Source: Kribbella antiqua (GTDB lineage: Bacteria; Actinomycetota; Actinomycetes; Propionibacteriales; Kribbellaceae). From it: a stretch of 64,000 nt of DNA. Of the stretch, positions 1 through 64,000 are shown piece by piece. Under the pieces are notes generated by a model. The model had not been told where the DNA came from, searched no databases, and worked only from the letters and a program-made list of their open reading frames with translations. The stretch's first letter is position 1; each line of letters begins with the position of its first letter. Made by a program: the position numbers and the translations under genes. Location of the stretch: contig NZ_SLWR01000009.1 of NCBI RefSeq assembly GCF_004345665.1, positions 1 through 64,000 on the forward strand. Reading direction: 5' to 3'.

Positions 1-81
1 CGCCTCGCACGCACCGTCTTCAACCACCTCACCAACGACCATCACAGCCGACCTACAACCAGCCTCCCGGCTGCGGCTTGA
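1..81 (+). CDS. Possible C-terminal end of a gene entering from the left
   Basis: An open frame runs from the first base to a TGA at 79-81 and encodes 26 residues ending in LPAAA. It has no recognisable motif. The following gene begins 14 bases later with a clear ribosome binding site, so a co-transcribed upstream gene is plausible, but the frame is too short to judge. Confidence 0.25.
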   Translation, partial: RLARTVFNHLTNDHHSRPTTSLPAAA

Positions 82-95
82 CATAGGAGAAACCC

Positions 96-572
96 GTGAT
101 CGCCACCAGCTTCGACACCGCCCGCCTGTCCTGCCTACCACTGCGGGTCGAGTACGCCGAGGAAATGGCGACAGTGCTTGCCGGTGACCTCTACACCTTC
201 ACCGGTGGCGAGCCGCCGGCCGCGGAGGCATTGGGGGCCCGCTACCGCCGTCAGCTCGACGGACCGGGGCGTGCCGACGAGCACTGGCTCAACTGGGTCA
301 TCCAGCACGGCGAGAACCTCATCGGCTACGTACAGGCGACAGTGACTGGCAGTACGGCGGAGATCGCCTGGGTCGTCGGCACGGACTGGCAGGGCCGAGG
401 CTTCGCCAAGGAGGCCGCGCTGGGTCTCGTCGCCTGGCTGAAGGCGCACGGCGTCGAGCGGATCATCGCCCACGTTCACCCTGACCACGCTGCTTCAGCA
501 GCAGTTACCGCGGCCGCAGGACTCAGCCGCACTGACCAGCTGGACGACGGCGAGTACCTCTGGAGCACATGA
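96..572 (+). CDS. GNAT family N-acetyltransferase
   Basis: A 158-residue single-domain GNAT acetyltransferase, expected to move an acetyl group from acetyl-CoA to an unknown amine. The acetyl-CoA binding loop is visible as WQGRGFAKEA at about residues 98-107, after the beta4 strand TAEIAWVVG. The GTG start at 96 is supported by AGGAG at 86-90. The C-terminus (HPDHAASAAVTAAAGL) matches the usual alpha4-beta7 end of the family. It converges on the cold-shock gene and the two share a terminator hairpin. The substrate cannot be predicted. Confidence 0.85.
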   Translation: MIATSFDTARLSCLPLRVEYAEEMATVLAGDLYTFTGGEPPAAEALGARYRRQLDGPGRADEHWLNWVIQHGENLIGYVQATVTGSTAEIAWVVGTDWQGRGFAKEAALGLVAWLKAHGVERIIAHVHPDHAASAAVTAAAGLSRTDQLDDGEYLWST

Positions 573-574
573 CA

Positions 575-605
575 ACAGGCCCGGCCAAAGCATGGCCGGG
601 CCTGT
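575..605. terminator. Bidirectional terminator between GNAT and cold-shock genes
   Basis: A perfect 12-bp inverted repeat (ACAGGCCCGGCC / GGCCGGGCCTGT) with a 7-base loop sits between the convergent stops at 572 and 618. There is no long U tract, as is common in high-GC actinobacteria. Confidence 0.8.
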
Positions 606-617
606 CGTAGTGGTGGT

Positions 618-821
618 TCAGACCGGGCGGACGTTCTCCGCCTGGAGGCCCTTCGGGCCCTGGGCTACGTCGAACTCGACCTTCTGGTTCTCGTCGAGCG
701 ACCGGAAGCCGTCCGTCGCGATCGCCGAGTAGTGGACGAACACGTCGGCGCCGCCGCCATCCTGGGTGATGAAGCCGAAGCCCTTTTCACCGTTGAACCA
801 CTTCACTGTTCCGCTGGCCAT
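618..821 (-). CDS. CspA-family cold-shock protein
   Basis: A 67-residue single cold-shock domain, the standard length. RNP1 (KGFGFIT, residues 17-23) and RNP2 (VFVHYSAI, residues 32-39) are both present, so it should bind single-stranded RNA/DNA as an RNA chaperone in the cytoplasm. The ATG at 821 is preceded by AAAGGAG. A longer in-frame extension upstream has no family similarity and was not used. Actinobacteria usually carry several csp paralogs, so no specific name is assigned. Confidence 0.95.
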
Positions 822-933
822 GCTGTACTCCTTTTTGGGCCCATGATGGGCACGGGTCGGGCCCGACGGGTGCCGGCGCCCGGGTTGCCGCAACGAGCCC
901 TCCCACAACAGACCAAGGCCTGGAATGAGAAAA

Positions 934-960
934 CGCCCGGCGGATTACACTCCGCGGGCG
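934..960 (-). promoter_or_regulatory. Stem-loop upstream of the cold-shock gene
   Basis: CGCCCG and CGGA on the left pair with TCCG and CGGGCG on the right, with one bulged G and a 6-base loop. Read on the minus strand it is followed by GTTTTCTCATT, so it resembles a terminator or attenuator about 110 bases upstream of the csp start. Whether it lies in the csp leader or ends an upstream transcript is not clear. Confidence 0.45.
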
Positions 961-1253
961 CTTCGCAACGAACGTGGAACTGCAAAAACTGCAACCACCG
1001 CCGACCCTAGCACGCTCAGCACACCAACAACCACCCGTCGCCACGCCGTACGTCGTACTCATCCGGCGTCCCCGACCAAAAAGCCGAGCACCCAGACCGG
1101 CCGCATTCGCACGCAAACGGGTACGGCGGTAGCTCCGCCAGCCCGATGTCCGCCTGCCCTCCCGCCATCCTCTCAAGAACGGGCGGACCTCTCAGGAAAT
1201 GGGCGAGCGCTTGCCGGGGATGTGATCTTGACCGCATTCGGGCTCCCGCCTAC

Positions 1254-1268
1254 TGTATGCGGTATACC
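1254..1268. promoter_or_regulatory. Putative regulon operator, site 1
   Basis: TGTATGC-G-GTATACC, a 7-1-7 pseudo-palindrome 26 bases upstream of the reductase start at 1295. It matches sites at 10864, 10949 and 13204. The AC/GC-N-GT core resembles operators of FCD-type GntR regulators, and such a regulator is encoded at 20546-21298. Confidence 0.55.
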
Positions 1269-1294
1269 AAGCCCCTCCGGAAGGTGGGACGACC

Positions 1295-2329
1295 ATGAGA
1301 GTTGCTGTTCTTGGCGCCGGCGCGATCGGTGCCTATGTCGGCGCGGCGCTGCATCGCGGCGGGACCGAGGTTCATCTGATCGCGCGAGGTGCTCACCTGG
1401 AGGCGATCCGCGAGTACGGCGTGCGGGTGCTCAGTCCGCGCGGCGACTTCGATGCCCGGACGCCGGCCACCGACGACCCGGCCGAGGTCGGGCCGGTCGA
1501 CTATGTCTTCCTCGGGCTGAAGGCCAACTCCTATGCGAGTGCCGGCCCGCTGCTCGAGCCGTTGCTGCACGACGGCACGGTGGTCGTGGCGGCACAGAAC
1601 GGGATCCCGTGGTGGTACTTCCACGGTCTGAAGGGCCCGTACGACGGTCGCCGGATCGAGTCGGTCGACCCCGACGGCTCGGTCACCCGGGTACTGGCGC
1701 TCGACCGTGCCATCGGGTGCGTCGTGTACTGCTCGACCGAGCTCGAAGGGCCGGGCGTCGTACGGCATTTGGAAGGCACCCGGTTCTCAATCGGCGAGCC
1801 GGCCGGCGGGGTGTCCGAGCGCTGTGTGGCCTTCAGCGAGGCGATGGTCGCGGGCGGGCTGAAGTGCCCGGTCGAAGAGGACATCCGCAAGGACATCTGG
1901 ATCAAGCTGCTCGGCAACGCGGCGTTCAACCCGATCAGCGCGCTGGCCCGGGCGACGATGGTGGAGATCGCCAAGCACCAGGGCACCAGGGCGATGATCC
2001 GGCTGATGATGGAGGAGACGCTGGAGATCGCCGCCGCGGTCGGCTGCCACCCGGACATCTCGGTGGACAAGCGCATCAACGGCGCCGAACGCGTCGGCGA
2101 GCACAAGACCTCGATGCTGCAGGACCTGGAGAAGGACAAGCCACTCGAACTCGACGTCATCCTCGCCGCGGTGGTCGAGCTAGCCGATCTGACCGGCACC
2201 CCCGCACCGACCCTCCGCGCGGTCCACGCGGTAGCCGATCTCCTCGCCACCAAGGTCGGCATGGCGCACGCCCCGACCTCAGCCCCGGCGCCGACCCGAG
2301 CCCAAGCCTCGACACCGGCCTCTACCTGA
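1295..2329 (+). CDS. Ketopantoate reductase (ApbA/PanE) family 2-oxoacid reductase
   Basis: A 344-residue NADP-dependent reductase of the ApbA/PanE family. The N-terminal Rossmann motif GAGAIGAYVG begins at residue 7. The C-terminal helical domain carries the family Lys/Asn block WIKLLGNAAFNPISAL, where the Lys is the general acid and the Asn residues bind substrate. The ATG at 1295 follows GGAAGGTGG. Family members reduce 2-ketopantoate or other 2-oxoacids to 2-hydroxyacids. No pantothenate genes are nearby. The promoter instead carries the operator shared with the CoA-metabolism genes at 9.7-20.5 kb, so a role in 2-hydroxyacid metabolism is inferred. The C-terminal tail is Pro/Ala-rich. Confidence 0.85.
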   Translation: MRVAVLGAGAIGAYVGAALHRGGTEVHLIARGAHLEAIREYGVRVLSPRGDFDARTPATDDPAEVGPVDYVFLGLKANSYASAGPLLEPLLHDGTVVVAAQNGIPWWYFHGLKGPYDGRRIESVDPDGSVTRVLALDRAIGCVVYCSTELEGPGVVRHLEGTRFSIGEPAGGVSERCVAFSEAMVAGGLKCPVEEDIRKDIWIKLLGNAAFNPISALARATMVEIAKHQGTRAMIRLMMEETLEIAAAVGCHPDISVDKRINGAERVGEHKTSMLQDLEKDKPLELDVILAAVVELADLTGTPAPTLRAVHAVADLLATKVGMAHAPTSAPAPTRAQASTPAST

Positions 2330-2331
2330 GC

Positions 2332-2368
2332 CAGGTGGGTCCGGCCACAGCGACGCCGGACCCACCTG
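2332..2368. terminator. Terminator between reductase and beta-galactosidase
   Basis: A perfect 14-bp stem (CAGGTGGGTCCGGC / GCCGGACCCACCTG) with a 9-base loop, directly after the stop at 2329 and before the convergent GH35 gene. Confidence 0.8.
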
Positions 2369-2379
2369 TTCCACCTCCT

Positions 2380-2430
2380 GCCACTGAAGCCACCGTGCGC
2401 TACTTCGGTGCCGCCACTGAAGCCACCGTG
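2380..2430. repeat. 18-bp direct repeat
   Basis: GCCACTGAAGCCACCGTG occurs at 2380-2397 and again at 2413-2430, inside the convergent intergenic region. No function is apparent; a small slippage duplication is likely. Confidence 0.7.
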
Positions 2431-2449
2431 TGGCTCCGGAGGGCGGGGG

Positions 2450-4204
2450 TTAGAGCTCGAGGGGGCCGAGGGACAGGGCCGAGACGAAGTGCGCCGCTGG
2501 TTCTGCCATTACGTCCAGTTCCAGTACGACGAGTTCGTTGCGGCCGGGGCGTAGGACCGGGCCCGGGATGTAGAGCGTCTCCTGGGGGCCGCGGCGCCAG
2601 TAGCGGCCGAGGCAGAAGCCGTTGACCCAGGCGATCCCCTTGCCCCAGGCAACGGTCGACAAGAAGTGATCTACCGGCGAGGACACGTCGAAGCCGGCGC
2701 GCCAGGCAGTCGGCCCGACGCCGGGGGCATCCTGCGCCGGACCGCCGCCGTCCAAGGAAGTCCACAGCTCGGGTACGCCGTCGAGGTCGATCACCCGCGC
2801 CGACCAGCCGCGCAGCTCCTCAGACCCGAGCTGGACCGGACCGATCAGACCCTTGGGCTCACCGAGGCGCTGCCCGTAGTTGACCCGCCCCTGGTCCTCG
2901 ACGACGATCTCGAGCCGCCCACCGTGCGGAAGCATGAGCGCCCGGTCGTGCCGCTCGCGATCGAGCACACCGAGCGGAGCGCCGTCCAGGAACACGTACG
3001 CACGGTCCCGCACCTCATCAACGCTCAACAACGTCGGCCCGTCGACATCAACGGAAGTCTGGAAGAGCGCCAGGCGCGCGTCCAGGTCGTCGAGTGTCGG
3101 CATCGAAGCGTGCTCGCTGACGGCACCCCAGGCCGAAGGATCCGCGAGGAGCCGGATCGGCGAGCCGAGCGCCGCGGAAGTCTCCGGCGCGGCCGTCCCC
3201 GACGCCGGGACCACGTCGGGGACAGGCGCGTACCGGGAGATCACCTCCCGGAAGGCGTGGAACTTCGCCGTCGGGTTCCCCGCCTCGTCCAAGGGGGCGT
3301 CATAGTCGTACGACGTGATCGTCGGCCGGTACACGCCCTTGTCGTTGGCCCCGCTCATCAGCCCGAAGTTCGTGCCGCCGTGGACCATGTAGATGTTGAC
3401 CGAGGCACCGGCCGCCAGCAGCGCATCCAACTCGGCCGCAGCCTCGGAAACCCCGGTCGTGTGGTGCGGTCCGCCCCAGTGGTCGAACCACCCGTCCCAG
3501 AACTCCATGCACATCAACGGCCCGGTCGGCTGGTGCTTCCGCAGCGTCGCCAGCCGCTCGTCAGCGCGCGATCCGAACGATCCGGTCCGCAGTACGCCGT
3601 CCAGGCCGCCGGCCGCCAGCATCGCGTCGACCGGCTGATCGACCGTCACCAGCGGAACGGTGGTCCCGGCATTGCGGATGATCTCGGCCACCGACTTCAG
3701 ATACGTCTGGTCGTCGCCGAAAGCGCCGTACTCGTTCTCTACCTGGACGAGCAGGACCGGTCCGCCCTGATCCACCTGCAGCGGCTGGACAATCCGCAGT
3801 ACGTTATCCAGGTACTCACGGACAGCGGTCATGAACTGTGGCTCGTAGCGGCGCACGCCCATCCCCGGCGTGCGGAACAGCCAGGCGGGCAGACCGCCGT
3901 TGTCCCATTCGGCGCAGATGTACGGCCCGGGGCGGACGATCGCGTACAGCCCGGCGTCGGCGATCTCCCGCAGGAACCGCTCGAGGTCGAGCATCCCGGA
4001 GGTGTCGAAGACGCCGGGAGCCGGGCTGTGCGCGTTCCACGGCACATAGGTCTCGATAGTGTTGAGGCCCATCAGCCGGGCCTTCTCGATCCGGTCGGCC
4101 CAGGTGTCCGGGTGCATCCGGAAGTAGTGCAGCGCGCCGGACAGAATCCGGAAAGGCTTTCCGTCGAGAAGGAAGTCTGACTCACCGATCGCGAACTCGG
4201 TCAT
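2450..4204 (-). CDS. Glycoside hydrolase family 35 beta-galactosidase
   Basis: A 584-residue GH35 enzyme that hydrolyses terminal beta-galactosides with retention. The TIM barrel occupies roughly residues 1-330. The acid/base Glu lies in VQVENEYGAFG and the nucleophile Glu in MCMEFWDGWFDHWGG. The GGTNFG block is also present, and the C-terminal part carries the jelly-roll domains. There is no signal peptide, so it should act in the cytoplasm on imported galactosides. The ATG at 4204 follows AAAGAG; the in-frame extension upstream overlaps the hairpin at 4235 and is not coding-like. It is the last gene of the operon that starts at 7497. Confidence 0.93.
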   Translation of the reverse strand: MTEFAIGESDFLLDGKPFRILSGALHYFRMHPDTWADRIEKARLMGLNTIETYVPWNAHSPAPGVFDTSGMLDLERFLREIADAGLYAIVRPGPYICAEWDNGGLPAWLFRTPGMGVRRYEPQFMTAVREYLDNVLRIVQPLQVDQGGPVLLVQVENEYGAFGDDQTYLKSVAEIIRNAGTTVPLVTVDQPVDAMLAAGGLDGVLRTGSFGSRADERLATLRKHQPTGPLMCMEFWDGWFDHWGGPHHTTGVSEAAAELDALLAAGASVNIYMVHGGTNFGLMSGANDKGVYRPTITSYDYDAPLDEAGNPTAKFHAFREVISRYAPVPDVVPASGTAAPETSAALGSPIRLLADPSAWGAVSEHASMPTLDDLDARLALFQTSVDVDGPTLLSVDEVRDRAYVFLDGAPLGVLDRERHDRALMLPHGGRLEIVVEDQGRVNYGQRLGEPKGLIGPVQLGSEELRGWSARVIDLDGVPELWTSLDGGGPAQDAPGVGPTAWRAGFDVSSPVDHFLSTVAWGKGIAWVNGFCLGRYWRRGPQETLYIPGPVLRPGRNELVVLELDVMAEPAAHFVSALSLGPLEL

Positions 4205-4234
4205 CTCACTCTTTTCAGCAAAGCAAGGGGATGA

Positions 4235-4262
4235 CAGCGGCCGGACCGGATTCCGGCCGCTG
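4235..4262 (-). terminator. Intra-operon hairpin between binding-protein and galactosidase genes
   Basis: A perfect 11-bp stem (CAGCGGCCGGA / TCCGGCCGCTG) lies just after the binding-protein stop at 4275. Such hairpins usually cut read-through or protect the 3' end of the binding-protein message, so the transporter lipoprotein is made in excess of the enzyme. There is no U tract. Confidence 0.6.
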
Positions 4263-4274
4263 CCAGCATGTGAA

Positions 4275-5630
4275 CTAGCCGTTGACCTGGAACCCCTGCT
4301 GGTTGCCGTAGGCAACCAGGGCGTCCTGCCAGGCCTTCAGGCCGGTGTTCAGGTCGGACTTGGACTGGTACGACTTGCCGACGGTGTCGCCGTAGATGCT
4401 GTTGGCGTACAGCTCGTACGGCAGGTAGCTCCAGCCCTTGACGACCGAGTCGGCCGCGCCGGTGAGCACCTGGTTGATCTTCTGACCGCCGAAGTACGTG
4501 CTCGCCTTGTCCACGAAAGCCGGGTCCTTCAGGTCCGCCGTGGTGGCCGGGAAGCCGCCGCTGGCGAGGAACGGCTTGACGCCCTCGTCGTGGTTCAGCC
4601 AGCGGACGAAGGCCGCGGCCAGCGCCGGGTTGGCGCTCTGCTTCAGGACGGACTCGGTGCTGCCGCCGTTCTCAGCCGTGGCCGGCTGACCGTCGTACGT
4701 CGGCATCGGGGCGACTGCCCACTTGCCTGCGCCGGCCTTTACCGACGACTCCATCACGCCCGGCATCCAGGCGCCGGTCGGCAGGGTGGCGATGGTGCCG
4801 TCGCCGAGGGCCTTGAACCACTCGTCGGTCCAGCCCGGGATCTGCGAGACCAGGCCGCCCTCGACCAGCTGGTTCCAGGTGCTGGTCCACTTCTTGGAGC
4901 CGTCGTCCTGCAGGTTGATGGTGACGTTCTTGCCGTCGGCCTTGAACGGCTGGCCACCGGCCTGCCAGATCATGCTGGTGGTGAAGCCGGCGTCACCGGA
5001 GTCGTTGGTGATGTAGGCCTTCGGGTTGGCCGCGTGCAGCTTCTTCGCCGCGGCGATGTACTCGTCCCAGGTCTTCGGCACGGCGATGCCGTACTTGTCG
5101 AAGACCTGCTTGTTGTAGAACAGCGCCATCGGGCCCGAGTCCTGCGGCAGGCCGTAGAGACCGTTGCCGGCGTGGACGGCCGCCCAGGTCGAGGCCGTGT
5201 ACGCCGACTCGTACTGGCTGAAGCCGTACTGGTTCAGGTCGACGAGCGAGCCGGGGAGTGCGAACTGGGGGAGCGCCTGGTACTCGATCTGGGCCACGTC
5301 CGGAGCGCCCGAGCCCGCCTTGATCGCGTTCTGCAGCTTGGTGTAGTGGTCGTTGCCCGTACCGGCGTTGACGAGGTTCACCTTGATGTTCGGGTACTGC
5401 GCCATGAACGCCTTCACCTGGGCCTCGGCAGACGGCGTCCAGGTCCAGTAAGTGATGGTGCCGCCCGCCTTGAGCGCGGCGTCGACGGCGTCGACGGAGC
5501 CGGTGGTCGCGCTGCCGCTGCTGCCACTGCCGGAGTTGTCCGAGCCGCCGCCACAGGCGGCCACGACCGCCAGCGCCGTGAGTGCGGCTCCGGCAACCAC
5601 CAGCTGCCGGATGCGCCGATTGAACTTCAT
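4275..5630 (-). CDS. ABC sugar transporter solute-binding lipoprotein
   Basis: A 451-residue family 1 extracellular solute-binding protein (MalE/UgpB type). It has a lipoprotein signal peptide: basic MKFNRRIR, a hydrophobic core, and lipobox VVAAC with Cys at about residue 24, followed by a Gly/Ser linker. The mature fold is typical of carbohydrate binders. The ATG at 5630 follows AAGGGAAC; an in-frame extension reaching 6368 runs inside the permease gene and is rejected. With the two permeases and the GH35 enzyme it should capture a galactoside outside the membrane. The ATPase (MsiK type) is not encoded here. Confidence 0.93.
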   Translation of the reverse strand: MKFNRRIRQLVVAGAALTALAVVAACGGGSDNSGSGSSGSATTGSVDAVDAALKAGGTITYWTWTPSAEAQVKAFMAQYPNIKVNLVNAGTGNDHYTKLQNAIKAGSGAPDVAQIEYQALPQFALPGSLVDLNQYGFSQYESAYTASTWAAVHAGNGLYGLPQDSGPMALFYNKQVFDKYGIAVPKTWDEYIAAAKKLHAANPKAYITNDSGDAGFTTSMIWQAGGQPFKADGKNVTINLQDDGSKKWTSTWNQLVEGGLVSQIPGWTDEWFKALGDGTIATLPTGAWMPGVMESSVKAGAGKWAVAPMPTYDGQPATAENGGSTESVLKQSANPALAAAFVRWLNHDEGVKPFLASGGFPATTADLKDPAFVDKASTYFGGQKINQVLTGAADSVVKGWSYLPYELYANSIYGDTVGKSYQSKSDLNTGLKAWQDALVAYGNQQGFQVNG

Positions 5631-5656
5631 TCTGTTCCCTTTCACTTGACCAAGAC

Positions 5657-6583
5657 CTATTTGACGGAGCCTGCGCTCAAACCCGACTGCCAGAACCGCT
5701 GGAGCAGGAGGAAGGCGACCACCAAGGGGACGATCGTCAGCAACGATCCGGTGATCACCAGGTTGTAGATGGGGTGGGCACCCACGCCGGTCGCCTGGTT
5801 GCTCCACTGGGTGAGCCCGACCGTGAGTGGGTAGAGATTCGGCTTGCTGAGCATGATCAGCGGGAGGAAGTAGTTGTTCCAGGTCGACACCACCGCGAAC
5901 AGCAGGGTGGTGACGATGCCGGGGGCAAGCAATCGCAGCGCGACGGTGAAGAAGATCCGGACCTCGCCGGCGCCGTCGATCCGGGCCGCCTCGAGCAGCT
6001 CCACCGGTACGGCGTCGGTCGCGTACACCCACATCAGGTACAACCCGAACGGGCTGACCAGCGACGGGATGATGATCGCCCACACCGTGTTGGTCAGGCC
6101 GAGGTTCGAGAACATCAGGAACGTCGGCACCGCCAGCGCGGTCCCCGGTACGGCGACCGCACCCAGGAGCACCGCGAACACGGCCCGGCGGCCGGCGAAG
6201 GCGTACTTGGCCAGGCCGTATCCGGCGGCGGTCGCGAGCAGCGTCGCACCGCCGGCGCCGACGACGACGTACAGCACGGTGTTGCCGAGCCAGCGCAGGA
6301 AGATGCCGTCGTTGTAGGTCAGCGTGTCCTTGATGTTGGTGAAGAACGCGAAGCTCTTGCCGAACCACAGCCCCGGGCTGGAGAGCAGATCGTTCTGCGT
6401 CTTGGTCGCGCTGATGAACAGCCAGAGCAGCGGAACCAGGGTGTAGATCAGGTAGAGGACCATCACTCCGGTCAGCAAAGGCGAACGCTTGGGCCGCAGT
6501 GGCGACGTACCCGTCTTCTTCTTGCGCGTAGTCGTCGTACTCGTGGCCGTCGCCGGGGTCAAGGTGGCGGTCGAGGTGCTCAT
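5657..6583 (-). CDS. ABC sugar transporter permease, MalG type
   Basis: A 308-residue inner-membrane permease with six expected transmembrane segments. The EAA loop is seen as ELLEAARIDGAGEVRIFFTV, the contact site for the ATPase. The N-terminus is a Thr-rich cytoplasmic tail. Its ATG at 6583 overlaps the TAA of the upstream permease by one base, indicating translational coupling. It forms the channel with the product of 6583-7497. Confidence 0.93.
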   Translation of the reverse strand: MSTSTATLTPATATSTTTTRKKKTGTSPLRPKRSPLLTGVMVLYLIYTLVPLLWLFISATKTQNDLLSSPGLWFGKSFAFFTNIKDTLTYNDGIFLRWLGNTVLYVVVGAGGATLLATAAGYGLAKYAFAGRRAVFAVLLGAVAVPGTALAVPTFLMFSNLGLTNTVWAIIIPSLVSPFGLYLMWVYATDAVPVELLEAARIDGAGEVRIFFTVALRLLAPGIVTTLLFAVVSTWNNYFLPLIMLSKPNLYPLTVGLTQWSNQATGVGAHPIYNLVITGSLLTIVPLVVAFLLLQRFWQSGLSAGSVK

Positions 6584-7497
6584 TACAATGCCTCCCGGGA
6601 TCCGCGCAGCTGGACGACGTACGCGATGATCGCGGTGATGATGCCCATCACGATCGCGATCGTGGCGGAGTAGTTGAACTGCTGCCCGGCGAAGGACAGG
6701 TTGTAGGCGTACATGTTGGGCGTGTAGTACGTGGTGATCACGTTCGGCGCCAGCGTGCGCAGGATGTTCGGCTCGTTGAAGAGCTGGAAGCTGCCGATGA
6801 TCGAGAAGATCGTCGCGATCACGATCGCGCCGCGCAGCGCCGGCAGCTTCACCGCCCGGATGGTCCGGAACGTCCCGGCGCCGTCGATCGCGGCCGCCTC
6901 GTACAGCTCACCGGGGACCGTCCGCAGCGCCGAGTAGAAGATCAGCATGTTGTAGCCGACGAACTCCCAGGTGACGATGTTGGCGATCGACGGCAGCATC
7001 CAGTGGCTGCTCAGCGGCTGGATGGCCGTCGTACCGAACAGGTCGTTGAGGTCAGCGGCCAGGCCGAAGTTGTTGCCGTAGATGTAGCCCCACATCAGCA
7101 CCGCCACCACGCCGGGTACGGCGTACGGCAGGAAGATCACGATCCGGAAGAAGCCCGCGGCGTGCAGCCGCAGGCTGTCGATCGCCAGCGCCGCCAGCAG
7201 GGCGAGGATCAGCATGATCGGGACCTGGACGATCAGGAACACCAGCACCCGGCCGAACGCGTCCCAGAACTTCGAGTCCTGGATCGCCTCGACGTAGTTG
7301 TCCAGGCCGACGAACACGTTGCCGCCGAAGAACGCCTGCTCGCGGAACAGGCTCAGATAGATCGCGTACCCGATCGGGGCCAGGAACGTGAGCGCGAACA
7401 CGGCCAGGAACGGACCGACGAACACCCACCCTTTGGCGTCCTTGTGTACTCTGCGCTTTCGGGCGGTGACCCGCCCTGCCGCAACGGACTCCGCCAT
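6583..7497 (-). CDS. ABC sugar transporter permease, MalF type
   Basis: A 304-residue permease of the binding-protein-dependent transport family with the EAA loop ELYEAAAIDGAGTFRTIRAV. It is the first gene of the galactoside operon. The ATG at 7497 follows GGAGG-like sequence. Two LacI-type operators lie in the 132 bases between it and the divergent regulator, so LacI repression of this operon is the simplest reading. Confidence 0.92.
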   Translation of the reverse strand: MAESVAAGRVTARKRRVHKDAKGWVFVGPFLAVFALTFLAPIGYAIYLSLFREQAFFGGNVFVGLDNYVEAIQDSKFWDAFGRVLVFLIVQVPIMLILALLAALAIDSLRLHAAGFFRIVIFLPYAVPGVVAVLMWGYIYGNNFGLAADLNDLFGTTAIQPLSSHWMLPSIANIVTWEFVGYNMLIFYSALRTVPGELYEAAAIDGAGTFRTIRAVKLPALRGAIVIATIFSIIGSFQLFNEPNILRTLAPNVITTYYTPNMYAYNLSFAGQQFNYSATIAIVMGIITAIIAYVVQLRGSREAL

Positions 7498-7544
7498 GCG
7501 TCCGTCGACCTCCTTCTCGCTGTCCCGCGCCGCCCGACGCGCCC

Positions 7545-7562
7545 GATGTTGACGTCAACATC
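7545..7562. promoter_or_regulatory. LacI-family operator 1
   Basis: A perfect 18-bp palindrome, GATGTTGACGTCAACATC, 48 bases upstream of the permease start. The centred CG with TTGAC/GTCAA arms is typical of LacI-family sites. Confidence 0.8.
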
Positions 7563-7580
7563 GTCGGCGAGACGCTAGCG

Positions 7581-7594
7581 TGTTTACGTCAACA
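7581..7594. promoter_or_regulatory. LacI-family operator 2
   Basis: TGTTTACGTCAACA has one mismatch from the core of operator 1 and lies about three helical turns away, upstream of the lacI-type gene. The pair suggests both autoregulation and loop-assisted repression of the divergent operon. Confidence 0.75.
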
Positions 7595-7629
7595 TGTCTA
7601 CAGTGTGGGCACAAGCGAGGAGGGTGCCG

Positions 7630-8676
7630 ATGTCAGCGGAGGAGCCGCCGGTACGGCGACGGCGCGGCCCGTCGATGGCCGATGTCGCCCGGCTGGCCGG
7701 GGTGTCCGGGCAGACGGTTTCACGGGTGGCGAACGAGCGGCACAACGTCGACTCGGCCACCCGGGACCGGGTGCAGGCAGCCATGCGTGAGCTCGGCTAC
7801 CGGCCGAACAGTGCCGCCCGGGCGCTGCGTAACGGGGAGTTCCGCAGCATCGGCGTGATCGTCTTCGAGCTGTCCAGCTTCGGTACGACGCGGACCCTCG
7901 ACGCCGTCGCCGCGGCAGCCACCATCAGCGGCTACACGATCAACCTGCTGCCCGTGCTGGACGTGAACCAGCGCGCGGTGACGAACGCCTTCAGCCGCCT
8001 GGGGGAGCAGGCGGTTGACGGCGTGATCATCCTGATCGAGGCGCACACGCTGGACGAAGCCGGCGTACAGCTGCCCGAAGGGTTGCCGGTCGTCGTGGTC
8101 GACTCCAGCGCTCATTACGACTACCCGATCGTCGACAGCAACCAGGCCCAGGGTGCGCGCCTGGCGACTGAGCACCTGCTGGATCTCGGCCACGAGACGG
8201 TCTGGCACGTCAGTGGCCCGCCGACGTCGTTCGCGGCGGACCGGCGCAAGCGGTCCTGGGAGCTGACCCTGAAGCAGCGCGGTCGTGAGGTACCGCCGGT
8301 TCTCGACGGTGACTGGACGCCGAGCTCCGGGTACGAAGCCGGCCGGAAGCTGGCAGCAAACCCTGACGTGACCGCCGTGTTCGCCGCCAACGACCAGATG
8401 GCGCTCGGCGTCCTCCGCGCGCTGCACGAGCGAGGTCGCGTCGTGCCGGATGACGTGAGCGTGGTGGGCTTCGACGACATGGAGGAGTCTGCGCACTTCT
8501 GGCCGCCGCTGACCACGATCCTGCAGAACTTCGTGGATGTCGGCCGGCTCAGCGTCGACGCGCTCATCCACGAGATCCAAGCCGGTGAACACCACCACGA
8601 CCCAGTCGCCGTACCGACCAAACTCGTCGTCCGCAGCAGCACCGCCCCACCCTCACCGCGCCGACCCACCATTTGA
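7630..8676 (+). CDS. LacI-family transcriptional regulator of the galactoside operon
   Basis: A 348-residue LacI/GalR repressor. The N-terminal helix-turn-helix is MADVARLAGVSGQTVSRVAN at about residues 16-35, and the hinge is GYRPNSAARAL. A periplasmic-binding-protein-like effector domain follows. I chose the ATG at 7630 because of GAGGAGG eight bases before it; the earlier in-frame ATG at 7594 lies inside operator 2. It is divergent from the sugar transporter operon and probably releases DNA on binding a galactoside. Confidence 0.92.
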   Translation: MSAEEPPVRRRRGPSMADVARLAGVSGQTVSRVANERHNVDSATRDRVQAAMRELGYRPNSAARALRNGEFRSIGVIVFELSSFGTTRTLDAVAAAATISGYTINLLPVLDVNQRAVTNAFSRLGEQAVDGVIILIEAHTLDEAGVQLPEGLPVVVVDSSAHYDYPIVDSNQAQGARLATEHLLDLGHETVWHVSGPPTSFAADRRKRSWELTLKQRGREVPPVLDGDWTPSSGYEAGRKLAANPDVTAVFAANDQMALGVLRALHERGRVVPDDVSVVGFDDMEESAHFWPPLTTILQNFVDVGRLSVDALIHEIQAGEHHHDPVAVPTKLVVRSSTAPPSPRRPTI

Positions 8677-8705
8677 CTGGTCGACCCACCACCATTTGAC
8701 TGGTC
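8663..8705. repeat. Tandem duplication over the lacI-type stop codon
   Basis: GACCCACC then ATTTGACTGGTC occurs at 8663-8682 and again at 8683-8705, the second copy with three extra bases (ACC). The first copy contains the regulator's TGA stop. This looks like a recent slippage event at the gene's 3' end. Confidence 0.75.
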
Positions 8706-8716
8706 ACCGTTTCAAA

Positions 8717-8756
8717 TTGTGGGTTCCCCGCCCGTATGCCGACGGGGAACCCACAA
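8717..8756. terminator. Bidirectional terminator between LacI and sucD genes
   Basis: A perfect 14-bp stem (TTGTGGGTTCCCCG / CGGGGAACCCACAA) with a 12-base loop, between the convergent genes ending at 8676 and 8774. Confidence 0.82.
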
Positions 8757-8773
8757 CGTCGTGGGCGGACCCA

Positions 8774-9661
8774 TCAAACGGCGAGGGCCAGGGCGTGGCG
8801 CATCATGGTGGCGGTTTCGGTCGGTGTCTTGCCGACGCGGACACCGGCGGCTTCGAGGGCCTCCTGCTTCGCGGCCGCCGTACCGGACGAGCCGGACACG
8901 ATCGCGCCCGCGTGACCCATCGTCTTGCCCTCCGGCGCGGTGAAGCCGGCCACGTAACCGACGACCGGCTTGGTCACGTTCTCCTTGATGAACGCGGCCG
9001 CCCGCTCCTCGGCGTCACCACCGATCTCACCGATCATCACGATCGCGTCGGTGTCCGGGTCGTCCTGGAACGCCTGCAGCGCGTCGATGTGCGTCGTACC
9101 GATGATCGGGTCGCCGCCGATACCGATCGCGGTGGAGAAGCCGAAGTCGCGCAGTTCGTACATCATCTGGTAGGTCAGCGTGCCCGACTTGCTGACCAGC
9201 CCGATCCGCCCAGGCCCCGCGATGTCCGCGGGAATGATGCCGGCGTTGGCTCGTCCTGGGCTGATGATGCCTGGGCAGTTCGGGCCGATGATCCGGGTGG
9301 TGCCGGAAGCCTGCGCGGCGGCGAAGAACGCGGCGGTGTCGTGCACCGGCACGCCCTCGGTGATCACGACCACCAGCGGGATCCCGGCGTCGACGGCCTC
9401 GATCACCGCGCCCTTGGTGAAGCGTGGCGGCACGAAGATCACCGACACGTCGGCACTCGTCGACTTCACCGCGTCGGCGCAGGAGCCGTAGACGGGGATC
9501 GACCGCTTTGCGAAGTCGACCGACTGGCCGCCCTTGCCCGGAGTCACGCCGCCGACGATATTGGTGCCTGCGGCAAGCATCCGGCTGGTGTGCTTGGTGC
9601 CTTCCGAGCCGGTCATGCCCTGCACGACGACCCGGCTCTGCTCGGTCAGGAAGATCGCCAT
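8774..9661 (-). CDS. sucD: Succinyl-CoA synthetase alpha-type subunit (second SucCD-type CoA ligase)
   Basis: A 295-residue SucD homologue of normal length. The CoA-binding Rossmann part is at residues 1-120. The phospho-histidine is in KTMGHAGA (His250). The nucleotide-relay motif SKSGTLTYQ is at about 158-166. With the beta subunit upstream (13-base gap) it should couple NTP to acyl-CoA formation via phospho-His. The promoter carries the operator shared with the formyl-CoA transferase operon. It may therefore be an inducible paralog acting on succinate or on another carboxylate, not necessarily the TCA-cycle enzyme; this is inference. Confidence 0.9.
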
Positions 9662-9674
9662 CTGTCGACCCCTC

Positions 9675-10826
9675 TCAGTTCTGTGCGGCGAGTTGGGCGG
9701 CCCGGGCGGCGGCGCCGTCCATGGTGTCGACCACGGTCACCAGCGGGTGGTTGGCCTGGGCAAGGATCCGGCGGCCTTCGTCGACGTTGTTGCCGTCCAG
9801 CCGGACCACCAAGGGTTTGTCGGCCTGGTCGCCCAGCAACGCGAGCGCCTGCACGATCCCGTTGGAGACCGCGTCGCAGGCCGTGATCCCGCCGAACACA
9901 TTCACGAAGACACTGCGCACCTGCGTGTCGCCGAGGATGATGCCCAAGCCGTTCGCCATCACCTCGGCGGAGGCGCCACCGCCGATGTCGAGGAAGTTCG
10001 CCGGCTTCACGCCGTACGGCTCACCGGCGTACGCGACGACGTCGAGGGTCGACATCACCAGCCCGGCGCCGTTGCCGATGATCCCGACCGAGCCGTCGAG
10101 CTTGACGTAGTTGAGGCCCTTCTCCTGTGCTGCCGCCTCGAGCGGATCCGCGGCCGCCTTGTCCTCGAACCCGGCGTGGTCGGCATGCCGGTACGACGCG
10201 TTCTCGTCCAGCGTCACCTTGCCGTCGAGAGCCTCCAGCGAGCCGTCCGCCAGTTTGACCAGCGGGTTCACCTCGACGAGCGAGGCGTCCTCGCTGATGA
10301 AGACGTCGTACAGCCTCCGTACGACGTCCTCGGCGCCGGCCGGAAAGCCAACAGCCGCGACGATCTCGGCGGCCTTCGCTTCGTCGACGCCGACGGCCGG
10401 GTCGATCGGGATCTTGGCGATCGCGTCCGGGTTCGTGTGCGCGACCTCCTCGATCTCGACGCCGCCTTCGGTGCTGGCGATGCAGAGGTAGCTGCGCTGC
10501 GCGCGGTCGATCAGGTAGGAGAAGTAGTACTCCTCGGCGATGTCGGCGGCCAGTGCGAGCAGCACGCGGTGGACGGTGTGGCCCTTGATGTCCATGCCGA
10601 GGATCTCGAACGCCTTGCCCACTGCGTCCTCGGGGGAGGTTGCCAGCTTGACCCCGCCGGCCTTGCCGCGGCCGCCGGTCTTCACCTGTGCCTTGACCAC
10701 GACGCGACCGCCCAGCTCGGCGGCGGCCAACTCGGCATCGGCCGGGTCTTCGATCACCCGGCCGAGCGTCACCGGGACGCCGTACCGGGCGAAGAGTTCT
10801 TTGGCTTGGTACTCCATCAGATCCAC
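9675..10826 (-). CDS. sucC: Succinyl-CoA synthetase beta-type subunit (second SucCD-type CoA ligase)
   Basis: A 383-residue SucC homologue with an N-terminal ATP-grasp fold ([18 protein letters not shown] at about 43-60) and the C-terminal CoA-ligase domain ([20 protein letters not shown]). The GTG at 10826 follows GGGAGG. It forms the alpha2beta2 or alpha-beta ligase with the product of 8774-9661. An operator-like site at 10864-10878 lies 38 bases upstream. Substrate specificity cannot be read from the sequence. Confidence 0.9.
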
Positions 10827-10863
10827 GGAAGCCTCCCGGTCAGGATCGCTGTCTCATGGCGAC

Positions 10864-10878
10864 TGTATGCTGTATGCA
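10864..10878. promoter_or_regulatory. Putative regulon operator, site 2
   Basis: TGTATGC-T-GTATGCA, one mismatch per arm pair from a perfect 7-1-7 palindrome, 38 bases upstream of sucC. Its right half is identical to those at 10957-10963 and 13212-13218. Confidence 0.6.
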
Positions 10879-10948
10879 CATCGCGTCACAAGGCCTGATC
10901 CGCAACACCCCAGGTCTGGACAGCCGCCGGACGGTGGAGTACCAAAGG

Positions 10949-10963
10949 TCCATACGGTATGCA
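10949..10963. promoter_or_regulatory. Putative regulon operator, site 3
   Basis: TCCATAC-G-GTATGCA, 17 bases before the MFS transporter start at 10981, partly overlapping its leader. It shares CCATACGGTATGCA with the site at 13204-13218, 2.2 kb away. Confidence 0.62.
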
Positions 10964-10980
10964 GTAGTCAGGAGGCGACG

Positions 10981-12357
10981 ATGAACCACGCGACTCCACC
11001 GCCCCGGGACGTGCGTGACGTCTACGGCCGGCAGTACCGCATCGGTGAGGATGCGAGGGATCTGACCGGACACTCCCGGCGCTGGCAACTGTGGGCGACC
11101 TGGGCGTGCATGGTCGCGATCAGCCCACTGCAGTACTCCTTCGGCTCGGCCGCCATCGGTTTGCAGAACGGACGTGGCTGGGATGTCGTCGCGACCATGT
11201 GGCTGCTCGCTGTCTTCATCGCCTGCCAAGCCCTCATCGCGATCCCGGCCGCCTGGATCCAGCGAGTACGCCGGGCCACGCCGACCCAGCTGGTCGTCGC
11301 CGGTGGACTGCTCGCGGTGATCGGCATGGTGACGCTCGCCCACGCCGACAGCTATCCGCTCGTGCTCGTCGGCTACGCCGTGATCGGTGGAGCCGGCGCT
11401 GGTCTGGTGTACGCCGCCTGCATCACCACGGCCGCGCGCTGGTTCCCGGATCGGCGCACCGCCACGATCGGCTTTGTCACCGGCGGCTTCGCCGTTGGCG
11501 CGGTGCCGAGCATCGCATTGTTGACAATCATCCAGTCAGCAAATGGACAGCGGCTCGTGTTCGACCTCACCGCGGTCGTCGCCGTTGTCGTCGTACTGAC
11601 TGCTGGGGGACTGCTGAAGGATCCGCCGCGGCATTGGTGGCCGGCGGAGCTCGATGCGCAGGCATGGGCGATCGACCGGAAGCTGAACCGGAGCATCCCG
11701 CACAACGCGCCCGCGGTCCGGCACTACCGGCCGGCCGAGGCGATGCGCACCGGCGCGCTGCCGTTGATGTGGCTGACTCTGGCGTTGAGTACGGCGTTGT
11801 CGTTGTTCGGCATCGCGTTCGTCGTGAGCTATGCCGTCACCGCGGAGCTGGGGGTCGCGGTGGCCGGCTTCGCTGCCGGAATGCTTGCCGCGGTCAACGG
11901 TCTTGGCCGGTCGTTCGCCGGGCATCTGTCGGATCGGTTCGGCCGGCGTCGGGTGCTGGCCGCCGTACTGATGATCGAGGGGTTCACCCACGTCGGCCTC
12001 GTCGTCGCCGGTGAGGCGGGTGCGGGCTGGGCGTTCGTGGTGTGCGCGATGTTCGCCGGACTCGGCGGCGGCGCGTTCTACGCGATCATGGCGAACCTGG
12101 TGCTCGAGTTCTTCGGCGAGAACAGCCTGCTGCAGAACCAGGCGATCCTGTACTCCGCGAAGGCCGTCGGCGGACTGGTCGGCGTCGGCGTGGCTGGATC
12201 CTTGGTTGCGACGGTGGGTTATCGACCGTTGTTCCTCGGCGCCGGCCTGCTCGGCGTACTGACTGCTTTGACTGTGCGGTTCCTGAAACAGCCTGGACGA
12301 CCTGCGCTGCCGGTTCGGCCTCAGTTGGGTACGCCGGTCGCGGGGTCGGGCGAGTGA
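10981..12357 (+). CDS. MFS transporter, oxalate/formate antiporter (OFA) type
   Basis: A 458-residue major facilitator protein with twelve predicted transmembrane segments. It has an OFA-like central loop (KDPPRHWWPAE) and the MFS loop DRFGRRR after TM8. It is probably a plasma-membrane carrier for oxalate, formate or another small carboxylate. The ATG at 10981 has an excellent AGGAGG; the frame upstream belongs to the promoter. The operator at 10949 and the formyl-CoA transferase downstream support an organic-acid role. A specific substrate is inference, since OFA members also carry other monocarboxylates. The stop overlaps the next gene by four bases. Confidence 0.82.
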   Translation: MNHATPPPRDVRDVYGRQYRIGEDARDLTGHSRRWQLWATWACMVAISPLQYSFGSAAIGLQNGRGWDVVATMWLLAVFIACQALIAIPAAWIQRVRRATPTQLVVAGGLLAVIGMVTLAHADSYPLVLVGYAVIGGAGAGLVYAACITTAARWFPDRRTATIGFVTGGFAVGAVPSIALLTIIQSANGQRLVFDLTAVVAVVVVLTAGGLLKDPPRHWWPAELDAQAWAIDRKLNRSIPHNAPAVRHYRPAEAMRTGALPLMWLTLALSTALSLFGIAFVVSYAVTAELGVAVAGFAAGMLAAVNGLGRSFAGHLSDRFGRRRVLAAVLMIEGFTHVGLVVAGEAGAGWAFVVCAMFAGLGGGAFYAIMANLVLEFFGENSLLQNQAILYSAKAVGGLVGVGVAGSLVATVGYRPLFLGAGLLGVLTALTVRFLKQPGRPALPVRPQLGTPVAGSGE

Positions 12358-12932
12358 GCGGCTACGGAAAGGTCGCCAGGCCGGATCCGTGTGTGATGGA
12401 GCTGGTGTCGAAGCTGGCCCGGGAACCATGGACGGATCGCCCGACCTGCGTGCATCCCACGCTGAGTGCGGTGGCAAGGGCTGTTCACGATCACAGCACG
12501 TCTGCCGGTCGCCGGGCGCTGCTGCCGTTGGCATCGAGCTTCATCGGCACCGCGCAGCCCGGCTTCGAACCGTCCGCCCGCGTGGTCGCGCTGTGTGTGT
12601 CTACGGCGCTGGCCGGTGGCGAGATGACCAAGGATGAACGGATCAGGCTCGCGAAGGCACATCAGACCGCGATCCACTTACTGGATGGGCGCGGGGAGCC
12701 GGCGGGACCGGCACGGTTCTGGCTTCCTGTGCTCGGCCGGTTCGGGTGGAGTGAGCCGTTCTACCGGACGTTCGTCGCGACCGAACACGCCGCGGAAGCC
12801 GTCGCGGTCACTGCTCGAGTTTCGAACGGTGACCGCGACGTACGTCTGAGGCAACTGTTGAAGCAGTGCCTTCACAGTGCCCGGCGGCCCAGGCCTTCGT
12901 GTTCGGCGTCGGCCCAGAAGCTTTCGTCGTAG
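12354..12932 (+). CDS. Hypothetical protein coupled to the MFS transporter
   Basis: A 192-residue protein of no family I recognise. The GTG at 12354 overlaps the transporter's TGA (GTGA), so translation is coupled. It is largely alpha-helical by composition, with no signal peptide or membrane segment. The C-terminal 20 residues are Ser/Arg/Pro-rich and overlap the opposite-strand gene at 12872-13141, so the true end could be affected by a compositional artefact. A cytosolic partner of the transporter is possible but unsupported. Confidence 0.6.
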   Translation: MSGYGKVARPDPCVMELVSKLAREPWTDRPTCVHPTLSAVARAVHDHSTSAGRRALLPLASSFIGTAQPGFEPSARVVALCVSTALAGGEMTKDERIRLAKAHQTAIHLLDGRGEPAGPARFWLPVLGRFGWSEPFYRTFVATEHAAEAVAVTARVSNGDRDVRLRQLLKQCLHSARRPRPSCSASAQKLSS

Positions 12933-13141
12933 TCGCCGTCCGGGATCGCCACCAGCTCGTGCCGCCGGGACGGGCGGAGCTGACCTTCGAGCCGGCGAAG
13001 GTCCGTCCGGCACCGGTCGAGGTCGTCCAGCAGACGCAGTACGTCGAGATGCGCGCCGAGCTGATTCCTCAACGCCACAAGGGATTTCTCCAGCGCCTGC
13101 AGGGCTTGGCGGGTTCGGTGGAGTTCATCGTGAATCGTCAT
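12872..13141 (-). CDS. Small coiled-coil hypothetical protein
   Basis: An 89-residue acidic/basic helical protein. Residues 4-55 show leucine/hydrophobic heptads (ALEKSLVALRNQL, VLRLLDDLDRC), suggesting a coiled coil. The ATG at 13141 follows CAGGAG with a six-base spacer, which is strong support for a real gene. It overlaps the end of the opposite-strand gene by 61 bases. It is divergent from the lyase operon, so the operator at 13204 lies between the two starts. Function unknown. Confidence 0.65.
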   Translation of the reverse strand: MTIHDELHRTRQALQALEKSLVALRNQLGAHLDVLRLLDDLDRCRTDLRRLEGQLRPSRRHELVAIPDGDYDESFWADAEHEGLGRRAL

Positions 13142-13203
13142 CGCAGCTCCTGAAGCGTCGAGCTCTGGACAACCGTGGGGGCGTGCGATAAGACTACGAC
13201 TAC

Positions 13204-13218
13204 ACCATACGGTATGCA
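13204..13218. promoter_or_regulatory. Putative regulon operator, site 4
   Basis: ACCATAC-G-GTATGCA between the divergent starts at 13141 and 13286. CCATACGGTATGCA is identical to site 3. It is placed to control the lyase/formyl-CoA transferase operon and possibly the small coiled-coil gene. Confidence 0.62.
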
Positions 13219-13285
13219 ATCTACATTCACGGCGCTTTCATAGATCTGGGGCGCACGACGGCCCCTCCTGAGGAGATGACTGCAG

Positions 13286-14995
13286 ATGGCCCAGACAGTG
13301 TCGGAGACCCACCCAGTCGCAGAGGTCAACGAGCCGGCGACCATCTCAGGTGGTCACTTAGTGGCCAAGGCCCTCAAGGCCGAAGGCATCGACGTGATCT
13401 TCACCCTCTGCGGTGGCCACATCATCGACATCTACGACGGCTGTGTCGACGAGGGCATCGCGGTGGTTGACGTACGGCACGAGCAGGTCGCGGCGCACGC
13501 GGCCGACGGGTACGCACGGGTGACCGGCAAGCCCGGCTGCGCCGTCGTCACCGCCGGCCCTGGTACGACGGACGCAGTCACCGGGGTCGCGAACGCGTTC
13601 CGGGCCGAGAGCCCGATGCTGCTGATCGGCGGCCAGGGCGCGCTGAACCAGCACAAGATGGGGTCCCTGCAGGACCTGCCGCACGTCGACATGATGACGC
13701 CGATCACCAAGTTCGCCGCGACCGTGCCACACACGGCTCGAGTCGCCGACATGGTGTCGATGGCGTTCCGGGAATGCTTCAACGGCGCCCCCGGCCCGTC
13801 CTTTCTGGAGATCCCGCGCGACAGCCTGGACAACTCGGTCCCGGTCGACCAGGCGACCGTCCCGGAGGCCGGCCGGTACCGCGCCTCCACCAAGAGCATC
13901 GGCGACCCGGCGAGCATCGAGGCGCTGGCCGATCTGCTGGTCCGGGCCGAGAAGCCGGTCGTGCTGCTCGGCAGCCAGGTCTGGACCTCCCGCGGCTCGG
14001 ACGCTGCTGTCGAATTCGCCCGGCAGTTGGACATTCCGGCGTACATGAACGGCGCGGCGCGCGGGACGCTGCCGCCCGGCGACCCGCACCACTTCCACCT
14101 GTCCCGGCGATACGCGTTCAACAACGCCGATCTGATCCTGATCGTCGGCACGCCGTTCGACTTCCGGATGGGCTACGGCCGCCGGCTGCCGAAGTCCGCG
14201 ACCGTGGTCCAGATCGACCTCGACTACCGCACTGTCGGCAAGAACCGTGACATCGACCTCGGCCTGGTCGGTGACCCGGGCGCGATCCTGGCCGCGGTCA
14301 CTCAAGCGGCGTCGGGCCGGCTGCGGAAGGCGGATCGCAAGGCCTGGTTCGCGGAGCTCCATGCCGAGGAGGACGCGTCGTACCAGAAGCGGCTGCCGCG
14401 GCAGCTGTCGGACGCGAACCCGATCCACCCGCTCCGGCTCGCGCACGAGATCAACGAGTTCCTGACCGAGGACTCGATCTACATCGGCGACGGCGGCGAC
14501 ATCGTCACCTTCTCCGGCGGCGTGGTCCAGCCGAAGTCGCCCGGCCACTGGATGGACCCGGGCCCGCTCGGCACGCTCGGCGTCGGTATTCCGTTCGTAC
14601 TCGCGGCCAAGTACGCGCAGCCGGAGAAGGAAGTGGTCACGCTCTTCGGCGACGGCGCCTTCTCGCTGACCGGCTGGGACTTCGAGACCCTGGTCCGCTT
14701 CAACCTCCCGTTCGTCGGGGTGGTCGGCAACAACTCCTCGATGAACCAGATCCGCTACGGCCAGGAGGCGAAGTACGGCCAGTCCCGCGGCCGCATCGGC
14801 AACACCCTCGGCGATGTCAGGTACGACGAGTTCGCGCGGATGCTCGGCGGATACGGCGAGGAGGTCCGCGACCCCAAGGACATCGGGCCGGCCCTGCAGC
14901 GCGCTCGCGAGTCGGGACTGCCGTCGCTGATCAACGTGTGGGTCGATCCCGACGCGTACGCCCCCGGAACCATGAACCAGACCATGTACAAGTAG
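13286..14995 (+). CDS. ThDP-dependent 2-hydroxyacyl-CoA lyase / oxalyl-CoA decarboxylase-like enzyme
   Basis: A 569-residue ThDP enzyme of the acetolactate synthase superfamily. The N-terminal PYR domain has the cofactor-activating Glu66 in RHEQ. A central domain follows, then the C-terminal PP domain with GDG at 455-457 and the NN that closes the ThDP motif about 27 residues later. The block [11 protein letters not shown] (125-135) resembles the MGAFQEFPQVE region of human-type 2-hydroxyacyl-CoA lyase. The YEEMDQ block of Oxalobacter oxalyl-CoA decarboxylase, with its Tyr-Glu pair, is missing. The C-terminus ends GTMNQTMYK. Expected reaction: cleavage or decarboxylation giving formyl-CoA. 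It is followed after 10 bases by formyl-CoA transferase. Acetolactate synthase is unlikely given this context. ATG 13286 follows GAGGAG. Confidence 0.8.
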
Positions 14996-15005
14996 GAGGA
15001 CCTGC

Positions 15006-16238
15006 ATGTCTTCTCAGAGGGCCCTCGAAGGTGTCCGCGTACTCGACATGACCCATGTGCAGTCCGGACCGTCCTGCACGCAGATCCTGGCGTGGCTCGG
15101 TGCGGACGTGATCAAGCTCGAAGCACCCACCGGTGACATCACCCGGCAGCAGCTGCGCGACCTGCCGGACGCCGACAGCCTGTACTTCACCATGCTGAAC
15201 TGCAACAAGCGCAGCATCACGCTGAACCTGAAGTCCGACCGCGGCAAGGAGATCTTCACCGACCTGGTGAAGGACGCCGACATCCTGGTGGAGAACTTCG
15301 CCCCCGGCGCGATCGACCGGATGGGCTTCACCTGGGAGCGGCTGCAGTTGCTCAACCCACGGCTGATCTTCGCCTCGATCAAGGGCTTCGGTCCCGGCCG
15401 GTACGAGAACTTCAAGGCCTACGAGGTGGTCGCCCAGGCGATGGGCGGCGCCATGAGTACGACGGGATTCGAGGACGGCCCGCCGACCGCGACCGGCGCG
15501 CAGATCGGTGACTCCGGCACCGGCATCCACCTGGTCGCCGGCATCCTGGCCGCACTCTTCCAGCGGACGCACACCGGCAAGGGCCAGCGAGTCACTGTGG
15601 CGATGCAGGAGGCTGTGCTCAACCTGACCCGGGTGAAGCTGCGTGATCAGCAACGGCTCACGCATGGACCACTCCGCGAGTACCCGAACGAGCACTTCGG
15701 CGACGAGGTGCCGCGGTCCGGCAACGCCTCCGGCGGCGGTCAGCCCGGCTGGGCGCTGCGGTGCGCACCGGGGGGACCGAACGACTACATCTACGTGATC
15801 GTGCAGCCGCCCGGCTGGGCTCCGATCGCTCAGTTGATCGGCCGGCCAGAGCTGGCCGAGGACCCGGACTGGGCGACGCCGGCGGCGCGGCTGGACAAGC
15901 TGGACAAGATGTTCGCGCTGATCGAGCAGTGGACCGAGCAGCACACCAAGTTCGAGGTGATGGACAAGCTCAACGCGCTGAACGTGCCGTGCGGGCCGAT
16001 CATGTCCACCCGCGAGCTGATCGAGGACGAGACGCTGGCCGACCTCGGTGCGGTGGTCGAGGTCAAGCATCCGCAGCGCGGCAGCTTCAAGACGGTCGGC
16101 TGCCCGATCAAGCTGTCCGACTCCCCGGTCCAGGTCGAGACCTCGCCGGGTCTCGGTGAGCACAACTCCGTCATCTACGGCTCGCTCGGCATCGACACCG
16201 CCGAACTCGAGGAACTCAAAGCCGCCGGCGTCATCTGA
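15006..16238 (+). CDS. frc: Formyl-CoA:oxalate CoA-transferase (class III)
   Basis: A 410-residue class III CoA-transferase that closely follows Oxalobacter Frc as I remember it. Shared blocks are [11 protein letters not shown] near the N-terminus, [14 protein letters not shown] (58-71), [17 protein letters not shown] (95-111), [11 protein letters not shown] and the C-terminal [12 protein letters not shown]. The catalytic aspartate that forms the acyl anhydride is Asp169 in [10 protein letters not shown], the same number as in Oxalobacter Frc. It moves CoA from formyl-CoA to oxalate or a related acid, which closes the cycle with the upstream lyase. The ATG follows AGGAGG at the end of the lyase gene. 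Specificity for oxalate is likely but not proven. Confidence 0.9.
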
Positions 16239-16258
16239 CTTGAATTGGAGCTATCCGC

Positions 16259-18403
16259 ATGACCTATGACAAGGCAGCAGTCCAGACCATCCTCGACCAG
16301 GCTCTCGCGGACGGCCGCACCTCGCTGAGCGCGCCCGAGGCCAAGCTGGTCGCGGACGCGTACGGCATCCCGACGCCGGGCGAGGGTCTGGCCACGACTG
16401 CCGAGGGAGCCGCTGCCCTCGCGGCGGAGATCGGCTTCCCCGTCGTGCTGAAGATCGTCTCGCCGGACATCCTGCACAAGACCGACGCCGGCGGTGTCGT
16501 GGTCGGTGTGGATTCGTCGCAGGCCGCCTTGGAAGCCTTCGCGCGGATTGTCGACAATGCGAAGGCCTACAAGCCTGATGCCGACATCACCGGTGTCCAG
16601 GTGCAGAAGATGCTGGTGACCGGCGGTGACGTGCAGGAGGTCATCGTCGGCGCGGTCACCGATCCGACCTTCGGCAAGGTGGTTGCGTTCGGGCTGGGCG
16701 GCGTGCTGGTCGAGGTGCTGAAGGACGTCACCTTCCGGCTGGCGCCGCTGACCGCCGATGAGGCGCGTTCGATGGTGGATGGGATCGGTGCGCACGAGAT
16801 GCTGGACGGCGTCCGCGGCGCGAAGCCGGTGGACAAGGATGTGCTGACCGATCTGATTCAGCGGCTGTCCGACCTGGTCACCGACTTCCCGCAGTTCGCC
16901 GAGGTGGATCTGAACCCGGTGCTGGCCGGGCCGGACGGCGCCACCGCGGTGGACTTCCGGATCATCGTCGACGCCGAGGCCGGTAAGCCGGTCGAGCGGT
17001 ACAGCCAGGAGGAGATCCTGACCGGGATGACCCGGATCATGAAGCCGCGCGCGGTCGCGGTGATCGGGGCCTCGAACGAGACCGGCAAGATCGGCAACTC
17101 GGTGATGAAGAACCTGGTCAACGGCGGCTACCAGGGCGACATCTACCCGATCAACCCGAAGGCAGACGAGATCCTGGGGCTGAAGGCGTTCCCGTCGATC
17201 ACGGACGTGCCGGGTGACGTGGATGTCGCGGTGTTCGCCGTACCGGCGAAGTTCGTCGGCAGGGCGCTCGAGCAGTGCGGGCAGAAAGGTGTGGCCGGGG
17301 CGATCCTGATCCCGTCCGGGTTCGCCGAGACCGGTGAGCAGGAGCTGCAGGACGAGGTCGTCGCGATCGCCCGCAAACACAACGTGCGCATCCTCGGCCC
17401 GAACATCTACGGCTACTACTACCTGCCGGAGAGCCTGTGCGCGACCTTCTGCACGCCGTACGACGTCCGCGGCAGCGTGGCGCTGTCGTCGCAGAGCGGT
17501 GGGATCGGGATGGCGATCCTTGGTTTCAGCCGGTCCAGCCGGATGGGGGTCTCGGCGATCGTTGGGGTAGGTAACAAGGCCGACATCGACGAGGATGACC
17601 TCCTGACGTTCTTCGAGGCCGACGACAACACCAACCTGATCGCCATGCACCTGGAGGACCTGAAGGACGGCCGGGCGTTCGCCGAGACGGCGGCCCGGGT
17701 GTCGAAGCAGAAGCCGGTCGTCGTGCTGAAGGCGGGCCGGACCGACATGGGCGCGCGGGCGGCCAGCTCGCACACCGGCGCCCTGGCCGGCAACGACAAG
17801 GTGTACGACGACATCCTCCGGCAGAGCGGCGTGGTCCGGGCGCCCGGGCTGAACGAGATGCTGCAGTACGCGCGCGGCATCCCGCTGCTGCCGACGCCGA
17901 AGGGCGAGAACGTCGTCATCATCACCGGCGCGGGCGGTTCCGGCGTACTGCTGTCGGACGCCTGTGTGGACAACGGGCTGACGCTGATGTCGATGCCGGC
18001 CGATCTGGACGAGGCGTTCAAGAAGTTCATCCCGCCGTTCGGTGCCTCCGGCAACCCGGTCGACATCACCGGGGGCGAGCCGCCGTCGACGTACCGGAAC
18101 ACGATCGCGCTGGGCTTGTCCGACGAGCGGATCCACGCGCTGATCCTGGGTTACTGGCACACGATCGTGACGCCGCCGATGGTCTTCGCGAAGCTCGTCG
18201 CCGAAGTGGTCGAGGAGTACCGCGCCAAGGGCATCGACAAGCCGGTGGTCGCCTCGCTGTCCGGTGACGTCGAGGTCGAGGAAGCCAGCCAGTACCTGTT
18301 CGACCACGGTGTGGTCGCCTACCCGTACACCACCGAGACGCCGGTCCAGGTGCTCGGTGCCAAGTACCGCTGGGCCCGGAACGCGGGCTCGCTCGGTTCA
18401 TGA
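16259..18403 (+). CDS. Fused ADP-forming acyl-CoA synthetase (beta-alpha order)
   Basis: A 714-residue acetate-CoA ligase (ADP-forming) family protein. The ATP-grasp/beta domain comes first (about 1-225; HKTDAGGVVVGV marks the relay His). The CoA-binding domain follows (RAVAVIGASNETGKIGNSV, about 260-280), then the alpha ligase domains. The phospho-acceptor is His505 in SSHTGALAGN. It makes an acyl-CoA from a free acid, CoA and ATP with release of ADP and Pi, or runs in reverse. It is third in the operon, 20 bases after frc, and could prime the CoA cycle by making the first acyl-CoA. The acid substrate is unknown. Confidence 0.86.
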   Translation: MTYDKAAVQTILDQALADGRTSLSAPEAKLVADAYGIPTPGEGLATTAEGAAALAAEIGFPVVLKIVSPDILHKTDAGGVVVGVDSSQAALEAFARIVDNAKAYKPDADITGVQVQKMLVTGGDVQEVIVGAVTDPTFGKVVAFGLGGVLVEVLKDVTFRLAPLTADEARSMVDGIGAHEMLDGVRGAKPVDKDVLTDLIQRLSDLVTDFPQFAEVDLNPVLAGPDGATAVDFRIIVDAEAGKPVERYSQEEILTGMTRIMKPRAVAVIGASNETGKIGNSVMKNLVNGGYQGDIYPINPKADEILGLKAFPSITDVPGDVDVAVFAVPAKFVGRALEQCGQKGVAGAILIPSGFAETGEQELQDEVVAIARKHNVRILGPNIYGYYYLPESLCATFCTPYDVRGSVALSSQSGGIGMAILGFSRSSRMGVSAIVGVGNKADIDEDDLLTFFEADDNTNLIAMHLEDLKDGRAFAETAARVSKQKPVVVLKAGRTDMGARAASSHTGALAGNDKVYDDILRQSGVVRAPGLNEMLQYARGIPLLPTPKGENVVIITGAGGSGVLLSDACVDNGLTLMSMPADLDEAFKKFIPPFGASGNPVDITGGEPPSTYRNTIALGLSDERIHALILGYWHTIVTPPMVFAKLVAEVVEEYRAKGIDKPVVASLSGDVEVEEASQYLFDHGVVAYPYTTETPVQVLGAKYRWARNAGSLGS

Positions 18404-18496
18404 ACGCTGGATGGAAGAAGCCGGAAATGCCTTGGGAAAGGGGGGAACGCACGGGGGAGCGGTAGCAAGAGTTGGCGTCGATCTTAGGAGTCCGCC

Positions 18497-19996
18497 TTGG
18501 ACGTCACACGCAAGACCTCAGAAGTACCCGAAGAGCCGACCGCGACGGCTGTGACCGAGCGGGTCTGGCGCGCGGGCCGGCTCGAACCGATGCCGATCCG
18601 GAAACTTCCGGACGCTCCGCCCTCGCTGCACATCCTCGGTCCGACCGTCTTCCTGGTCGCGCTGGGCGTCGGCATGGGCGAGTCCTACATGTGGCCCCGG
18701 CTCGTCCTGGTGTTCGGGCCGGACATCCGCTGGTTGTTCATGGTCGGCGTCACCCTGCAGGCGTTCGTGCTGCTGGAGATGGCCCGGTACGCGATGGCGA
18801 CCGGGGAGAGCATCTTCTTCGGCGCGGCCCGGATCTTCAAACCGCTGATGTGGTTCTTCTACGTCGCGGCGATCCTGATCTATATGTGGCCCGGCCATCT
18901 GTCCGCCGGCGCCGCCGCGTTCGAGGAAGTCAGCGGCATACCGTGGCAGGCGACGGCCTGTGTCGCGCTGATCTTCGTCGGCGTGCTGTTCAGCATGCTG
19001 TCGGTGATCTACAACTTCCTGGAGAAACTGCTCGGCCTGCTGATCGGCCTGCTGGTCGTCGGTACGTCGGTGATCGCGGCGATCGTCGGCAGCTGGGACG
19101 ATCTGGGGAACACGCTCTCGGGCATGTTCGCGTTCGGGTACTTCCCGGACAAGGCCCTGTCGGAGGCGTGGTTCCCGATCGTGGTCGGGTCGATCGCGTT
19201 CGCCGGCCCGTCCGGGATGCAGCAGATGTGGTACACCCTGCAGCTCCGCGACAGCGGGGCCGGCATGGGTGCCCACATCCCGAAGATCCGCGGTCTGCGC
19301 GCGGCCGCCGAGGCCGAGTCGATGCCGTCGCGCGGGTTCATGTTCGACACGTCGGACCCGGCGGAGATGCAGAAGTGGAAGGGCTGGCGCAAGTGGGTCA
19401 CCTTCGACGCACTGCTGCTCTTCTGGGGCATCACCATGCTGGTGACGATCTCGTTCACCGTACTGGCGATGTCGGCGGCCAGGACGAATCCGGATGTTGC
19501 CGGGCTGATCGAGGGCGGCGACCGGGAGGCCGCGCTGAAGGCGATGTCGGATGCGTTCGCCTCCGCCGGCAGCCCGATCCTCGGCACGCTGTTCTTCGGC
19601 TTCATCGCGCTGATCGGGCTGAACGCGACCCTCGGTCTGTTCGACTCGTTCTCCCGCGGCCAGGCGGACATGACGTACTACTTCGTGCCGGGAGCCAAGC
19701 GGTTCTCGATGTCGAGGCTGTACGCCGGATTCCTCTGGGGCGTGATCACCTTCGGGATCCTGATCCTGCTGTTCGGCCCGGCCGACGGTCCGGCCGGCAT
19801 CCTGGACATCCTCGCCTTCCTGTCCACGTTCGCGATGGGCGCCTACTGCGTCGTGTTGCTCCTGGTGAACAACAAGCTGCTGCCCAAGCCGATCCGGCCC
19901 GGGCCGGTGCGCAACGTGATCATCGGCTTCGGCGCGGTGTTCTACCTCGGCCTGCTGTTCTACAGCCTGGTTCGCTTCGGCGTGGTTGTGGGCTGA
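18497..19996 (+). CDS. Nramp-fold membrane transporter lacking the metal-binding motifs
   Basis: A 499-residue membrane protein with 11-12 transmembrane segments and an Nramp/SLC11-like (LeuT-fold) layout. The TM1 signature DPGN that binds divalent metal is absent; here TM1 reads ALGVGMGESYMWPRL (about 55-69). The TM6 MPH motif is replaced by GPSGMQQMWY (237-246). It is therefore unlikely to carry Mn2+ or Fe2+. The start is TTG at 18497, six bases after AGGAG. It lies in the lyase/frc operon, one base ahead of a small membrane protein. An organic-acid or metal-chelate cargo is inferred. Confidence 0.75.
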   Translation: MDVTRKTSEVPEEPTATAVTERVWRAGRLEPMPIRKLPDAPPSLHILGPTVFLVALGVGMGESYMWPRLVLVFGPDIRWLFMVGVTLQAFVLLEMARYAMATGESIFFGAARIFKPLMWFFYVAAILIYMWPGHLSAGAAAFEEVSGIPWQATACVALIFVGVLFSMLSVIYNFLEKLLGLLIGLLVVGTSVIAAIVGSWDDLGNTLSGMFAFGYFPDKALSEAWFPIVVGSIAFAGPSGMQQMWYTLQLRDSGAGMGAHIPKIRGLRAAAEAESMPSRGFMFDTSDPAEMQKWKGWRKWVTFDALLLFWGITMLVTISFTVLAMSAARTNPDVAGLIEGGDREAALKAMSDAFASAGSPILGTLFFGFIALIGLNATLGLFDSFSRGQADMTYYFVPGAKRFSMSRLYAGFLWGVITFGILILLFGPADGPAGILDILAFLSTFAMGAYCVVLLLVNNKLLPKPIRPGPVRNVIIGFGAVFYLGLLFYSLVRFGVVVG

Positions 19997-19997
19997 G

Positions 19998-20504
19998 ATG
20001 GCTGTCGAGGTGAAGCAACTCGCGGAGTTCTCGGTCCCGGCCGCCTCGGTCGGCGCCGCAGCGGGGCTGATCGCCGGAGGGCTGGCCGCGTTCGTCGGTC
20101 AGCCCTTTGGCTGGGCCGTGGTGACGGGCCTCGGGCTGGGGCTTCCGTTGATGGTGTTCGGTGCGGGATACGCCGTACTGATCGGGTTCGGCAAGGTTCC
20201 AGCCGGGGTGTTCGCACCGGCCGCGGTGTACTGGGTGATCGGGTTTCCGCTAGCTCTGCTGGTGCATTCGGTGGTGACCGCGTGGGTGGTCACCGGTTCA
20301 CCGGGGCTGCCGCCGGAGCCGTGGAAGTTCCTGGCCTTCCGCGCACTGGTGAGCATGGGCTTCGCGATCGGTTTCCTGTGGATGCACGAACAACTCGGCC
20401 GCCACTGGTGGCCGCGCATCCTCGATCACAACGTCTACGCACGCCGTACGGTCGAGCAATACGTCCATCTCGCCAGCACCTTCAAGGCTCGCAAGTCGGC
20501 GTGA
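19998..20504 (+). CDS. Small integral membrane protein, partner of the Nramp-like transporter
   Basis: A 168-residue protein with about four hydrophobic segments (residues 15-35, 40-65, 75-100, 105-125) and a basic, cytosolic C-terminal tail (RTVEQYVHLASTFKARKSA). Its ATG begins one base after the transporter stop, so it is co-translated and may be an accessory subunit. I do not recognise the family. Confidence 0.75.
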   Translation: MAVEVKQLAEFSVPAASVGAAAGLIAGGLAAFVGQPFGWAVVTGLGLGLPLMVFGAGYAVLIGFGKVPAGVFAPAAVYWVIGFPLALLVHSVVTAWVVTGSPGLPPEPWKFLAFRALVSMGFAIGFLWMHEQLGRHWWPRILDHNVYARRTVEQYVHLASTFKARKSA

Positions 20505-20508
20505 GGTG

Positions 20509-20538
20509 GTGCCCGCGATCCCTCGGGGTCGCGGGCAC
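20509..20538. terminator. Bidirectional terminator between the lyase operon and the GntR gene
   Basis: A perfect 10-bp stem (GTGCCCGCGA / TCGCGGGCAC) with a 10-base loop, between stops at 20504 and 20546. Confidence 0.8.
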
Positions 20539-20545
20539 TGGTGTG

Positions 20546-21298
20546 TCAGTTCGTCGTACGGCGGCGTCGTGGGCGCGTCGTGGTCGGCGCTGGGGTGGTG
20601 GGTTCGTTGGCGGTGGCGGCTTGGAGGTCGTGGTAGGCCTTGCGGGTGTGTTCGGTGTGCTCGCGCATGATCTGCGCGGCCTTGTCCTCGTCGCCGTCGC
20701 CGATCGCCTTCACCAGCCGGTTGTGCTCCCGCCAGGACGCGGCACCGCGGACCGGGGCGACGGGCGTGTAGTACCAGCGGACCCGGCGGTCGACCTGGGC
20801 GGCGAAGTCCACCAGGAACCGATTGCCGGACATCTGCGTGATCAGGCTGTGCAGCTCGCCATTCGTCCGTACGGCGCCGTCGATGTCGCCGGACTCCTGG
20901 TACGTCGTACCGACCTTGCAGAGCTCCTTGAGCTTGGCCACGTCGTCCTTGGTGGCATGCCGGGCCGCGAGCCGGGCGGACTCGGACTCCAGCGCCGCAC
21001 GGGCCGCCAGCAGTTGGTCGACCTCATCCTCGGCCGGGACGTGGACCATCGCGCCGAAGCCGGGCCGCAGGTCCACCCAGCCCTCGTTGTTGAGCCGCTG
21101 GAGCGCTTCGCGGACCGGTTGGCGGGAGACGCCGAGCATGCCGGCCAGCTCGACCTCGACCAGGTGCCTGCCGCGCTCGAGAGTACCGTCGATGATCATC
21201 TCGGTCAGGGCCTCGTACACGGACTCGCGCAGCGGCGTCGGCCGCTTGACGTGCCGCACACCGGGAGAGACATCCGTACCTGCGCTGATGGTGGTCAT
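20546..21298 (-). CDS. GntR-family regulator, FadR/FCD subfamily
   Basis: A 250-residue regulator. The winged helix spans about residues 20-85 (ELAGMLGVSRQPVREALQRL is the recognition region). An all-helical FCD effector domain follows (about 95-215) with Asp/His metal ligands plausible in NGELHSLI and REHNRLV. The tail is basic and Thr/Pro/Arg-rich. The ATG at 21298 follows GGAAGGACC. FCD regulators sense carboxylic acids. Position and the GTATGCA/GTCTACC-type operators nearby make it the leading candidate to control the formyl-CoA island. A 37-bp perfect palindrome precedes its start. Confidence 0.9.
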   Translation of the reverse strand: MTTISAGTDVSPGVRHVKRPTPLRESVYEALTEMIIDGTLERGRHLVEVELAGMLGVSRQPVREALQRLNNEGWVDLRPGFGAMVHVPAEDEVDQLLAARAALESESARLAARHATKDDVAKLKELCKVGTTYQESGDIDGAVRTNGELHSLITQMSGNRFLVDFAAQVDRRVRWYYTPVAPVRGAASWREHNRLVKAIGDGDEDKAAQIMREHTEHTRKAYHDLQAATANEPTTPAPTTTRPRRRRTTN

Positions 21299-21317
21299 GA
21301 GGTCCTTCCCGGAACTA

Positions 21318-21354
21318 TGTTGGCACTTGGTAGACAGTCTACCAAGTGCCAACA
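21318..21354. promoter_or_regulatory. 37-bp perfect palindromic operator of the GntR gene
   Basis: TGTTGGCACTTGGTAGAC, one central A, then the exact reverse complement. The inner TTGGTAGAC-A-GTCTACCAA has the form of an FCD-GntR operator. It lies 20-56 bases upstream of the GntR start, which suggests autoregulation. Confidence 0.8.
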
Positions 21355-21399
21355 CCTGACATATGTTGTTCGAGCGCCTCAACGTGCGGCGCGTTGTGG

Positions 21400-21549
21400 T
21401 CAGGCGGCGGACTCGTTCGCCTTCGCGCCGTCCTCGTCGTCGATCAGCTTGGCCAGCTCGACGTCGAGGTCGAGCTCCTGCTGCAGCTCCGGGGCATCCG
21501 GGAACTGCGGACGCGCCGCCAGAGCACCGAACCTACGGGTGAAAATCAT
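21400..21549 (-). CDS. 49-residue peptide of unknown function
   Basis: A short acidic peptide starting MIFTRRFGALAARP and ending DDEDGAKANESAA. AGGAAGGG lies at a good distance before the ATG at 21549, and a TGTATACA box is found at 21619. The middle (DAPELQQELDLDVELAKLIDD) looks like an amphipathic acidic helix. It sits between the LysR and GntR genes on the same strand. There is no recognisable modification enzyme nearby, and it lacks the IDGxCGVY end of mycofactocin precursors. Coding status is likely but unproven. Confidence 0.5.
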   Translation of the reverse strand: MIFTRRFGALAARPQFPDAPELQQELDLDVELAKLIDDEDGAKANESAA

Positions 21550-21618
21550 CGCTACCCTTCCTGGCTCCTCGAGGGGCTGGCTGGCTCCTCGAAGGAGCTG
21601 TTGGTGAATTCTGCCTTC

Positions 21619-21626
21619 TGTATACA
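21619..21626. promoter_or_regulatory. TGTATACA box upstream of the 49-residue peptide gene
   Basis: A perfect 8-bp palindrome in the context TTCTGTATACATTCAACCA, 70 bases before the peptide start. The same box with similar flanks lies before the LysR gene at 22668. TGTATACA is a known FCD-GntR type site. Confidence 0.5.
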
Positions 21627-21696
21627 TTCAACCAGGCGTACTCACCGGTTATGGCCCATCTCACGTGATCCCGGTTACGTCCGGGCGTGATCCCCG

Positions 21697-22641
21697 TTAC
21701 AGGCTTGTTCGCGGGGTGCTCAGCAGGAAGACGTCGAGAAGTTCGTCCAGAGCGCTGTGTACGCCGGCCTCCCGGGCCACCTCGAGCAGCGCGCGAGCCA
21801 GGACCGGCTCAGGACTACGGGCCGCGATCACCAGGCCGACGCGTGGGCCGTGGGCGGGGCTCTTCAGCGGTACGACGCGCATGCCGTCGGGCACGCCGAA
21901 CATGTGCAGCCAGGCGTGCGAGATGACGGTCGACCAGTGGTTGCCGTGGAGGTGGCTGTAGAGGCCGGAGACTGTGTCGCTCTCGATCGCCGGGGTGGCA
22001 GTGACGCCGTCGTCGGTGAAGTAGCTGTTCATGATGCGGCGGTTGCGCATGTCCGGCGAGAGCAGGCAGAGCGGCAGTTCGGCGACCTGTGCCCATGTTG
22101 CCACCGGCAACTCGGCGAGTTCGGTGTGCTGCGGGGTGAGGAGCAGGTAGCGCTCCTCGTAGAGCGGGGTCTTCCGGACCTGTCCGAGAGTGTCGTCGTC
22201 CAGGTACGTCATGGCGACGTCGAGGTCGAAGTCGGCGAGCTTGTGGGTGATGTCGCGCGACGACAGCGACTCGATGGTGACCCGGGCGTTCGGGTGCCGC
22301 TCGCAGAACGGGGTGGTGAGCAGGGAGACGACGGGCATCGCGGTCGGGATCGCGCCGAGCCGGAGGGTGCCGGTCAGGCCGCCGCGCATCACCGAGAGCT
22401 CGTGCCGGAGCGCGTCCTGCTCGGCCAGGATCCGCTGAGCCCAGAGCAGCACCCGTTCGCCCTCTGGGGTGAGGCCCTCGAACCGGCGGCCACGGCGGAC
22501 GATCGGTACGGCGAGCTCCTGCTCGAGCTTGCGGATCGCGGCGGACAGGGATGGCTGGGAGACGTAGCACGCGTCGGCGGCCCGGGCGAAGTGCTTCTCC
22601 CGGGCGAGGGCGACGAGATACTCCAGTTGGCGAAGGAGCAT
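21697..22641 (-). CDS. LysR-family transcriptional regulator
   Basis: A 314-residue LysR regulator. The N-terminal helix-turn-helix (LREKHFARAADACYVSQPSLSA region, residues 12-35) begins immediately at MLLRQLEYLVAL. The effector domain follows from about residue 90. The ATG at 22641 was chosen as the canonical family start; the longer in-frame extension crosses the TGTATACA box. It is divergent from the hydrolase gene at 22811. Target genes are unknown; the lyase operon or the neighbouring hydrolase are candidates. Confidence 0.9.
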   Translation of the reverse strand: MLLRQLEYLVALAREKHFARAADACYVSQPSLSAAIRKLEQELAVPIVRRGRRFEGLTPEGERVLLWAQRILAEQDALRHELSVMRGGLTGTLRLGAIPTAMPVVSLLTTPFCERHPNARVTIESLSSRDITHKLADFDLDVAMTYLDDDTLGQVRKTPLYEERYLLLTPQHTELAELPVATWAQVAELPLCLLSPDMRNRRIMNSYFTDDGVTATPAIESDTVSGLYSHLHGNHWSTVISHAWLHMFGVPDGMRVVPLKSPAHGPRVGLVIAARSPEPVLARALLEVAREAGVHSALDELLDVFLLSTPRTSL

Positions 22642-22667
22642 CAGCCGGCCGATGGTGTGCAGTCGTC

Positions 22668-22675
22668 TGTATACA
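22668..22675. promoter_or_regulatory. TGTATACA box upstream of the LysR gene
   Basis: A perfect 8-bp palindrome in the context GTCTGTATACATAAACCA, 27 bases before the LysR start and in the divergent region shared with the hydrolase gene. It is the twin of the box at 21619. Confidence 0.5.
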
Positions 22676-22810
22676 TAAACCAACTGTAGTGAGGTTGGCC
22701 GACTGGCGGCAGGGCTCGCCGCGGTTGTGTGATGTCGGTCACATGGTGTCTTGTTCTTGGTACTGCGTTCGACGGTTGGGCAGGAGATCCCATCAGAGAG
22801 GGGAGTGGTG

Positions 22811-23578
22811 ATGCAGAAGGTCACCTCGAAAGACGGCACCGAGATCGCGTACGACACCTACGGCAGCGGGCCAGGTCTGGTCCTGGTTGCCGGCGGCTTC
22901 ACAGACCGTTCCTTCTACGTGTCGCAGGCTGAGGCGCTCGCGTCGGCATTCACCGTGGTCAACTACGACCGGCGTGGTCGCGGCGACTCCGGCGACACGC
23001 AGCCGTACGCCGTCGAGCGCGAGTGGGAGGACCTCGACGCCGTACGGGCGGCAACGGGCGCGCGATTCGCGTGCGCGTTCTCGTCCGGGTCGATGGTGCT
23101 GCTGCAGTCGGGGCTGCCGTTCGAGAAGCAGGCGATCATGGAGCCGCCGTTCCGGGTCGAGGGCGCGCCGCCACCGCCGGAGCGGTACGTCGAGCGGCTG
23201 CAGGAGTTCGTCGCGGCCGGGAACCCGAGTGGTGCCGCTGAGCTATTCATGGTCGAGGCGGTCGGTCAGCCGAAGGAGATGGTCGACCAGATCCGGGAGA
23301 CGCCGATGTGGCCCAAGCTGGAGTCGATCGCCCACACCCTGGTGTACGACGCGCTGCAGTTGCGGGACAACGCCGTACCGACTGAGCTGTTGGCGTCTGT
23401 CGACGTACCGACGCTGGGCATTTACAGCAACGACAGTCCGGCGTGGCTGAAGGAATCGGTGAAGCAGACGGTGTCTGCGTTGCCGAACGGGACGCTGGAG
23501 GGGCGGGACGGTACGTTCCACCAGATTCCGCCGGAGGCACTGGCCGAGGTTCTAACGGACTACTTCCTCAAGGTGTGA
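22811..23578 (+). CDS. Alpha/beta hydrolase
   Basis: A 255-residue alpha/beta-hydrolase. The oxyanion region is LVAGGFTDRSF, the nucleophile elbow AFSSG (an AxSxG form of GxSxG), and the C-terminal His is in GTFHQIPPEAL. ATG 22811 follows GGGAG. No signal peptide, so cytosolic. The substrate is unknown; related proteins are annotated as esterases or peroxidase-like hydrolases. It is divergent from the LysR gene, which may control it. Confidence 0.85.
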   Translation: MQKVTSKDGTEIAYDTYGSGPGLVLVAGGFTDRSFYVSQAEALASAFTVVNYDRRGRGDSGDTQPYAVEREWEDLDAVRAATGARFACAFSSGSMVLLQSGLPFEKQAIMEPPFRVEGAPPPPERYVERLQEFVAAGNPSGAAELFMVEAVGQPKEMVDQIRETPMWPKLESIAHTLVYDALQLRDNAVPTELLASVDVPTLGIYSNDSPAWLKESVKQTVSALPNGTLEGRDGTFHQIPPEALAEVLTDYFLKV

Positions 23579-23690
23579 GTTAGGCGAGGCGCGAGCGTTG
23601 CCCACGGCATCAGTCGCCGGGTGACCTCACCAGGTCTGGGTTGTCGGTGGCGAGCTGCTTGTAGGCGTCAGGTAGTGCGGGATCGGCGCC

Positions 23691-24460
23691 TCATCCAAAG
23701 CTCACGCGCTCCAGGTAGTAGTCGAGTAGGTCGCGGTCGCCGTGCACCTCGATCCTGTCACCGTCGACGGCCCGGCGTTTGTACAGCGTCAGCAAAAGCT
23801 CGACGAGGGGACCGCGTACGGCGACCGCGGCAGGTGCGTCGGAACGGCTCCACCGGATCGCGTCGCCGGTGAGATCGACGGTCCAGGTGGTGGCGACATC
23901 GGTGGCGTGGAAGCCGAGAGTTCGACCGGGGCCGAGCAGCTCACGCATCCAGGGGTGAACCTCGAAGTGCAGCGGCAGAGTCCCGAGCTCCATCCACTCG
24001 TCCAGCGCGTCGGTCGCGGCCTCGGCGTCCAGGTCGTAGTCGAGCCCCAGCGCCAGTACGGCGTCGGCTCGGTGGATCGCGGTCTCGTGAGTCATCCGCC
24101 GGGCGGTGAACCGGGTGGTCGGATTCTCGATCGGCATCGTGATCGGTACGTCGGGGCCCACCGCACGCAGAGTCTTCGCCAGCTCGCGTGCTCCCGCGGT
24201 CAGCCAGTCCTGGAGTCCGTCGGCGTCGGCCGGATCCTGGAACCGGTGCGTCGGGTCGCGGAAGTCGTCGTCGCCCGGCGCCGCGCCGGTCCGCGCCACG
24301 ACCGCGGCCTCGCGATGCGCGCCGCCGAGGTGCCAGACCAGTTGGCCGACGTTCCAGCCCGGGCACGACGGAACCTCGTACCCAAGTCCTGACCTTCGAG
24401 CTGGTCAGCCAGCAGCTCGGCCTGTTCGACGATCAGGTCGCAGTGCCGCTCGAACTCCAT
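23691..24460 (-). pseudogene. Frameshifted mycothiol-dependent maleylpyruvate isomerase-family protein
   Basis: The N-terminus (MEFERHCDLIVEQAELLADQ) starts at the ATG at 24460. The rest (VPSCPGWNVGQLVWHLGGAH onward, to the TGA at 23691) lies in a different frame. The switch is at about 24375-24385, where one base appears to be missing after LGT. The conserved PGW..GQLVWHLGGAH metal-site block of the DinB-like TIGR03083 family is intact after the shift, as is the C-terminal domain. It is either a true pseudogene or an assembly error; the sharp, single shift leaves both options open. Confidence 0.75.
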
Positions 24461-24524
24461 CGCGTGACTCCTTCGCTGGGTTGCCGTCACCTCCTGGTCG
24501 GATCTGGGTGCATTGTTCTTGACA

Positions 24525-25658
24525 TCAGTTTGGTAGGCGCATGGGCATCAGGATGTAGGCGGACTCGCCGTCTGGTTCGTGGTCGGGGGAGCGGAGGCCG
24601 GTGAGGTTGGCGGGTTTGGTGGGTTGGGTGAAGGCGAAGTGTGCGACTGGTGCGCCGATCGAGGCCAGGCCGTCCAGGAGGTAGCCGGCGTTGAAGCCGG
24701 CCGTGATTGGGTCGCCCGTGAGCGCGGCCTCGACGGACTCGGAGGCCTGCGCCTCTTCGCCGCTGCCCGCGTCGAGGCTCGCCGTACCGTCCGCGAAGTT
24801 GATCCGGACCGGCGACGTACGCTCGGCCACCAGAGCCACCCGCTTCACCGCCTCGAGCAGCGCCGTGGTGTCGACCCGCACCGTGCTGGTGACCGCGCCC
24901 GGCGCTGGGATCAGGCTGCGGACCTTTGGGAACTCGCCGTCGATCAACCGGCCGGTCGCCCGGCGGCCGCCGCCTTCGAACCCGATCAACCCGTCCCCTG
25001 TGCGGGTCGAACCGAACGCGAGCGTGAGCTCGTGGCCCGCCATCACCTTGGCTATGTCGGCAAGCATCCTGGCCGGCACCAGCGCGTTCGCCTCGATGCT
25101 CGGATCGAGTGGCTCCCACTGAACGGTCCGAACGGCGAGCCGGTACCGATCTGTGGCCAGCAGCGAGATCGTCGTACCGCGGACCTCGATCCGGACCCCT
25201 GTGAACACCGGCAACGTGTCGTCCCGGCCGGCCGCGCTGACCACCTGGCTGACTGCCCGCGCAAACGCCTCACCATCCAGTACGCCGCTCGGCGGTGGCA
25301 GCTCGGGCAGCGCTGGATACTCGTTCAGCGGCAAGGTGTGCAGATCGAAGCGCGAGCTGCCGCTGGTCACCTGAACCCGGGCCGCCTCGCCGCTCAGATC
25401 CACCGAATCGCGTGGCATGCTCCGCGAAATCCCGGCCAGCAGCCGTCCGGACACCAGAAACCGTCCCTCGTCGGCCACCTCCGCCGGCACACTCACCTGC
25501 GCGGAGCTCTCGTAGTCGAACCCCGACAACGTCACCTGACCATCGGCCGCCTCGACCAGCATCCCGGCCAGGATCGGCACACTCGGGCGACTGGGCAGCC
25601 CGCGCGCCACCCAACCGACCGCCTCGGCCAGCACCTCACGCCCAACCCGTACCTTCAC
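24525..25658 (-). CDS. DNA polymerase III beta-clamp paralog
   Basis: A 377-residue sliding-clamp homologue of full length with the three repeated domains. It begins MKVRVGREVLAEAVGWVARGL and ends YILMPMRL, close to the canonical YLLMPVRL that contacts the client-binding pocket. It should form a ring dimer around DNA. None of dnaA, recF or gyrB is nearby, so this is not the oriC copy. It is probably a second dnaN, as several actinobacteria have, for repair or a specialised polymerase. Start ATG 25658; GGGGAGGAG precedes it. Confidence 0.88.
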   Translation of the reverse strand: MKVRVGREVLAEAVGWVARGLPSRPSVPILAGMLVEAADGQVTLSGFDYESSAQVSVPAEVADEGRFLVSGRLLAGISRSMPRDSVDLSGEAARVQVTSGSSRFDLHTLPLNEYPALPELPPPSGVLDGEAFARAVSQVVSAAGRDDTLPVFTGVRIEVRGTTISLLATDRYRLAVRTVQWEPLDPSIEANALVPARMLADIAKVMAGHELTLAFGSTRTGDGLIGFEGGGRRATGRLIDGEFPKVRSLIPAPGAVTSTVRVDTTALLEAVKRVALVAERTSPVRINFADGTASLDAGSGEEAQASESVEAALTGDPITAGFNAGYLLDGLASIGAPVAHFAFTQPTKPANLTGLRSPDHEPDGESAYILMPMRLPN

Positions 25659-25765
25659 TCGAACTCCTCCCCATCAAGAAGTCCGAGCCAATCACGCGCC
25701 ACCGACAGTTTTCGTACGGCGCATGGCGGGCCGGCCGCTCGACCTGCGGCCGGCCCTTCGACGGA

Positions 25766-26617
25766 TTAGTAGATGGTGACGCCGTAGACGCTCGCGGCCT
25801 CGTTGACGGGCTGGAAGAACGTCGTACCGCCGGTGCTGCAGTTGCCGCTGCCGCCTGAGGTGAGGCCGAGGGCCCTGGTGCCGTCGTACAGCGGACCGCC
25901 GGAGTCACCGGGTTCGGCGCAGACGTTCGTCTGGATCAGACCGCTGACACGTCCGCCGCCGGAGCCGGAGTACCGGACGGTGACGTTGAGCGCGGTCACC
26001 GTGCCGCTGTGGACGCCCGTGGTCGAACCCTTGCGGGTGACCCGCTCACCGACGTACGCGTTGGCCACTGAGAAGCCGCCCGGGTGGCTGAGAGATGTGT
26101 TGCTGTACTGGACGAGTGCGTAGTCGTTGCCGGGGAAGCTGTAGCCGGCCGTCGGGCCGATCAGCGTGGAATGGTTCGCATTGGTGTACCAGGTGCTGGC
26201 CACCTTGCCGCAGTGGCCGGCGGTGAGGAAGTAGTAGACACCGCCCTTCACCACGTTGAAGCCGAGCGAGCAGCGGTACTGCCCGCCGTAGATGGCGTCG
26301 CCGGCTGACACCAGTGGCTTGAAGACACCGTTGGTGCGGTTGACCTGGACCTTGTCTCCCTTGAGTGCCGAGAGTTGGCTGGCGGAGACAGTGCTGTCGG
26401 CGGTGACGACGACCTTGCCGGACGCGGCGTCGGTGTACCAGGCGATGCCCTTCACCCCGGACCGCTCCACCGCCGAACTCGCCGCTGCGAGCTGAGCGGC
26501 GGGCGACGGCTGCTTGGCCTCCGCGGCCGGTACGGCGTACAGGGAAGCGGCCACCATCCCGGCGGCGACGGTCAGCTGGACGAGCCGGCGCCGGACAGAC
26601 GTACGTTCGATCCTCAC
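25766..26617 (-). CDS. Secreted S1-family (chymotrypsin-like) serine protease
   Basis: A 283-residue streptogrisin/alpha-lytic-protease type enzyme. It has a signal peptide (about 1-36, ending AEAK), a short pro-region (about 37-105) and the catalytic domain. The triad is His in LTAGHCG, Asp in GNDYALVQY and Ser in GDSGGPLY. Cys pairs flank the His (CSLG..GHCG) and Ser ([15 protein letters not shown]). The GTG at 26617 is supported by GGGAGG; an upstream in-frame ATG has no such site. Exported by Sec or Tat and self-processed. Confidence 0.92.
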
Positions 26618-26755
26618 TGTGTTCCTCCCGATGGAGTGAACGGGACCTTTTGGGCGGGGTCCCTCGAAGCGTCCGCCGGTGTGGCACGGAGCTACCGGCC
26701 GACACTTCGGAGTATTTGCCCTGTTCACTCCACGGGCAACCGCTCGGGCGTCGGG

Positions 26756-27340
26756 TCAACTGGTGATCAGGCGGAAGTCCTCGCAGAAGTCATGACCCTC
26801 GGTGTCGCTCCGGCCGGTGCTGGTCTTCACGACCGTCTCGGACAGGATTTCGTCGTCGTCCGGGTCGGTGGGCGTGCCACCGTGGTCGATCAGCAGCTCG
26901 ACCCGGAAGGTCCCAGAGTCGATGAACAGCAGCTCACCGTCCGGCCCGTAGTTCTTGACGACGCCGTTGGTCGTCGTGAGCACCGTCAGCGTCCCGTCAC
27001 CGTTGTCGGTCACTTTGAGGTCCTTGTTGACGATCCTGAGGAAGTTGGTGAACGACTTGCCGGTGGCAAGGTTCGTGAACTCCGTCGTGCCCCGCAGCGA
27101 CTCCAGGAAATAGACGAGACCGTCCGGTCCCTGGGTCTTGACCAGCAGGTGGATGCGGACGTCGATGTCGATCCGCACCCTGAGATCGCCGCAGAACTTT
27201 CCGTCGACGAAGCTGCGGACGTCCTCGACGTGTTGGTGCTCGATCAGCGCGGCCGCGGCCGGCCCGCCTGTGCAGACCAGGCTCGCTACCACCAGCCCGG
27301 CCGTCGACACGATTGCACACAGCAGTTTCCTGGCGTTCAT
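26756..27340 (-). CDS. Secreted protein of unknown function
   Basis: A 194-residue protein with a clear signal peptide (MNARKLLCAIVSTAGLVVASLV, cleavage near PAAAALIE). The mature part is mainly beta by composition and acidic near the end (TPTDPDDDEI). Two cysteines at about residues 56 and 188 could form a disulfide. ATG 27340 follows GGAGGGGG. It lies downstream of nothing on its strand and is divergent from the lipoprotein gene at 27491. No family recognised. Confidence 0.8.
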   Translation of the reverse strand: MNARKLLCAIVSTAGLVVASLVCTGGPAAAALIEHQHVEDVRSFVDGKFCGDLRVRIDIDVRIHLLVKTQGPDGLVYFLESLRGTTEFTNLATGKSFTNFLRIVNKDLKVTDNGDGTLTVLTTTNGVVKNYGPDGELLFIDSGTFRVELLIDHGGTPTDPDDDEILSETVVKTSTGRSDTEGHDFCEDFRLITS

Positions 27341-27490
27341 GACGCCCCCTCCGGGTGTCCGATACCGCGAACTCCCGTCCCGCGCCCCAGCCGGTCCGCG
27401 GTTCACCCCTGCCGTCAGCCTCACACCGCCGTACGACGAAGTCCAGACCGTCACCTTCACGTTCGCGCTCCGCAGCCACACACTGTGGAT

Positions 27491-28477
27491 ATGTCACGGG
27501 GATGGGGCTGGATGGTGGCTGTAGCGCTGGTTCTCGGTGGTTGCTCAGCCACCGAGAGTTCCTCGCCGAGCGCGCCGGTCACGACGTCTGCAGCTCCGGA
27601 GACCAAGGCGACGTACATCGAGCGCCGTCAGGCCGTCATCCCGGTGACGAACGGCGACGGCTTGGTGGCTGCAGCCGGCGCTGTCTGGGTCAAGACCGAC
27701 GACGGCCGCGTCGTACGCATCGACCCCGCGACCAACCGGGTGACCGGCGAGATCAAGATCGACACCACGTCGGACGAGAACCAGTACTGCCAGGGCATCG
27801 GCGCCGATAGCTCCGGGTTGTGGGCATGTGCCACCGCGGACGACGGCACAGGTGTCGCGCAGATCGATCCGAACACGCGGCGGATCGTGCGCCGAGTTGC
27901 CGTGGGCAAGGTCTTCGACCAGCTCACGCTTCCGCTCGCCAATCGTGGCCTGTGGGTTCTGACCAGCAACGGGACGCAGGCCAGCGTCGTCGAGTCTGGG
28001 ACAGCCAAGGTCACCGGCTACCCGCTCGGAGCGCGGTGCCTGCAGTTGGCCGCGAAGGATGATTTCGTAGTGGCCACCTCGTCGACGGAGGGCAAAGTGA
28101 TCGCGCTCGATGCCACCAGCGGCGCTGTCACCGCGCAGGCGTCGCTGCCGGCTCCGCGCATCGCCGTACTGGCGTCAACAGGCGTCTGGGTCGACACCGA
28201 CGACGGCCTGACCCACCTGACGGGTGAGCTCGCCGTACGCACGGTCTACCGCAACCTCCGCGCCGGCGCCGGCGGTGATCTCGTCGCGGCCGGCGACACG
28301 ATCTTCGTACGCGCACCCGATGGCACGATCACGAAGATCGAGCCCAACACCGGACGAGTCGTCGAGCAAATCACGCCGGATGAACCGCTGACCGCCGGCA
28401 GCTTGCTCGTCGCCTTCGGGAGCCTGTGGACGACCTCGAGCGACGAGGGGACCGTTACGCGGCTGCGGCTGGCTTGA
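27491..28477 (+). CDS. Lipoprotein with beta-propeller repeats
   Basis: A 328-residue protein with a lipoprotein signal (MSRGWGWMVAVALVLGGCS, lipobox LGGC, Cys about 18). A Ser/Thr/Pro linker is followed by YVTN/PQQ-like propeller repeats (AVWVKTDDGRVVRIDP, LWVLTSNG, VWVDTDDGL, LWTTSSDEG). Each repeat has the W-V-x-x-D and I-D-P pattern of surface 'virginiamycin B lyase-like' propellers. Likely a surface-anchored binding or scaffold protein. Its 3' end overlaps the opposite-strand kinase gene by 23 bases. Confidence 0.85.
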   Translation: MSRGWGWMVAVALVLGGCSATESSSPSAPVTTSAAPETKATYIERRQAVIPVTNGDGLVAAAGAVWVKTDDGRVVRIDPATNRVTGEIKIDTTSDENQYCQGIGADSSGLWACATADDGTGVAQIDPNTRRIVRRVAVGKVFDQLTLPLANRGLWVLTSNGTQASVVESGTAKVTGYPLGARCLQLAAKDDFVVATSSTEGKVIALDATSGAVTAQASLPAPRIAVLASTGVWVDTDDGLTHLTGELAVRTVYRNLRAGAGGDLVAAGDTIFVRAPDGTITKIEPNTGRVVEQITPDEPLTAGSLLVAFGSLWTTSSDEGTVTRLRLA

Positions 28478-29087
28478 ACGTGATCCGTTGCAGGCGGTCC
28501 GCTTGGCCGCGGGTCAGCACGACCGCGGACGCAGCGCCGGGCACGATCCGGCCCGGGTCGACTGCCGCCTCAGCGAGCAGCCGGGGCCAGCGGCGGCAGT
28601 GCGTGTCCATGCTGTGGCTGCGCACCACCCGGCCGCGGACCTGCTGGCCGACACGCGCTACGTCACCCGGTACGTCGAGCAGGACCAGGTGCACCGCCAG
28701 ACCGGAGCGCCGGGCCTGCCAACCGATCAACTGCCTTACCCACGGGCGGGTGGCGCAGTCATGCACCAGCAACGGTCCGCCACGGCGCATAGCCCGCAGT
28801 ACGCGCGCGTAGTAAGTCAGATGCACCAGCGGCCGCCACCACGAGTACGGCAGCCTGGCGAGCCTTGGCGCCCACCGGTCCCGGATATGCCCCGAGTCGA
28901 ACACCTGTACGCCGTACTCGCCCTGCTCGGCCTGAGGGAACAGCCGGCGGATCAGTGTGCTCTTGCCGGCCCCGGGGATCCCAGCCAGCACAACCACCGA
29001 CCCCGCTGGGTACCGCAGCTCTCTGGTCTCGAACTTCTCCAGGCCAAACCAGCGCGCTGGCGCCTCGGCGATGCTCAAACCTGCCAT
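28455..29087 (-). CDS. P-loop ATP-binding kinase-like protein
   Basis: A 210-residue AAA_33-type P-loop protein. Walker A is GIPGAGKST (about 36-44). A lid-like basic region (RDRWAPRLARL) and a Walker B-like strand (LLVHDCATRPW) follow. Such proteins phosphorylate small molecules or nucleic-acid ends. ATG 29087 follows GAGAGGACG. No operon partner; substrate unknown. Confidence 0.8.
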   Translation of the reverse strand: MAGLSIAEAPARWFGLEKFETRELRYPAGSVVVLAGIPGAGKSTLIRRLFPQAEQGEYGVQVFDSGHIRDRWAPRLARLPYSWWRPLVHLTYYARVLRAMRRGGPLLVHDCATRPWVRQLIGWQARRSGLAVHLVLLDVPGDVARVGQQVRGRVVRSHSMDTHCRRWPRLLAEAAVDPGRIVPGAASAVVLTRGQADRLQRITFKPAAAA

Positions 29088-29202
29088 CGTCGTCCTCTCA
29101 TCGGCGTACCGAACTTTCCTCGGTCAACACCCATGAGACGGACAGCGTTCCGAAACCGCCCACAAAGAACGCTAAGAAGTCCGTAGGAACTCCCTGAGAG
29201 AA

Positions 29203-30429
29203 CTACCCCAGCTGGTCGCGGCGGCGGGTCAGGTGGGCGGTCTCGGCGGTGTTGCCCGCCAACTCAATGGCCTTGTCGTACGCCGTACGCGCGTCCTGGC
29301 TGCGGCCCAGCCGGCGCAGCAGCTCGGCGCGGGTCGCGTGGAAGGCGTGGTAGGCGGCCAGCTTGTCCTCGAGCCGGTCGACGGCGGCCAGGGCCACTTC
29401 CGGGCCGTCGAGCTCGGCGACCGCGATGGCGCGGTTGAGCGCGACGATCGGCGAGGGGTCGACGCGGATGAGCTGGTCGTAGAGGGCGACGACCTGCGAC
29501 CAGTCGGTGTCGCGTACGTCGCGGGCGGAGGTGTGTACGGCGTTGATCGCCGCGAGGATCTGGTAGCGGCCCGGAGCCACTCCGGCGGCCAGGCGCTCGC
29601 GCACGAGCTGATGACCCTCGGCGACCAACGCGGCGTCCCAGGCTCCACGGTCCTGCTGGTCGAGCGGGACCAGCTCACCGCTGGCCGACACCCGGGCGGT
29701 ACGGCGGGCCTCGGTGAGAAGCATCAGCGCCAGCAGCCCAGCCACCTCACCGTCGTCCGGCAAGAGTACGCGGATCAGGCGGGTGAGCCGGATCGCCTCG
29801 GCGGTCAACTCGTGACGGACGGGGTCGGTGTCGGGGCCGGTCGCCAGGTAGCCCTCGTTGAAGACGAGGAAGAGGACCGCGAGTACGCCGGAGACGCGTG
29901 CCGGGAGGTCCTCCGCCGACGGCACCCGGTAGGGGATGCGGGCCGCCTTGATCTTCGCCTTCGCGCGGGTGATCCGCTGGCCCATGGCGGTCTCCTGCAC
30001 CAGGAAGGCACGGGCGATCTCGGGCACGGTCAGGCCGCCGACCATGCGCAGCGTCAGCGCCACGCGGGTCTCGATCGCGAGCGCCGGGTGGCAGCAGGTG
30101 AAGATCAGCCGGAGCCGCTCGTCGTCGATGACACCGAGAGGCTCGGGCGGGTCGTCGTCGTACACCATCTGAGCCTCCTTGTGCTTGTCGTCGCGCTTGT
30201 TCTCGCGCCGGATCCGGTCGATGGCCTTGTGGTTGGCGGTGGTGGTCAGCCAGGCGCCGGGATTCGGCGGTACGCCGTCGGCCGGCCAGCGCGCGACGGC
30301 GGTCGCGAACGCCTCGGCCGCGGCCTCCTCGGCGATGTCGAGGTCGCCGAACCGCCTGGTCAGAGCGGCGACCACCCGCGCCCACTCCGCGTGGTGAGCC
30401 TGGGTGATCGCCTCCTCGACGTCGCTCAC
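29203..30429 (-). CDS. ECF sigma factor, ECF42 type, with C-terminal extension
   Basis: A 408-residue protein. The N-terminal third has sigma-2 (DLDIAEEAAAEAFATAVARW, LTTTANHKAIDRIRRE) and sigma-4 (LTVPEIARAFLVQETAMGQRI) domains. The remaining roughly 220 residues are the TPR-like extension typical of ECF42 (COG4941). It recruits RNA polymerase to its own small regulon. The GTG at 30429 overlaps the stop of the YCII gene by four bases; a frame reaching 30795 runs through that gene and is not used. ECF42 sigmas are known to be linked to DGPF/YCII genes, as here, and have no anti-sigma factor. Confidence 0.92.
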   Translation of the reverse strand: MSDVEEAITQAHHAEWARVVAALTRRFGDLDIAEEAAAEAFATAVARWPADGVPPNPGAWLTTTANHKAIDRIRRENKRDDKHKEAQMVYDDDPPEPLGVIDDERLRLIFTCCHPALAIETRVALTLRMVGGLTVPEIARAFLVQETAMGQRITRAKAKIKAARIPYRVPSAEDLPARVSGVLAVLFLVFNEGYLATGPDTDPVRHELTAEAIRLTRLIRVLLPDDGEVAGLLALMLLTEARRTARVSASGELVPLDQQDRGAWDAALVAEGHQLVRERLAAGVAPGRYQILAAINAVHTSARDVRDTDWSQVVALYDQLIRVDPSPIVALNRAIAVAELDGPEVALAAVDRLEDKLAAYHAFHATRAELLRRLGRSQDARTAYDKAIELAGNTAETAHLTRRRDQLG

Positions 30430-30749
30430 TGGAATGGCCGCACCTCGATCTTCCGGTCGCAGACCTTCGACGCCTCGGTGGCGAGCTTGAGCGCCACATC
30501 CAGATCGGGGACCTCCCACACCCAGACGCCGGCGAGATACTCCTTCGACTCCACGAACGGCCCGTCGCTGAACACCGCCTGCTCGCCCCGGTTGTCGATG
30601 ACCGTGGCCGCGGTGGTGTCGGCGAGTCCGCCCGCGAAAACCCAGTAGCCCTCGGCAATCAGTCGGTCGTTGAACGCGCTGATGGCAGGCTGCCTGTCCG
30701 TGCTGCCGGGATTGTCCTTGTCGTCGATCACGGAAACCAGATACTGCAT
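30426..30749 (-). CDS. YCII-related (DGPF) protein linked to ECF42
   Basis: A 107-residue YCII-domain protein with the eponymous DGPF motif in SDGPFVESKEYLAG. The start MQYLVSV at 30749 is preferred because CAGGAG lies nine bases away. It is the typical upstream partner of ECF42 sigma factors and probably one of their targets. The biochemical function of the family is not settled. Confidence 0.92.
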   Translation of the reverse strand: MQYLVSVIDDKDNPGSTDRQPAISAFNDRLIAEGYWVFAGGLADTTAATVIDNRGEQAVFSDGPFVESKEYLAGVWVWEVPDLDVALKLATEASKVCDRKIEVRPFQ

Positions 30750-30880
30750 CTCGGTCATCTCCTGTGCTCCGGAGCCGCCCCACCCGGGCAGCCACTCACC
30801 CCTGCTACGAACACCTAACCCCCGATCCGACACCACCACCCGGATTTCTTCCAAGACCCCCCGCCGCACCCCAAAAGAAA

Positions 30881-30910
30881 CAGGTGAACCCAGACACCCG
30901 GATTCACCTG
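30881..30910 (-). terminator. Intrinsic terminator of tRNA-Arg
   Basis: On the minus strand CAGGTGAA pairs with TTCACCTG around a 14-base loop and is followed by TTTCTTTT, just 10 bases after the tRNA 3' end. Confidence 0.88.
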
Positions 30911-30919
30911 ATCAACTGG

Positions 30920-30993
<74 letters not shown>

Positions 30994-31152
30994 GTGGCAG
31001 GGAAGAGTCTCTCAGATCCGGGGGTGGTCGCGCTCGTGGGTTACCGGTGAGCCGCGATCCGGGGCGGTCGAAGTACAGGGTTGTCGTTCCATCCAGGTAA
31101 CGCTGTGTGGGCGGTCCTGCGGGTGGGTGCGCTCTCCAACTAGGCTGCGGGC

Positions 31153-32619
31153 ATGAGTTACCCCTCACCAGGCCCAGCCGGCGCGCCGCAACCCGCGGCG
31201 GGGTCGGCGTACTCGCCCGGCGGACCGTACCCGCAGCCGAACCTGCTCGGCAGCCATCCGGTCCCGGGCCAGCGGCGCAACCAGGGCATCCTGATCGGCA
31301 TCGTCATCGCGATCGTGTTCGCGATCGCGGGCCTGGTGATCTTCGGCATCGTGGCCAAGTCGACCGGCGCGGGCGGCTTCACCTGGGGACTGATCTTCGC
31401 GTTCGTCCCGATCGTCCCGGTGATCGCGCTGTATCTCTGGCTGGACCGCTACGAGCCGGAGCCGACCAAGTACATTCTGTTCGCGCTCTGCTGGGGGGCC
31501 TTCATCGCGACCCTGGTCGCGATCTTCATCAACACCGAGGTCTCGAACCTGCTGGAGGAGACCGGCAGCGGCGGCAACCGCTCGGCCGTGTTCGTCGCGC
31601 CGCCGGTGGAGGAGTTCGCCAAGGGCTCCGTGATCCTGCTGCTGGCGCTGATCCGGCGCAAGGAGTTCGACGGCATCATCGACGGCCTGGTGTACGCCGG
31701 CATGGTCGGCGTCGGCTTCGCCTTCACCGAGAACATCCTCTACTACGGGCGCATCTTCAGTCAGCTCTCCGAGGAGGCGGGCAGCAACGCCGGCTTCCGC
31801 GGGCTGCTCTTCCTCTTCGTCCTGCGTGGTGTGCTGTCGCCGTTCGCGCATCCCTTGTTCACGTCGTTCACCGCGATCGGGATCGGCATCGCCGTACGAC
31901 ATCGCAGTACGGCGGTCCGGTTCCTGGCGCCGATCGTCGGGTACCTGTGCGCGGTGCTGGCACACGCGTTGTGGAACGGTGTCGCGAGCTGGGCGAGCGG
32001 CGGCGGGTTCTTCGTGGCGTACCTCTTCCTGATGGTGCCGATCTTCACCGGCCTGGTCGTCTTCGCGCTGATCATGCGATCCCGGGAAGGGAAGATGATC
32101 GCGTCCCGGCTGTACGACTACGTCCGGTTCGGCTGGCTGCTCGCCCAGGACGTGCCGCTGATCGCGACCCTGCGCGGCCGCAAGGCGCTGCGGCAGAACG
32201 CGCGACGGTACGGCGCCGAGGCGGAAGCCGCGGCCAAGGCGTTCCAGCAGAACGCGACCGACCTCGCCTACCTGCGAGACAAGATCGTCCGCCAGGTGAT
32301 CGGCCCGGAGGCGCTGGAGACGGAGAAGCGGCTCCTCGACGAGTTGCGGGCCCGTCGGCCGAGCGTGCCGTTCCCGCCGATGCCGGCGTTCGCCCAGGCC
32401 GCTCCCCAGGTGGCCGGTGGGTCGTACCCGGGCGCCCCGGCGCCGCCGTACGCGAATGGATCTCCTGGTGTGCCGCCGCAGGGTGGTTATCCACCGGCAC
32501 AGCCGGGGTATCCCCCGGGGCAACCCGGTTACCCAGCGGGCCAGGCTGGTTACCCGCCGGGACCCCCTGGAGGGCAAGGACCGCCGGGAGGATACGGTCC
32601 GTATCCACCATCGCAGTGA
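31153..32619 (+). CDS. PrsW-family intramembrane metalloprotease
   Basis: A 488-residue membrane protein with all four PrsW blocks: EEFAKG, FAFTENILYYG, HPLFTSFTAIGIG and HALWN. The Glu and His residues bind zinc within the membrane. A Pro/Gly-rich N-terminal tail precedes eight or so helices. The C-terminus is a Pro/Gly/Tyr-rich tail with PGYPPGQPGYPAGQAGYPPG-type repeats (about 455-485). PrsW in Bacillus cleaves an anti-sigma factor; the target here is unknown. ATG 31153. Confidence 0.9.
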   Translation: MSYPSPGPAGAPQPAAGSAYSPGGPYPQPNLLGSHPVPGQRRNQGILIGIVIAIVFAIAGLVIFGIVAKSTGAGGFTWGLIFAFVPIVPVIALYLWLDRYEPEPTKYILFALCWGAFIATLVAIFINTEVSNLLEETGSGGNRSAVFVAPPVEEFAKGSVILLLALIRRKEFDGIIDGLVYAGMVGVGFAFTENILYYGRIFSQLSEEAGSNAGFRGLLFLFVLRGVLSPFAHPLFTSFTAIGIGIAVRHRSTAVRFLAPIVGYLCAVLAHALWNGVASWASGGGFFVAYLFLMVPIFTGLVVFALIMRSREGKMIASRLYDYVRFGWLLAQDVPLIATLRGRKALRQNARRYGAEAEAAAKAFQQNATDLAYLRDKIVRQVIGPEALETEKRLLDELRARRPSVPFPPMPAFAQAAPQVAGGSYPGAPAPPYANGSPGVPPQGGYPPAQPGYPPGQPGYPAGQAGYPPGPPGGQGPPGGYGPYPPSQ

Positions 32620-32709
32620 ATGCCACCCGTCCACGCCGCCAAACGGGGATGATGATGACTTTGCTTCTGCGCTGTCCGACCGGGCACTCTGTGCTCGTGG
32701 GCGGACACC

Positions 32710-35700
32710 GTGGCTGACATCAGGTCAGCAGCCGGTGACGGTTCGGAGCGCTCGGGAGAGCCGCGGGTTCCGAACCGGGATCAGCCTGCCCACGAACTGG
32801 CCAAGCTGATCGCCCAGTCGGACAAGTCCGATGCCAAGGGCAAAGGCTTCTGGCGCCGCCGCCGACGCAAGTCCGCCTCCACAGATAGCCCCAGTACGAC
32901 GCCCGCCGCCGAACCCCAGCCGACGCAGCCCAGCCCAGCCGGCCCCGAGCCCACGGAGCCAAGGGCCGACGAGGCAGACGTGACGGCTGCGCAGGCGGAG
33001 GCCGCCGAGAGCACAAGCTCGCCGACCGACGGGAAGGCCGCGGATGCCGACGCAGAGGTCGGGGATGCTCCTGCGCAGCGCGCAGGTGCCGCCGACCAGG
33101 CGGCGGCTGACGACGGGGAAACTGGAGGCGACGGAGAGCCTGCAGGTGCCGACGCAAAGCCCACGGACGCCGCGGAGGCCGGGGGTTCGGACGCGCAGGC
33201 CGCAGGTGCCGCTCCCGAGGCAAGCGGCGGAGAAGCTGCGGGTGCCGATTCGCAGGTTGCGGGTGCCGATGAACCGGCTGATGGCGGTGCGACGGCTGCC
33301 GAGGGTGCGGGGACGGAAGCCGGCGCGAGTGCGGATGCTGCTGAGGGAACTGAGAAGCCTGCGGAGCGCTCTCGGCCCACGGTGGGTGTCGTGTACGAGC
33401 CGGACGAGTCGCCGGACGGGTTCCCACTGGAATTCGGCAACATCATCGTCGGACTCCCGAAACAGACCTCCGGCGAGGGAACTCCCGAGCGTCCAAAGGC
33501 AAACGAAAGCGCGGCAGAGGTCGCGGACGCCGATGCAGACGCCGATCAGTCAGACCCCGAGCAGGCGTTTGCTGAGCAGGCCGATGTCGAGCAACCACTC
33601 GCCGAACAAGCAGACGTTGAGCAGGCAGGCTCCGATGCAGGCGAGACTGACCCGGCCGACGGCGATGCAGGTGAGACTCACGCGGCCGACGACGCAGCGC
33701 AAGCCTCCGACTCGGCTGACGAGCCTGCGGCGGAGCAGTCCGACGTCCCGGCCGACTCTGGCGAGACGAGTGCTGCGGCGGATCCTGACGAGGCTGATGG
33801 CGCGGGCACCGGGGACGCCGAGGCCGATGGGGCAGCTACCGGGAATGCCGAGGCCGATGGGGCAGGTGGTGGGGATGCCGAGGCCGCTGACGGCGACGAG
33901 GCTGAGGGTGACGCGGGGCGAGCCGAGGTAGTTGAGGGTGCGTCTGCGCAGGCTGATGCTGCTGAGGGTGAGGCGGGTCAGGAGACTGCCGAGTCTGAGC
34001 CGTCAGCTGATGGTGAAGGTGTGCTGGCCGAGGCTGCTACTGGTGACTCGGAGGACGCAGGCGGCGGCGAAGGTGCATCAGCTGAGGTCCCGGCTGCGGA
34101 GACCGAAGAGTCCGGTGACGGCGTACCCGCGGAGGTTGAGCGGGGTGACGGTTCGGCTGCGAAGGCTGAAGGATCCGGCGGGTCGGGTGACGGCGACGGC
34201 GGTGCTGCTGCAGATGCTGAGCTTGAGTCGGAGGCATCGGACGGTGGAGAGGTAGCCGAGACCGAGGGTGCCGAGTCGGTTGAAGCTGCTGGGGACGAGT
34301 CGGGGGCGGCTGAGGCCGCGGCAGTAGCGTCCGGGGCGGTGGCTGACTCGGGGGTAGGCGAGGCTGTCGAGTCAGCTGAGACCGGTGGGGATGATTCGGG
34401 TGCGGTTGGTGCGGCGGAGGCGTCGGCTGATGCTGAAGGTGCGCCGGCTGTAGCTGCGGATGCGAAGTCGAAGCAACCCGCTGAGGGAGACAGCGCATCA
34501 GCTGAGGGTGCGGATGCTGAGGTGGAGCAACCCGCTGAGGGTGACAGCGAATCAGCTGAGGCTGTGGACGCTGAGTCGGAGCAACCTGCTGAAGGTGACG
34601 GCGCATCAGACGGGGCCGCGGAGCAACCCGCTGATGGTGAGGGTGTGGCGGCTGAGGCTGAGGGGGTTGGAGAGCCTGAGGAGCTGACTGCGGAGGAGTT
34701 GGCTGCGCGGGTGGCGGCTGAGCAGGCGGCTATGGCTTTGATTACGGCGCTGATGCGGCTGCGGGGGGCGTTGGCGGCTAGTCAGTTGCCGATTGATGTG
34801 GTGGGGGCCGACGAGGCTCGGCAGCAGCAGAAGGGGATGCTGGATCAGCTGGACGACTACATCCTGCCGCGGCTGGTTCAGCTGGAAGCGCCGGTACTTG
34901 CGGTTGTGGGTGGATCGACCGGGGCCGGAAAGTCGACGCTCGTCAACACGATCATCGGAAAGGTTGTCAGCGAGCCAGGTGTACTCCGGCCGACGACACG
35001 TTCGCCCGTCCTGATCCATCACCCGGCCGACGCCGATTGGTTCGTCGGTGACCGGGTGCTGCCCGGGATGGCCAGGACCAGCAGTGAGAGCCCGGGCGGC
35101 ATGGAGGATCCGGGGCAGCTGCGGTTGGTTGCCTCTGACACCGTTCCGCGGGGACTCGCGATCCTGGACGCGCCCGACATCGACTCGGTCGTCGAGGCGA
35201 ACCGGGATCTCGCCACCCAGTTGCTCGCCGCGGCCGATCTCTGGCTGTTCGTCACCACCGCCGCGCGGTACTCCGACGCCGTCCCGTGGGACTTCCTGCA
35301 GAGCGCTTCGGATCGCAGTACCGCGGTCGCAGTCGTGCTGGACCGGGCGCCGGGGGAGACCATCGACGACATCACCGGTCACCTCGCGCAGATGCTGCTG
35401 GAGCGTGGGCTCGGCGACTCGCCGCTGTTCTCCATCCAGGAGACGGTTGTCGACGGCAACGGCATGCTGCCGGCCGAGACCGTTGCCTCGATCAAGGACT
35501 GGCTGATCGACCTGGCCGCGGATGCGGAAGCCCGGTCGGCCGTTGTCCGCCGCACCCTGCAGGGCGCGGTGACCGCGATGGTCAAGAAGACGCCGCCGTT
35601 CGCGGCAGCGGTCCGGGCCCAGGCCGACACCGTGATCGAGCTGCGGTCGACGGCCGAGGCCGCGTACGACCAAGCGGTCAAGGATGTTGCGAAGGCGAGC

Positions 35701-36426
35701 CAGGATGGGACGCTGCTGCGCGGCGAGGTGCTGGCTCGTTGGCAGGAGTTCGTCGGCACCGGTGAGCTCCTGAAGGGGTTGCAGTCCAACGCCGGCCGCC
35801 TGCGCGACAAGGTGAAGAGCTCGCTCGCCAGCAAACCCGCGCAGACGCGAGACGTCAACGACGCGATCGAGTCGGGCCTGGAATCGCTGCTGCGGGAACA
35901 CGCCGCGGCCGCCGCCGAACGGGCCGAGAAGGCCTGGCAGGCAAGCGCCGCCGGACGCCAGTTGCTCGCCGCCGGCGATGCCGGGCTCGGTGCGATGTCC
36001 GAGGAGTTCCCGGCCGCCGCGGGCCGGGTGGTCCGCGAGTGGCAGGCGTTCGTGCTCGACCTGATCCGCAAGGAGGGCGCGGACAAGCGTTCGACCGCAC
36101 GCCTCCTGGAGTACGGCGTGAACGGGCTCGGCCTCTCGCTGATGGTGGTGATCTTCGCCAGCGAGGCCGGGATCCCGAAGGGGGCCGAGGCCAGCGCCGG
36201 TGCCGGCAGCGCAGTCGTCGGGCAGAAGCTGCTCGCTGCGGTCTTCGGCGACAAGGCCGTGAAGGCCCTGGTCGAGAAGGCGCGGGAAGACCTTGACGGT
36301 AAGGTTCATGCCCTGATGGATGCCGAATTCGCCCGCTATCTGGCAGTCCTCGACCAGCATCCGGTCGACCCCGAGGCTGCCAGGCAACTGACGGAGGCCG
36401 CGCGCGCGGTGGAGGACTGCACGTGA
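32710..36426 (+). CDS. Dynamin-like GTPase with very long acidic N-terminal region
   Basis: A 1238-residue protein. Residues 1-60 include a basic patch (FWRRRRRKS). About 60-670 is low-complexity Ala/Glu/Asp/Gly/Ser sequence, with an ordered island SRPTVGVVYEPDESPDGFPL near 222-241 and three 18-residue repeats at 584-637. The GTPase domain follows, with P-loop GGSTGAGKST (Lys741) and DAPDID as G3. The helical stalk ends with a hydrophobic patch (GLGLSLMVVIFA). It resembles Streptomyces DynB/YfjP dynamins, which stabilise division septa. GTG start at 32710, with a weak ribosome site. It overlaps its partner gene by four bases. Confidence 0.85.
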   Translation: MADIRSAAGDGSERSGEPRVPNRDQPAHELAKLIAQSDKSDAKGKGFWRRRRRKSASTDSPSTTPAAEPQPTQPSPAGPEPTEPRADEADVTAAQAEAAESTSSPTDGKAADADAEVGDAPAQRAGAADQAAADDGETGGDGEPAGADAKPTDAAEAGGSDAQAAGAAPEASGGEAAGADSQVAGADEPADGGATAAEGAGTEAGASADAAEGTEKPAERSRPTVGVVYEPDESPDGFPLEFGNIIVGLPKQTSGEGTPERPKANESAAEVADADADADQSDPEQAFAEQADVEQPLAEQADVEQAGSDAGETDPADGDAGETHAADDAAQASDSADEPAAEQSDVPADSGETSAAADPDEADGAGTGDAEADGAATGNAEADGAGGGDAEAADGDEAEGDAGRAEVVEGASAQADAAEGEAGQETAESEPSADGEGVLAEAATGDSEDAGGGEGASAEVPAAETEESGDGVPAEVERGDGSAAKAEGSGGSGDGDGGAAADAELESEASDGGEVAETEGAESVEAAGDESGAAEAAAVASGAVADSGVGEAVESAETGGDDSGAVGAAEASADAEGAPAVAADAKSKQPAEGDSASAEGADAEVEQPAEGDSESAEAVDAESEQPAEGDGASDGAAEQPADGEGVAAEAEGVGEPEELTAEELAARVAAEQAAMALITALMRLRGALAASQLPIDVVGADEARQQQKGMLDQLDDYILPRLVQLEAPVLAVVGGSTGAGKSTLVNTIIGKVVSEPGVLRPTTRSPVLIHHPADADWFVGDRVLPGMARTSSESPGGMEDPGQLRLVASDTVPRGLAILDAPDIDSVVEANRDLATQLLAAADLWLFVTTAARYSDAVPWDFLQSASDRSTAVAVVLDRAPGETIDDITGHLAQMLLERGLGDSPLFSIQETVVDGNGMLPAETVASIKDWLIDLAADAEARSAVVRRTLQGAVTAMVKKTPPFAAAVRAQADTVIELRSTAEAAYDQAVKDVAKASQDGTLLRGEVLARWQEFVGTGELLKGLQSNAGRLRDKVKSSLASKPAQTRDVNDAIESGLESLLREHAAAAAERAEKAWQASAAGRQLLAAGDAGLGAMSEEFPAAAGRVVREWQAFVLDLIRKEGADKRSTARLLEYGVNGLGLSLMVVIFASEAGIPKGAEASAGAGSAVVGQKLLAAVFGDKAVKALVEKAREDLDGKVHALMDAEFARYLAVLDQHPVDPEAARQLTEAARAVEDCT
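34459..34620 (+). repeat. Three 54-bp tandem repeats in the dynamin-like gene
   Basis: Three in-frame copies encode 18-residue units of the form DAxxxQPAEGDxxSAEGA (residues 584-601, 602-619, 620-637), followed by a partial fourth (EQPADGEG). They lie at the end of the acidic low-complexity region. Confidence 0.85.
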
Positions 36427-38102
36427 CGGAGACGCTGGATACGGTCGAGACCCCCGTCCGGGGCGAGACCGATGTCCTGAAGAAGATCGACGCCCTCGAG
36501 GCAGCCGCGGCGGCCGGCCAAGGCCGGCTGGACCCCGTGGTGACCACCGAGGCCGCGCAGATCGTGGAACGGTCCGGGCAGCGCCTCCGGATGTCCGGTG
36601 AGCTGACGGTGGTCGCGCTCGCCGGTGCGACGGGCTCGGGCAAGTCCTCGTTGTTCAACGCGTTGACAGGGCTCGACCTGGCCGCGATCGGAACGCGCCG
36701 GCCGACCAGCTCGATGCCGCTCGCGTGTGTTTGGGGCGAGGAGCCGGCCGGCGAACTGCTCAACTGGCTCGGCATCCCACGCCGGCATCAGGTGCAGCAC
36801 CGCAGCTCCCTGGAGGACGCGCAGGCGGAGGATCTGGACGGGCTGGTCCTGCTGGACATCCCCGACCATGACTCGACCGAGGTGGAGCATCGCCTGATCG
36901 TCGATCGGCTGGTGGAGCTGGTCGACATGCTCATCTGGGTGGTGGATCCGCAGAAGTACGCCGATGCCGCGCTGCACAACCGGTACATCAAGCCGTACGC
37001 CTCGCACTCCGGCGTGATGGCGTTCGCGCTGAACCACATCGACAAGCTCACGCCGGAACAGCGGACGAGCTGCCTCAACGACCTGGACCGGCTGCTCAAG
37101 TCGGACGGTCTCAAGGCGCCGACCGTGGTCGCGACATCGGCCGTCACCGGTGACGGGCTCGACGAGGTCCGAGCGCTGCTGGTCAAGCGAGTCAGCAACA
37201 AGCGCTCCGCCCGCGAACGCCTCTCCGCAGACGTCGACCGCGTTGCCGACCGGATGGCGAGCCAGTGTGGCAACGCCAAGACGCCCCAGATCGCCGAGGC
37301 CGACATCACCGAGCTCGTCGACGCACTGTCCGACGCGAGCGGTCTTCCGGTCGTGGTCGACGCCGTACGACGCTCTTACCTGCAGCGCGCCCGGGCCGCG
37401 ACGGGATGGCCGGTCACCAAGTGGATCGGGCGATTCCGGCCGGACCCGCTGCGTCGCCTGCAGCTGGACGAGGTGTCGAAGCAACAGGGCAAGGCGCTGC
37501 GCAAGTCGGCCTCCAACGAGGTCGCGATCGCGCGCTCTTCGTTGCCTGCGGCAACACCAGTGCAGCGGGCCCGGATGGACACCGCCGTCCGCACCATCAC
37601 GAACAAGGCCGCGGAAGGCTTGTCCCGGCCGTGGGCGGACTCGGTGCGCTCGGCGATCCGCCGCCGGGAGGAGTCGCTCGGCGACGAGCTCGACCAGGCG
37701 GTCGCGCGGACCGACCTCGGGGCGAGCAACAACCCCGGCTGGTGGGGCGCCGCACGGTTCCTCCAGTGGCTGCTGTTCCTGATCGCGCTCGGCGGTGCCG
37801 GCTGGCTCGTGACGACGCTGGTCCTCAGCTACACGCAGCCGGAGGAGCCGACGCTGCCGAAGTGGAACGGCATCCCCTACGCCTGGATCATGCTGGTCGG
37901 TGGCGCGGTGCTGGGACTCGCCGTTTCGGTCGTTTGCCGTCTCTTCGCCACCAGCGGGGCCGCCCGTCGTGCCCGTCTCGTCGCGAAGGCTCTCCGCACC
38001 GAACTCGAGCAGGTCGCCGACAGCCACGTCGTCGCCCCCGCCCGCGAAGAGCTCGACGCCTACTCGCGCTGCCGCGACAACATCGCCACCGCGCGCGGCT
38101 GA
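36423..38102 (+). CDS. Second dynamin-like GTPase with C-terminal membrane segments
   Basis: A 559-residue GTPase with P-loop GATGSGKSS (68-76), G3 DIPDHDS and a G4-like NHID. Two transmembrane helices near the C-terminus (WLLFLIALGGAGWLV about 442-456 and IMLVGGAVLGLAVSVV about 486-501) would anchor it in the membrane. The GTG start overlaps the upstream TGA. Two adjacent dynamins, one soluble and one with membrane segments, match the DynA/DynB pair that acts at sporulation septa in Streptomyces. Here a general role in septation or membrane remodelling is inferred. Confidence 0.87.
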   Translation: MTETLDTVETPVRGETDVLKKIDALEAAAAAGQGRLDPVVTTEAAQIVERSGQRLRMSGELTVVALAGATGSGKSSLFNALTGLDLAAIGTRRPTSSMPLACVWGEEPAGELLNWLGIPRRHQVQHRSSLEDAQAEDLDGLVLLDIPDHDSTEVEHRLIVDRLVELVDMLIWVVDPQKYADAALHNRYIKPYASHSGVMAFALNHIDKLTPEQRTSCLNDLDRLLKSDGLKAPTVVATSAVTGDGLDEVRALLVKRVSNKRSARERLSADVDRVADRMASQCGNAKTPQIAEADITELVDALSDASGLPVVVDAVRRSYLQRARAATGWPVTKWIGRFRPDPLRRLQLDEVSKQQGKALRKSASNEVAIARSSLPAATPVQRARMDTAVRTITNKAAEGLSRPWADSVRSAIRRREESLGDELDQAVARTDLGASNNPGWWGAARFLQWLLFLIALGGAGWLVTTLVLSYTQPEEPTLPKWNGIPYAWIMLVGGAVLGLAVSVVCRLFATSGAARRARLVAKALRTELEQVADSHVVAPAREELDAYSRCRDNIATARG

Positions 38103-38110
38103 CGCCGGAG

Positions 38111-38611
38111 TCATGCCGCCTCCGCTTCGCGGGTGGTGGGGGTCAGCGGGATCGGCGTCGCGGCGTACTCGTCGGCGGGATAAGGCGAAGCGGTGGCCTC
38201 GGCCGGGGCGGCGTTGGTGGAGCCGTCAACGGAGGTGGAGTCCCGTCGCGGCGGGTTCTTGGTGAAGGAGGTCGTCCCCCGGTTGAGGTCGTGGCCGATC
38301 GAGAAGGCTTCCAGGATCACGCGGCTGTGCTGCTCGCCGGCCTCGTCGGTCCATTCGTGCGTTCGCAACCGCCCGTGGACGACGATCGGCTGGCCGATCT
38401 GCAGCGAGTCGAATGCGTTCTGTGCCAGGCTCCGCCAGCATTCGACCTGATACCAGGTGGTGGGCAGATCGGAGTACGTTCCCTGGGTGTAGCGGCGTGG
38501 TGTCGACGCGAGCCGGAACGACGCACGGCCGTCGCGTCCGTTGATCTCCTTGAACTGGACGTCGCTCCCGAGTCGTCCGAGCACAGTCACGTAGGTCTCG
38601 CCGTAGCTCAT
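38111..38611 (-). CDS. Single-stranded DNA-binding protein, SsbB type
   Basis: A 166-residue SSB with the N-terminal OB fold (YVTVLGRLGSDVQFKEINGR ... WYQVECWRSLAQNAF). The tail is not the canonical acidic DDDIPF; it ends PTTREAEAA, as in SsbB-type paralogs that lack the partner-binding tip. ATG 38611 after GAAAGGTGG; a frame reaching 38764 crosses the divergent promoter and was not used. It lies next to the dynamin pair, which recalls the Streptomyces ssbB neighbourhood, where SsbB aids chromosome segregation. Confidence 0.88.
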   Translation of the reverse strand: MSYGETYVTVLGRLGSDVQFKEINGRDGRASFRLASTPRRYTQGTYSDLPTTWYQVECWRSLAQNAFDSLQIGQPIVVHGRLRTHEWTDEAGEQHSRVILEAFSIGHDLNRGTTSFTKNPPRRDSTSVDGSTNAAPAEATASPYPADEYAATPIPLTPTTREAEAA

Positions 38612-38750
38612 GAGGTCCACCTTTCGTTCGGTCGTGGATGCGCTGTCAGCAGAGAAGATGCACGGCTCGCACGCCGACCGGCCCGGCGAGTTCCTGACCT
38701 GTGGACAACCGAGTTGGGCCGGACTACCCCCGACACATAGGCTCTGGGGT

Positions 38751-40433
<1,683 letters not shown>

Positions 40434-40450
40434 GACTCAGCGCACAAGAG

Positions 40451-40481
40451 CTCCACCTCCGCACAGTCTGCGGGGGTGGAG
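40451..40481. terminator. Bidirectional terminator between ettA and a phosphotransferase gene
   Basis: CTCCACCTCCGCA pairs with TGCGGGGGTGGAG (one G-T wobble) around a 5-base loop, between stops at 40433 and 40483. Confidence 0.75.
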
Positions 40482-40482
40482 T

Positions 40483-41346
40483 TCAGCGTAGGTGATCGGC
40501 CAGGACCTGCTCGACGACCGGCAGGTCCGTGGTGATGAGGGCCTTCCAAAGTGCCCAGCCGCGGGCACGAGCCCAGGTCCCGTCGTCCTGCCCGACAGCC
40601 TCCCGGAAAGCCTCGCGGGACTCCCCGGAGAAGAACGTGTAGGCGATGACGAGGTCGCACGCCGGATCGCCGACGCCTGAGGTGCCGAAGTCGATGACGG
40701 CGGACAGCCGGCCGTCCTGAACCAGCAGGTTGCCGCTGGCGATGTCCCCGTGGAACCACACCGGCGGCCGGTCCCACGACGTACTCAGAGCCGCATCCCA
40801 CACCTCACGGGCCAAGTCGGCGTCGATCCGGTCCTTCAGTACGACGAGGGCCTCCATCGTCTCGTCGTGGTAGAACTCCGGCGGCGCACCCCGGTGGAAG
40901 CTGTGCGCACCGGCCGCAGGCCCGTCAGAAGCGTCGCAACTCTGCAGCGCCAGGATGAACTCGGCGATCGAGTGGGCAAAACCGGAAAGATCCGAGACCG
41001 AGTCGTGCGACGCGGTCTCGCCAGGAATCCAGCGACGCACAGCCCAGTGGTACGGGTATCCCTGGCCCGGCTCGCCCTTCGCGACAGCCTCGGGAATGGG
41101 CACGGGCAACGACGGCGCCAGGATCGGCAGCCACTCATGTTCCTTGTGCACGGCGGCCGTGTAGCTCTCGTGCGTCGGCAGTCGCGCGGTGAGGTCCGTG
41201 CCGAGCCGGTACGTGCGGTTGTCCCAGCCGTCGACCTTGACCGGGGTCACCGGCAGGCCGGACCACTCCGGGAACTGTTCCGCGAGTAGCCGGCGTACGA
41301 GGTCGGCCGAGATACCGGCTCTGCCATCGGCATGGAAGTCCGTCAC
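40483..41346 (-). CDS. Aminoglycoside phosphotransferase-family kinase
   Basis: A 287-residue APH-fold protein. The catalytic loop is WFHGDIASGNLLV (Asp and Asn for phosphotransfer and metal) and the metal Asp is in AVIDFGTSGVGDPACDL. The family phosphorylates aminoglycosides, macrolides or cell metabolites; sequence alone does not show which. The GTG at 41346 is the most reasonable start, with GGAAG 11 bases upstream. A frame reaching 42786 runs antisense through the monooxygenase gene and is spurious. Confidence 0.85.
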   Translation of the reverse strand: MTDFHADGRAGISADLVRRLLAEQFPEWSGLPVTPVKVDGWDNRTYRLGTDLTARLPTHESYTAAVHKEHEWLPILAPSLPVPIPEAVAKGEPGQGYPYHWAVRRWIPGETASHDSVSDLSGFAHSIAEFILALQSCDASDGPAAGAHSFHRGAPPEFYHDETMEALVVLKDRIDADLAREVWDAALSTSWDRPPVWFHGDIASGNLLVQDGRLSAVIDFGTSGVGDPACDLVIAYTFFSGESREAFREAVGQDDGTWARARGWALWKALITTDLPVVEQVLADHLR

Positions 41347-41390
41347 GGGCCGCGATTCTTCCGTGACATCCCAACCGCCGCAAAGCGTTT

Positions 41391-41819
41391 TCAGCCGAGG
41401 GAGTCCGCGAGAAAGTCGGAGATGACCCGCAGTTCCTCGACGCTGCGAGTCGCCAGTACGGCGTGCATCCGGGCGCCCTGCTCGGCGTACAGCGGAACCA
41501 GCTTCTCCTGGATGGCCTCGGCCGACGGCGTGACCACGACCTTGCGGCGGTCGTGCGGATCGGGCTGGCGGGTGACCAGGCCAGTGGCCTCCAGCCGATC
41601 GATGACGCCGGTGACCGTGCCGGAGGTAAGGCCCGTGTGCTCGGCGAGCTGGCGCGGGGTCAGCGGGCCGTACGTCTGCAGCAAGGTCATGAACTGGGAA
41701 TCGCTCGCGCCCAGCCCGACCTTCGCAGAGACCGCGTGATTGAACAGGACGACCTCCGCGATCATCCGGATCATCCGCTGCTGGATCTCGGCGGTGAGCT
41801 CTGCACGGGAACTGGTCAT
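41391..41819 (-). CDS. MarR-family regulator, divergent from FAD monooxygenase
   Basis: A 142-residue winged-helix regulator (LTPRQLAEHTGLTSGTVTGVID recognition region; wing PDPHDRRKVVV). ATG 41819 is preferred, with GAGGCGG upstream; ATGs at 41834 and 41858 have no ribosome site. It is divergent from the monooxygenase, with two direct repeats of CCAAGATACT between. It probably represses that gene until a phenolic or drug ligand binds. Confidence 0.88.
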   Translation of the reverse strand: MTSSRAELTAEIQQRMIRMIAEVVLFNHAVSAKVGLGASDSQFMTLLQTYGPLTPRQLAEHTGLTSGTVTGVIDRLEATGLVTRQPDPHDRRKVVVTPSAEAIQEKLVPLYAEQGARMHAVLATRSVEELRVISDFLADSLG

Positions 41820-41858
41820 GGTCCGCCTCAGCATAGGGCTTGTATTTCTCTCGGACAT

Positions 41859-41885
41859 CCAAGATACTCAGATTGCCAAGATACT
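41859..41885. promoter_or_regulatory. Direct-repeat operator between MarR and monooxygenase
   Basis: CCAAGATACT occurs at 41859-41868 and again at 41876-41885, 17 bases apart, in the 94-base divergent region between MarR and the monooxygenase. Likely MarR binding half-sites. Confidence 0.55.
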
Positions 41886-41913
41886 TGAAGTTCCGAGACA
41901 AATGGAGTGGACG

Positions 41914-43296
41914 ATGAAGGTGCTGGTGATCGGTGGCGGTACCGGTGGGCTCGCGCTGGCGCACGGTTTGAAGCGGGCCGGCATCGGCGTGACCGTGTTC
42001 GAGCGGGACGCGCTGCGCACGGACGGCCTGCACGGCTATCGGGTCGGGATCGACCCGGACGGCAGCCGGGCGCTGCACTCGCTGCTGCCGAAGGAGCTGT
42101 ACGACACGTTCGTGGCCACCAAGGCGCGGGACCCGAAGTACTTCAACATGCTGACCGAGGACCTCAAGGAGGTCCTCTCGATCGACCTGCCGGAGTCGAC
42201 CGATCCGGTGGAGAGCGAGAAGTCGATCAGCCGGATGACCCTGCGCCAAGTCCTGCTGACCGGTCTCGAGGACGTGGTCGAGTTCGGCAAGGAGTTCACC
42301 CGCTTCGAGCAGCACGGCGACCAGGTCACGGCGTACTTCGCGGACGGTACGCACGCGACCGGCGACCTGCTGGTGGCGGCCGATGGGGCTCATTCTCGCG
42401 TGCGACGCCAGTACCTGCCGCAGGCGACGACGGAGGAAACCGGGATCATCGCGCTCGCGGGAAAGCTGCCGATCACCGCGGAGAGCGCGAAACTCGTGCC
42501 GCCGAAGGTGTTCGAGGGGATCTCGATGGTCAACGCGCCGCGTGGGCTGTTCTGCATCCTGCATGTGATGGAGTTCCAGTGGGACCGCGACGGCAACCTC
42601 AAGCATGGGATCGGCGGCAATACCGAGGAGCTGATCCGGGGCTGGCCGGGCCTGCAGTTCGACAACACCCGGGACTACATCAACTGGGGACTTTCGGCGA
42701 CTGCGGACAAGCTGCCGGCCAATGTGATGGACCTGCGCGGCCGTGAGCTGATCGACGCAGCTCTCGACCTCACGCAGGACTGGCACCCGAACCTGCGCCG
42801 GCTGTTCGAGCTGACCGACCCGGGCACCTGCTTCCCGGTGAACATCTGGACCTCGGTCCCGCTAGAGCCCTGGGAGACGACGAACGTGACCCTGCTCGGT
42901 GACGCGATTCACACCATGACGCCAGGTCGCGGTGTCGGCGCGAACACCGCGCTCCGCGACGCCGTGAACCTCTGCCGTCAGCTGATCGAAGTGCGCGACG
43001 GCCGGCAGCAGCTGATCCCGGCCGTCCGTGAGTACGAGGCGAAGATGATCGAGTACGGCTTCGACGCCGTACTCAAGTCGCGGGCGCAGATGACGGCTGA
43101 CGATCCGATCCACAAGCCGGTGGTCGGGCGGCTGGCGCTGGCAGGCATGCGTACGGCGATGCGCGCGGTCAACCACCTGCCGCCGGCCAAGCGCAGGATG
43201 CGTGACTCGATGCTCGCCTATCGCGGCGCCGACCGCGACGACACGGCGCTGGAGATCACCCCAGCGCCGATCACGACAGCGCCGATCAGCAACTAG
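41914..43296 (+). CDS. FAD-dependent aromatic/drug monooxygenase
   Basis: A 460-residue flavin monooxygenase (FAD_binding_3 type). The Rossmann motif GGGTGGLALAHGLKRAG starts at about residue 7, then the FAD/NADPH DG motif (ADGAHSRVRRQ) and the GD motif GDAIHTMTPGRGVGANTALRDA. It should hydroxylate an aromatic substrate or inactivate a drug at the expense of NAD(P)H and O2. ATG 41914 follows GGAG at seven bases. It is paired with a divergent MarR, as in several antibiotic-inducible monooxygenases. The substrate is not predictable. Confidence 0.87.
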   Translation: MKVLVIGGGTGGLALAHGLKRAGIGVTVFERDALRTDGLHGYRVGIDPDGSRALHSLLPKELYDTFVATKARDPKYFNMLTEDLKEVLSIDLPESTDPVESEKSISRMTLRQVLLTGLEDVVEFGKEFTRFEQHGDQVTAYFADGTHATGDLLVAADGAHSRVRRQYLPQATTEETGIIALAGKLPITAESAKLVPPKVFEGISMVNAPRGLFCILHVMEFQWDRDGNLKHGIGGNTEELIRGWPGLQFDNTRDYINWGLSATADKLPANVMDLRGRELIDAALDLTQDWHPNLRRLFELTDPGTCFPVNIWTSVPLEPWETTNVTLLGDAIHTMTPGRGVGANTALRDAVNLCRQLIEVRDGRQQLIPAVREYEAKMIEYGFDAVLKSRAQMTADDPIHKPVVGRLALAGMRTAMRAVNHLPPAKRRMRDSMLAYRGADRDDTALEITPAPITTAPISN

Positions 43297-43755
43297 TCAG
43301 CGCTGGCCGATGTGCTCCGAGACGGTGTCGAAGACGCGGCCGACGGCGGCGAAGTCCTCGGGGGCGGCCAGGTCGACCAGGTTCTCCCGGACGCCTTCGA
43401 CATGGGTCGGCGCGGCGGACTCGAGCAGGGCGAAGCCCGCCTCGGTCAGCTCGGCCCAGACGCCGCGCTTGTCGCTGATGCACGACGTTCGGCGGACCAG
43501 TTCGGCGGCTTCCAGGCGGCCCACGGTGTGGGTCAGCCGGGAGCGGCTCTGGTGCAGCCGGTCGGCGAGGTCGGCCATCCGGAGGCGCCGGTCGGGCGCT
43601 TCGGAGAGGCGGACCAGGATCTCGTAGTCGTTCAGGCCGATACCGAATTGACGCAGGTCATCGTCCAGCTTGGCCATCAGGCGCGCGGTCCCCAGCAGGT
43701 ACGCGCGCCAAGCCACCTGCTGCTCGGCGTCGAGCCACCGGGTCTCAGTAGTCAT
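43297..43755 (-). CDS. MarR-family regulator, divergent from YceI gene
   Basis: A 152-residue MarR protein (MADLADRLHQSRSRLTHTVGRLE is the helix-turn-helix; wing ISDKRGVWAEL). The stop abuts the monooxygenase stop with no gap. ATG 43755 chosen; a GTG six bases upstream is possible. It is divergent from the yceI-like gene across a clear promoter and may repress it. Confidence 0.87.
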   Translation of the reverse strand: MTTETRWLDAEQQVAWRAYLLGTARLMAKLDDDLRQFGIGLNDYEILVRLSEAPDRRLRMADLADRLHQSRSRLTHTVGRLEAAELVRRTSCISDKRGVWAELTEAGFALLESAAPTHVEGVRENLVDLAAPEDFAAVGRVFDTVSEHIGQR

Positions 43756-43785
43756 CGTCACGCAAACAGTGTACCGGGAATGTAG

Positions 43786-43814
43786 TTGACTTTTAAATCG
43801 TTCCTCTCTAGTGT
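43786..43814 (+). promoter_or_regulatory. Sigma-70-type promoter of the YceI gene
   Basis: TTGACT at 43786-43791 and TAGTGT at 43809-43814, with a 17-base spacer, lie about 80 bases upstream of the start at 43895. The AT-rich spacer (TTTAAATC) could hold the MarR operator. Confidence 0.6.
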
Positions 43815-43894
43815 CGTGACTAAGAGGTTGAGCATTGAACTTCCCACAGTCCCGACCGTAAGCCCCCAGTACGCCCCCGATAGAAGAGGAACCA

Positions 43895-44470
43895 ATGAGC
43901 GAGACCGTTGCCGCCGGCACCACCCCGACCACGAGCATCCCCGGCCTGGTCGCCGGCACCTACGCCATCGACGCTGCGCACAGCGAGATCGGCTTCACCG
44001 TCCGTCACCTGATGACCAAGGTCCGCGGCACCTTCAAGGAGTACGCCGGCGAGATCGTCGTCAAGGACTCGCTGGAGGAGTCGACCGCCAACGTCACCGT
44101 CGAGCTGGCCTCCGTCGACACCCGCAGCGAGCAGCGCGACGGGCACCTGCGCTCCGGCGACTTCTTCGACGCCGAGAACAGCCCGAAGATGACGTTCGCC
44201 AGCACCGCGCTGGTCGTGAACGGCGACGACTACACCCTGGTCGGCGAGCTGACCATCAAGGACGTCGCGAAGCCGATCGAGCTCGCGGTCGACTTCCTGG
44301 GTGTGGACCAGAACGCCTACGGCCAGACCATCATCGGCTTCGAGGCGAAGGCCTCGATCAGCCGCAAGGACTGGGGCATCGACTTCAACGTGCCGCTCGA
44401 GGGTGGCAAGCTGCTGATCGGTGACAAGGTCGACATCCACCTCGACGTCCAGGCCGCACTCCAGGCCTGA
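43895..44470 (+). CDS. YceI-family protein
   Basis: A 191-residue lipocalin-like protein of the YceI family (YAIDAAHSEIGFTVRHLMTKVRG at the start, RKDWGIDFN near the end). The family binds polyisoprenoid or fatty-acyl ligands. It has no signal peptide, so it is probably cytosolic, as is common in actinobacteria. Expression is likely from the promoter at 43786 and may be relieved by the divergent MarR. Confidence 0.92.
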   Translation: MSETVAAGTTPTTSIPGLVAGTYAIDAAHSEIGFTVRHLMTKVRGTFKEYAGEIVVKDSLEESTANVTVELASVDTRSEQRDGHLRSGDFFDAENSPKMTFASTALVVNGDDYTLVGELTIKDVAKPIELAVDFLGVDQNAYGQTIIGFEAKASISRKDWGIDFNVPLEGGKLLIGDKVDIHLDVQAALQA

Positions 44471-44480
44471 CGCACTCGTC

Positions 44481-44512
44481 AAAACCCCGCATCTGCCCAG
44501 GTGCGGGGTTTT
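44481..44512. terminator. Bidirectional terminator after YceI gene
   Basis: AAAACCCCGCA and TGCGGGGTTTT form an 11-bp stem with a 10-base loop. The T run on one side and the A run on the other serve both the YceI gene and the convergent TetR gene. Confidence 0.9.
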
Positions 44513-44513
44513 G

Positions 44514-45113
44514 TCATGCCTGGACCATCCGGTGGGCGAGATCCGCGTAGAGCTTGCCGAGTCCCTCCGGATCACCGCGGTGCGGCGTGTACCAGCGGGC
44601 TACGTCGATCGCCAGCGACAGTACGGCGAGCGTCGTACCGGGCAAATCGTCGACGGCGAAGGAGCCGTCCTGCACGCCGTCGGCCAGGACCTGCTCGATC
44701 TGCGCGGAAATGGCGCGCCGGATGGCGGCCACCTCGGTGAGGTGCTCGGGGGAGAGTGCTGCCAGCTCGTACTGCACCACGCGGGCGATGGTGTGGTGCT
44801 CGGCGTGCCAGGCGGTGAACGCGGAGATCATGCCGCGGAGGCGGTCGGCCGGTGACGGTCCTCCGTCGGCCGAACGCAGTACCTCGAGAGCTGCGTTGTG
44901 CCCGTAGAGGCTGATCTCGAAGAGCAGCCGCTCCTTGGACGGGTAGTGCACGTACAGCGCGGCCGGACTCATCCCCGCGCGGGAGGCGATGTCGCGGGTG
45001 GTGGTGGCCTGGTAGCCGCGCTCGGCGAACGCGTCGACGGCGCCGGTCAGCAGCCGGCGGGCGGCGGCCGGCTGGACATGCTCCCAGACCAGGGGACTCG
45101 TGACTGCGGACAC
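44514..45113 (-). CDS. TetR-family regulator of the beta-oxidation operon
   Basis: A 199-residue TetR protein (helix-turn-helix TTTRDIASRAGMSPAALYVHY). The GTG at 45113 follows AGGG and leaves the palindrome at 45141 outside the gene; an in-frame ATG at 45170 would run through that operator. It is divergent from an acyl-CoA dehydrogenase operon, and an acyl-CoA ligand is plausible. Confidence 0.88.
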   Translation of the reverse strand: MSAVTSPLVWEHVQPAAARRLLTGAVDAFAERGYQATTTRDIASRAGMSPAALYVHYPSKERLLFEISLYGHNAALEVLRSADGGPSPADRLRGMISAFTAWHAEHHTIARVVQYELAALSPEHLTEVAAIRRAISAQIEQVLADGVQDGSFAVDDLPGTTLAVLSLAIDVARWYTPHRGDPEGLGKLYADLAHRMVQA

Positions 45114-45140
45114 GTTGACACCCTGCCTCAAGAGCGCGAA

Positions 45141-45158
45141 GCTAAGCAAGCGCTTAGC
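45141..45158. promoter_or_regulatory. TetR operator
   Basis: GCTAAGC, four bases, GCTTAGC: a 7-bp inverted repeat in the 74-base gap between the TetR gene and the acyl-CoA dehydrogenase gene. The TAAGC..GCTTA form is common for TetR regulators of lipid genes. Confidence 0.7.
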
Positions 45159-45187
45159 CACCAGTCTCATTTTCCTCGGGAGGGCCC

Positions 45188-46333
45188 ATGGAGCGCGTCA
45201 TCTTCAACGAGGACCACCACGCATTCCGGGCCAGTGCCAAGGAGTACTGCGACCGCTCGCTGGTGCCGCGGATGGAGCAGTTTCTCGAGGAGAAGACGAT
45301 CGACCGAGGAGCCTGGCTGGAGGCCGGCAAGCAAGGCTTCCTCGGCCTGGACGTGCCGGAGGAGTACGGCGGTTCGAGCGTCGGCGACTACCGGTTCAAC
45401 GCCGTCTTCGCCGAGGAGGTGTCGAAGGTCTCCGCGTCGCTGTCGAGCTGCTTCGGCATCCACTTCGACTGCGCCGCGCCGTATCTGGTCGATCTGGGTA
45501 CGGAGGAGCAGAAGCAGCGGTGGCTGCCGAAGTTCTGCTCCGGTGAGTACGTCGCCGCGATCGGGATGACCGAGCCCTCCGGTGGATCCGACCTGGCCGC
45601 GCTGAAGACGAGCGCGAAGAAGGTCGACAACGGCTGGGTGGTCAACGGGTCGAAGACCTTCATCACCAACGGCGACATGGCCGACCTGGTCATCGTCGCC
45701 GCCCGCACCGACCCGGCCAAGGGCGCCAAGGGCATCACCCTCTTCGTGGTCGAGGAGGGGATGGACGGCTTCGCCCGCGGTCGCAAGCTGGACAAGGTCG
45801 GCCAGACCGAGTCCGGTACGTCGGAACTGTTCTTCGAGGACGTGTTCGTGCCGGACGGCAATGTGCTCGGCGAAGTCGACCGCGGCTTCATCCACATGAT
45901 GGAGCGGCTGGCCCAGGAGCGGGTCGGTGCCGCGGTGTCCAACATCGCGCAGGCCACCCAGATCCTGGACGAGACGATCGACTACGTGAAGCAGCGGAAG
46001 GCGTTCGGCCAGCCGGTCGGGTCCTTCCAGTACAACAAGTTCGTTATCGCCGAGCTGGTCACCAAGGCCGAGGTCACCCAGGCGTACGTCGACAACGCGA
46101 TCGTCGCGCATGACGAGGACCGGCTGTCCGCGGTCGATGCGGCGAAGGTGAAGTGGTGGAGCGCCCAGGTGCAGAACGAGATCCTCGACGCCTGCGTGCA
46201 GCTGCACGGCGGCTACGGCTACATGAACGAGTACCGGGTGGCGCGCGCCTGGCGGGACGCCCGGGTGACCAAGATCTGGGCCGGAAGCAACGAAATCATG
46301 AAGGAACTCATCGGTCGCGACCTGGGCCTCTGA
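45188..46333 (+). CDS. Acyl-CoA dehydrogenase
   Basis: A 381-residue FAD enzyme. N-terminal helical part, central signature (AAIGMTEPSGGSDLAALKT, FITNGDMADLVIVAART) and C-terminal QLHGGYGYMNEYRVARAWRD, KIWAGSNEIMKELIGRDLG. It introduces the alpha-beta double bond in an acyl-CoA and passes electrons to ETF. ATG 45188 follows GGGAGGG. First gene of the operon with thiolase and SDR. Chain length or branching specificity is unknown. Confidence 0.93.
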   Translation: MERVIFNEDHHAFRASAKEYCDRSLVPRMEQFLEEKTIDRGAWLEAGKQGFLGLDVPEEYGGSSVGDYRFNAVFAEEVSKVSASLSSCFGIHFDCAAPYLVDLGTEEQKQRWLPKFCSGEYVAAIGMTEPSGGSDLAALKTSAKKVDNGWVVNGSKTFITNGDMADLVIVAARTDPAKGAKGITLFVVEEGMDGFARGRKLDKVGQTESGTSELFFEDVFVPDGNVLGEVDRGFIHMMERLAQERVGAAVSNIAQATQILDETIDYVKQRKAFGQPVGSFQYNKFVIAELVTKAEVTQAYVDNAIVAHDEDRLSAVDAAKVKWWSAQVQNEILDACVQLHGGYGYMNEYRVARAWRDARVTKIWAGSNEIMKELIGRDLGL

Positions 46334-46345
46334 AAGGACCTCGCA

Positions 46346-47565
<1,220 letters not shown>

Positions 47566-47566
<1 letters not shown>

Positions 47567-48321
47567 TGTCGCTGAAGGACCGCACGGCGATCATCACCGG
47601 AGCGTCCCGGGGGATCGGGCTGGCGATCGCGCAGCGCGTGGTGGCCGACGGCGCTCGGGTCGTCATCACCGGCCGCACGCAGGAGACCCTCGACGAAGCG
47701 GTCGAGTCGCTCGGCGGCCGGGAGAACGCGCTCGCGGTCGCCGGTAAGGCGGCCGATCCGGAGCATCGTGCGACGGTGGTTGCCGCGGCGGTCGCGACGT
47801 ACGGGTCGGTGGACCTGCTGGTGAACAACACCGGCATCAACCCGATCTACGGCAAGCTGCTGGACGTCGACCAGGCAGTCGCGGCCAAGATGGTCGACAC
47901 CAATGTGCTGGCCACGATCGCCTGGGTGAAGGCCTGCCGGGACGCGTGGATGCGCGAACACGGCGGCGCGGTGGTCAACCTCTCGTCGGTGGCCGGTCTG
48001 GCGCCCTCACCGGGGATCGGCTGGTACGGCGCGACCAAGGCGATGCTGTCCCGGGTGACTGCCGAACTGGCGGTCGAACTGGCCCCGGAGATCCGCGTCA
48101 ACGCAGTGGCTCCGGCGGTGGTCAAGACCAAGTTCGCCGGAGCCCTCTACGAAGGCCGTGAGGACAAGGTGGCCGCGTCGTACCCGTTGCAGCGGCTGGG
48201 CGTGCCGGAGGACGTTGCCTCGCTGGTGTGGTTCCTGCTGTCCGACGAGGCGTCGTGGATCACCGGCCAGACCATCACCATCGACGGCGGCCTCACCCTT
48301 AAAGGCGGAATCGTCGGCTAG
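47566..48321 (+). CDS. SDR-family oxidoreductase (probable 3-hydroxyacyl-CoA dehydrogenase-like)
   Basis: A 251-residue classical short-chain dehydrogenase. NAD(P) motif TGASRGIGLA, NNTG instead of NNAG, catalytic Ser in LSSVAGL and WYGATKA (Tyr and Lys). It is translationally coupled to thiolase (TGATG), so a 3-hydroxy/3-ketoacyl-CoA step is likely. It shares a CTAG stop with the convergent gene. Coenzyme preference is not clear. Confidence 0.9.
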
Positions 48322-48890
48322 GGCTGACGTCCTTGCCACGCGACGAGTTGGGCGTACGGCGGTGCGTCGTCGGCTACCGCTACGACAGGGCCGAAGGGGA
48401 CGTGGCCGCCGCGAGGCTCGGCAGGGAGGAACTGGCGGACCAGCGGTAGGCAGTGCGTTGCCAGCGTGTCGTCCAGGTCGTCAGTGCGGTTGATTGCCTT
48501 CGCCAGATCCCAGGAGTGCGTGGTGAGCTCGCCGGTGTAGGCGGCGATTGCGGCCGCGCCGGACAGCGTTCCCCAGGGGAGCTTGCAGATCTGGGTGAGT
48601 ACGGCGTCGTCCGCCAGCGTGGCGTCGACCGTCGTACGGCGTTCTTTCCACGCAGTCGGCACGTCGTCGACACCTGTGGTGACGGTCGGGAGGTCGAGGG
48701 GGTTGCCACCGGTCAGACCGAGGTTGATCCGGCCGGCCACGGTGATGAGGTGGCCGAGCAGGGTACGGACGTCGTACTCGGGGAGTGGGGTAGGGCGGTC
48801 CAGATCGGCCGGGTCGACGGTGTCGATCAGATGCTGGGTCTGGTCCAGGGCGCGGACGAGCATAGGGCGCGGGTCGGTCATGTTTGTCAT
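48318..48890 (-). CDS. DinB-like, TIGR03086-family protein (mycothiol-linked fold)
   Basis: A 190-residue protein with the TIGR03086/maleylpyruvate isomerase N-terminal domain (PLPEYDVRTLLGHLITVAGR, YTGELTTHSWDLAKA). His residues in GHL, and in THSWD, would bind metal. The start MTNMTDPRP at 48890 has GAGG upstream. Divergent from a WYL regulator. Cytosolic; possible mycothiol-dependent enzyme, substrate unknown. Confidence 0.8.
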   Translation of the reverse strand: MTNMTDPRPMLVRALDQTQHLIDTVDPADLDRPTPLPEYDVRTLLGHLITVAGRINLGLTGGNPLDLPTVTTGVDDVPTAWKERRTTVDATLADDAVLTQICKLPWGTLSGAAAIAAYTGELTTHSWDLAKAINRTDDLDDTLATHCLPLVRQFLPAEPRGGHVPFGPVVAVADDAPPYAQLVAWQGRQP

Positions 48891-48904
48891 GGAGACAGCC
48901 TCGC

Positions 48905-48930
48905 GGGACATATACGACATCTTCTGTCCC
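48905..48930. promoter_or_regulatory. Inverted repeat between DinB-like and WYL regulator genes
   Basis: GGGACA and TGTCCC are separated by 14 bases, in the 54-base gap between the divergent starts at 48890 and 48945. Plausible binding site of the WYL regulator. Confidence 0.5.
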
Positions 48931-48944
48931 ATATTGTTGGAACT

Positions 48945-49916
48945 GTGCGAGCCGACCGGTTGTTGCGGATCATTCTGTTGTTGCAGCGGCATCCGCGGTT
49001 GAGTGCGCGGCAGTTGGCCGAGCGGCTGGAGGTCTCGACGCGGACCGTGATGCGGGACATGGAGGCGTTGTCGGCGGCCGGCGTACCCGTTTACACCGAG
49101 CGGGGCCGCAATGGCGGGTGTGTGCTGCTTCCCGGGTATCGCGCGGACGTGAGTGGGTTGACGCCACCGGAGGCGCAGGCGTTGTTCGCCTGGTCGGGGC
49201 GGGCGGCGCTGTCGGAGGAGCTTGGGTTGCGGGACGCGCTGCAGTCCGCGATGGGCAAGCTGTCGTCGACGCTGCCGCTGGAGCTTCAGGATGATGCCGA
49301 CGCGTTGTCGGGCGCGATCGTGGTGGATCGTCGTCGGTGGTTTGCCGAGGCCGAGGACACCGGGGCGTTGCCGGTACTGCGGCAGGCGGTGGTCACGCGT
49401 CGGCGGGTGCGGCTGCGGTATGCCTCAGCTAGTGCTGGGCTGCAGCGTCGTACGGTCGATCCTTGGGGACTGGTCGAGCAGGCCGGTCGCTGGTATCTCG
49501 TCGCTGCGCATCGCGGGGTTGCCCGGATGTACCGGGTGTCGCGTGTCGAGCAGGTCGACGTACTGGAGGAAGTTGCCGATCGGCCGGCTGACCTGGATGT
49601 GAAGGCGGAGTGGGAGCGGCTGCGGTCGGGACTCGAGCAGAACATGCCCGTTGGGGTCGATGTCGTCGTACGGGTGCGGCCGGAGCGGGTCGAGACGGTA
49701 CGGCGGATCGCCACGCCGATGCTGATGCAAGGGGAGCAGGCCAGGGACGTGCCGTCGGACGACGAGTGGCCGCAGCTCGCGATGCATTTTCGGGTGCGTG
49801 AGGCGGCGTGCGGTGTGCTCCTCGGCTTTGGCGCCGACGTGGAAGTGCTTGAACCGGTGGAGATGCGCGGCCGGTTGCTCGAGCTCGCATCCGCGGCGGT
49901 TCGGGTTTATGGCTGA
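48945..49916 (+). CDS. WYL-domain (YafY-type) transcriptional regulator
   Basis: A 323-residue DeoR-like winged helix (LSARQLAERLEVSTRTVMRDME) followed by the WYL domain (GRWYLVAAHRGVARMYRVSR) and a C-terminal WCX region. The GTG at 48945 is the first plausible start; the frame upstream lies in the opposite-strand gene. It is divergent from the DinB-like gene, a common pairing. It overlaps the convergent gene at 49907 by ten bases. Confidence 0.88.
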   Translation: MRADRLLRIILLLQRHPRLSARQLAERLEVSTRTVMRDMEALSAAGVPVYTERGRNGGCVLLPGYRADVSGLTPPEAQALFAWSGRAALSEELGLRDALQSAMGKLSSTLPLELQDDADALSGAIVVDRRRWFAEAEDTGALPVLRQAVVTRRRVRLRYASASAGLQRRTVDPWGLVEQAGRWYLVAAHRGVARMYRVSRVEQVDVLEEVADRPADLDVKAEWERLRSGLEQNMPVGVDVVVRVRPERVETVRRIATPMLMQGEQARDVPSDDEWPQLAMHFRVREAACGVLLGFGADVEVLEPVEMRGRLLELASAAVRVYG

Positions 49917-50449
49917 GGCCGGGTGGCGACGAAGCGCTGGCGGACGATGATGTTGCCGTCGGCATCTTCGTCCTCGTTGCGCCAGTGGAAGCCGGTTTCG
50001 GAGATGCCGGTGAAGATCCAGCGGGTCTTCGCGGCGAGTGGCTCGCGTGCGTCGAGGGTCAGGGAGTTCTCGCCCGCGTGGCCGATGAACGTCATGACGA
50101 ACGCGTGCTTCGGGCCCATCCAGGTGGACCGGAAGGCGTCCAGTTCCGGATCGTGGATGCGGATGGTGAGACCCCATTCGCCGTCGCCGTCGGTCGCTCG
50201 TGCCGCGCGGCTCGGCGTGATCCAGATGTCGGCGACCGCGCGACCGTCGAGGGCCCACGCGAAGTGCCACTCGCCCTTGGTCTGCCGGGTGATCGCGCCG
50301 TCATCGTCGTACCAGGTGACGTCGAGATCCCAGCTGCCGATCAGTGGTGCGAACGGCTGGAACGCCTCCGCATACTCCGCCCGGGGCCCGTCGGACACCA
50401 TGAGGTCCGCGAGCATCTTCGCTGCCGCCACACCATCTGTCACCTGCAT
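49907..50449 (-). CDS. Hypothetical protein, DUF1579-like
   Basis: A 180-residue cytosolic protein with LIGSWDLDVTWYDDDGA, GEWHFAWALDGRAVADIWI and a beta-rich middle, resembling DUF1579/calycin-like proteins. The ATG at 50449 is the first codon of the frame, with no strong ribosome site. Function unknown. Confidence 0.7.
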   Translation of the reverse strand: MQVTDGVAAAKMLADLMVSDGPRAEYAEAFQPFAPLIGSWDLDVTWYDDDGAITRQTKGEWHFAWALDGRAVADIWITPSRAARATDGDGEWGLTIRIHDPELDAFRSTWMGPKHAFVMTFIGHAGENSLTLDAREPLAAKTRWIFTGISETGFHWRNEDEDADGNIIVRQRFVATRPQP

Positions 50450-50693
50450 AGTGGCTATTTACCCCTGACCACACCGGGGTCTGTCAAGACCCGCGGACTC
50501 CCCGCCGCCGGTGACCACGTCGTGTCCCAGCACGATGGCACTTCCGGCGGTCGGGGCGATCAGTCCGACAGCACCGGGCAACTCTAATGGCTGTCCGCTA
50601 CACGGCCGAATCGCGCGGAGCGCACCCCTGTTGCGATCCGGTTGCTGTCTTTAATCCGTGGCGGCTGAACCGGCCCGTGGTTAGGGTCCGGGC

Positions 50694-51596
50694 ATGACGA
50701 CTGGGGTGCGGATCCGGCCTGCGGTAGGGGACGACGCGGAGGGTGTGGCCGCGGTACGGCGGGCCGTGTACTCGTACAAGATCATGTCGCCCGAGTCCAC
50801 TCGGCACATGATCACCGTGCAGTCACCGGCGGAGCGGTTCCTCCCGCTGGTCGCGATCGCGAACGGCGAAGTGGTGGCGTGGGGATCCGCCGGGCTGAAC
50901 ATCTGGACCAGCGAACCGGGGCAGAGCAGCATCTCGATCTACGTCCACCCGGACTATCGCAACCAGGGGATCGGCAGCGCGCTGTCCGACCGCCTGCACC
51001 AGCACCTCACCGAAGTCGGCGCCATCAGGGTGCGGGCTTTCGCTCATCCCGACGGTCTCGAGTTCGCCCGCAATCGCGGGTACGACGGAACGCGGCAGAT
51101 GCACTTCTCGGGTGTCGACCTGAGCGAGCTGCCGGAGCAGCCTGCCACCCCGGACGGCTTCGAGCTGGTGACGATGGATCAGCTGGACCCGCAGCAGGTC
51201 TACACCGCCGACGCGGTCGCGTCGCTGGACGAACCCAGCGACTCGCCGCTGGACTCGGTCGGCTACGACGAATGGCTTGATGAGGTCTGGAACGCTCCCG
51301 GCCTGGACAAGTCGCTCAGCGTCGCCGCGATGGCCGGCGACGAGGTGGCGAGCTTCACCTCGTTCGAGATCGACGGTGATCGTGCCTGGTCGGGCATGAC
51401 CGGGACGATTCCGTCGTACCGCGGGAAAGGTCTGGCGAAGCTGGTCAAGTCGGCCGGGCTGCGTCGCTGTGCCGCCGCCGGGATCACCGCGGCGTACACC
51501 TCCAACGATGATGCGAACGGCCCGATGCTTGCCATCAACAACTGGCTCGGCTATCGCCGGGTGCAGACCGAGCTCGGTCTGCTGCGGTCCCTCTGA
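50694..51596 (+). CDS. Double-GNAT acetyltransferase 1
   Basis: A 300-residue protein with two GNAT domains. The N-terminal one has the acetyl-CoA loop YVHPDYRNQGIGSAL (about 82-96). The C-terminal one has SYRGKGLAKLVK (about 241-252). ATG 50694. The neighbouring gene encodes a paralog of the same layout, so the pair arose by duplication. Similar tandem-GNAT proteins include mycothiol synthase, but MshD hallmarks are not obvious here. Confidence 0.85.
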   Translation: MTTGVRIRPAVGDDAEGVAAVRRAVYSYKIMSPESTRHMITVQSPAERFLPLVAIANGEVVAWGSAGLNIWTSEPGQSSISIYVHPDYRNQGIGSALSDRLHQHLTEVGAIRVRAFAHPDGLEFARNRGYDGTRQMHFSGVDLSELPEQPATPDGFELVTMDQLDPQQVYTADAVASLDEPSDSPLDSVGYDEWLDEVWNAPGLDKSLSVAAMAGDEVASFTSFEIDGDRAWSGMTGTIPSYRGKGLAKLVKSAGLRRCAAAGITAAYTSNDDANGPMLAINNWLGYRRVQTELGLLRSL

Positions 51597-51676
51597 GACA
51601 GAGCTGTAATCGCTTTCGCATTCGGTATGCACCTGGCACGGGTTATGTTCCGGGGAAGTTTGCCGAAGGAGTTCGC

Positions 51677-52561
51677 ATGGAGATCAGGCCTGCCGAACCG
51701 GGGGATATCGAAGGGGCTGTCGCGCTCCACGACGCCCACGCGCCGTACTTGGTCGTCACCGCCACCGCGTTGCGACATCGGCTCGAGGCTCCCGCCGTTC
51801 CAGGCCGTGGAACGTTCGCCGCGGTGGACGCAGGTGTTGTGGTCGGCTGGGCGACGTCCGCGCTGATCGCTGGGTCGGATCTGCTGGACGGGCAGTTGCG
51901 GGTGCTGGTCCATCCGGAGCACCGCGGCCGGGGGATCGGCGCGAAGTTGCTGGAGGCAACGCACGAGGAGCTGCGGTCGGCCGGCGCGACGAGCGCGCGG
52001 GTGTTCGCGGATCCGTCGTCGGTGGAGTGGGCGGCGCAGTGGGGGTACCAGCAGACCCGGCAGGTGCACTACGCCGGGATCGACCCGCGGAAGGCGCCGG
52101 ACCTCCCGGGTGTGCCGAGTGGTGTGGAGCTGATGCCGCTGGACCAGCTCGAGCCGCGGAAGGTGTACGAGGCGGACGAGGTGGCGCAGCGGACCAAGCC
52201 CGGTGACGCCAAGATCACCTCACGCCCGTACGACGACTGGCTCCGGGGAGTGTGGACGTCGCCGGGGATGGTGCTGGACCTGAGCATGGCGGCGGTTTTC
52301 CAGGACCAGGTGATCGCGTTCACCCTCGGCAACGGCGATCGCCGCAAGATCTGGTCGCAGATGACGGCGACGATGCCTGACTACCGGGGACGCGGTCTGG
52401 CCAGGCTGGTCAAGTGCGCCGCCCTGCACCGGGCCGCCGACGCCGGCGTCCAGGCCGCCTACACCGCCAACTACGACGGCAACACCCCCATGATCGCCGT
52501 CAACGAATGGCTCGGCTACTACCGCATCGCCACCCACGCCGTCCTCATCTGCCCGTTCTAG
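51677..52561 (+). CDS. Double-GNAT acetyltransferase 2
   Basis: A 294-residue paralog of the gene at 50694 with loops LVHPEHRGRGIGAKLLE and DYRGRGLARLVK. ATG 51677 follows AAGGAG. The C-terminal half (AYTANYDGNTPMIAVNEWLGY) closely follows AYTSNDDANGPMLAINNWLGY in the first copy. The end shares a CTAG stop with the MaoC gene. Substrate unknown. Confidence 0.85.
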   Translation: MEIRPAEPGDIEGAVALHDAHAPYLVVTATALRHRLEAPAVPGRGTFAAVDAGVVVGWATSALIAGSDLLDGQLRVLVHPEHRGRGIGAKLLEATHEELRSAGATSARVFADPSSVEWAAQWGYQQTRQVHYAGIDPRKAPDLPGVPSGVELMPLDQLEPRKVYEADEVAQRTKPGDAKITSRPYDDWLRGVWTSPGMVLDLSMAAVFQDQVIAFTLGNGDRRKIWSQMTATMPDYRGRGLARLVKCAALHRAADAGVQAAYTANYDGNTPMIAVNEWLGYYRIATHAVLICPF

Positions 52562-53013
52562 GGGACCAGGAGTACGACGGTTTCCGCGACGCAGGCGGGT
52601 TTGGTGGAGTGCTCGAGTTCGATGACCCAGTTGAGGGAGACCTGGACGCCGGCGGGGGTGGCGGCGGTGTTGGCGATGGAGGCGGAGGCGCGGACTCGGG
52701 AGCCGACCGGGACGGGGGCGGGGAAGCGGACCTTGTTGACGCCGTAGTTGAGTTTGGCGGTGACGCCGTTCACCGAGAACAGTTCGTCGCCGAAGCGGGC
52801 GATCAGGCTCAGAGTGAGGTAGCCGTGCGCGATCGTCCCGCCGTACGGGCCCTTCTTCGCGCGGTCGACGTCGACGTGGATCCACTGGTGGTCGCCGGTG
52901 GCGTCGGCGAACGTGTTCACCTGCTCCTGGGTGATCTCCAGCCACTCGGTCTCACCCAGCTGGGTGCCGACCGCGTGCACGACCTCGTCGACGCCGGTGA
53001 ACGACTCCGCCAT
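52558..53013 (-). CDS. MaoC-like (R)-enoyl-CoA hydratase
   Basis: A 151-residue hot-dog protein. The hydratase site is FADATGDHQWIHVD (Asp and His) with the following AHGYLTLSL. It hydrates trans-2-enoyl-CoA or acts as a dehydratase. ATG 53013 follows AAGGAG; it is 11 bases after the FabG-like gene, forming a two-gene operon for a 3-hydroxyacyl intermediate. Confidence 0.9.
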   Translation of the reverse strand: MAESFTGVDEVVHAVGTQLGETEWLEITQEQVNTFADATGDHQWIHVDVDRAKKGPYGGTIAHGYLTLSLIARFGDELFSVNGVTAKLNYGVNKVRFPAPVPVGSRVRASASIANTAATPAGVQVSLNWVIELEHSTKPACVAETVVLLVP

Positions 53014-53024
53014 CCTCAACTCCT

Positions 53025-53780
53025 TCAGTTTCGGGGTCCGCCGGCGACGTACAAGACCTGACCGGAGACAAAGCCGGCCTCTTCGCTGCAGAAGTACGAC
53101 GCGGCGGCGGCGATGTCTTCCGGCTTACCGGTCCGGTTCACCGGGATGGTCGCGGCCGTCGCTTTCTTGAACTCCTCGAAGTCGACCCCGACCCGGGCCG
53201 CGGTGGCCGCGGTCATGTCGGTCTCGATGAAGCCCGGCGCGATCGCGTTCGCGGTGACGCCGAACTTGCCCAGCTCGATCGCCAGCGTCTTCGCTAGGCC
53301 CTGCAAGCCGGCCTTGGCGGACGCGTAGTTCGCCTGACCGCGGTTGCCCAGGGCCGACGTCGAGGAGAGGAACACGATCCGGCCGTAGCCAGCCTCGACC
53401 ATGTGCGCCTGGACGGCGCGCGACATCAGGAAGCTGCCCTTCAGGTGCACCGACATGACGGTGTCCCAGTCGTCCTCGGACATCTTGAACAGCAGGTTGT
53501 CGCGCAGCACACCGGCGTTGTTCACCAGGATCGTCGGCTTACCGAGCTCGGCCACGACTCGCTCGACCGCGGCGGTGACCTGCTCGGACTGGCTGACGTC
53601 GCAGCCGACCGCGATCGCCGTACCGCCGGCCTCGGTGATCGCCTTCACCGTGCCACCGCAGGCACCCTCGTCCAGGTCGAGCACCGCGACCGCGTTGCCG
53701 TCCTTGGCGAGCCGCTGCGCGACGGCCGCACCGATTCCCCGGGCCGCGCCCGTCACAATCGCCACCCGCTGCTCGGTCAT
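53025..53780 (-). CDS. 3-oxoacyl-ACP/CoA reductase (FabG-like SDR)
   Basis: A 251-residue SDR: TGAARGIGA cofactor motif, NNAG, catalytic Ser in LSSTSAL, YASAKAG and the C-terminal VSGQVLYVAGG. Closer to FabG than the SDR at 47566. ATG 53780 follows AAGGAGC. With MaoC it could make or degrade (R)-3-hydroxyacyl-CoA. Divergent from two thioesterases. Confidence 0.9.
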   Translation of the reverse strand: MTEQRVAIVTGAARGIGAAVAQRLAKDGNAVAVLDLDEGACGGTVKAITEAGGTAIAVGCDVSQSEQVTAAVERVVAELGKPTILVNNAGVLRDNLLFKMSEDDWDTVMSVHLKGSFLMSRAVQAHMVEAGYGRIVFLSSTSALGNRGQANYASAKAGLQGLAKTLAIELGKFGVTANAIAPGFIETDMTAATAARVGVDFEEFKKATAATIPVNRTGKPEDIAAAASYFCSEEAGFVSGQVLYVAGGPRN

Positions 53781-53872
53781 CGGGCCTGCTCCTTAAAGTC
53801 TGTGGTGATGCCGGGGATGACATTACCCACGCTCTGTCATGTCGGAAGTACTACGGATGGCATCATCGCCGT

Positions 53873-54298
53873 GTGGATCATCACAACCGGCATGTCTACT
53901 ACTGTCCGCTGCGGTGGGGTGACATGGACGCGCTCGGTCATGTGAACAACGGCCGGTACGTCGACTACCTCCAGGATGCCCGGGTCGACTTCCTGTTCCG
54001 GATCGCCAAGGAGCTCGGCGCGGATCACCTGGAAACCGGTCTGCTGGTGGCCCGGCACGAGGTCCAGTACCGCGCGCCGCTGCATTTCCGGCTCGAACCG
54101 GTGCGGATCGAACTCTGGATCAGCGAGATCAGGGCCGCTTCGTTCACCGTCGACTACGAGATCCTCGACGCCGAGCCCGAGCGTCGTACCTATGTCGAGG
54201 CGCGCACCAGGCTGGTCCCGTTCGACTTCGCCGCCAACCGCCTGCGCCGGATCAGCCTGGTCGAGCGTGAGGTCCTGCAGAAGCTGGTGGGCGCATGA
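53873..54298 (+). CDS. Hot-dog acyl-CoA thioesterase 1
   Basis: A 141-residue YbgC/FcbC-type thioesterase: LRWGDMDALGHVNNGRYVDY, with the catalytic Asp in the first motif. GTG 53873 is preferred; there is no clear ribosome site, so a leaderless message is possible. It overlaps the paralog downstream by four bases. Confidence 0.86.
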   Translation: MDHHNRHVYYCPLRWGDMDALGHVNNGRYVDYLQDARVDFLFRIAKELGADHLETGLLVARHEVQYRAPLHFRLEPVRIELWISEIRAASFTVDYEILDAEPERRTYVEARTRLVPFDFAANRLRRISLVEREVLQKLVGA

Positions 54299-54714
54299 GC
54301 TTCACTCACCAGGTGCTGGTCCGGTGGTCGGACATCGACTCGTACGACCACGTGAACAACGTCCGGTACTTCGACTACCTGCAAGAAGCCCGCATCGCGT
54401 TCCTCAGCCAGATCATGGGTACGACGGGCGACTTCTTCGCCGACCACCCGTGTGTCCTGGTCAGCCAGAATGTGGACTACCTGCGGCCGATCCTGCTGAG
54501 ACATCCGCCGTACGACGTCGACGTCTGGGTCGACTCGATAGGTACGTCGTCGTACACGCTCGGTTCGAGGATCGTCGACCGCAGTGGTGGGACCGAAGAG
54601 GTCTACGCCGAAGCGGTGTCGGTGCTTGTCGCTGTGGACGGCGAGACGCACGCCAAGCGTCCACTCGGTGAGACCGAACGGGACTCCCTGCTCAACCACG
54701 TTGTGACGGCTTGA
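54295..54714 (+). CDS. Hot-dog acyl-CoA thioesterase 2
   Basis: A 139-residue paralog of the preceding protein with VRWSDIDSYDHVNNVRYFDYL. The ATG overlaps the upstream stop. Two different hot-dog subunits side by side may form a heteromer or act on different acyl-CoAs. Confidence 0.86.
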   Translation: MSFTHQVLVRWSDIDSYDHVNNVRYFDYLQEARIAFLSQIMGTTGDFFADHPCVLVSQNVDYLRPILLRHPPYDVDVWVDSIGTSSYTLGSRIVDRSGGTEEVYAEAVSVLVAVDGETHAKRPLGETERDSLLNHVVTA

Positions 54715-54729
54715 GAGACTGGGACCGTT

Positions 54730-55149
54730 ATGACCGATCAACTGAGCTTCTACGACGCCGTGGGCGGGGCCGAGACGTTCCACCGGCTGGTGGCGGCCTT
54801 CTACCGCGGTGTCGCCGCCGACCCGGAGCTGCGCCCGATGTACCCGGAGGAGGACCTTGGCCCGGCCGAGGTGCGCTTCCGGATGTTCCTGGAGCAGTAC
54901 TGGGGCGGTCCGCGGACGTACTCCGACCAGCGCGGGCACCCCCGGCTGCGGCTGCGGCACGCCCCGTTCGCCGTCACCCCGAGCGCCCGGGACCGCTGGC
55001 TCGGCCACATGCGCGCCGCGCTGGACGAGATCGCGCTGCCACCGGATCGGGACGAGGAGATCTGGACCTACATGGTGATGGCCGCGCACAGCATGGTGAA
55101 CACCGACGAACCGCAGTACCCGGGCGCGATCGACGTGTCCGGCACCTGA
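54730..55149 (+). CDS. glbO: Group II truncated haemoglobin
   Basis: A 139-residue 2/2 haemoglobin. Proximal His77 in LRLRHAPF, Trp90 (G8) in ARDRWLGHM and FLEQYWGGP at CD1/E. It binds O2 or NO in the cytoplasm, as known for mycobacterial GlbO. ATG 54730, 15 bases after the thioesterase stop. The glbO name is a family assignment. Confidence 0.92.
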
Positions 55150-55174
55150 GCTCTTCGAAGGAGAGACAACGAGC

Positions 55175-55606
55175 ATGGCCGCAACCCGTTCTGCCAAGGC
55201 CCACTGGGAAGGTTCGCTGCTGGAGGGGGCCGGTCAGGTCAGCCTCGAGTCGTCCGGCCTGGGCACCTACGACGTGACCTGGGCCGCCCGTACCGAGCCG
55301 GAGGCCAGCGGCCGGACCAGCCCGGAGGAGCTGGTCGCGGCGGCGCATTCGAGCTGCTTCAACATGGCGCTGTCGAACATCCTGGCCAAGGCCGGGAACG
55401 CGCCGGAGTCCCTGGACACCACCGCCGAGGTGACCTTCGTGCCGGGTGAGGGCATCACGGGCAGCAAGCTCTCGGTGAACGGCAAGGTCCCCGGCCTGAC
55501 CGCGGACGAGTTCGCCCAGTTCGCCGAGGACGCGAAGAAGAACTGCCCGGTCTCCCAGGCCCTGACCGGCACCACCATCACCCTGGACGTCACCTTCACG
55601 GCCTGA
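55175..55606 (+). CDS. OsmC/Ohr-family peroxiredoxin
   Basis: A 143-residue OsmC-type protein with catalytic Cys61 (AHSSCFNMAL) and Cys124 (KKNCPVSQAL) and Glu52. It reduces organic hydroperoxides with a thiol donor. ATG 55175 follows GAAGGAGAG. It follows the haemoglobin gene and may belong to the same oxidative-stress unit. Confidence 0.92.
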   Translation: MAATRSAKAHWEGSLLEGAGQVSLESSGLGTYDVTWAARTEPEASGRTSPEELVAAAHSSCFNMALSNILAKAGNAPESLDTTAEVTFVPGEGITGSKLSVNGKVPGLTADEFAQFAEDAKKNCPVSQALTGTTITLDVTFTA

Positions 55607-55615
55607 CAACCGCTT

Positions 55616-55651
55616 GAAAGCCGCCGGGCCCGCTTGGGTCCGGCGGCTTTC
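55616..55651 (+). terminator. Terminator after OsmC gene
   Basis: GAAAGCCGCCGG pairs with CCGGCGGCTTTC in a 36-base hairpin followed by TGTTTGTTGT. Confidence 0.85.
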
Positions 55652-55663
55652 TGTTTGTTGTCG

Positions 55664-55804
55664 TTCTACCTGCTCCGCGAGGACGACGATCCCGCGAGCG
55701 TGCTCACGTTGCAGGTGGTCGATGGCTCGGCTGCCGAGCGGCTGTATCTGGGGCTCGGCTTCCGTTCGGTGTTCCGGTCGCCGAACTTTCGTCGTCCGGC
55801 TTAG
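55664..55804 (+). pseudogene. 3' remnant of a GNAT acetyltransferase
   Basis: Forty-six residues ending in TAG at 55802-55804 read FYLLREDDDPASVLTLQV, then VDGSAAERLYLGLGFRSV. The A-x-x-LY-x-x-LGF pattern is the usual C-terminus of GNAT enzymes. There is no start and no room for a catalytic domain, because the OsmC terminator lies directly upstream. It also overlaps the MscS gene on the other strand, so it is a decayed fragment. Confidence 0.65.
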
Positions 55805-56531
55805 CCTCTTCCTCGGCCTTCTCGGTGGCGCTGCCGACGCCGGAGGGCGCCGTACTGTCCGGGTCGCGGGTGGCGAGATTGCCGACGCGGAGGACCTCGC
55901 CGTTGCGGACGTACCAGGTGGTGCCGTCCTCGCCACGGAGGGTGGTGATCCGCAGGCCGACGTTCACGACCACGCCGGTGGCCTTCTCCATGTCGATCAG
56001 GTCGCCGACGCCGTACTGGTCCTCGAAGATCATGAAGATGCCGGCCAGGAAGTCCTTCACCAGCGTCTGGGCGCCGAAGCCGAGCGCGACGCCGATGATG
56101 CTCGCCGACGCCACCACCGGCAGGATGTTGAAGCCGAGCTCGGCCAGCACCATCACCACCAGGACGGCGGTCAGCACGATCGTCACGGAGCTGCACAGCA
56201 GCGAGGCGATCGTCTCGGCCCGTTGGGCCCGGCGCTCGTTGGCCAGGGTGTTCTCGACGAACTCCTGGCCGCGCTTCGACTTGGACAGGACCCCGGCCAC
56301 GGCGCCGTTCCCGGTCCGGCGGGCGAACCGGCGAATCAGCTTGTGCAGCAGCCAGCGGAGGACGAAGAAGCCGATGATCAGCCCGGCGATCCGGGCCGGC
56401 ACGACGATGACCTGGTCGGTCACCTCCAACTTGCCGTCGTTACCCATACGGAAGAAGGTAGGGAACCCCTCGGGCAGGGAAAACAGGGGGTGACTGATCG
56501 CGGACACAAGGTAGCTGGTCAGAATAGGCAT
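55704..56531 (-). CDS. MscS-family mechanosensitive channel
   Basis: A 275-residue small-conductance channel. Hydrophobic segments lie at about 43-60 and 112-135, and the pore-lining helix at ASASIIGVALGFGAQTLVKDF. The MscS beta-domain follows (GIFMIFEDQYGVGDLIDM). The C-terminus is a disordered acidic/Pro tail. The ATG at 56531 is chosen over an upstream TTG at 56561. It would release solutes on osmotic downshock. Confidence 0.88.
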   Translation of the reverse strand: MPILTSYLVSAISHPLFSLPEGFPTFFRMGNDGKLEVTDQVIVVPARIAGLIIGFFVLRWLLHKLIRRFARRTGNGAVAGVLSKSKRGQEFVENTLANERRAQRAETIASLLCSSVTIVLTAVLVVMVLAELGFNILPVVASASIIGVALGFGAQTLVKDFLAGIFMIFEDQYGVGDLIDMEKATGVVVNVGLRITTLRGEDGTTWYVRNGEVLRVGNLATRDPDSTAPSGVGSATEKAEEEAKPDDESSATGTPNGSRAPDTAARQPSHRPPAT

Positions 56532-56575
56532 CTCGCCGCCCGATCTTAGTAAGGCTGACAAGGGGAGACGATCGC

Positions 56576-57574
56576 ATGCCCAGCCGGCTGGATGACGAGC
56601 TGTCCCGGCTCGTGAGCGCGGGCGTGCTGCGCCAGTACCAGGCCGATGCGCTGCGGGGCGCCGCCGACGCGGAGCTCAAGGCAGCGCTCGCCGATCCGGG
56701 CCGTCCGACGGTGAAGCCGCCGCCGGAGCCACCGGCCAAGCCGAAGACACCGCCGGCCGCGGCGCACACGAACGCGCTGATCGAAGTGCTCGGCTACATC
56801 GGCGGAGCGCTACTCCTCGGCGCCGTCGCCTTGCTCACCGTGGCGAACTGGGGCGAGATGGGCCGCGCCGCCCGCGTCAGCACCGGTACCAGCGCCGCCG
56901 TGATCCTGCTCGGCGCCGCCGCCGTACTCGCGCTGCTCCACCGCCGCGAGACGCTCAGTTCGGCGCTCGCGTCGCTCGGCTGCTGCGTGGCCGGATTCGC
57001 CACCTACGTCGCGATCGAAGGGGAGACCGGCCGGGTCGCCGGTGTCGCCGTCGCGCTCGCGCTGGCCGCCCTCGGGACGTGGTGGCTGGCCGGCTCTTCG
57101 TTGCTGGTGGCAACGTTCGGGATCTTGGCCGTGGGTGTGCTGGTGATCACGGCAGATGTCCTGACTCCGGACACCGGCTCGGCGACGAACAGTGCGGGCA
57201 TCGCCGGCACCGGCTTCATCCTGGTCGCTTTCGTGATGGCGATGATCGGACTGGTCCGGGATCAGGTGACCGCGTGGTCGCTGGCAGGGGCCGCGATGTT
57301 CAGTTCGTCCATCTGCTGGCTGGTCCAGGACCGTGGCGAGGTGATGGCGCTGGCGGTGGGGACTGCTGGTCCGGCGGCTCTGCTGGTCGCGTACGGACGC
57401 CGGCACGCGTCGGCGTACGCCGTGGTCGGCTGCGCGATCCTGCTGGTGATCTGGCCGACAGCGCTCTACCAGCTCACTGACAACGTGGCAGGCGTTGCTA
57501 TTGGCCTGGTCGTGGCCAGTGCGGCGCTGCTGTTCGCCGTACTCCTGCTGAGCCGTCGGCGCTCGAACCCGTAA
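56576..57574 (+). CDS. DUF2157-like multi-pass membrane protein
   Basis: A 332-residue protein. An N-terminal soluble helical domain (RLVSAGVLRQYQADALRGA) resembles the DUF2157 'unfolded-domain' head. A Pro-rich linker and about nine transmembrane helices follow. ATG 56576 follows AAGGGGAG. Function unknown. Confidence 0.78.
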   Translation: MPSRLDDELSRLVSAGVLRQYQADALRGAADAELKAALADPGRPTVKPPPEPPAKPKTPPAAAHTNALIEVLGYIGGALLLGAVALLTVANWGEMGRAARVSTGTSAAVILLGAAAVLALLHRRETLSSALASLGCCVAGFATYVAIEGETGRVAGVAVALALAALGTWWLAGSSLLVATFGILAVGVLVITADVLTPDTGSATNSAGIAGTGFILVAFVMAMIGLVRDQVTAWSLAGAAMFSSSICWLVQDRGEVMALAVGTAGPAALLVAYGRRHASAYAVVGCAILLVIWPTALYQLTDNVAGVAIGLVVASAALLFAVLLLSRRRSNP

Positions 57575-57629
57575 CAGTACGGCGCGCGGCGTTACGCGTT
57601 GGGGCGGTTGATGCGGCAGACTCGCTGGG

Positions 57630-59747
57630 GTGACTGCTCCTACTCCGGCCCTTGTCGAGCTAGCGATTGCCCATGGCGTGGCGACGGAGTACTGGAACTG
57701 GCAGGGCGAGCATGTGATCGTCGCCAGCGAAGTGGTGTCCGCAGTACTCGCGGCACTCGGTGTGGACGCGTCTACGCCCGAGCGGGCCGCCAATGCCCTG
57801 GCGGAGCACCAGCAGGCGCGCTGGCGTCGTACGTTGCCTCCTACTGTGGTGATGCGGGAGGGGTGGACGCCGTGGTTCGCCGTACACCTGCCGCATGGGT
57901 CGAGTGCCGAGGTGTGGGTCGATCTGGAGGATGGCAGTCACCGGCGGGACATCCTTCAGCAGGAGCACTGGGTCGAGCCGGAGTGGGTCGACGGTGTCCA
58001 GATCGGTGAGGCGACGTACCAGCTGCCCGGTGACCTGCCGATCGGGTACCACCGCCTGTGTGCGCGGATCGGCGGTAGCCCGGAGATCTCGGTCAGCACG
58101 CTCATCGTCACCCCACGCAAGCTGGAGCCGGAGAACCTACGCCGTACCTGGGGGTGGGTGCTGCAGCTGTACTCCGTCCGCTCCCGCCGCTCCTGGGGCA
58201 TTGGCGACCTGCACGATCTCGCTGACCTGGCTGCGTGGTCTGCGAACGACCTGGGTGCCGGCTTCGTCCTGGTGAACCCGCTGCATGCAGCCGAGACGAC
58301 CGGCCGGATGGAGCCCTCGCCGTACCTCCCTGCCTCGCGCCGCTTCGGCAACCCGATCTACCTCCGCATCGAGGACATCGACGAGTACGGCGATCTTGCG
58401 CCGGCTGAGCGGGATCGGGTCCGGGCCCTGAGCCTGCAGACCCGCGCGCTGAGTGAGGACCCGACCGCACTGGACCGCGACACCGTCTGGGCCGCCAAGC
58501 GAGAGGCGCTGCAGCTGCTGTTCGGCGTCCGACCGTCGATCGGCCGCATCGCGGAGTACGGCGCCTACTGCGACCGCGAGAGCCAGGGACTGATCGACTT
58601 CGCCACCTGGGCGGCGATCGCCGACGTACACGGGCCGGAGTGGAGCAAATGGCCCGAGGAGCTGCAGGACCCGACGTCGTCCGCAGTTGTTGCCTTCCGC
58701 AACGAGAACCCGGATGCGGTGGAGTTCCACTGCTGGCTGCAGTGGCAGCTGGACGAGCAGCTCGCCCGTACCCAGGCCCGGGCCAAAGCCGCCGGGATGT
58801 CGCTGGGCGTCGTACACGATCTGGCTGTCGGGGTGCATCCGGACGGTGCGGACGCGTGGGCGCTGCAGAACGTGCTGGCGCCGGGTATCCACGTCGGAGC
58901 CCCGCCGGACGCGTTCAACCAGCAGGGGCAGGACTGGTCGCAGCCGCCGTGGCGCCCGAACGCCCTGGCCGAGACAGGCTATGCGGCGTGGAGGGATCTG
59001 GTCCGTGCGGTGATGCGGCACGGCGGTGGGCTGCGGATCGACCACATCCTCGGCATGTTCCGGCTCTGGTGGGTGACGTCGCCGGAGCGGCCGACCGAGG
59101 GCACGTACGTGCGCTATGACCACGAGGCGCTCGTCGGCATCCTCGTGCTGGAGGCGACGCGCGCCGGTGTGACCGTGGTGGGGGAGGACCTCGGCACGGT
59201 CGAGCCGTGGGTGCGTGACTACCTCACTGAGCGCGGTGTGCTCGGTACGTCGGTGCTGTGGTTCGAGCGTGACCAGGACGGCAAGCCGCTGGCGCCGGAG
59301 CGCTGGCGCGAACTGTGCCTGGCCACGGTGACCACGCACGACCTGCCGCCGACCGCCGGTTACCTGGCTGGGGACCACGTCGAGCTGCGCCATCAGCTCG
59401 GGCTGCTGACCAGACCGGTCGCTGAGGAGCTCGAGGTAGACGAGGCCGAGCGGGACTCCTGGCTGAACGCACTCCGCGAGCGGCACCTGCTCAGCAACAC
59501 CGACGGCGACGTAGAGCGCATCGTCGAGGCACTGCACCGGTACGTCGCTCATACCCCAGCGAAGCTGGTCGGGGTGGCGCTGACCGACGCTATCGGCGAG
59601 CGTCGTACTCAGAACCAGCCGGGGACCACGGACGAGTATCCGAACTGGCGGGTGCCGCTCGGTGGGCCGGACGGCGAACCGGTGCTGATCGAGGATCTGC
59701 CGAACAACCAGCGGCTCCGCCGGCTGATCGGCGCGCTGAACATCTAG
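57630..59747 (+). CDS. malQ: 4-alpha-glucanotransferase
   Basis: A 705-residue GH77 amylomaltase: N-terminal domain to about residue 150, then the barrel. Nucleophile Asp in GLRIDHILGMFRLWW, acid/base Glu in GEDLGTVEPWV, third Asp in TTHDLPPTAGYL. It transfers glucan chains between maltodextrins. GTG 57630; no strong ribosome site, so it may be leaderless. No glycogen genes adjoin. Confidence 0.93.
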   Translation: MTAPTPALVELAIAHGVATEYWNWQGEHVIVASEVVSAVLAALGVDASTPERAANALAEHQQARWRRTLPPTVVMREGWTPWFAVHLPHGSSAEVWVDLEDGSHRRDILQQEHWVEPEWVDGVQIGEATYQLPGDLPIGYHRLCARIGGSPEISVSTLIVTPRKLEPENLRRTWGWVLQLYSVRSRRSWGIGDLHDLADLAAWSANDLGAGFVLVNPLHAAETTGRMEPSPYLPASRRFGNPIYLRIEDIDEYGDLAPAERDRVRALSLQTRALSEDPTALDRDTVWAAKREALQLLFGVRPSIGRIAEYGAYCDRESQGLIDFATWAAIADVHGPEWSKWPEELQDPTSSAVVAFRNENPDAVEFHCWLQWQLDEQLARTQARAKAAGMSLGVVHDLAVGVHPDGADAWALQNVLAPGIHVGAPPDAFNQQGQDWSQPPWRPNALAETGYAAWRDLVRAVMRHGGGLRIDHILGMFRLWWVTSPERPTEGTYVRYDHEALVGILVLEATRAGVTVVGEDLGTVEPWVRDYLTERGVLGTSVLWFERDQDGKPLAPERWRELCLATVTTHDLPPTAGYLAGDHVELRHQLGLLTRPVAEELEVDEAERDSWLNALRERHLLSNTDGDVERIVEALHRYVAHTPAKLVGVALTDAIGERRTQNQPGTTDEYPNWRVPLGGPDGEPVLIEDLPNNQRLRRLIGALNI

Positions 59748-59845
59748 CTCTCTGTCATCACTCGCTTACGAACCGTTGAGCCTTCTACGAGTGTGCGGAT
59801 GTTCATTTCTGATTCGGTGAGAGGTTCCGTCAATTACTTTCCTGA

Positions 59846-59889
59846 GGGACACTCCATGAGATATCCGCCCCTATCTCGAGGAGTGTCCC
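59846..59889 (+). promoter_or_regulatory. Large hairpin over the start region of the M15-like gene
   Basis: GGGACACTCC (59846-59855) pairs perfectly with GGAGTGTCCC (59880-59889). Inside, GAGATA (59858-59863) pairs with TATCTC (59872-59877), with only an A-A mismatch and a T-G wobble between. The ATG at 59856 and part of the GAGGG ribosome site lie in the stem. Either a translational switch or a DNA palindrome. Confidence 0.75.
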
Positions 59890-60386
59890 CCATGCTTCGT
59901 CGAATCCTGGTCCCCTTGGTCGCCGTACTCGCTGGTCTGCTGCCAGGTGTGGTCGTGGTCGAGCAGGCGTCTGCGCTCACCAAGATGACGCACTCGCAGG
60001 CTGCCGCGATCTTCAGCGCCGCCGGGATCACCTGGTCGTCCAGCGGCAACTGCTCGGACTGGAACAACTCCACGTGTACGTCGTTCACCAACATCAACGA
60101 CAGCACCGTGTACGGCGTACGCACGCTGAAGCAGGCGAGTGGATGCGCGGTGAACATCACCGGCGGCACCGAGGTCGGTCACGCCAGCGGCACGTACAGC
60201 CACCGCAACGGCTACAAGGTCGACATCTCCGTCTACACCTGCGTCAGCAACTACATCCGCAACACCTTCACCCGCATCGCCGACCGCGGCGACGGCGCCC
60301 AGCAGTGGCGCTCCGGCGCCGGCAACATCTACGCCAACGAAGGCAACCACTGGGACATCACCTACTACAACTGCGGAGGCTGCTGA
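59856..60386 (+). CDS. Secreted M15-like peptidase
   Basis: A 176-residue exported protein. The signal peptide spans MLRRILVPLVAVLAGLLPG to EQASA (cleavage about residue 37 from ATG 59856). The mature domain has YSHRNGYKVDISV and NEGNHWDITYY, matching the HxxGxxxD and ExxHW zinc-ligand pattern of D-Ala-D-Ala carboxypeptidase-type (M15) enzymes. Four Cys could form disulfides. The ATG at 59856 has GAGGG eight bases upstream but lies in a hairpin; an in-frame ATG at 59892, just after the hairpin, is the alternative start. Peptidoglycan is the likely substrate. Confidence 0.72.
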   Translation: MRYPPLSRGVSPMLRRILVPLVAVLAGLLPGVVVVEQASALTKMTHSQAAAIFSAAGITWSSSGNCSDWNNSTCTSFTNINDSTVYGVRTLKQASGCAVNITGGTEVGHASGTYSHRNGYKVDISVYTCVSNYIRNTFTRIADRGDGAQQWRSGAGNIYANEGNHWDITYYNCGGC

Positions 60387-60420
60387 CGTAGGCGGGTTGG
60401 CGGGGGCTAGGCTCTGGTTC

Positions 60421-60699
60421 GTGATTGCTGAGCTTTCCGGCCACACCTTGCTGGTGTTTGTCGGCATCCCCGTGCTGGTCGTGGCGGTGGTGGCGTTGCT
60501 CGTCTTCTCGTCGTCGATCGCGAGTGGACCGCGTTACCGCCCGGGCCTGTCCTGGTGGGCCCCGCCGGTCTGGATCAACGGACCGACCGCCACCAAGCCG
60601 GACCCCGCCCACCTGCCTGAGCTGCCCGGTGCGCCGGGCACGACCGCGACCGCCGCCGGCGTCGCCCGTACGACCGGAGGCGCAAGTGCCAGCTGGTGA
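60421..60699 (+). CDS. Small membrane protein upstream of DUF5130
   Basis: A 92-residue protein with one transmembrane helix (LLVFVGIPVLVVAVVALLVF, about 9-28) and a Pro/Ala-rich cytosolic or surface tail. GTG 60421. It overlaps the next gene by 14 bases, so it is part of the operon. No family name known to me. Confidence 0.7.
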   Translation: MIAELSGHTLLVFVGIPVLVVAVVALLVFSSSIASGPRYRPGLSWWAPPVWINGPTATKPDPAHLPELPGAPGTTATAAGVARTTGGASASW

Positions 60700-61084
60700 C
60701 GCATTCACCCCCGACCAGCTCTACGACATCGAGAAGGCCGTCCGGCACGCGGAGGAGACTTCCGGCCTGCACTTCTCCGTGTACGTCGGTGGTGCAGACT
60801 CCGAGACCCGCCCGTTCGCCCTGGAGCTCCTCAACGAGCTGGACGACCCGGACCGGAGTGTCCTGGTGTACGTCGACCCGGCCGGGCGCCGGCTGGAGAT
60901 CGTCACCGGCGCCATTGCCAAGCGGCAGCTCTCGGACAGCTCAGCCGGCCTGGCCGCGCTGACCATGCAGACCTCCTTCGCCACCGGCGACCTGACCGGC
61001 GGTCTGGTCACCGGCGTCCAGCAGCTGGGCGACCACGCTCACCTGCCGAAGCTGCTGCACGCCAACGAGCCACACAAGCAGTGA
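60686..61084 (+). CDS. DUF5130/TPM-like protein
   Basis: A 132-residue protein with the TPM-like fold (FTPDQLYDIEKAVRHAEE, LVYVDPAGRRLEIVTG). GTG 60686 follows GGAGG, and its own stop overlaps the next start (GTGA). Operon of three; function not established. Confidence 0.8.
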   Translation: MPAGDAFTPDQLYDIEKAVRHAEETSGLHFSVYVGGADSETRPFALELLNELDDPDRSVLVYVDPAGRRLEIVTGAIAKRQLSDSSAGLAALTMQTSFATGDLTGGLVTGVQQLGDHAHLPKLLHANEPHKQ

Positions 61085-61665
61085 CCCAGCCTCTCCAGCC
61101 GCACCGCATCGAGCTGGACGACGTCGTACTGCGTCCGTTCGTCATCGCGGACGAGGATGCGGTGGCGGAGGCGCTGCGGGACCCTGACATCCTCCGCTGG
61201 ACCGCTGGTACGGCGGTCATCCGTACGCCGGCCGACAAGCGCGCCCTGCGGTGGCTGGAGCCGCGCATCGAAGGCTGGGCACGTGGCAACGCGGTCTTCG
61301 CCGTCGCGGACGCCAAGACCGACTGGGTGCTCGCCAGCGTGACGGTCCGCGACGTCAACCGCGTCCCGGACCAGGCAGTCGTGGCCTACTGGGTCAGCCC
61401 GGCTGCACGCGGCCGCCGCCTGGGCGCTCGCGCACTGGACGCTGCAGCCCGCTGGGCCTTCGCACGGGACGGCCTCGGCCTACACCGGCTGTCGCTCGAC
61501 CACGCGCTCGTGAACGAGGGCTCCTGCCGCGTCGCCACCCGGGCAGGCTTCCAGCTCGAGGGCGTCATGCGGGACTACTACGTCGAGGCCACCGGTCGGC
61601 GGCACGACTCCCACCTGCACGCCCGCCTGGCGACCGATCAGCCGGGAGCGACGGCCGGTTCGTAG
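61081..61665 (+). CDS. RimJ/RimL-type GNAT acetyltransferase
   Basis: A 194-residue GNAT of the ribosomal-protein N-acetyltransferase type: YWVSPAARGRRLGARALDAA is the acetyl-CoA loop, and LSLDHALVNEGSCRVATRAGF ends the fold. GTG 61081 overlaps the upstream stop. It converges on the SPOR-like gene with 28 bases of overlap. Confidence 0.88.
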   Translation: MTQPLQPHRIELDDVVLRPFVIADEDAVAEALRDPDILRWTAGTAVIRTPADKRALRWLEPRIEGWARGNAVFAVADAKTDWVLASVTVRDVNRVPDQAVVAYWVSPAARGRRLGARALDAAARWAFARDGLGLHRLSLDHALVNEGSCRVATRAGFQLEGVMRDYYVEATGRRHDSHLHARLATDQPGATAGS

Positions 61666-62300
61666 GTGGGGCAGGCCGGGCTGTTGTACGCGCGCTGAGT
61701 CTTCGGCGCGGAGCACAGGTCTTCCATCTGCGCCGACGTCGTACCGGGGCCGAGGTACACCACCCAGGTGTCGCTGACCGGCTCCATCGAGCTGTTGGCG
61801 ATCCCGGGGTACTGCCCGTCGACCAACATCGCCTTCGCCGGTATACCCGCCGCGATCAGTTTGGCCGCGGTGTTCTTCGCGAGCTGATCCGCCTCAAGCC
61901 CGACATCGGTCGGGTACTTGTCGAGGACCGCGATCCACTGACCGCGCTTGAACGCCGGTGACTCCGGCCCGGTGTTCACCGGCGCGCTCGTCCGCGCCGC
62001 CTTGGCGCTCGGTACCGTCGCGCCGGCGGCCGGCGGCTTGCGGTCCGCCTTCGAGCTGTTCGCCGACGGCGACGGCTCCACCGAACCAGCGGCGGGTGCC
62101 GAGGCGGCGGAGTCATTCGGTACGGCGCCCATCCGCAGGCCGTCCTCGGTCGTCGACGGCGACCCCTTGGTCAGGATGAACGCGAACACCGCCACCATCG
62201 CGGCACTGGCCACGATCGCCGCACCCACCGCGGCATGCGACCGCTGAGCCTTCCGTCCCCGAGAGGACCGTCGCGGCTTTCGATGATCCACGCGTGTCAC
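61638..62300 (-). CDS. Membrane-anchored protein with SPOR-like C-terminus
   Basis: A 220-residue protein. A basic N-terminus and one transmembrane helix (AAIVASAAMVAVFAFILT, about 27-44) are followed by a Ser/Ala/Pro linker to about residue 115. The C-terminal domain (QWIAVLDKYPTDVGLEADQL .. WVVYLGPG) resembles SPOR-type peptidoglycan-binding folds. GTG 62300 after GGAG. Possibly a cell-wall anchored protein. Confidence 0.72.
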   Translation of the reverse strand: MTRVDHRKPRRSSRGRKAQRSHAAVGAAIVASAAMVAVFAFILTKGSPSTTEDGLRMGAVPNDSAASAPAAGSVEPSPSANSSKADRKPPAAGATVPSAKAARTSAPVNTGPESPAFKRGQWIAVLDKYPTDVGLEADQLAKNTAAKLIAAGIPAKAMLVDGQYPGIANSSMEPVSDTWVVYLGPGTTSAQMEDLCSAPKTQRAYNSPACPTYEPAVAPG

Positions 62301-62495
62301 GGCAAGGGCTCCTCAGCAGATTCCCCTGTGGCGAATATTTCCGCGTCAGCTTAAACCGATCCAGCGCAAAAGTGAGACCCACTCAGTGGTGAGAATCTCC
62401 TTCCCTACAAGCAAATCGCGCCCCGCGTTCATCCCCTCACAATCCGCCGACGAGCAATCGTTTGACTACTACCGAAATGCCATCCCTCGGTCGCA

Positions 62496-63029
62496 CTAAG
62501 TGCCGGAGGGGATTCCGCCGTGCTTGGGTTGGGGGCGGGTGTCGAGGGCGTCGTCCAGCCAGGCGTCGATGTCTACGTCGCCGGTGAGGATGTGGGTGAC
62601 GTACGACGCCCGTTCATGGCTGAGCACTTCTTGTTCCCAGATGCAGGGCCCGGCGCCGATCGGGGCCGGGCGGAGGTCGTCGGCCTCGATCCCGCTGAAG
62701 ATGCTCAAGCGGGATTGGAAGTCGCGAGCCCAGCTCTGCACGACGAGGTAGATGCCGTCGGTGCCCAGGTGCAGTACGACGACGGCCAGCCCGATGGCAC
62801 CCATCGCGTCGTCGAACTCGAGCTGCCTGGTGGCCGTGCCGCGGGCGAGCTCGACCATGTTGTCGTCCCACTGGCGTCCGCGCGCAGTGACGACGTACGG
62901 CTTCACCAAACGGTGTGGGTAGCGCCAGGGCATCAGGGGCGTGACGGGGCGCGGGCGGTACGCCCCGGCGAGTCCGGTCAGGGCAACGGCGGCCGCACCA
63001 GCCAGGGCGGGGTCAGAAGCAGGCACCAC
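62496..63029 (-). CDS. Hypothetical protein
   Basis: A 177-residue protein with a short hydrophobic N-terminus (AGAAAVALTGLAGAY) that could be a weak anchor. The rest is mixed alpha/beta: LAVVVLHLGTDGIYLVVQSW and TGDVDIDAWLDDAL are the clearest blocks. GTG 63029 is a guess. No family recognised. Confidence 0.6.
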   Translation of the reverse strand: MVPASDPALAGAAAVALTGLAGAYRPRPVTPLMPWRYPHRLVKPYVVTARGRQWDDNMVELARGTATRQLEFDDAMGAIGLAVVVLHLGTDGIYLVVQSWARDFQSRLSIFSGIEADDLRPAPIGAGPCIWEQEVLSHERASYVTHILTGDVDIDAWLDDALDTRPQPKHGGIPSGT

Positions 63030-63067
63030 ACTGTTCTACCCCGCCCCGGGTCTCAAGCGCGGATTTG

Positions 63068-64000
63068 TCAGCTGTCTTTGGCCTGTGCGGTCAGAGCGCG
63101 CGTGAGGTCGGCGCGGGCTTCGGAGACGTAGCGGAGGGTGGGTGCGTCCACCGACGACGACTCGGTCTCCAGCCAGCTCGACAACGCGTCCAGGGTCGCC
63201 TGCTCCGGCAGGTTGCGCGGCGAGAGGTAGACGAGCACGTTCTCACCCATGGACGAGCCGAGGCGGGTGTAGACGTCCTTGGCCGCGCTCAGGTACTTCT
63301 CGACGTACGGCCGGAGCAGCTCCTCCTGGCCTGGCTGCTGGAAGCCGAGGATGGTGCGGAACTGCGTCTCGTTCGGGGTGTCGCCGGACTCGACCGCGAT
63401 CCGCCACGCGTCTTCCTTGGCCTCGGCGGTCGGCCGGGCCGCACGCGCCTGAGCGGCGCGCTCCTGGCCCGTGATGGTGGTGTCGCGGGTCAGCTCGTCG
63501 TCGATCTCGTCGGCGCCGATCCGGCCCAGCCGGGCCAGGGCGACGATCAGCGTCCAGCGCAGATCGGTGTCGACCACCAGACCGTCCGGCAGGTCCCGGT
63601 CGTCCACCCATGCGGCGAGCCGGTCCGTGCCCTCGGAGGAGAACACCGCGGAGGAATACGCCCGGGCGAACGCGAGCTGGTGGTCGCTGCCAGGCTCGGC
63701 CGCGGCGAGCAGCTCCGCCAGCGCCTCCTCGAACTGCGCCCGCAGCGCCGGCCGGTTCGCCGGAGCCGAGTAGAGGTTGATCGCGCTCGTCGCCTGGCCC
63801 AGCAGCGCCCGGACGCCGGTCAGGTCCGTCTCGGCCTTGATCCCGCGCAGCACGATGCCGACGTACTGACTGGCCGGCATCTCGGCGTCCCGGGTCATGT
63901 CCCAGGCCGCGCCCCAGGCCAGAGCCCGCGGCAACGATTCGGTGAGCTGGTCGATCGACTCGACCAGCGTCGCGCGGGACCGCTCGTCCAGCCGGATCTT
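63068..64000 (-). CDS. pepN: Aminopeptidase N, C-terminal part (runs off window)
   Basis: Only the C-terminal 310 residues are in the window. They form the ERAP1-like helical domain of M1 aminopeptidase N (LDERSRATLVESIDQLTESL, ALAWGAAWDMTRDAEMPASQ, YVEKYLSAAKDVYTRLG). The HExxH catalytic domain is beyond 64000. Cytosolic peptide trimming. Stop at 63068. Confidence 0.85.
   Translation of the reverse strand, partial: KIRLDERSRATLVESIDQLTESLPRALAWGAAWDMTRDAEMPASQYVGIVLRGIKAETDLTGVRALLGQATSAINLYSAPANRPALRAQFEEALAELLAAAEPGSDHQLAFARAYSSAVFSSEGTDRLAAWVDDRDLPDGLVVDTDLRWTLIVALARLGRIGADEIDDELTRDTTITGQERAAQARAARPTAEAKEDAWRIAVESGDTPNETQFRTILGFQQPGQEELLRPYVEKYLSAAKDVYTRLGSSMGENVLVYLSPRNLPEQATLDALSSWLETESSSVDAPTLRYVSEARADLTRALTAQAKDS

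Follow-up and report, generated by a model that had tools for sequence, protein, structure and literature searches.

A putative oxalate-utilisation regulon of Kribbella antiqua with hexamer-array operators and an FCD-type GntR regulator as the proposed reader

Four promoters in the window, the 64,000-nucleotide stretch of Kribbella antiqua DNA analysed here, carry related sites which, judging from sequence comparison, are in all likelihood operators of an oxalate-utilisation regulon repressed by the FCD-type GntR regulator encoded at 20546-21298 (Table 1). The unit of the operator is a GTANNC hexamer, which may stand in either orientation and is repeated mostly at 7-base steps.

Table 1. Genes, sites and promoter elements of the window
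Feature	Positions	Strand	Description
Predicted reductase promoter	1228..1256	+	-35 TTGACC (1228-1233), 17-base spacer, -10 TACTGT (1251-1256)
Site 1	1248..1267	+	GCCTAC-T-GTATGC-G-GTATAC before panE-like reductase, over predicted -10 hexamer and transcription start
panE-like reductase	1295..2329	+	2-dehydropantoate 2-reductase family; NF005089 448.2 bits (cut-off 223); Pfam ApbA
sucD-like	8774..9661	-	succinate-CoA ligase alpha; NF004230 437.8 bits (cut-off 336)
sucC-like	9675..10817	-	succinate-CoA ligase beta; NF001913 503.4 bits (cut-off 370)
Site 2	10864..10878	-	direct repeat GTATGC-T-GTATGC before sucCD
Site 3	10950..10969	+	CCATAC-G-GTATGC-A-GTAGTC before MFS carrier; 11 bases from array end to ATG
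MFS carrier	10981..12357	+	oxalate/formate antiporter-like; under curated cut-offs
Site 4	13198..13224	+	four hexamers GACTAC-A-CCATAC-G-GTATGC-A-ATCTAC before lyase operon
ThDP-dependent lyase	13286..14995	+	kin of 2-hydroxyacyl-CoA lyase and oxalyl-CoA decarboxylase
frc	15006..16238	+	formyl-CoA transferase; TIGR03253 663.2 bits (cut-off 504.2)
Acyl-CoA ligase	16259..18403	+	ADP-forming
Nramp-family transporter	18497..19996	+	divalent metal transporter; NF037982 466.6 bits (cut-off 50)
GntR regulator	20546..21298	-	FCD-type, proposed reader; Pfam GntR 64.2 bits, FCD 97.7 bits
Presumed gntR autoregulatory site	21327..21345	-	TTGGTAGAC-T-GTCTACCAA; hexamers GTAGAC/GTCTAC 7 apart
LysR-type regulator	21697..22641	-	rival reader or co-regulator; promoter holds TGTATACAG (22667-22675)

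Form and specificity of the sites

The initial annotation described four 15-base copies of a TGCATAC-N-GTATGCA palindrome, 17-68 bases upstream of their genes. The 15-mers were confirmed letter for letter at 1254-1268, 10864-10878, 10949-10963 and 13204-13218, with gaps of 26, 46, 17 and 67 bases to the start codons, and sites 3 and 4 do have 14 bases in common. A motif is thus shared by the four promoters, but the fixed palindrome did not hold: sites 3 and 4 alone form inverted repeats, both of them imperfect, while site 2 is a direct repeat and site 1 an array of three hexamers. Since the repeats of sites 1 and 2 are direct ones and the hexamers follow one another at 7-base steps, the palindrome is too narrow a description of the operator and was rejected. 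Regularly spaced hexamers, at least two per array, were found in the promoters. The sites were also expected to be rare by chance, and they far exceed chance: the window contains six places where two GTATGC/GCATAC hexamers stand one base apart with no more than one mismatch (1248, 1255, 10865, 10950, 13205 and 51618), whereas 300 simulated first-order Markov sequences gave 0.11 on average and 3 at most.

In the 8.1 Mb of its own genome, CATACNGTATGCA has two exact matches, sites 3 and 4, and GTATRCNGTATRC likewise two, sites 1 and 2. Among 38 Kribbella genomes, all 65 exact matches of CATACNGTATGCA lie at this cluster (two per genome, one in G022); the sequence is present in all 33 lyase-bearing genomes and has no match in the five genomes that lack the lyase. 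This confinement to the cluster promoters agrees with the single regulon originally claimed, and scattering of the exact motif through the genome, which would have spoken against it, was not seen in the 38 genomes. It also makes it extremely improbable that the motif serves as a promoter element or belongs to a global regulator rather than being a pathway-specific operator, a reading to which the overlap of site 1 with a -10 hexamer and the occurrence of the motif at terC, which is not a known oxalate gene, would otherwise lend some support. The terC motifs are among looser forms and precede a gene of different function. Furthermore, a weight matrix derived from lyase sites of other genera singles out these sites, with sites 1-4 all among its five best places in the window, and the gene set of the cluster is similar across genera.

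Conservation within the genus was assessed in the window and 35 further Kribbella loci, 36 sequences in all, where upstream regions of at least 60 bases entered the site-pattern counts (29 for the lyase, 29 for the MFS carrier, 29 for sucC, 9 for panE, 36 for gntR and 31 for lysR) and regions of at least 100 bases the array and register counts. The site 1 pattern GTATGC.GTATAC and the TTGACC/TACTGT promoter pattern of the reductase each recur in 6 of the 9 panE upstream regions, and the site 2 pattern GCATAC.GCATAC in 24 of 29 sucC regions. CATACGGTATGCA is found before 28 of 29 MFS genes, where CATACGGTATGCAGTAGTC is present in 26 of 29, and before all 29 lyases, 28 of which also have the long array pattern of site 4. 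Across many actinobacteria, the 350 bases in front of the gene contain the motif for 77 of 80 lyases, 38 of 39 panE genes and 59 of 62 sucC genes; as background, 109 matches in the 1.57 Mb remained unassigned. The lyase loci counted are the best 80 of at least 591 relatives, all at least 80% identical, and the sequences behind these counts are related rather than independent.

The 7-base register was found in the promoters of panE, gntR, the lyase and sucC; some lyase and sucC promoters form a class outside it, their hexamers standing 13 and 20 apart. Of 35 distinct gntR upstream regions from outside Kribbella, 31 have another GTANNC/GNNTAC hexamer at a distance of 7 or 14 bases from the anchor, and none of the 35 shows steps of 4-6 or 8-11 bases; this gntR count leaves Kribbella out, whereas one set of register counts includes Kribbella loci.

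GntR and LysR as candidate readers

The proposed reader has an N-terminal GntR winged helix (cut-off 27) and a C-terminal FCD domain (cut-off 24.3), and alignment of starts places its start codon at ATG 21298 and not at TTG 21382. The initial annotation named it as the obvious candidate; comparison with other genera backs the candidate, but from Kribbella alone the choice is not obvious. LysR was favoured at first, since the palindrome of the Kribbella gntR promoter, TTGGTAGACNGTCTACCAA, is unlike sites 1-4 in appearance and since LysR and the lyase occur together in Kribbella genomes, but it was dropped as the general reader after the searches of other genera and stays as a rival. The rival reading, in which LysR reads the GTATGC sites and activates while GntR is confined to its own GTAGACNGTCTAC palindrome, draws on the distribution of LysR, which is found in exactly the 33 Kribbella genomes (of 38) that hold the lyase, on the lysR promoter, which contains TGTATACAG in 28 of 31 loci with GTATGC nearby in several, and on the different look of the Kribbella gntR auto-site, which has a single place in its own genome within 3 mismatches. 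In G031 the LysR is only a 64% relative located far from the cluster.

Several observations make this reading very unlikely. LysR was detected in 7 of 16 other-genus cluster genomes (E<=1e-50), and in the ten genomes searched for both proteins LysR was found in 4 and GntR in all 10, albeit at different cut-offs (E<=1e-50 for LysR and E<=1e-25 for GntR, every counted GntR match being 1e-75 or better). In Kibdelosporangium and Lentzea loci (L098-L100, L145) lysR lies behind the motif after panE, as a member of the regulon. GTATAC and GTATGC of the lysR promoter are 15 bases apart, neither 7 nor 14, and none of five lysR upstream regions scored above the null, though most of the five are not promoters. 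Sites over the -10 element and transcription start are also unlike the usual LysR activation sites.

GntR is preferred over LysR because its relatives accompany clusters of other genera in which LysR was not found: the close relatives in the 10 genomes score 257-284 bits, and the regulator is present in all 33 lyase-bearing Kribbella genomes. With the Acrocarpospora GntR as the query, the window protein is recovered at 58% identity and 275.8 bits, and the second-ranked GntR in the genome scores 109 bits. The segment SRQP[VI]REALQ is conserved in 44 of 45 aligned sequences (that of L145 is garbled). Against the lyase-derived matrix, 7 of 35 other-genus gntR upstream regions score above the 99th and 25 of 35 above the 95th percentile of random windows, some of the top seven being shared panE-gntR promoters. 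Within Kribbella, GTAGACTGTCTAC is present in 35 of 36 gntR upstream regions, and none of the 36 contains GTATGC/GCATAC, GTAGAC-T-GTCTAC being found instead; the link between GntR and the sites in this genus therefore draws on the relatives and on the shared architecture.

It is possible, though on balance unlikely, that both regulators act, GntR repressing through the hexamer arrays and LysR serving in Kribbella as an activator of some of the units or of a downstream branch. The presence of LysR with the lyase in Kribbella and, in L098-L100 and L145, the place of lysR after panE and behind the motif fit this arrangement, but no second conserved element of the LysR-tetramer type was defined in a non-systematic look at the four promoters.

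The putative pathway and its control

Oxalate use is the likely pathway of the regulon. The frc product meets the curated oxalate_frc model and shares 229 identical residues with E. coli Frc in alignment. The MFS carrier scores 170 bits with SfMCT (cut-off 320) and 139.4 bits with TIGR00890 (cut-off 374.85). The lyase, which presumably acts on oxalyl-CoA, reached no cut-off of the curated equivalog models among the families shown, including those for oxalyl-CoA decarboxylase (TIGR03254, 228.8 against 739.4; NF006721, 250 against 557). PMC10192776 gives Y120, E121, S553 and R555 as signature residues of oxalyl-CoA decarboxylase, and cites oxalate use by Kribbella from Robertson and Meyers 2022. 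Alignment with E. coli Oxc found no equivalents of Y120/E121 and S553/R555 in the lyase, in which the YE pair and the tail differ. A canonical oxalyl-CoA decarboxylase is thus supported neither by curated models nor by residues. We infer GntR binding, repression, the effector and oxalate as the substrate, the last of these because the lyase fails the curated models and lacks the signature residues. Oxalate, an acid of plants and fungi, is abundant in soil, and its consumers include actinobacteria.

The oxc-frc systems of Oxalobacter, E. coli and Methylobacterium share with this cluster a formyl-CoA transferase, a carrier akin to oxalate/formate antiporters and a panE-family reductase. The Methylobacterium panE2 product is an oxalyl-CoA reductase; for the panE-like reductase of the window, this activity is a guess from its membership in the regulon. 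Unlike those systems, the present one has a non-canonical lyase, an added ADP-forming ligase, a sucCD-like ligase, an Nramp gene, which is probably in the same operon as the CoA ligase upstream of it, and the proposed GntR control.

The geometry of the sites suggests repression. In the mechanism that we propose, an operator would comprise two to four hexamers, 7 bases apart and in either orientation, GTATGC being the best and GTATAC, GTAGTC and GTAGAC weaker. The arrays would sit on the -10 element and transcription start, or between promoter and start codon, so that array-bound GntR dimers could block RNA polymerase. Oxalate or its products (oxalyl-CoA, glyoxylate, formate) are candidate effectors for the FCD pocket, whose filling would release GntR and allow joint expression of the carrier, the lyase-frc-CoA ligase-Nramp operon, the sucCD-like ligase and the panE-like reductase. 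GntR may also curb its own synthesis through the hexamer pair in its promoter.

E. coli NanR offers a likeness, being an FCD-type GntR repressor of a small scattered catabolic regulon (for sialic acid in that case), and its (GGTATA)3 operator and the GTATGC sites are both repeated hexamers downstream of the polymerase site. According to PMC8012715, three NanR dimers bind (GGTATA)3 cooperatively. The window regulator scores 92.1 bits with the NanR model, under the cut-off of 260, and is not NanR proper; the pathway is another one, and the hexamers here stand 7 apart in both orientations. Its top model is PhnR_burk (94.5 bits, cut-off 271.5). LldR, GlcC, PdhR and PhnR, FCD-type GntR regulators of organic-acid use, have the same domain architecture and pathway-linked control, and their usual operator is of the type TNGTNNNACNA, unlike the GTANNC arrays. 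An oxalate role for such regulators was not met in the literature searched, and neither a published regulator of oxalate use in actinobacteria nor a description of the present regulon was found among the matches listed in a literature search.

As a hypothesis, the proposal names both the protein and the DNA sites and can be tested in many genera. It groups genes of uncertain function (the panE-like reductase, the sucCD-like ligase, the unusual ThDP lyase, Nramp and terC) with oxalate use, and therefore the specific role of each can be assayed. The GntR-plus-hexamer pair might become an oxalate-responsive switch.

terC and other distant sites

The predicted regulon is larger than the cluster: in relatives it also takes in a molybdopterin oxidoreductase and a xylose isomerase-like TIM barrel gene, and terC probably belongs to it as well. 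Of the 22 genomes with GntR that were examined, 21 have a site in the distant terC promoter, 16 of them having been chosen for matching GTATRCNGTATRC; neither of the two GntR-less genomes (G013 and G037) has it. The rest came from the own genome and 7 of 8 further genomes picked, the eighth, G007, giving only terC paralogues of 56-58%. Among the own genome and those seven, the site (with one mismatch) is present in 5 of 6 genomes with GntR and in 0 of 2 without; the nearly identical terC leaders of G013 and G037 may represent one loss event. G002, G017 and G030 have GntR and the terC site but no cluster, and G033 has GntR without the site. The terC leader had no Rfam match that would indicate a riboswitch at the gathering score in 3 loci, nor any at E<=5 in L217 (1550-1900).

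A more far-reaching scheme can be drawn, which we regard as speculative and, taken whole, improbable. One GntR would govern an oxalate regulon across many Actinomycetes through an orientation-free code of GTANNC words every 7 bases, with two to four words per promoter, one dimer per word, and a strength that depends on how many words there are and how good they are. Metal balance would be wired in through the Nramp importer and through terC, about 200 kb away, whose operator would track GntR and not the oxalate genes, and the lyase would be a new, non-canonical oxalyl-CoA decarboxylase.

A few further places resemble the motif. The hexamer pair at 51618 is outside the four transcription units, and the one-mismatch place at 51619 precedes a GNAT-family ORF. 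Other one-mismatch places of the own genome are C14:160566 and C2:621538, the latter before an aldehyde dehydrogenase gene; G029 has a comparable site in front of a gene of this kind.

The presumed oxalate cluster and its shared promoter motif

The cluster consists of genes for a panE-like reductase, a sucCD-like ligase, an MFS carrier, a ThDP lyase, a formyl-CoA transferase (Frc), an ADP-forming CoA ligase, an Nramp transporter, an FCD-GntR and a LysR regulator, and the run from sucCD to Nramp has the same order in 28 of the 35 gntR-centered loci read from relatives, the remaining loci being a short stretch, more widely spaced or devoid of the cluster. Among the matches listed, the named records most similar to the lyase are from Kribbella, and the window is accordingly assigned to that genus. 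Frc scores as a formyl-CoA transferase on its curated model and shares 229 identical residues with the E. coli protein, and PMC10192776 cites the use of oxalate by Kribbella. The lyase misses Oxc residues and falls below the curated cut-offs for oxalyl-CoA decarboxylase and 2-hydroxyacyl-CoA lyase.

It was proposed in the initial annotation that four promoters share a TGCATAC-N-GTATGCA operator and form one regulon, and all four 15-base sites are present at their positions with every letter matching. In the window (G+C content 67.7%), pairs of GTATGC (either strand, 1-base gap, at most one mismatch) occur six times, five in the promoter regions named in that annotation and one at 51618. The same search in 300 Markov simulations gave 0.11 pairs on average and never more than 3, which agrees with the supposed rarity of such sites by chance. 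The 8.1 Mb own genome holds two exact matches to CATACNGTATGCA, sites 3 and 4, and two to GTATRCNGTATRC, sites 1 and 2.

The lyase is present in 33 of 38 Kribbella genomes, and these 33 contain all 65 exact CATACNGTATGCA matches, two in each of 32 genomes and one in G022; there is no exact match in the five genomes without lyase (G002, G013, G017, G030, G037). By coordinates, every match lies directly before the lyase or at most ~7 kb upstream of it, so the motif is not scattered genome-wide. Among fetched Kribbella loci, CATACGGTATGCA is found upstream of 29/29 lyase and 28/29 MFS genes, GCATAC.GCATAC upstream of sucC in 24/29 and GTATGC.GTATAC upstream of panE in 6/9.

The motif extends to other genera. 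In the best 80 of 591 lyase relatives (eight from Kribbella, the rest from Streptomyces, Amycolatopsis, Kibdelosporangium, Actinoplanes, Pseudonocardia and others), two hexamers with at most two mismatches overall lie at most 350 bases before the lyase in 77/80, panE in 38/39, sucC in 59/62, gntR in 25/44 and MFS in 15/61, several of these promoters being common to divergent genes; matches without such an upstream place number 109 in 1.57 Mb. A weight matrix built from 18 distinct non-Kribbella lyase sites, and thus independent of the four original ones, scores sites 3 and 4 highest in the window, the best five being completed by sites 1, 2 and 51616, with the frame displaced by one hexamer at site 1. 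The lyase is at least 80% identical in all 80 loci kept, and the six aligned have a common 10-residue sequence at the C-terminal end. The record titled Rhodococcus rhodnii (L099) has gene order and motif positions nearly as in Kibdelosporangium (L098, L100), and its organism label may be wrong.

Form of the operator

The shared motif is real, and the palindrome described in the initial annotation is only one case of a repeat array. Around an anchor hexamer, further GTANNC hexamers occur in both orientations, mostly at multiples of 7 bases. With Kribbella left out, the mean count per offset on versus off this register is 2.80 vs 0.03 for panE (32 distinct regions), 3.50 vs 0.06 for gntR (35), 2.80 vs 0.47 for the lyase (50) and 1.40 vs 0.45 for sucC (40), the off-register lyase and sucC cases being chiefly one class with hexamers at 13 and 20 bases. 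The Kribbella lyase promoter carries the four-hexamer array GACTAC-A-CCATAC-G-GTATGC-A-ATCTAC in 28/29, and the MFS promoter has CCATAC-G-GTATGC-A-GTAGTC, the core CATACGGTATGCAGTAGTC of which is found in 26/29.

The window pair GCATTC-G-GTATGC, one mismatch from the operator core, lies 46 bases before a GNAT-family ORF. Two Kribbella genomes have a double hexamer of similar form in front of a gene for an aldehyde dehydrogenase, possibly a further regulon member.

Coordinates of sites, genes and side features (G, Kribbella genome; C, contig; L, fetched locus)
Feature	Window	Elsewhere
Site 1, before panE-like reductase	1254
Site 2, before sucCD	10864
Site 3, before MFS carrier	10949
Site 4, before lyase operon	13204
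ThDP lyase	13286-14995 (+)
FCD-GntR	20546-21298 (-)
Small ORF, 49 residues	21549-21400 (-)
TGTATACATNNA	21619-21630; 22668-22679
LysR	21697-22641 (-)
TGTGACCGACATCACA, Crp-like, before lysR	22728-22743
GCATTC-G-GTATGC	51618-51630
GNAT-family ORF	51677
Double hexamer, aldehyde dehydrogenase		own genome C2:621538 (L003); G029:C1:7724326 (L236)
terC leader		own genome C9 near 224 kb (L245); L217 1643-1860; other terC loci
Second TerC-family gene		G003:C1:3941832; G007:C9:97172
Crp-like sites before gntR		L101, L103, L105, L107, L112, L116, L121, L122, L124 and others

The probable reader of the sites

Both regulator genes adjoin the cluster, and within Kribbella both track it: LysR occurs in the same 33 genomes as the lyase (the G031 copy being no more than a 64% relative encoded far away from it), and GntR in 36/38, missing only in G013 and G037, both without cluster. 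The Kribbella gntR promoters carry GTAGACTGTCTAC in 35/36 and GTATGC/GCATAC in 0/36, and the full gntR palindrome has one place in the own genome (at most three mismatches). This different-looking palindrome seemed at first to argue against GntR as the reader. The gntR promoters of other genera, GTATGC-T-GTAGGC-A-GTCGAC (Prauserella, Acrocarpospora and others), GTAGAC-T-GTAGAC (most Streptomyces read) and GCATAC-N8-GTATCC (Amycolatopsis), together with the 7-base register, form a bridge from the Kribbella GTAGAC-T-GTCTAC to GTATGC. The second hexamer lies 7 or 14 bases from the anchor in 31/35 distinct other-genus gntR regions and at the other steps tried in 0/35; on the lyase-derived matrix these regions are weak, 7/35 exceeding the 99th and 25/35 the 95th percentile of random windows.

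The FCD-GntR had been named as the candidate reader, and sequence comparison with other genera favors it over LysR: GntR relatives (257-284 bits) occur in 10/10 other-genus cluster genomes, including Streptomyces with gntR not adjacent, versus LysR in 4 of the same 10 (7/16 overall). With the Acrocarpospora phusangensis GntR as query, the window GntR is the best own-genome relative (275.8 vs 109 bits). The DNA-binding domain keeps SRQP[VI]REALQ in 44/45 aligned GntR.

Away from the cluster, GTATRCNGTATRC also precedes a TerC-family gene (Pfam TerC) in many Kribbella, ~170-280 kb from gntR or lyase where both are on one contig; the own-genome site is GTATCC-G-GTATAC. The site is kept in G002, G017 and G030 (one change in the last), which have GntR and no oxalate cluster. 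It is absent from G013 and G037, which lack GntR and retain the terC gene with its conserved leader, and from G033, which has GntR. The totals are 21/22 genomes with GntR, 16 of the 22 chosen by the site pattern itself, vs 0/2 without GntR, where the nearly identical leaders mean that the absence may be a single event.

The terC leader is long and strongly conserved (GTGGAGGGGAGTATTCC ... GTCGTCATCACGG ... GGTGCTG ... AGAGACCTCCGG) and looks like a manganese riboswitch; Rfam gave no gathering-score match in three loci, and none at E<=5 in L217 1550-1900. In two Kribbella genomes gntR has another TerC-family gene nearby (58% to the first one), which again links the region to metal transport.

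TGTATACATNNA, with three places in the genome, precedes the small ORF and lysR and is possibly LysR's own site. Crp-like sites (GTGA-N6/7-TCAC) lie 81-122 bases before gntR in 15 of 42 loci from the set of 80 lyase loci, none of the 15 from Kribbella, and with the one before lysR hint at carbon-source control.

Proposed mechanism and place in oxalate use

Site 1 covers the -10/start region of a predicted promoter, TTGACC-N17-TACTGT, a pattern found in 6/9 Kribbella regions, and the other sites lie 17-67 bases upstream of start codons. This placement is probably that of a repressor, and GntR would repress the cluster promoters through the sites. The position resembles that of the NanR operator: according to PMC8012715, this operator is situated downstream of the polymerase site, and its three GGTATA words are occupied by three dimers. 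An N-x3-H, H, H pattern is conserved in the FCD domain of GntR and, as read from the sequences, suggests a bound metal ion; this would fit a small carboxylate, e.g., oxalate, which may act as the GntR effector. We infer repression, effector and stoichiometry alike.

The one-regulon reading is right in substance, with the corrections made here, and the cluster represents a candidate regulon, new and well defined, that belongs to a regulator family already known. No report that GntR or LysR regulates actinobacterial oxalate genes was found by title or abstract, which is weak evidence of absence since subscription journals were mostly outside the search; the words 'GntR' and 'regulator' are absent from the oxalate papers searched for them.

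In other genera (L105, L121) the motif is also found before a gene for a molybdopterin oxidoreductase, our guess being a formate dehydrogenase. In another genus (L102) and in Kribbella (G004, L230) it stands before a gene for a xylose isomerase-like TIM barrel protein, which we guess to be a hydroxypyruvate isomerase. If these guesses hold, the two enzymes would be the expected next steps of oxalate use.

Follow-up and report, generated by a model that had tools for sequence, protein, structure and literature searches.

A candidate two-gene oxalate carrier in Kribbella and related actinomycetes: an Nramp-fold protein with a remodelled metal site and its obligate small membrane partner

What does a protein carry that has the fold of a metal transporter, lacks the motifs with which that fold binds metal and is encoded next to presumed oxalate-degrading enzymes? 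The question is raised by a locus of Kribbella antiqua that lies in a stretch of 64,000 nucleotides, which was analysed as a whole and is called the window here. The gene termed NRL (18497..19996, plus strand) encodes an Nramp-fold carrier of 499 amino acids; it starts with TTG at 18497, with AGGAG seven bases upstream, and ends with TGA. After a gap of one base it is followed by SMP (19998..20504, plus strand, ATG to TGA), which encodes a small membrane protein of 168 amino acids with four helices.

Three enzyme genes precede the pair on the same strand. OXC (13286..14995, plus) encodes a TPP enzyme of the oxalyl-CoA decarboxylase or 2-hydroxyacyl-CoA lyase class, FRC (15006..16238, plus) a formyl-CoA transferase (TIGR03253, 663 bits against a cut-off of 504) and ACS (16259..18403, plus) an ADP-forming acyl-CoA ligase that is kept between FRC and NRL. 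The order OXC-FRC-ACS-NRL-SMP is interrupted by gaps of 10 (OXC/FRC), 20 (FRC/ACS) and 93 bases (ACS/NRL). OXC scores below the cut-offs of all specific curated models, including that for oxalyl-CoA decarboxylase, so its reaction is deduced from the neighbouring genes, a point that weighs against an oxalate cargo for NRL. The closest solved structures of OXC are 2-hydroxyacyl-CoA lyases. The operon is flanked by a convergent gene for a GntR/FCD-family regulator (20546..21382, minus), a homologue of which is found near NRL in 69 of the 80 best loci, and upstream by a gene for an OFA/OxlT-like MFS permease (10540..12357, plus, as called; the true start lies downstream).

NRL matches the NCBIfam model NF037982 (Nramp_1) with 466.6 bits at a cut-off of 50. 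No Pfam family is matched, PF01566 reaching 15.3 bits and thus staying below its cut-off of 29.8, and a direct phmmer search of NRL against solved structures found nothing. A profile of the NRL family, searched against solved structures, matches Nramp structures only, with DraNramp at the top. The fold was modelled with AlphaFold on a Kribbella relative (L012, NRL 93% identical) as the naturally in-frame NRL-SMP fusion that results when the stop codon is read as glycine. This read-through model (pLDDT 86.7) superimposes on DraNramp (8e60) with a target TM-score of 0.83 and on EleNRMT with 0.77-0.78, and its first and sixth transmembrane helices are broken at residues 58-59 and 235-239, respectively.

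At these breaks lie the altered motifs. In TM1, GMGESYMW (18671..18694, plus; residues 59-66) stands in place of DPGN, and in TM6, GPSGMQQMWY (19205..19234, plus; residues 237-246), preceded by A in the AGPSG stretch, takes the place of the MPH region. The profile alignment sets D56-P-G-N59 of DraNramp on G59-M60-G61-E62 of NRL; a MAFFT alignment of TM1 is shifted by one residue relative to it, and in both NRL has no equivalent of the Asp ligand, with E62 falling within the site. E62 is invariant in the NRL clade and in the NF037982 relatives and stands where canonical Nramp proteins have their Asn ligand. Judged from these alignments, one former ligand position is thus substituted by an acidic residue, not simply lost. 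R68, H134 and most of TM6 residues 239-247 distinguish NRL from the NF037982 relatives, beside which it forms a clade of its own in the tree (support 100/100). NRL falls outside canonical Nramp membership on two defining motifs, with the fold kept. A sequence-only reading of this DNA had claimed the replacement of DPGN and MPH by the two motifs, the location of the gene in a formyl-CoA operon and the presence of a 168-residue membrane protein one base downstream. The first is borne out by alignment and by the helix breaks of the model, the second by the FRC score and the third by the open reading frame of SMP; structure prediction, which that reading had proposed as a check, returned the Nramp fold.

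Is SMP a part of the transporter or a bystander? In all of the 80 best relatives of NRL, which we assign to Kribbella, Pseudonocardiaceae, Micromonosporaceae and Streptosporangiaceae, SMP lies directly 3' of NRL, mostly overlapping it (ATGA) or separated by 1-3 bases. Among 395 genomes sampled evenly from the class, 15 have NRL, and these 15 and no others have SMP; SMP also stays with NRL in three different genomic settings. The pairing is kept far beyond chance, and chance adjacency was rejected. Near other NF037982 relatives SMP was not found. Small open reading frames also come after NF037982 genes of Haloarcula (L120 7545-7991, L122 7578-8404); their sequences do not resemble that of SMP. 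The AlphaFold model of SMP (pLDDT 96.4) consists of four long membrane helices. Searches of SMP against Pfam and NCBIfam found no family and its model gave no fold match below E 0.9 among solved structures; hence we do not propose that it is homologous to any known small subunit.

The cargo is suggested by the enzymes that accompany the pair. OXC, FRC, ACS and NRL are contiguous in 72 of the 80 best loci, and FRC is present in 77. Within the class sample FRC occurs in 34 of 395 genomes, among them all 15 with NRL (set-overlap p-value 3.6e-18, computed ignoring shared ancestry and not usable as a probability), and the 14 sampled NRL loci other than the window all show the full OXC-FRC-ACS-NRL-SMP arrangement. 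A second context is provided by five genomes from the phylum, probably Rubrobacterales. Here NRL (63-65% identical) and SMP come after a cluster of three genes of another kind. The best match of its alpha subunit is Moorella oxalate oxidoreductase (355 bits), followed by pyruvate:ferredoxin oxidoreductase (224 bits), and the beta subunit scores 309 against 199 bits for the same two enzymes. Among NCBIfam models those for oxalate oxidoreductase subunits fit the cluster best, though below cut-off. All five genomes keep the residues that correspond to Arg31, Arg109 and Asp112 in the solved structure of the alpha subunit, the substrate-selecting residues of oxalate oxidoreductase. Two unrelated oxalate-degrading systems are therefore associated with NRL-SMP, and since oxalate is their common substrate and formate is not a common product, the genome comparison points to oxalate as the likely cargo. 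Three second copies of NRL-SMP in Kibdelosporangium (L061, L072, L075) speak against this assignment, as they lie away from oxalate genes; their neighbours are glycerol kinase, IclR, Rieske and glutamine-synthetase-like genes.

Based on the conserved gene neighbours, we propose, with a probability of about 0.7, that NRL and SMP are the two subunits of a secondary carrier through which oxalate is brought in for the co-encoded enzymes. NRL would be the transport subunit, its Nramp-fold metal site remodelled to bind a small dicarboxylate, with TM1 GMGE, TM6 AGPSG and the clade-specific R68 and H134 as candidate binding residues. SMP would be a four-helix membrane subunit on which the carrier depends for folding, stability or activity. 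The cargo, the direction of transport, the binding residues and the formation of a complex are what we infer. The conserved gene order gives good support to an organic-acid cargo and a two-gene carrier as such. The sequence-only reading had suggested a new cargo class and perhaps a two-subunit carrier, and had named co-occurrence of the two genes as a check. Co-occurrence is what the genome sample and the best relatives display; the invariable gene pairing speaks for two subunits, a physical NRL-SMP complex being the conjectural part of that claim. As to the cargo class, the organic acid is favoured by gene order, while to call it wholly new goes too far: a paraphyletic outgroup of Nramp-related proteins that lack both DPGN and MPH is already recognised (PMC12873925, PMC10606218), and Corynebacterium glutamicum reportedly depends on PxpT, which belongs to this broad family, to grow on 5-oxoproline (PMC13274462).

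What stands in for NRL-SMP where it is missing? FRC without NRL was encountered in 19 sampled genomes, and 13 of these loci were read. In five, all from one actinomycete genus, OXC-FRC-ACS is followed by an OFA-family MFS permease at the position of NRL-SMP; the best solved match of these five permeases is OxlT, and R272 and K355 are kept. Four loci of Pseudonocardiaceae type carry a distant Nramp-family protein without SMP at the NRL position (L166 6742-8256, L167 12144-13706, L168 12438-13985, L169 4682-6220), with 72-76 bits to PF01566 and TM1 GASH in place of DPGN. In one locus the contig stops after ACS, and the remaining three contain a divergent FRC without ACS.

The permease upstream in the window also keeps the NGxxR and SAK residues that align with OxlT R272 and K355, and MFS genes are located near NRL in 42 of the 80 loci. 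NRL-SMP may therefore not be the strain's only oxalate carrier, which counts against the oxalate-import reading of NRL-SMP. In an alternative that builds on these residues, oxalate would enter through the OxlT-like permease, and NRL-SMP would serve to export formate or a different product. It would agree with the use of OxlT reported for Kribbella oxalotrophs (Robertson and Meyers 2022, to the extent that this work is cited in PMC10192776) and is nevertheless very improbable, because 38 of the 80 NRL loci have no MFS gene nearby and because the oxalate oxidoreductase context should yield CO2, not formate, and yet retains NRL-SMP.

A further gene brings metals back into the argument. A TerC-family gene (PF03741) lies directly after SMP in 60 of the 80 loci, at a median of 45 bases past the end of the SMP match (for example L045 9984-11084), and in 9 of the 14 loci of the class sample. 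The same position is taken in all five Rubrobacterales-type loci (for example L131 1800-3187) by a TerC protein of a different subfamily, which shares no BLAST similarity with the first and was probably recruited independently. TerC is absent from the five OxlT-MFS loci and occurs in one of the 13 FRC loci without NRL, a locus that has another Nramp-like protein; the difference between 9/14 and 1/13 corresponds to a Fisher p of 0.004, uncorrected for kinship. No TerC gene was found near the other NF037982 relatives examined. At this place TerC is missing from the window and from most Kribbella loci, and five TerC genes are located elsewhere in the genome.

Calcium oxalate is the soil form of oxalate. 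NRL-SMP might take up oxalate as a neutral complex with a metal (Ca, Mg or Mn) or couple oxalate uptake to a divalent cation, TerC then expelling the metal. This idea is a special case of the oxalate carrier and is considered possible but on balance unlikely. It draws on the distribution of TerC, on the invariance of E62 at a former ligand position and on the Mn efflux activity of TerC proteins (PMC10550928). It is weakened by the loss of the DPGN Asp and of MPH, by the loci without adjacent TerC, the window included, by the lack of TerC near the other NF037982 relatives examined and by the second role of TerC proteins, the metalation of exported enzymes (PMC10550928). Slightly more doubtful still is the full module of NRL, SMP and TerC for metal-oxalate uptake and metal recycling, in which oxalate would enter with a chelated divalent metal that TerC would return; if true, insoluble metal oxalates would become a carbon source. 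The suggestion of the sequence-only reading that the cargo could be an acid-metal chelate thus gains some support from the TerC gene of most relatives, a gene missing at this place in the window.

NRL-SMP could instead be an importer of Mg2+ or Mn2+ that supplies cofactors to the TPP and ligase enzymes. The Nramp fold and the family name, divalent metal transporter, point this way, as do relatives with metal substrates: EleNRMT-type proteins transport Mg2+ (PMC4072509), and YcsG of B. subtilis, a homologue of PxpT, is reported to be a Mn2+ importer (PMC10448178). This explanation is improbable given that DPGN and MPH are absent, that a carboxylate permease takes the place of the gene in other species and that an MntH with DPGN is encoded elsewhere in the genome. 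It also counts against it that no Rfam match, including metal riboswitches such as the M-box, was obtained between positions 9500 and 22000. Two narrower candidates were rejected: NRL as the MntH of the genome, given the separate DPGN protein, and a riboswitch-controlled Mg2+ transporter, given the lack of an RNA element in that interval.

The NF037982 name is not supported by the gene context of NRL and looks wrong for other acid-gene-linked members as well. Proteins of this family adjoin genes for lactate, tetronate-type (PdxA/acid-sugar kinase), galactarate/altronate dehydratase and glyoxylate (isocitrate lyase) metabolism (L119, L120, L121, L133, L134, L135, L141). In one genome another NF037982 protein has an SMP-30/gluconolactonase gene as its neighbour (L124 8466-9677, minus), and a YcsG/PxpT-like protein is encoded next to a pxpA-like gene of the LamB/YcsF type (L125 7628-8980, minus). 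Such contexts suggest that many proteins annotated as Nramp family divalent metal transporters carry organic acids.

Within the open-licence literature, no paper was found that describes an Nramp-type protein taking part in oxalate degradation. What appears to be new is the connection with oxalate, the obligate partner gene and the association with TerC; the kind of protein is known. If the oxalate-carrier reading is true, a metal-transporter fold has been turned into an acid importer, and a second subunit has been added to a fold whose characterised members act alone. Aerobic actinomycete oxalate degraders would then gain a carrier with a fold known from metal transport, beside or instead of OxlT. 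The soil oxalate-carbonate pathway is governed by oxalate uptake. NRL-SMP would also be a naturally occurring case on which to test how a site for metals is converted into one for acids.

Comparison with known systems places NRL-SMP among four groups of carriers. With canonical Nramp/SLC11 proteins such as MntH and DraNramp, which provide the best profile match among solved structures, NRL shares the fold and the broken TM1 and TM6; unlike them, it lacks DPGN and MPH, is linked to oxalate genes and comes with an obligate SMP. EleNRMT and the Nramp-related outgroup likewise combine the Nramp fold with the loss of the canonical metal motifs, but the profile match of EleNRMT is weaker than that of DraNramp and the tie to oxalate enzymes is particular to NRL. 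NRMT genes are accompanied by an MgtE-N-like ancillary open reading frame where NRL has SMP, and some, though not all, have an M-box riboswitch, whereas none was found at NRL. PxpT and YcsG resemble NRL as Nramp-family proteins in an organic-acid operon; they differ in that no SMP is reported for them and in that they seem to fall on a separate, distant branch of the tree, where the YcsG-like entry has a very long branch and an unsure placement. The oxalate:formate antiporter OxlT (OFA family, MFS), finally, has the same proposed cargo and an OFA relative at the NRL-SMP position in another genus, yet it acts as a single subunit with an unrelated MFS fold.
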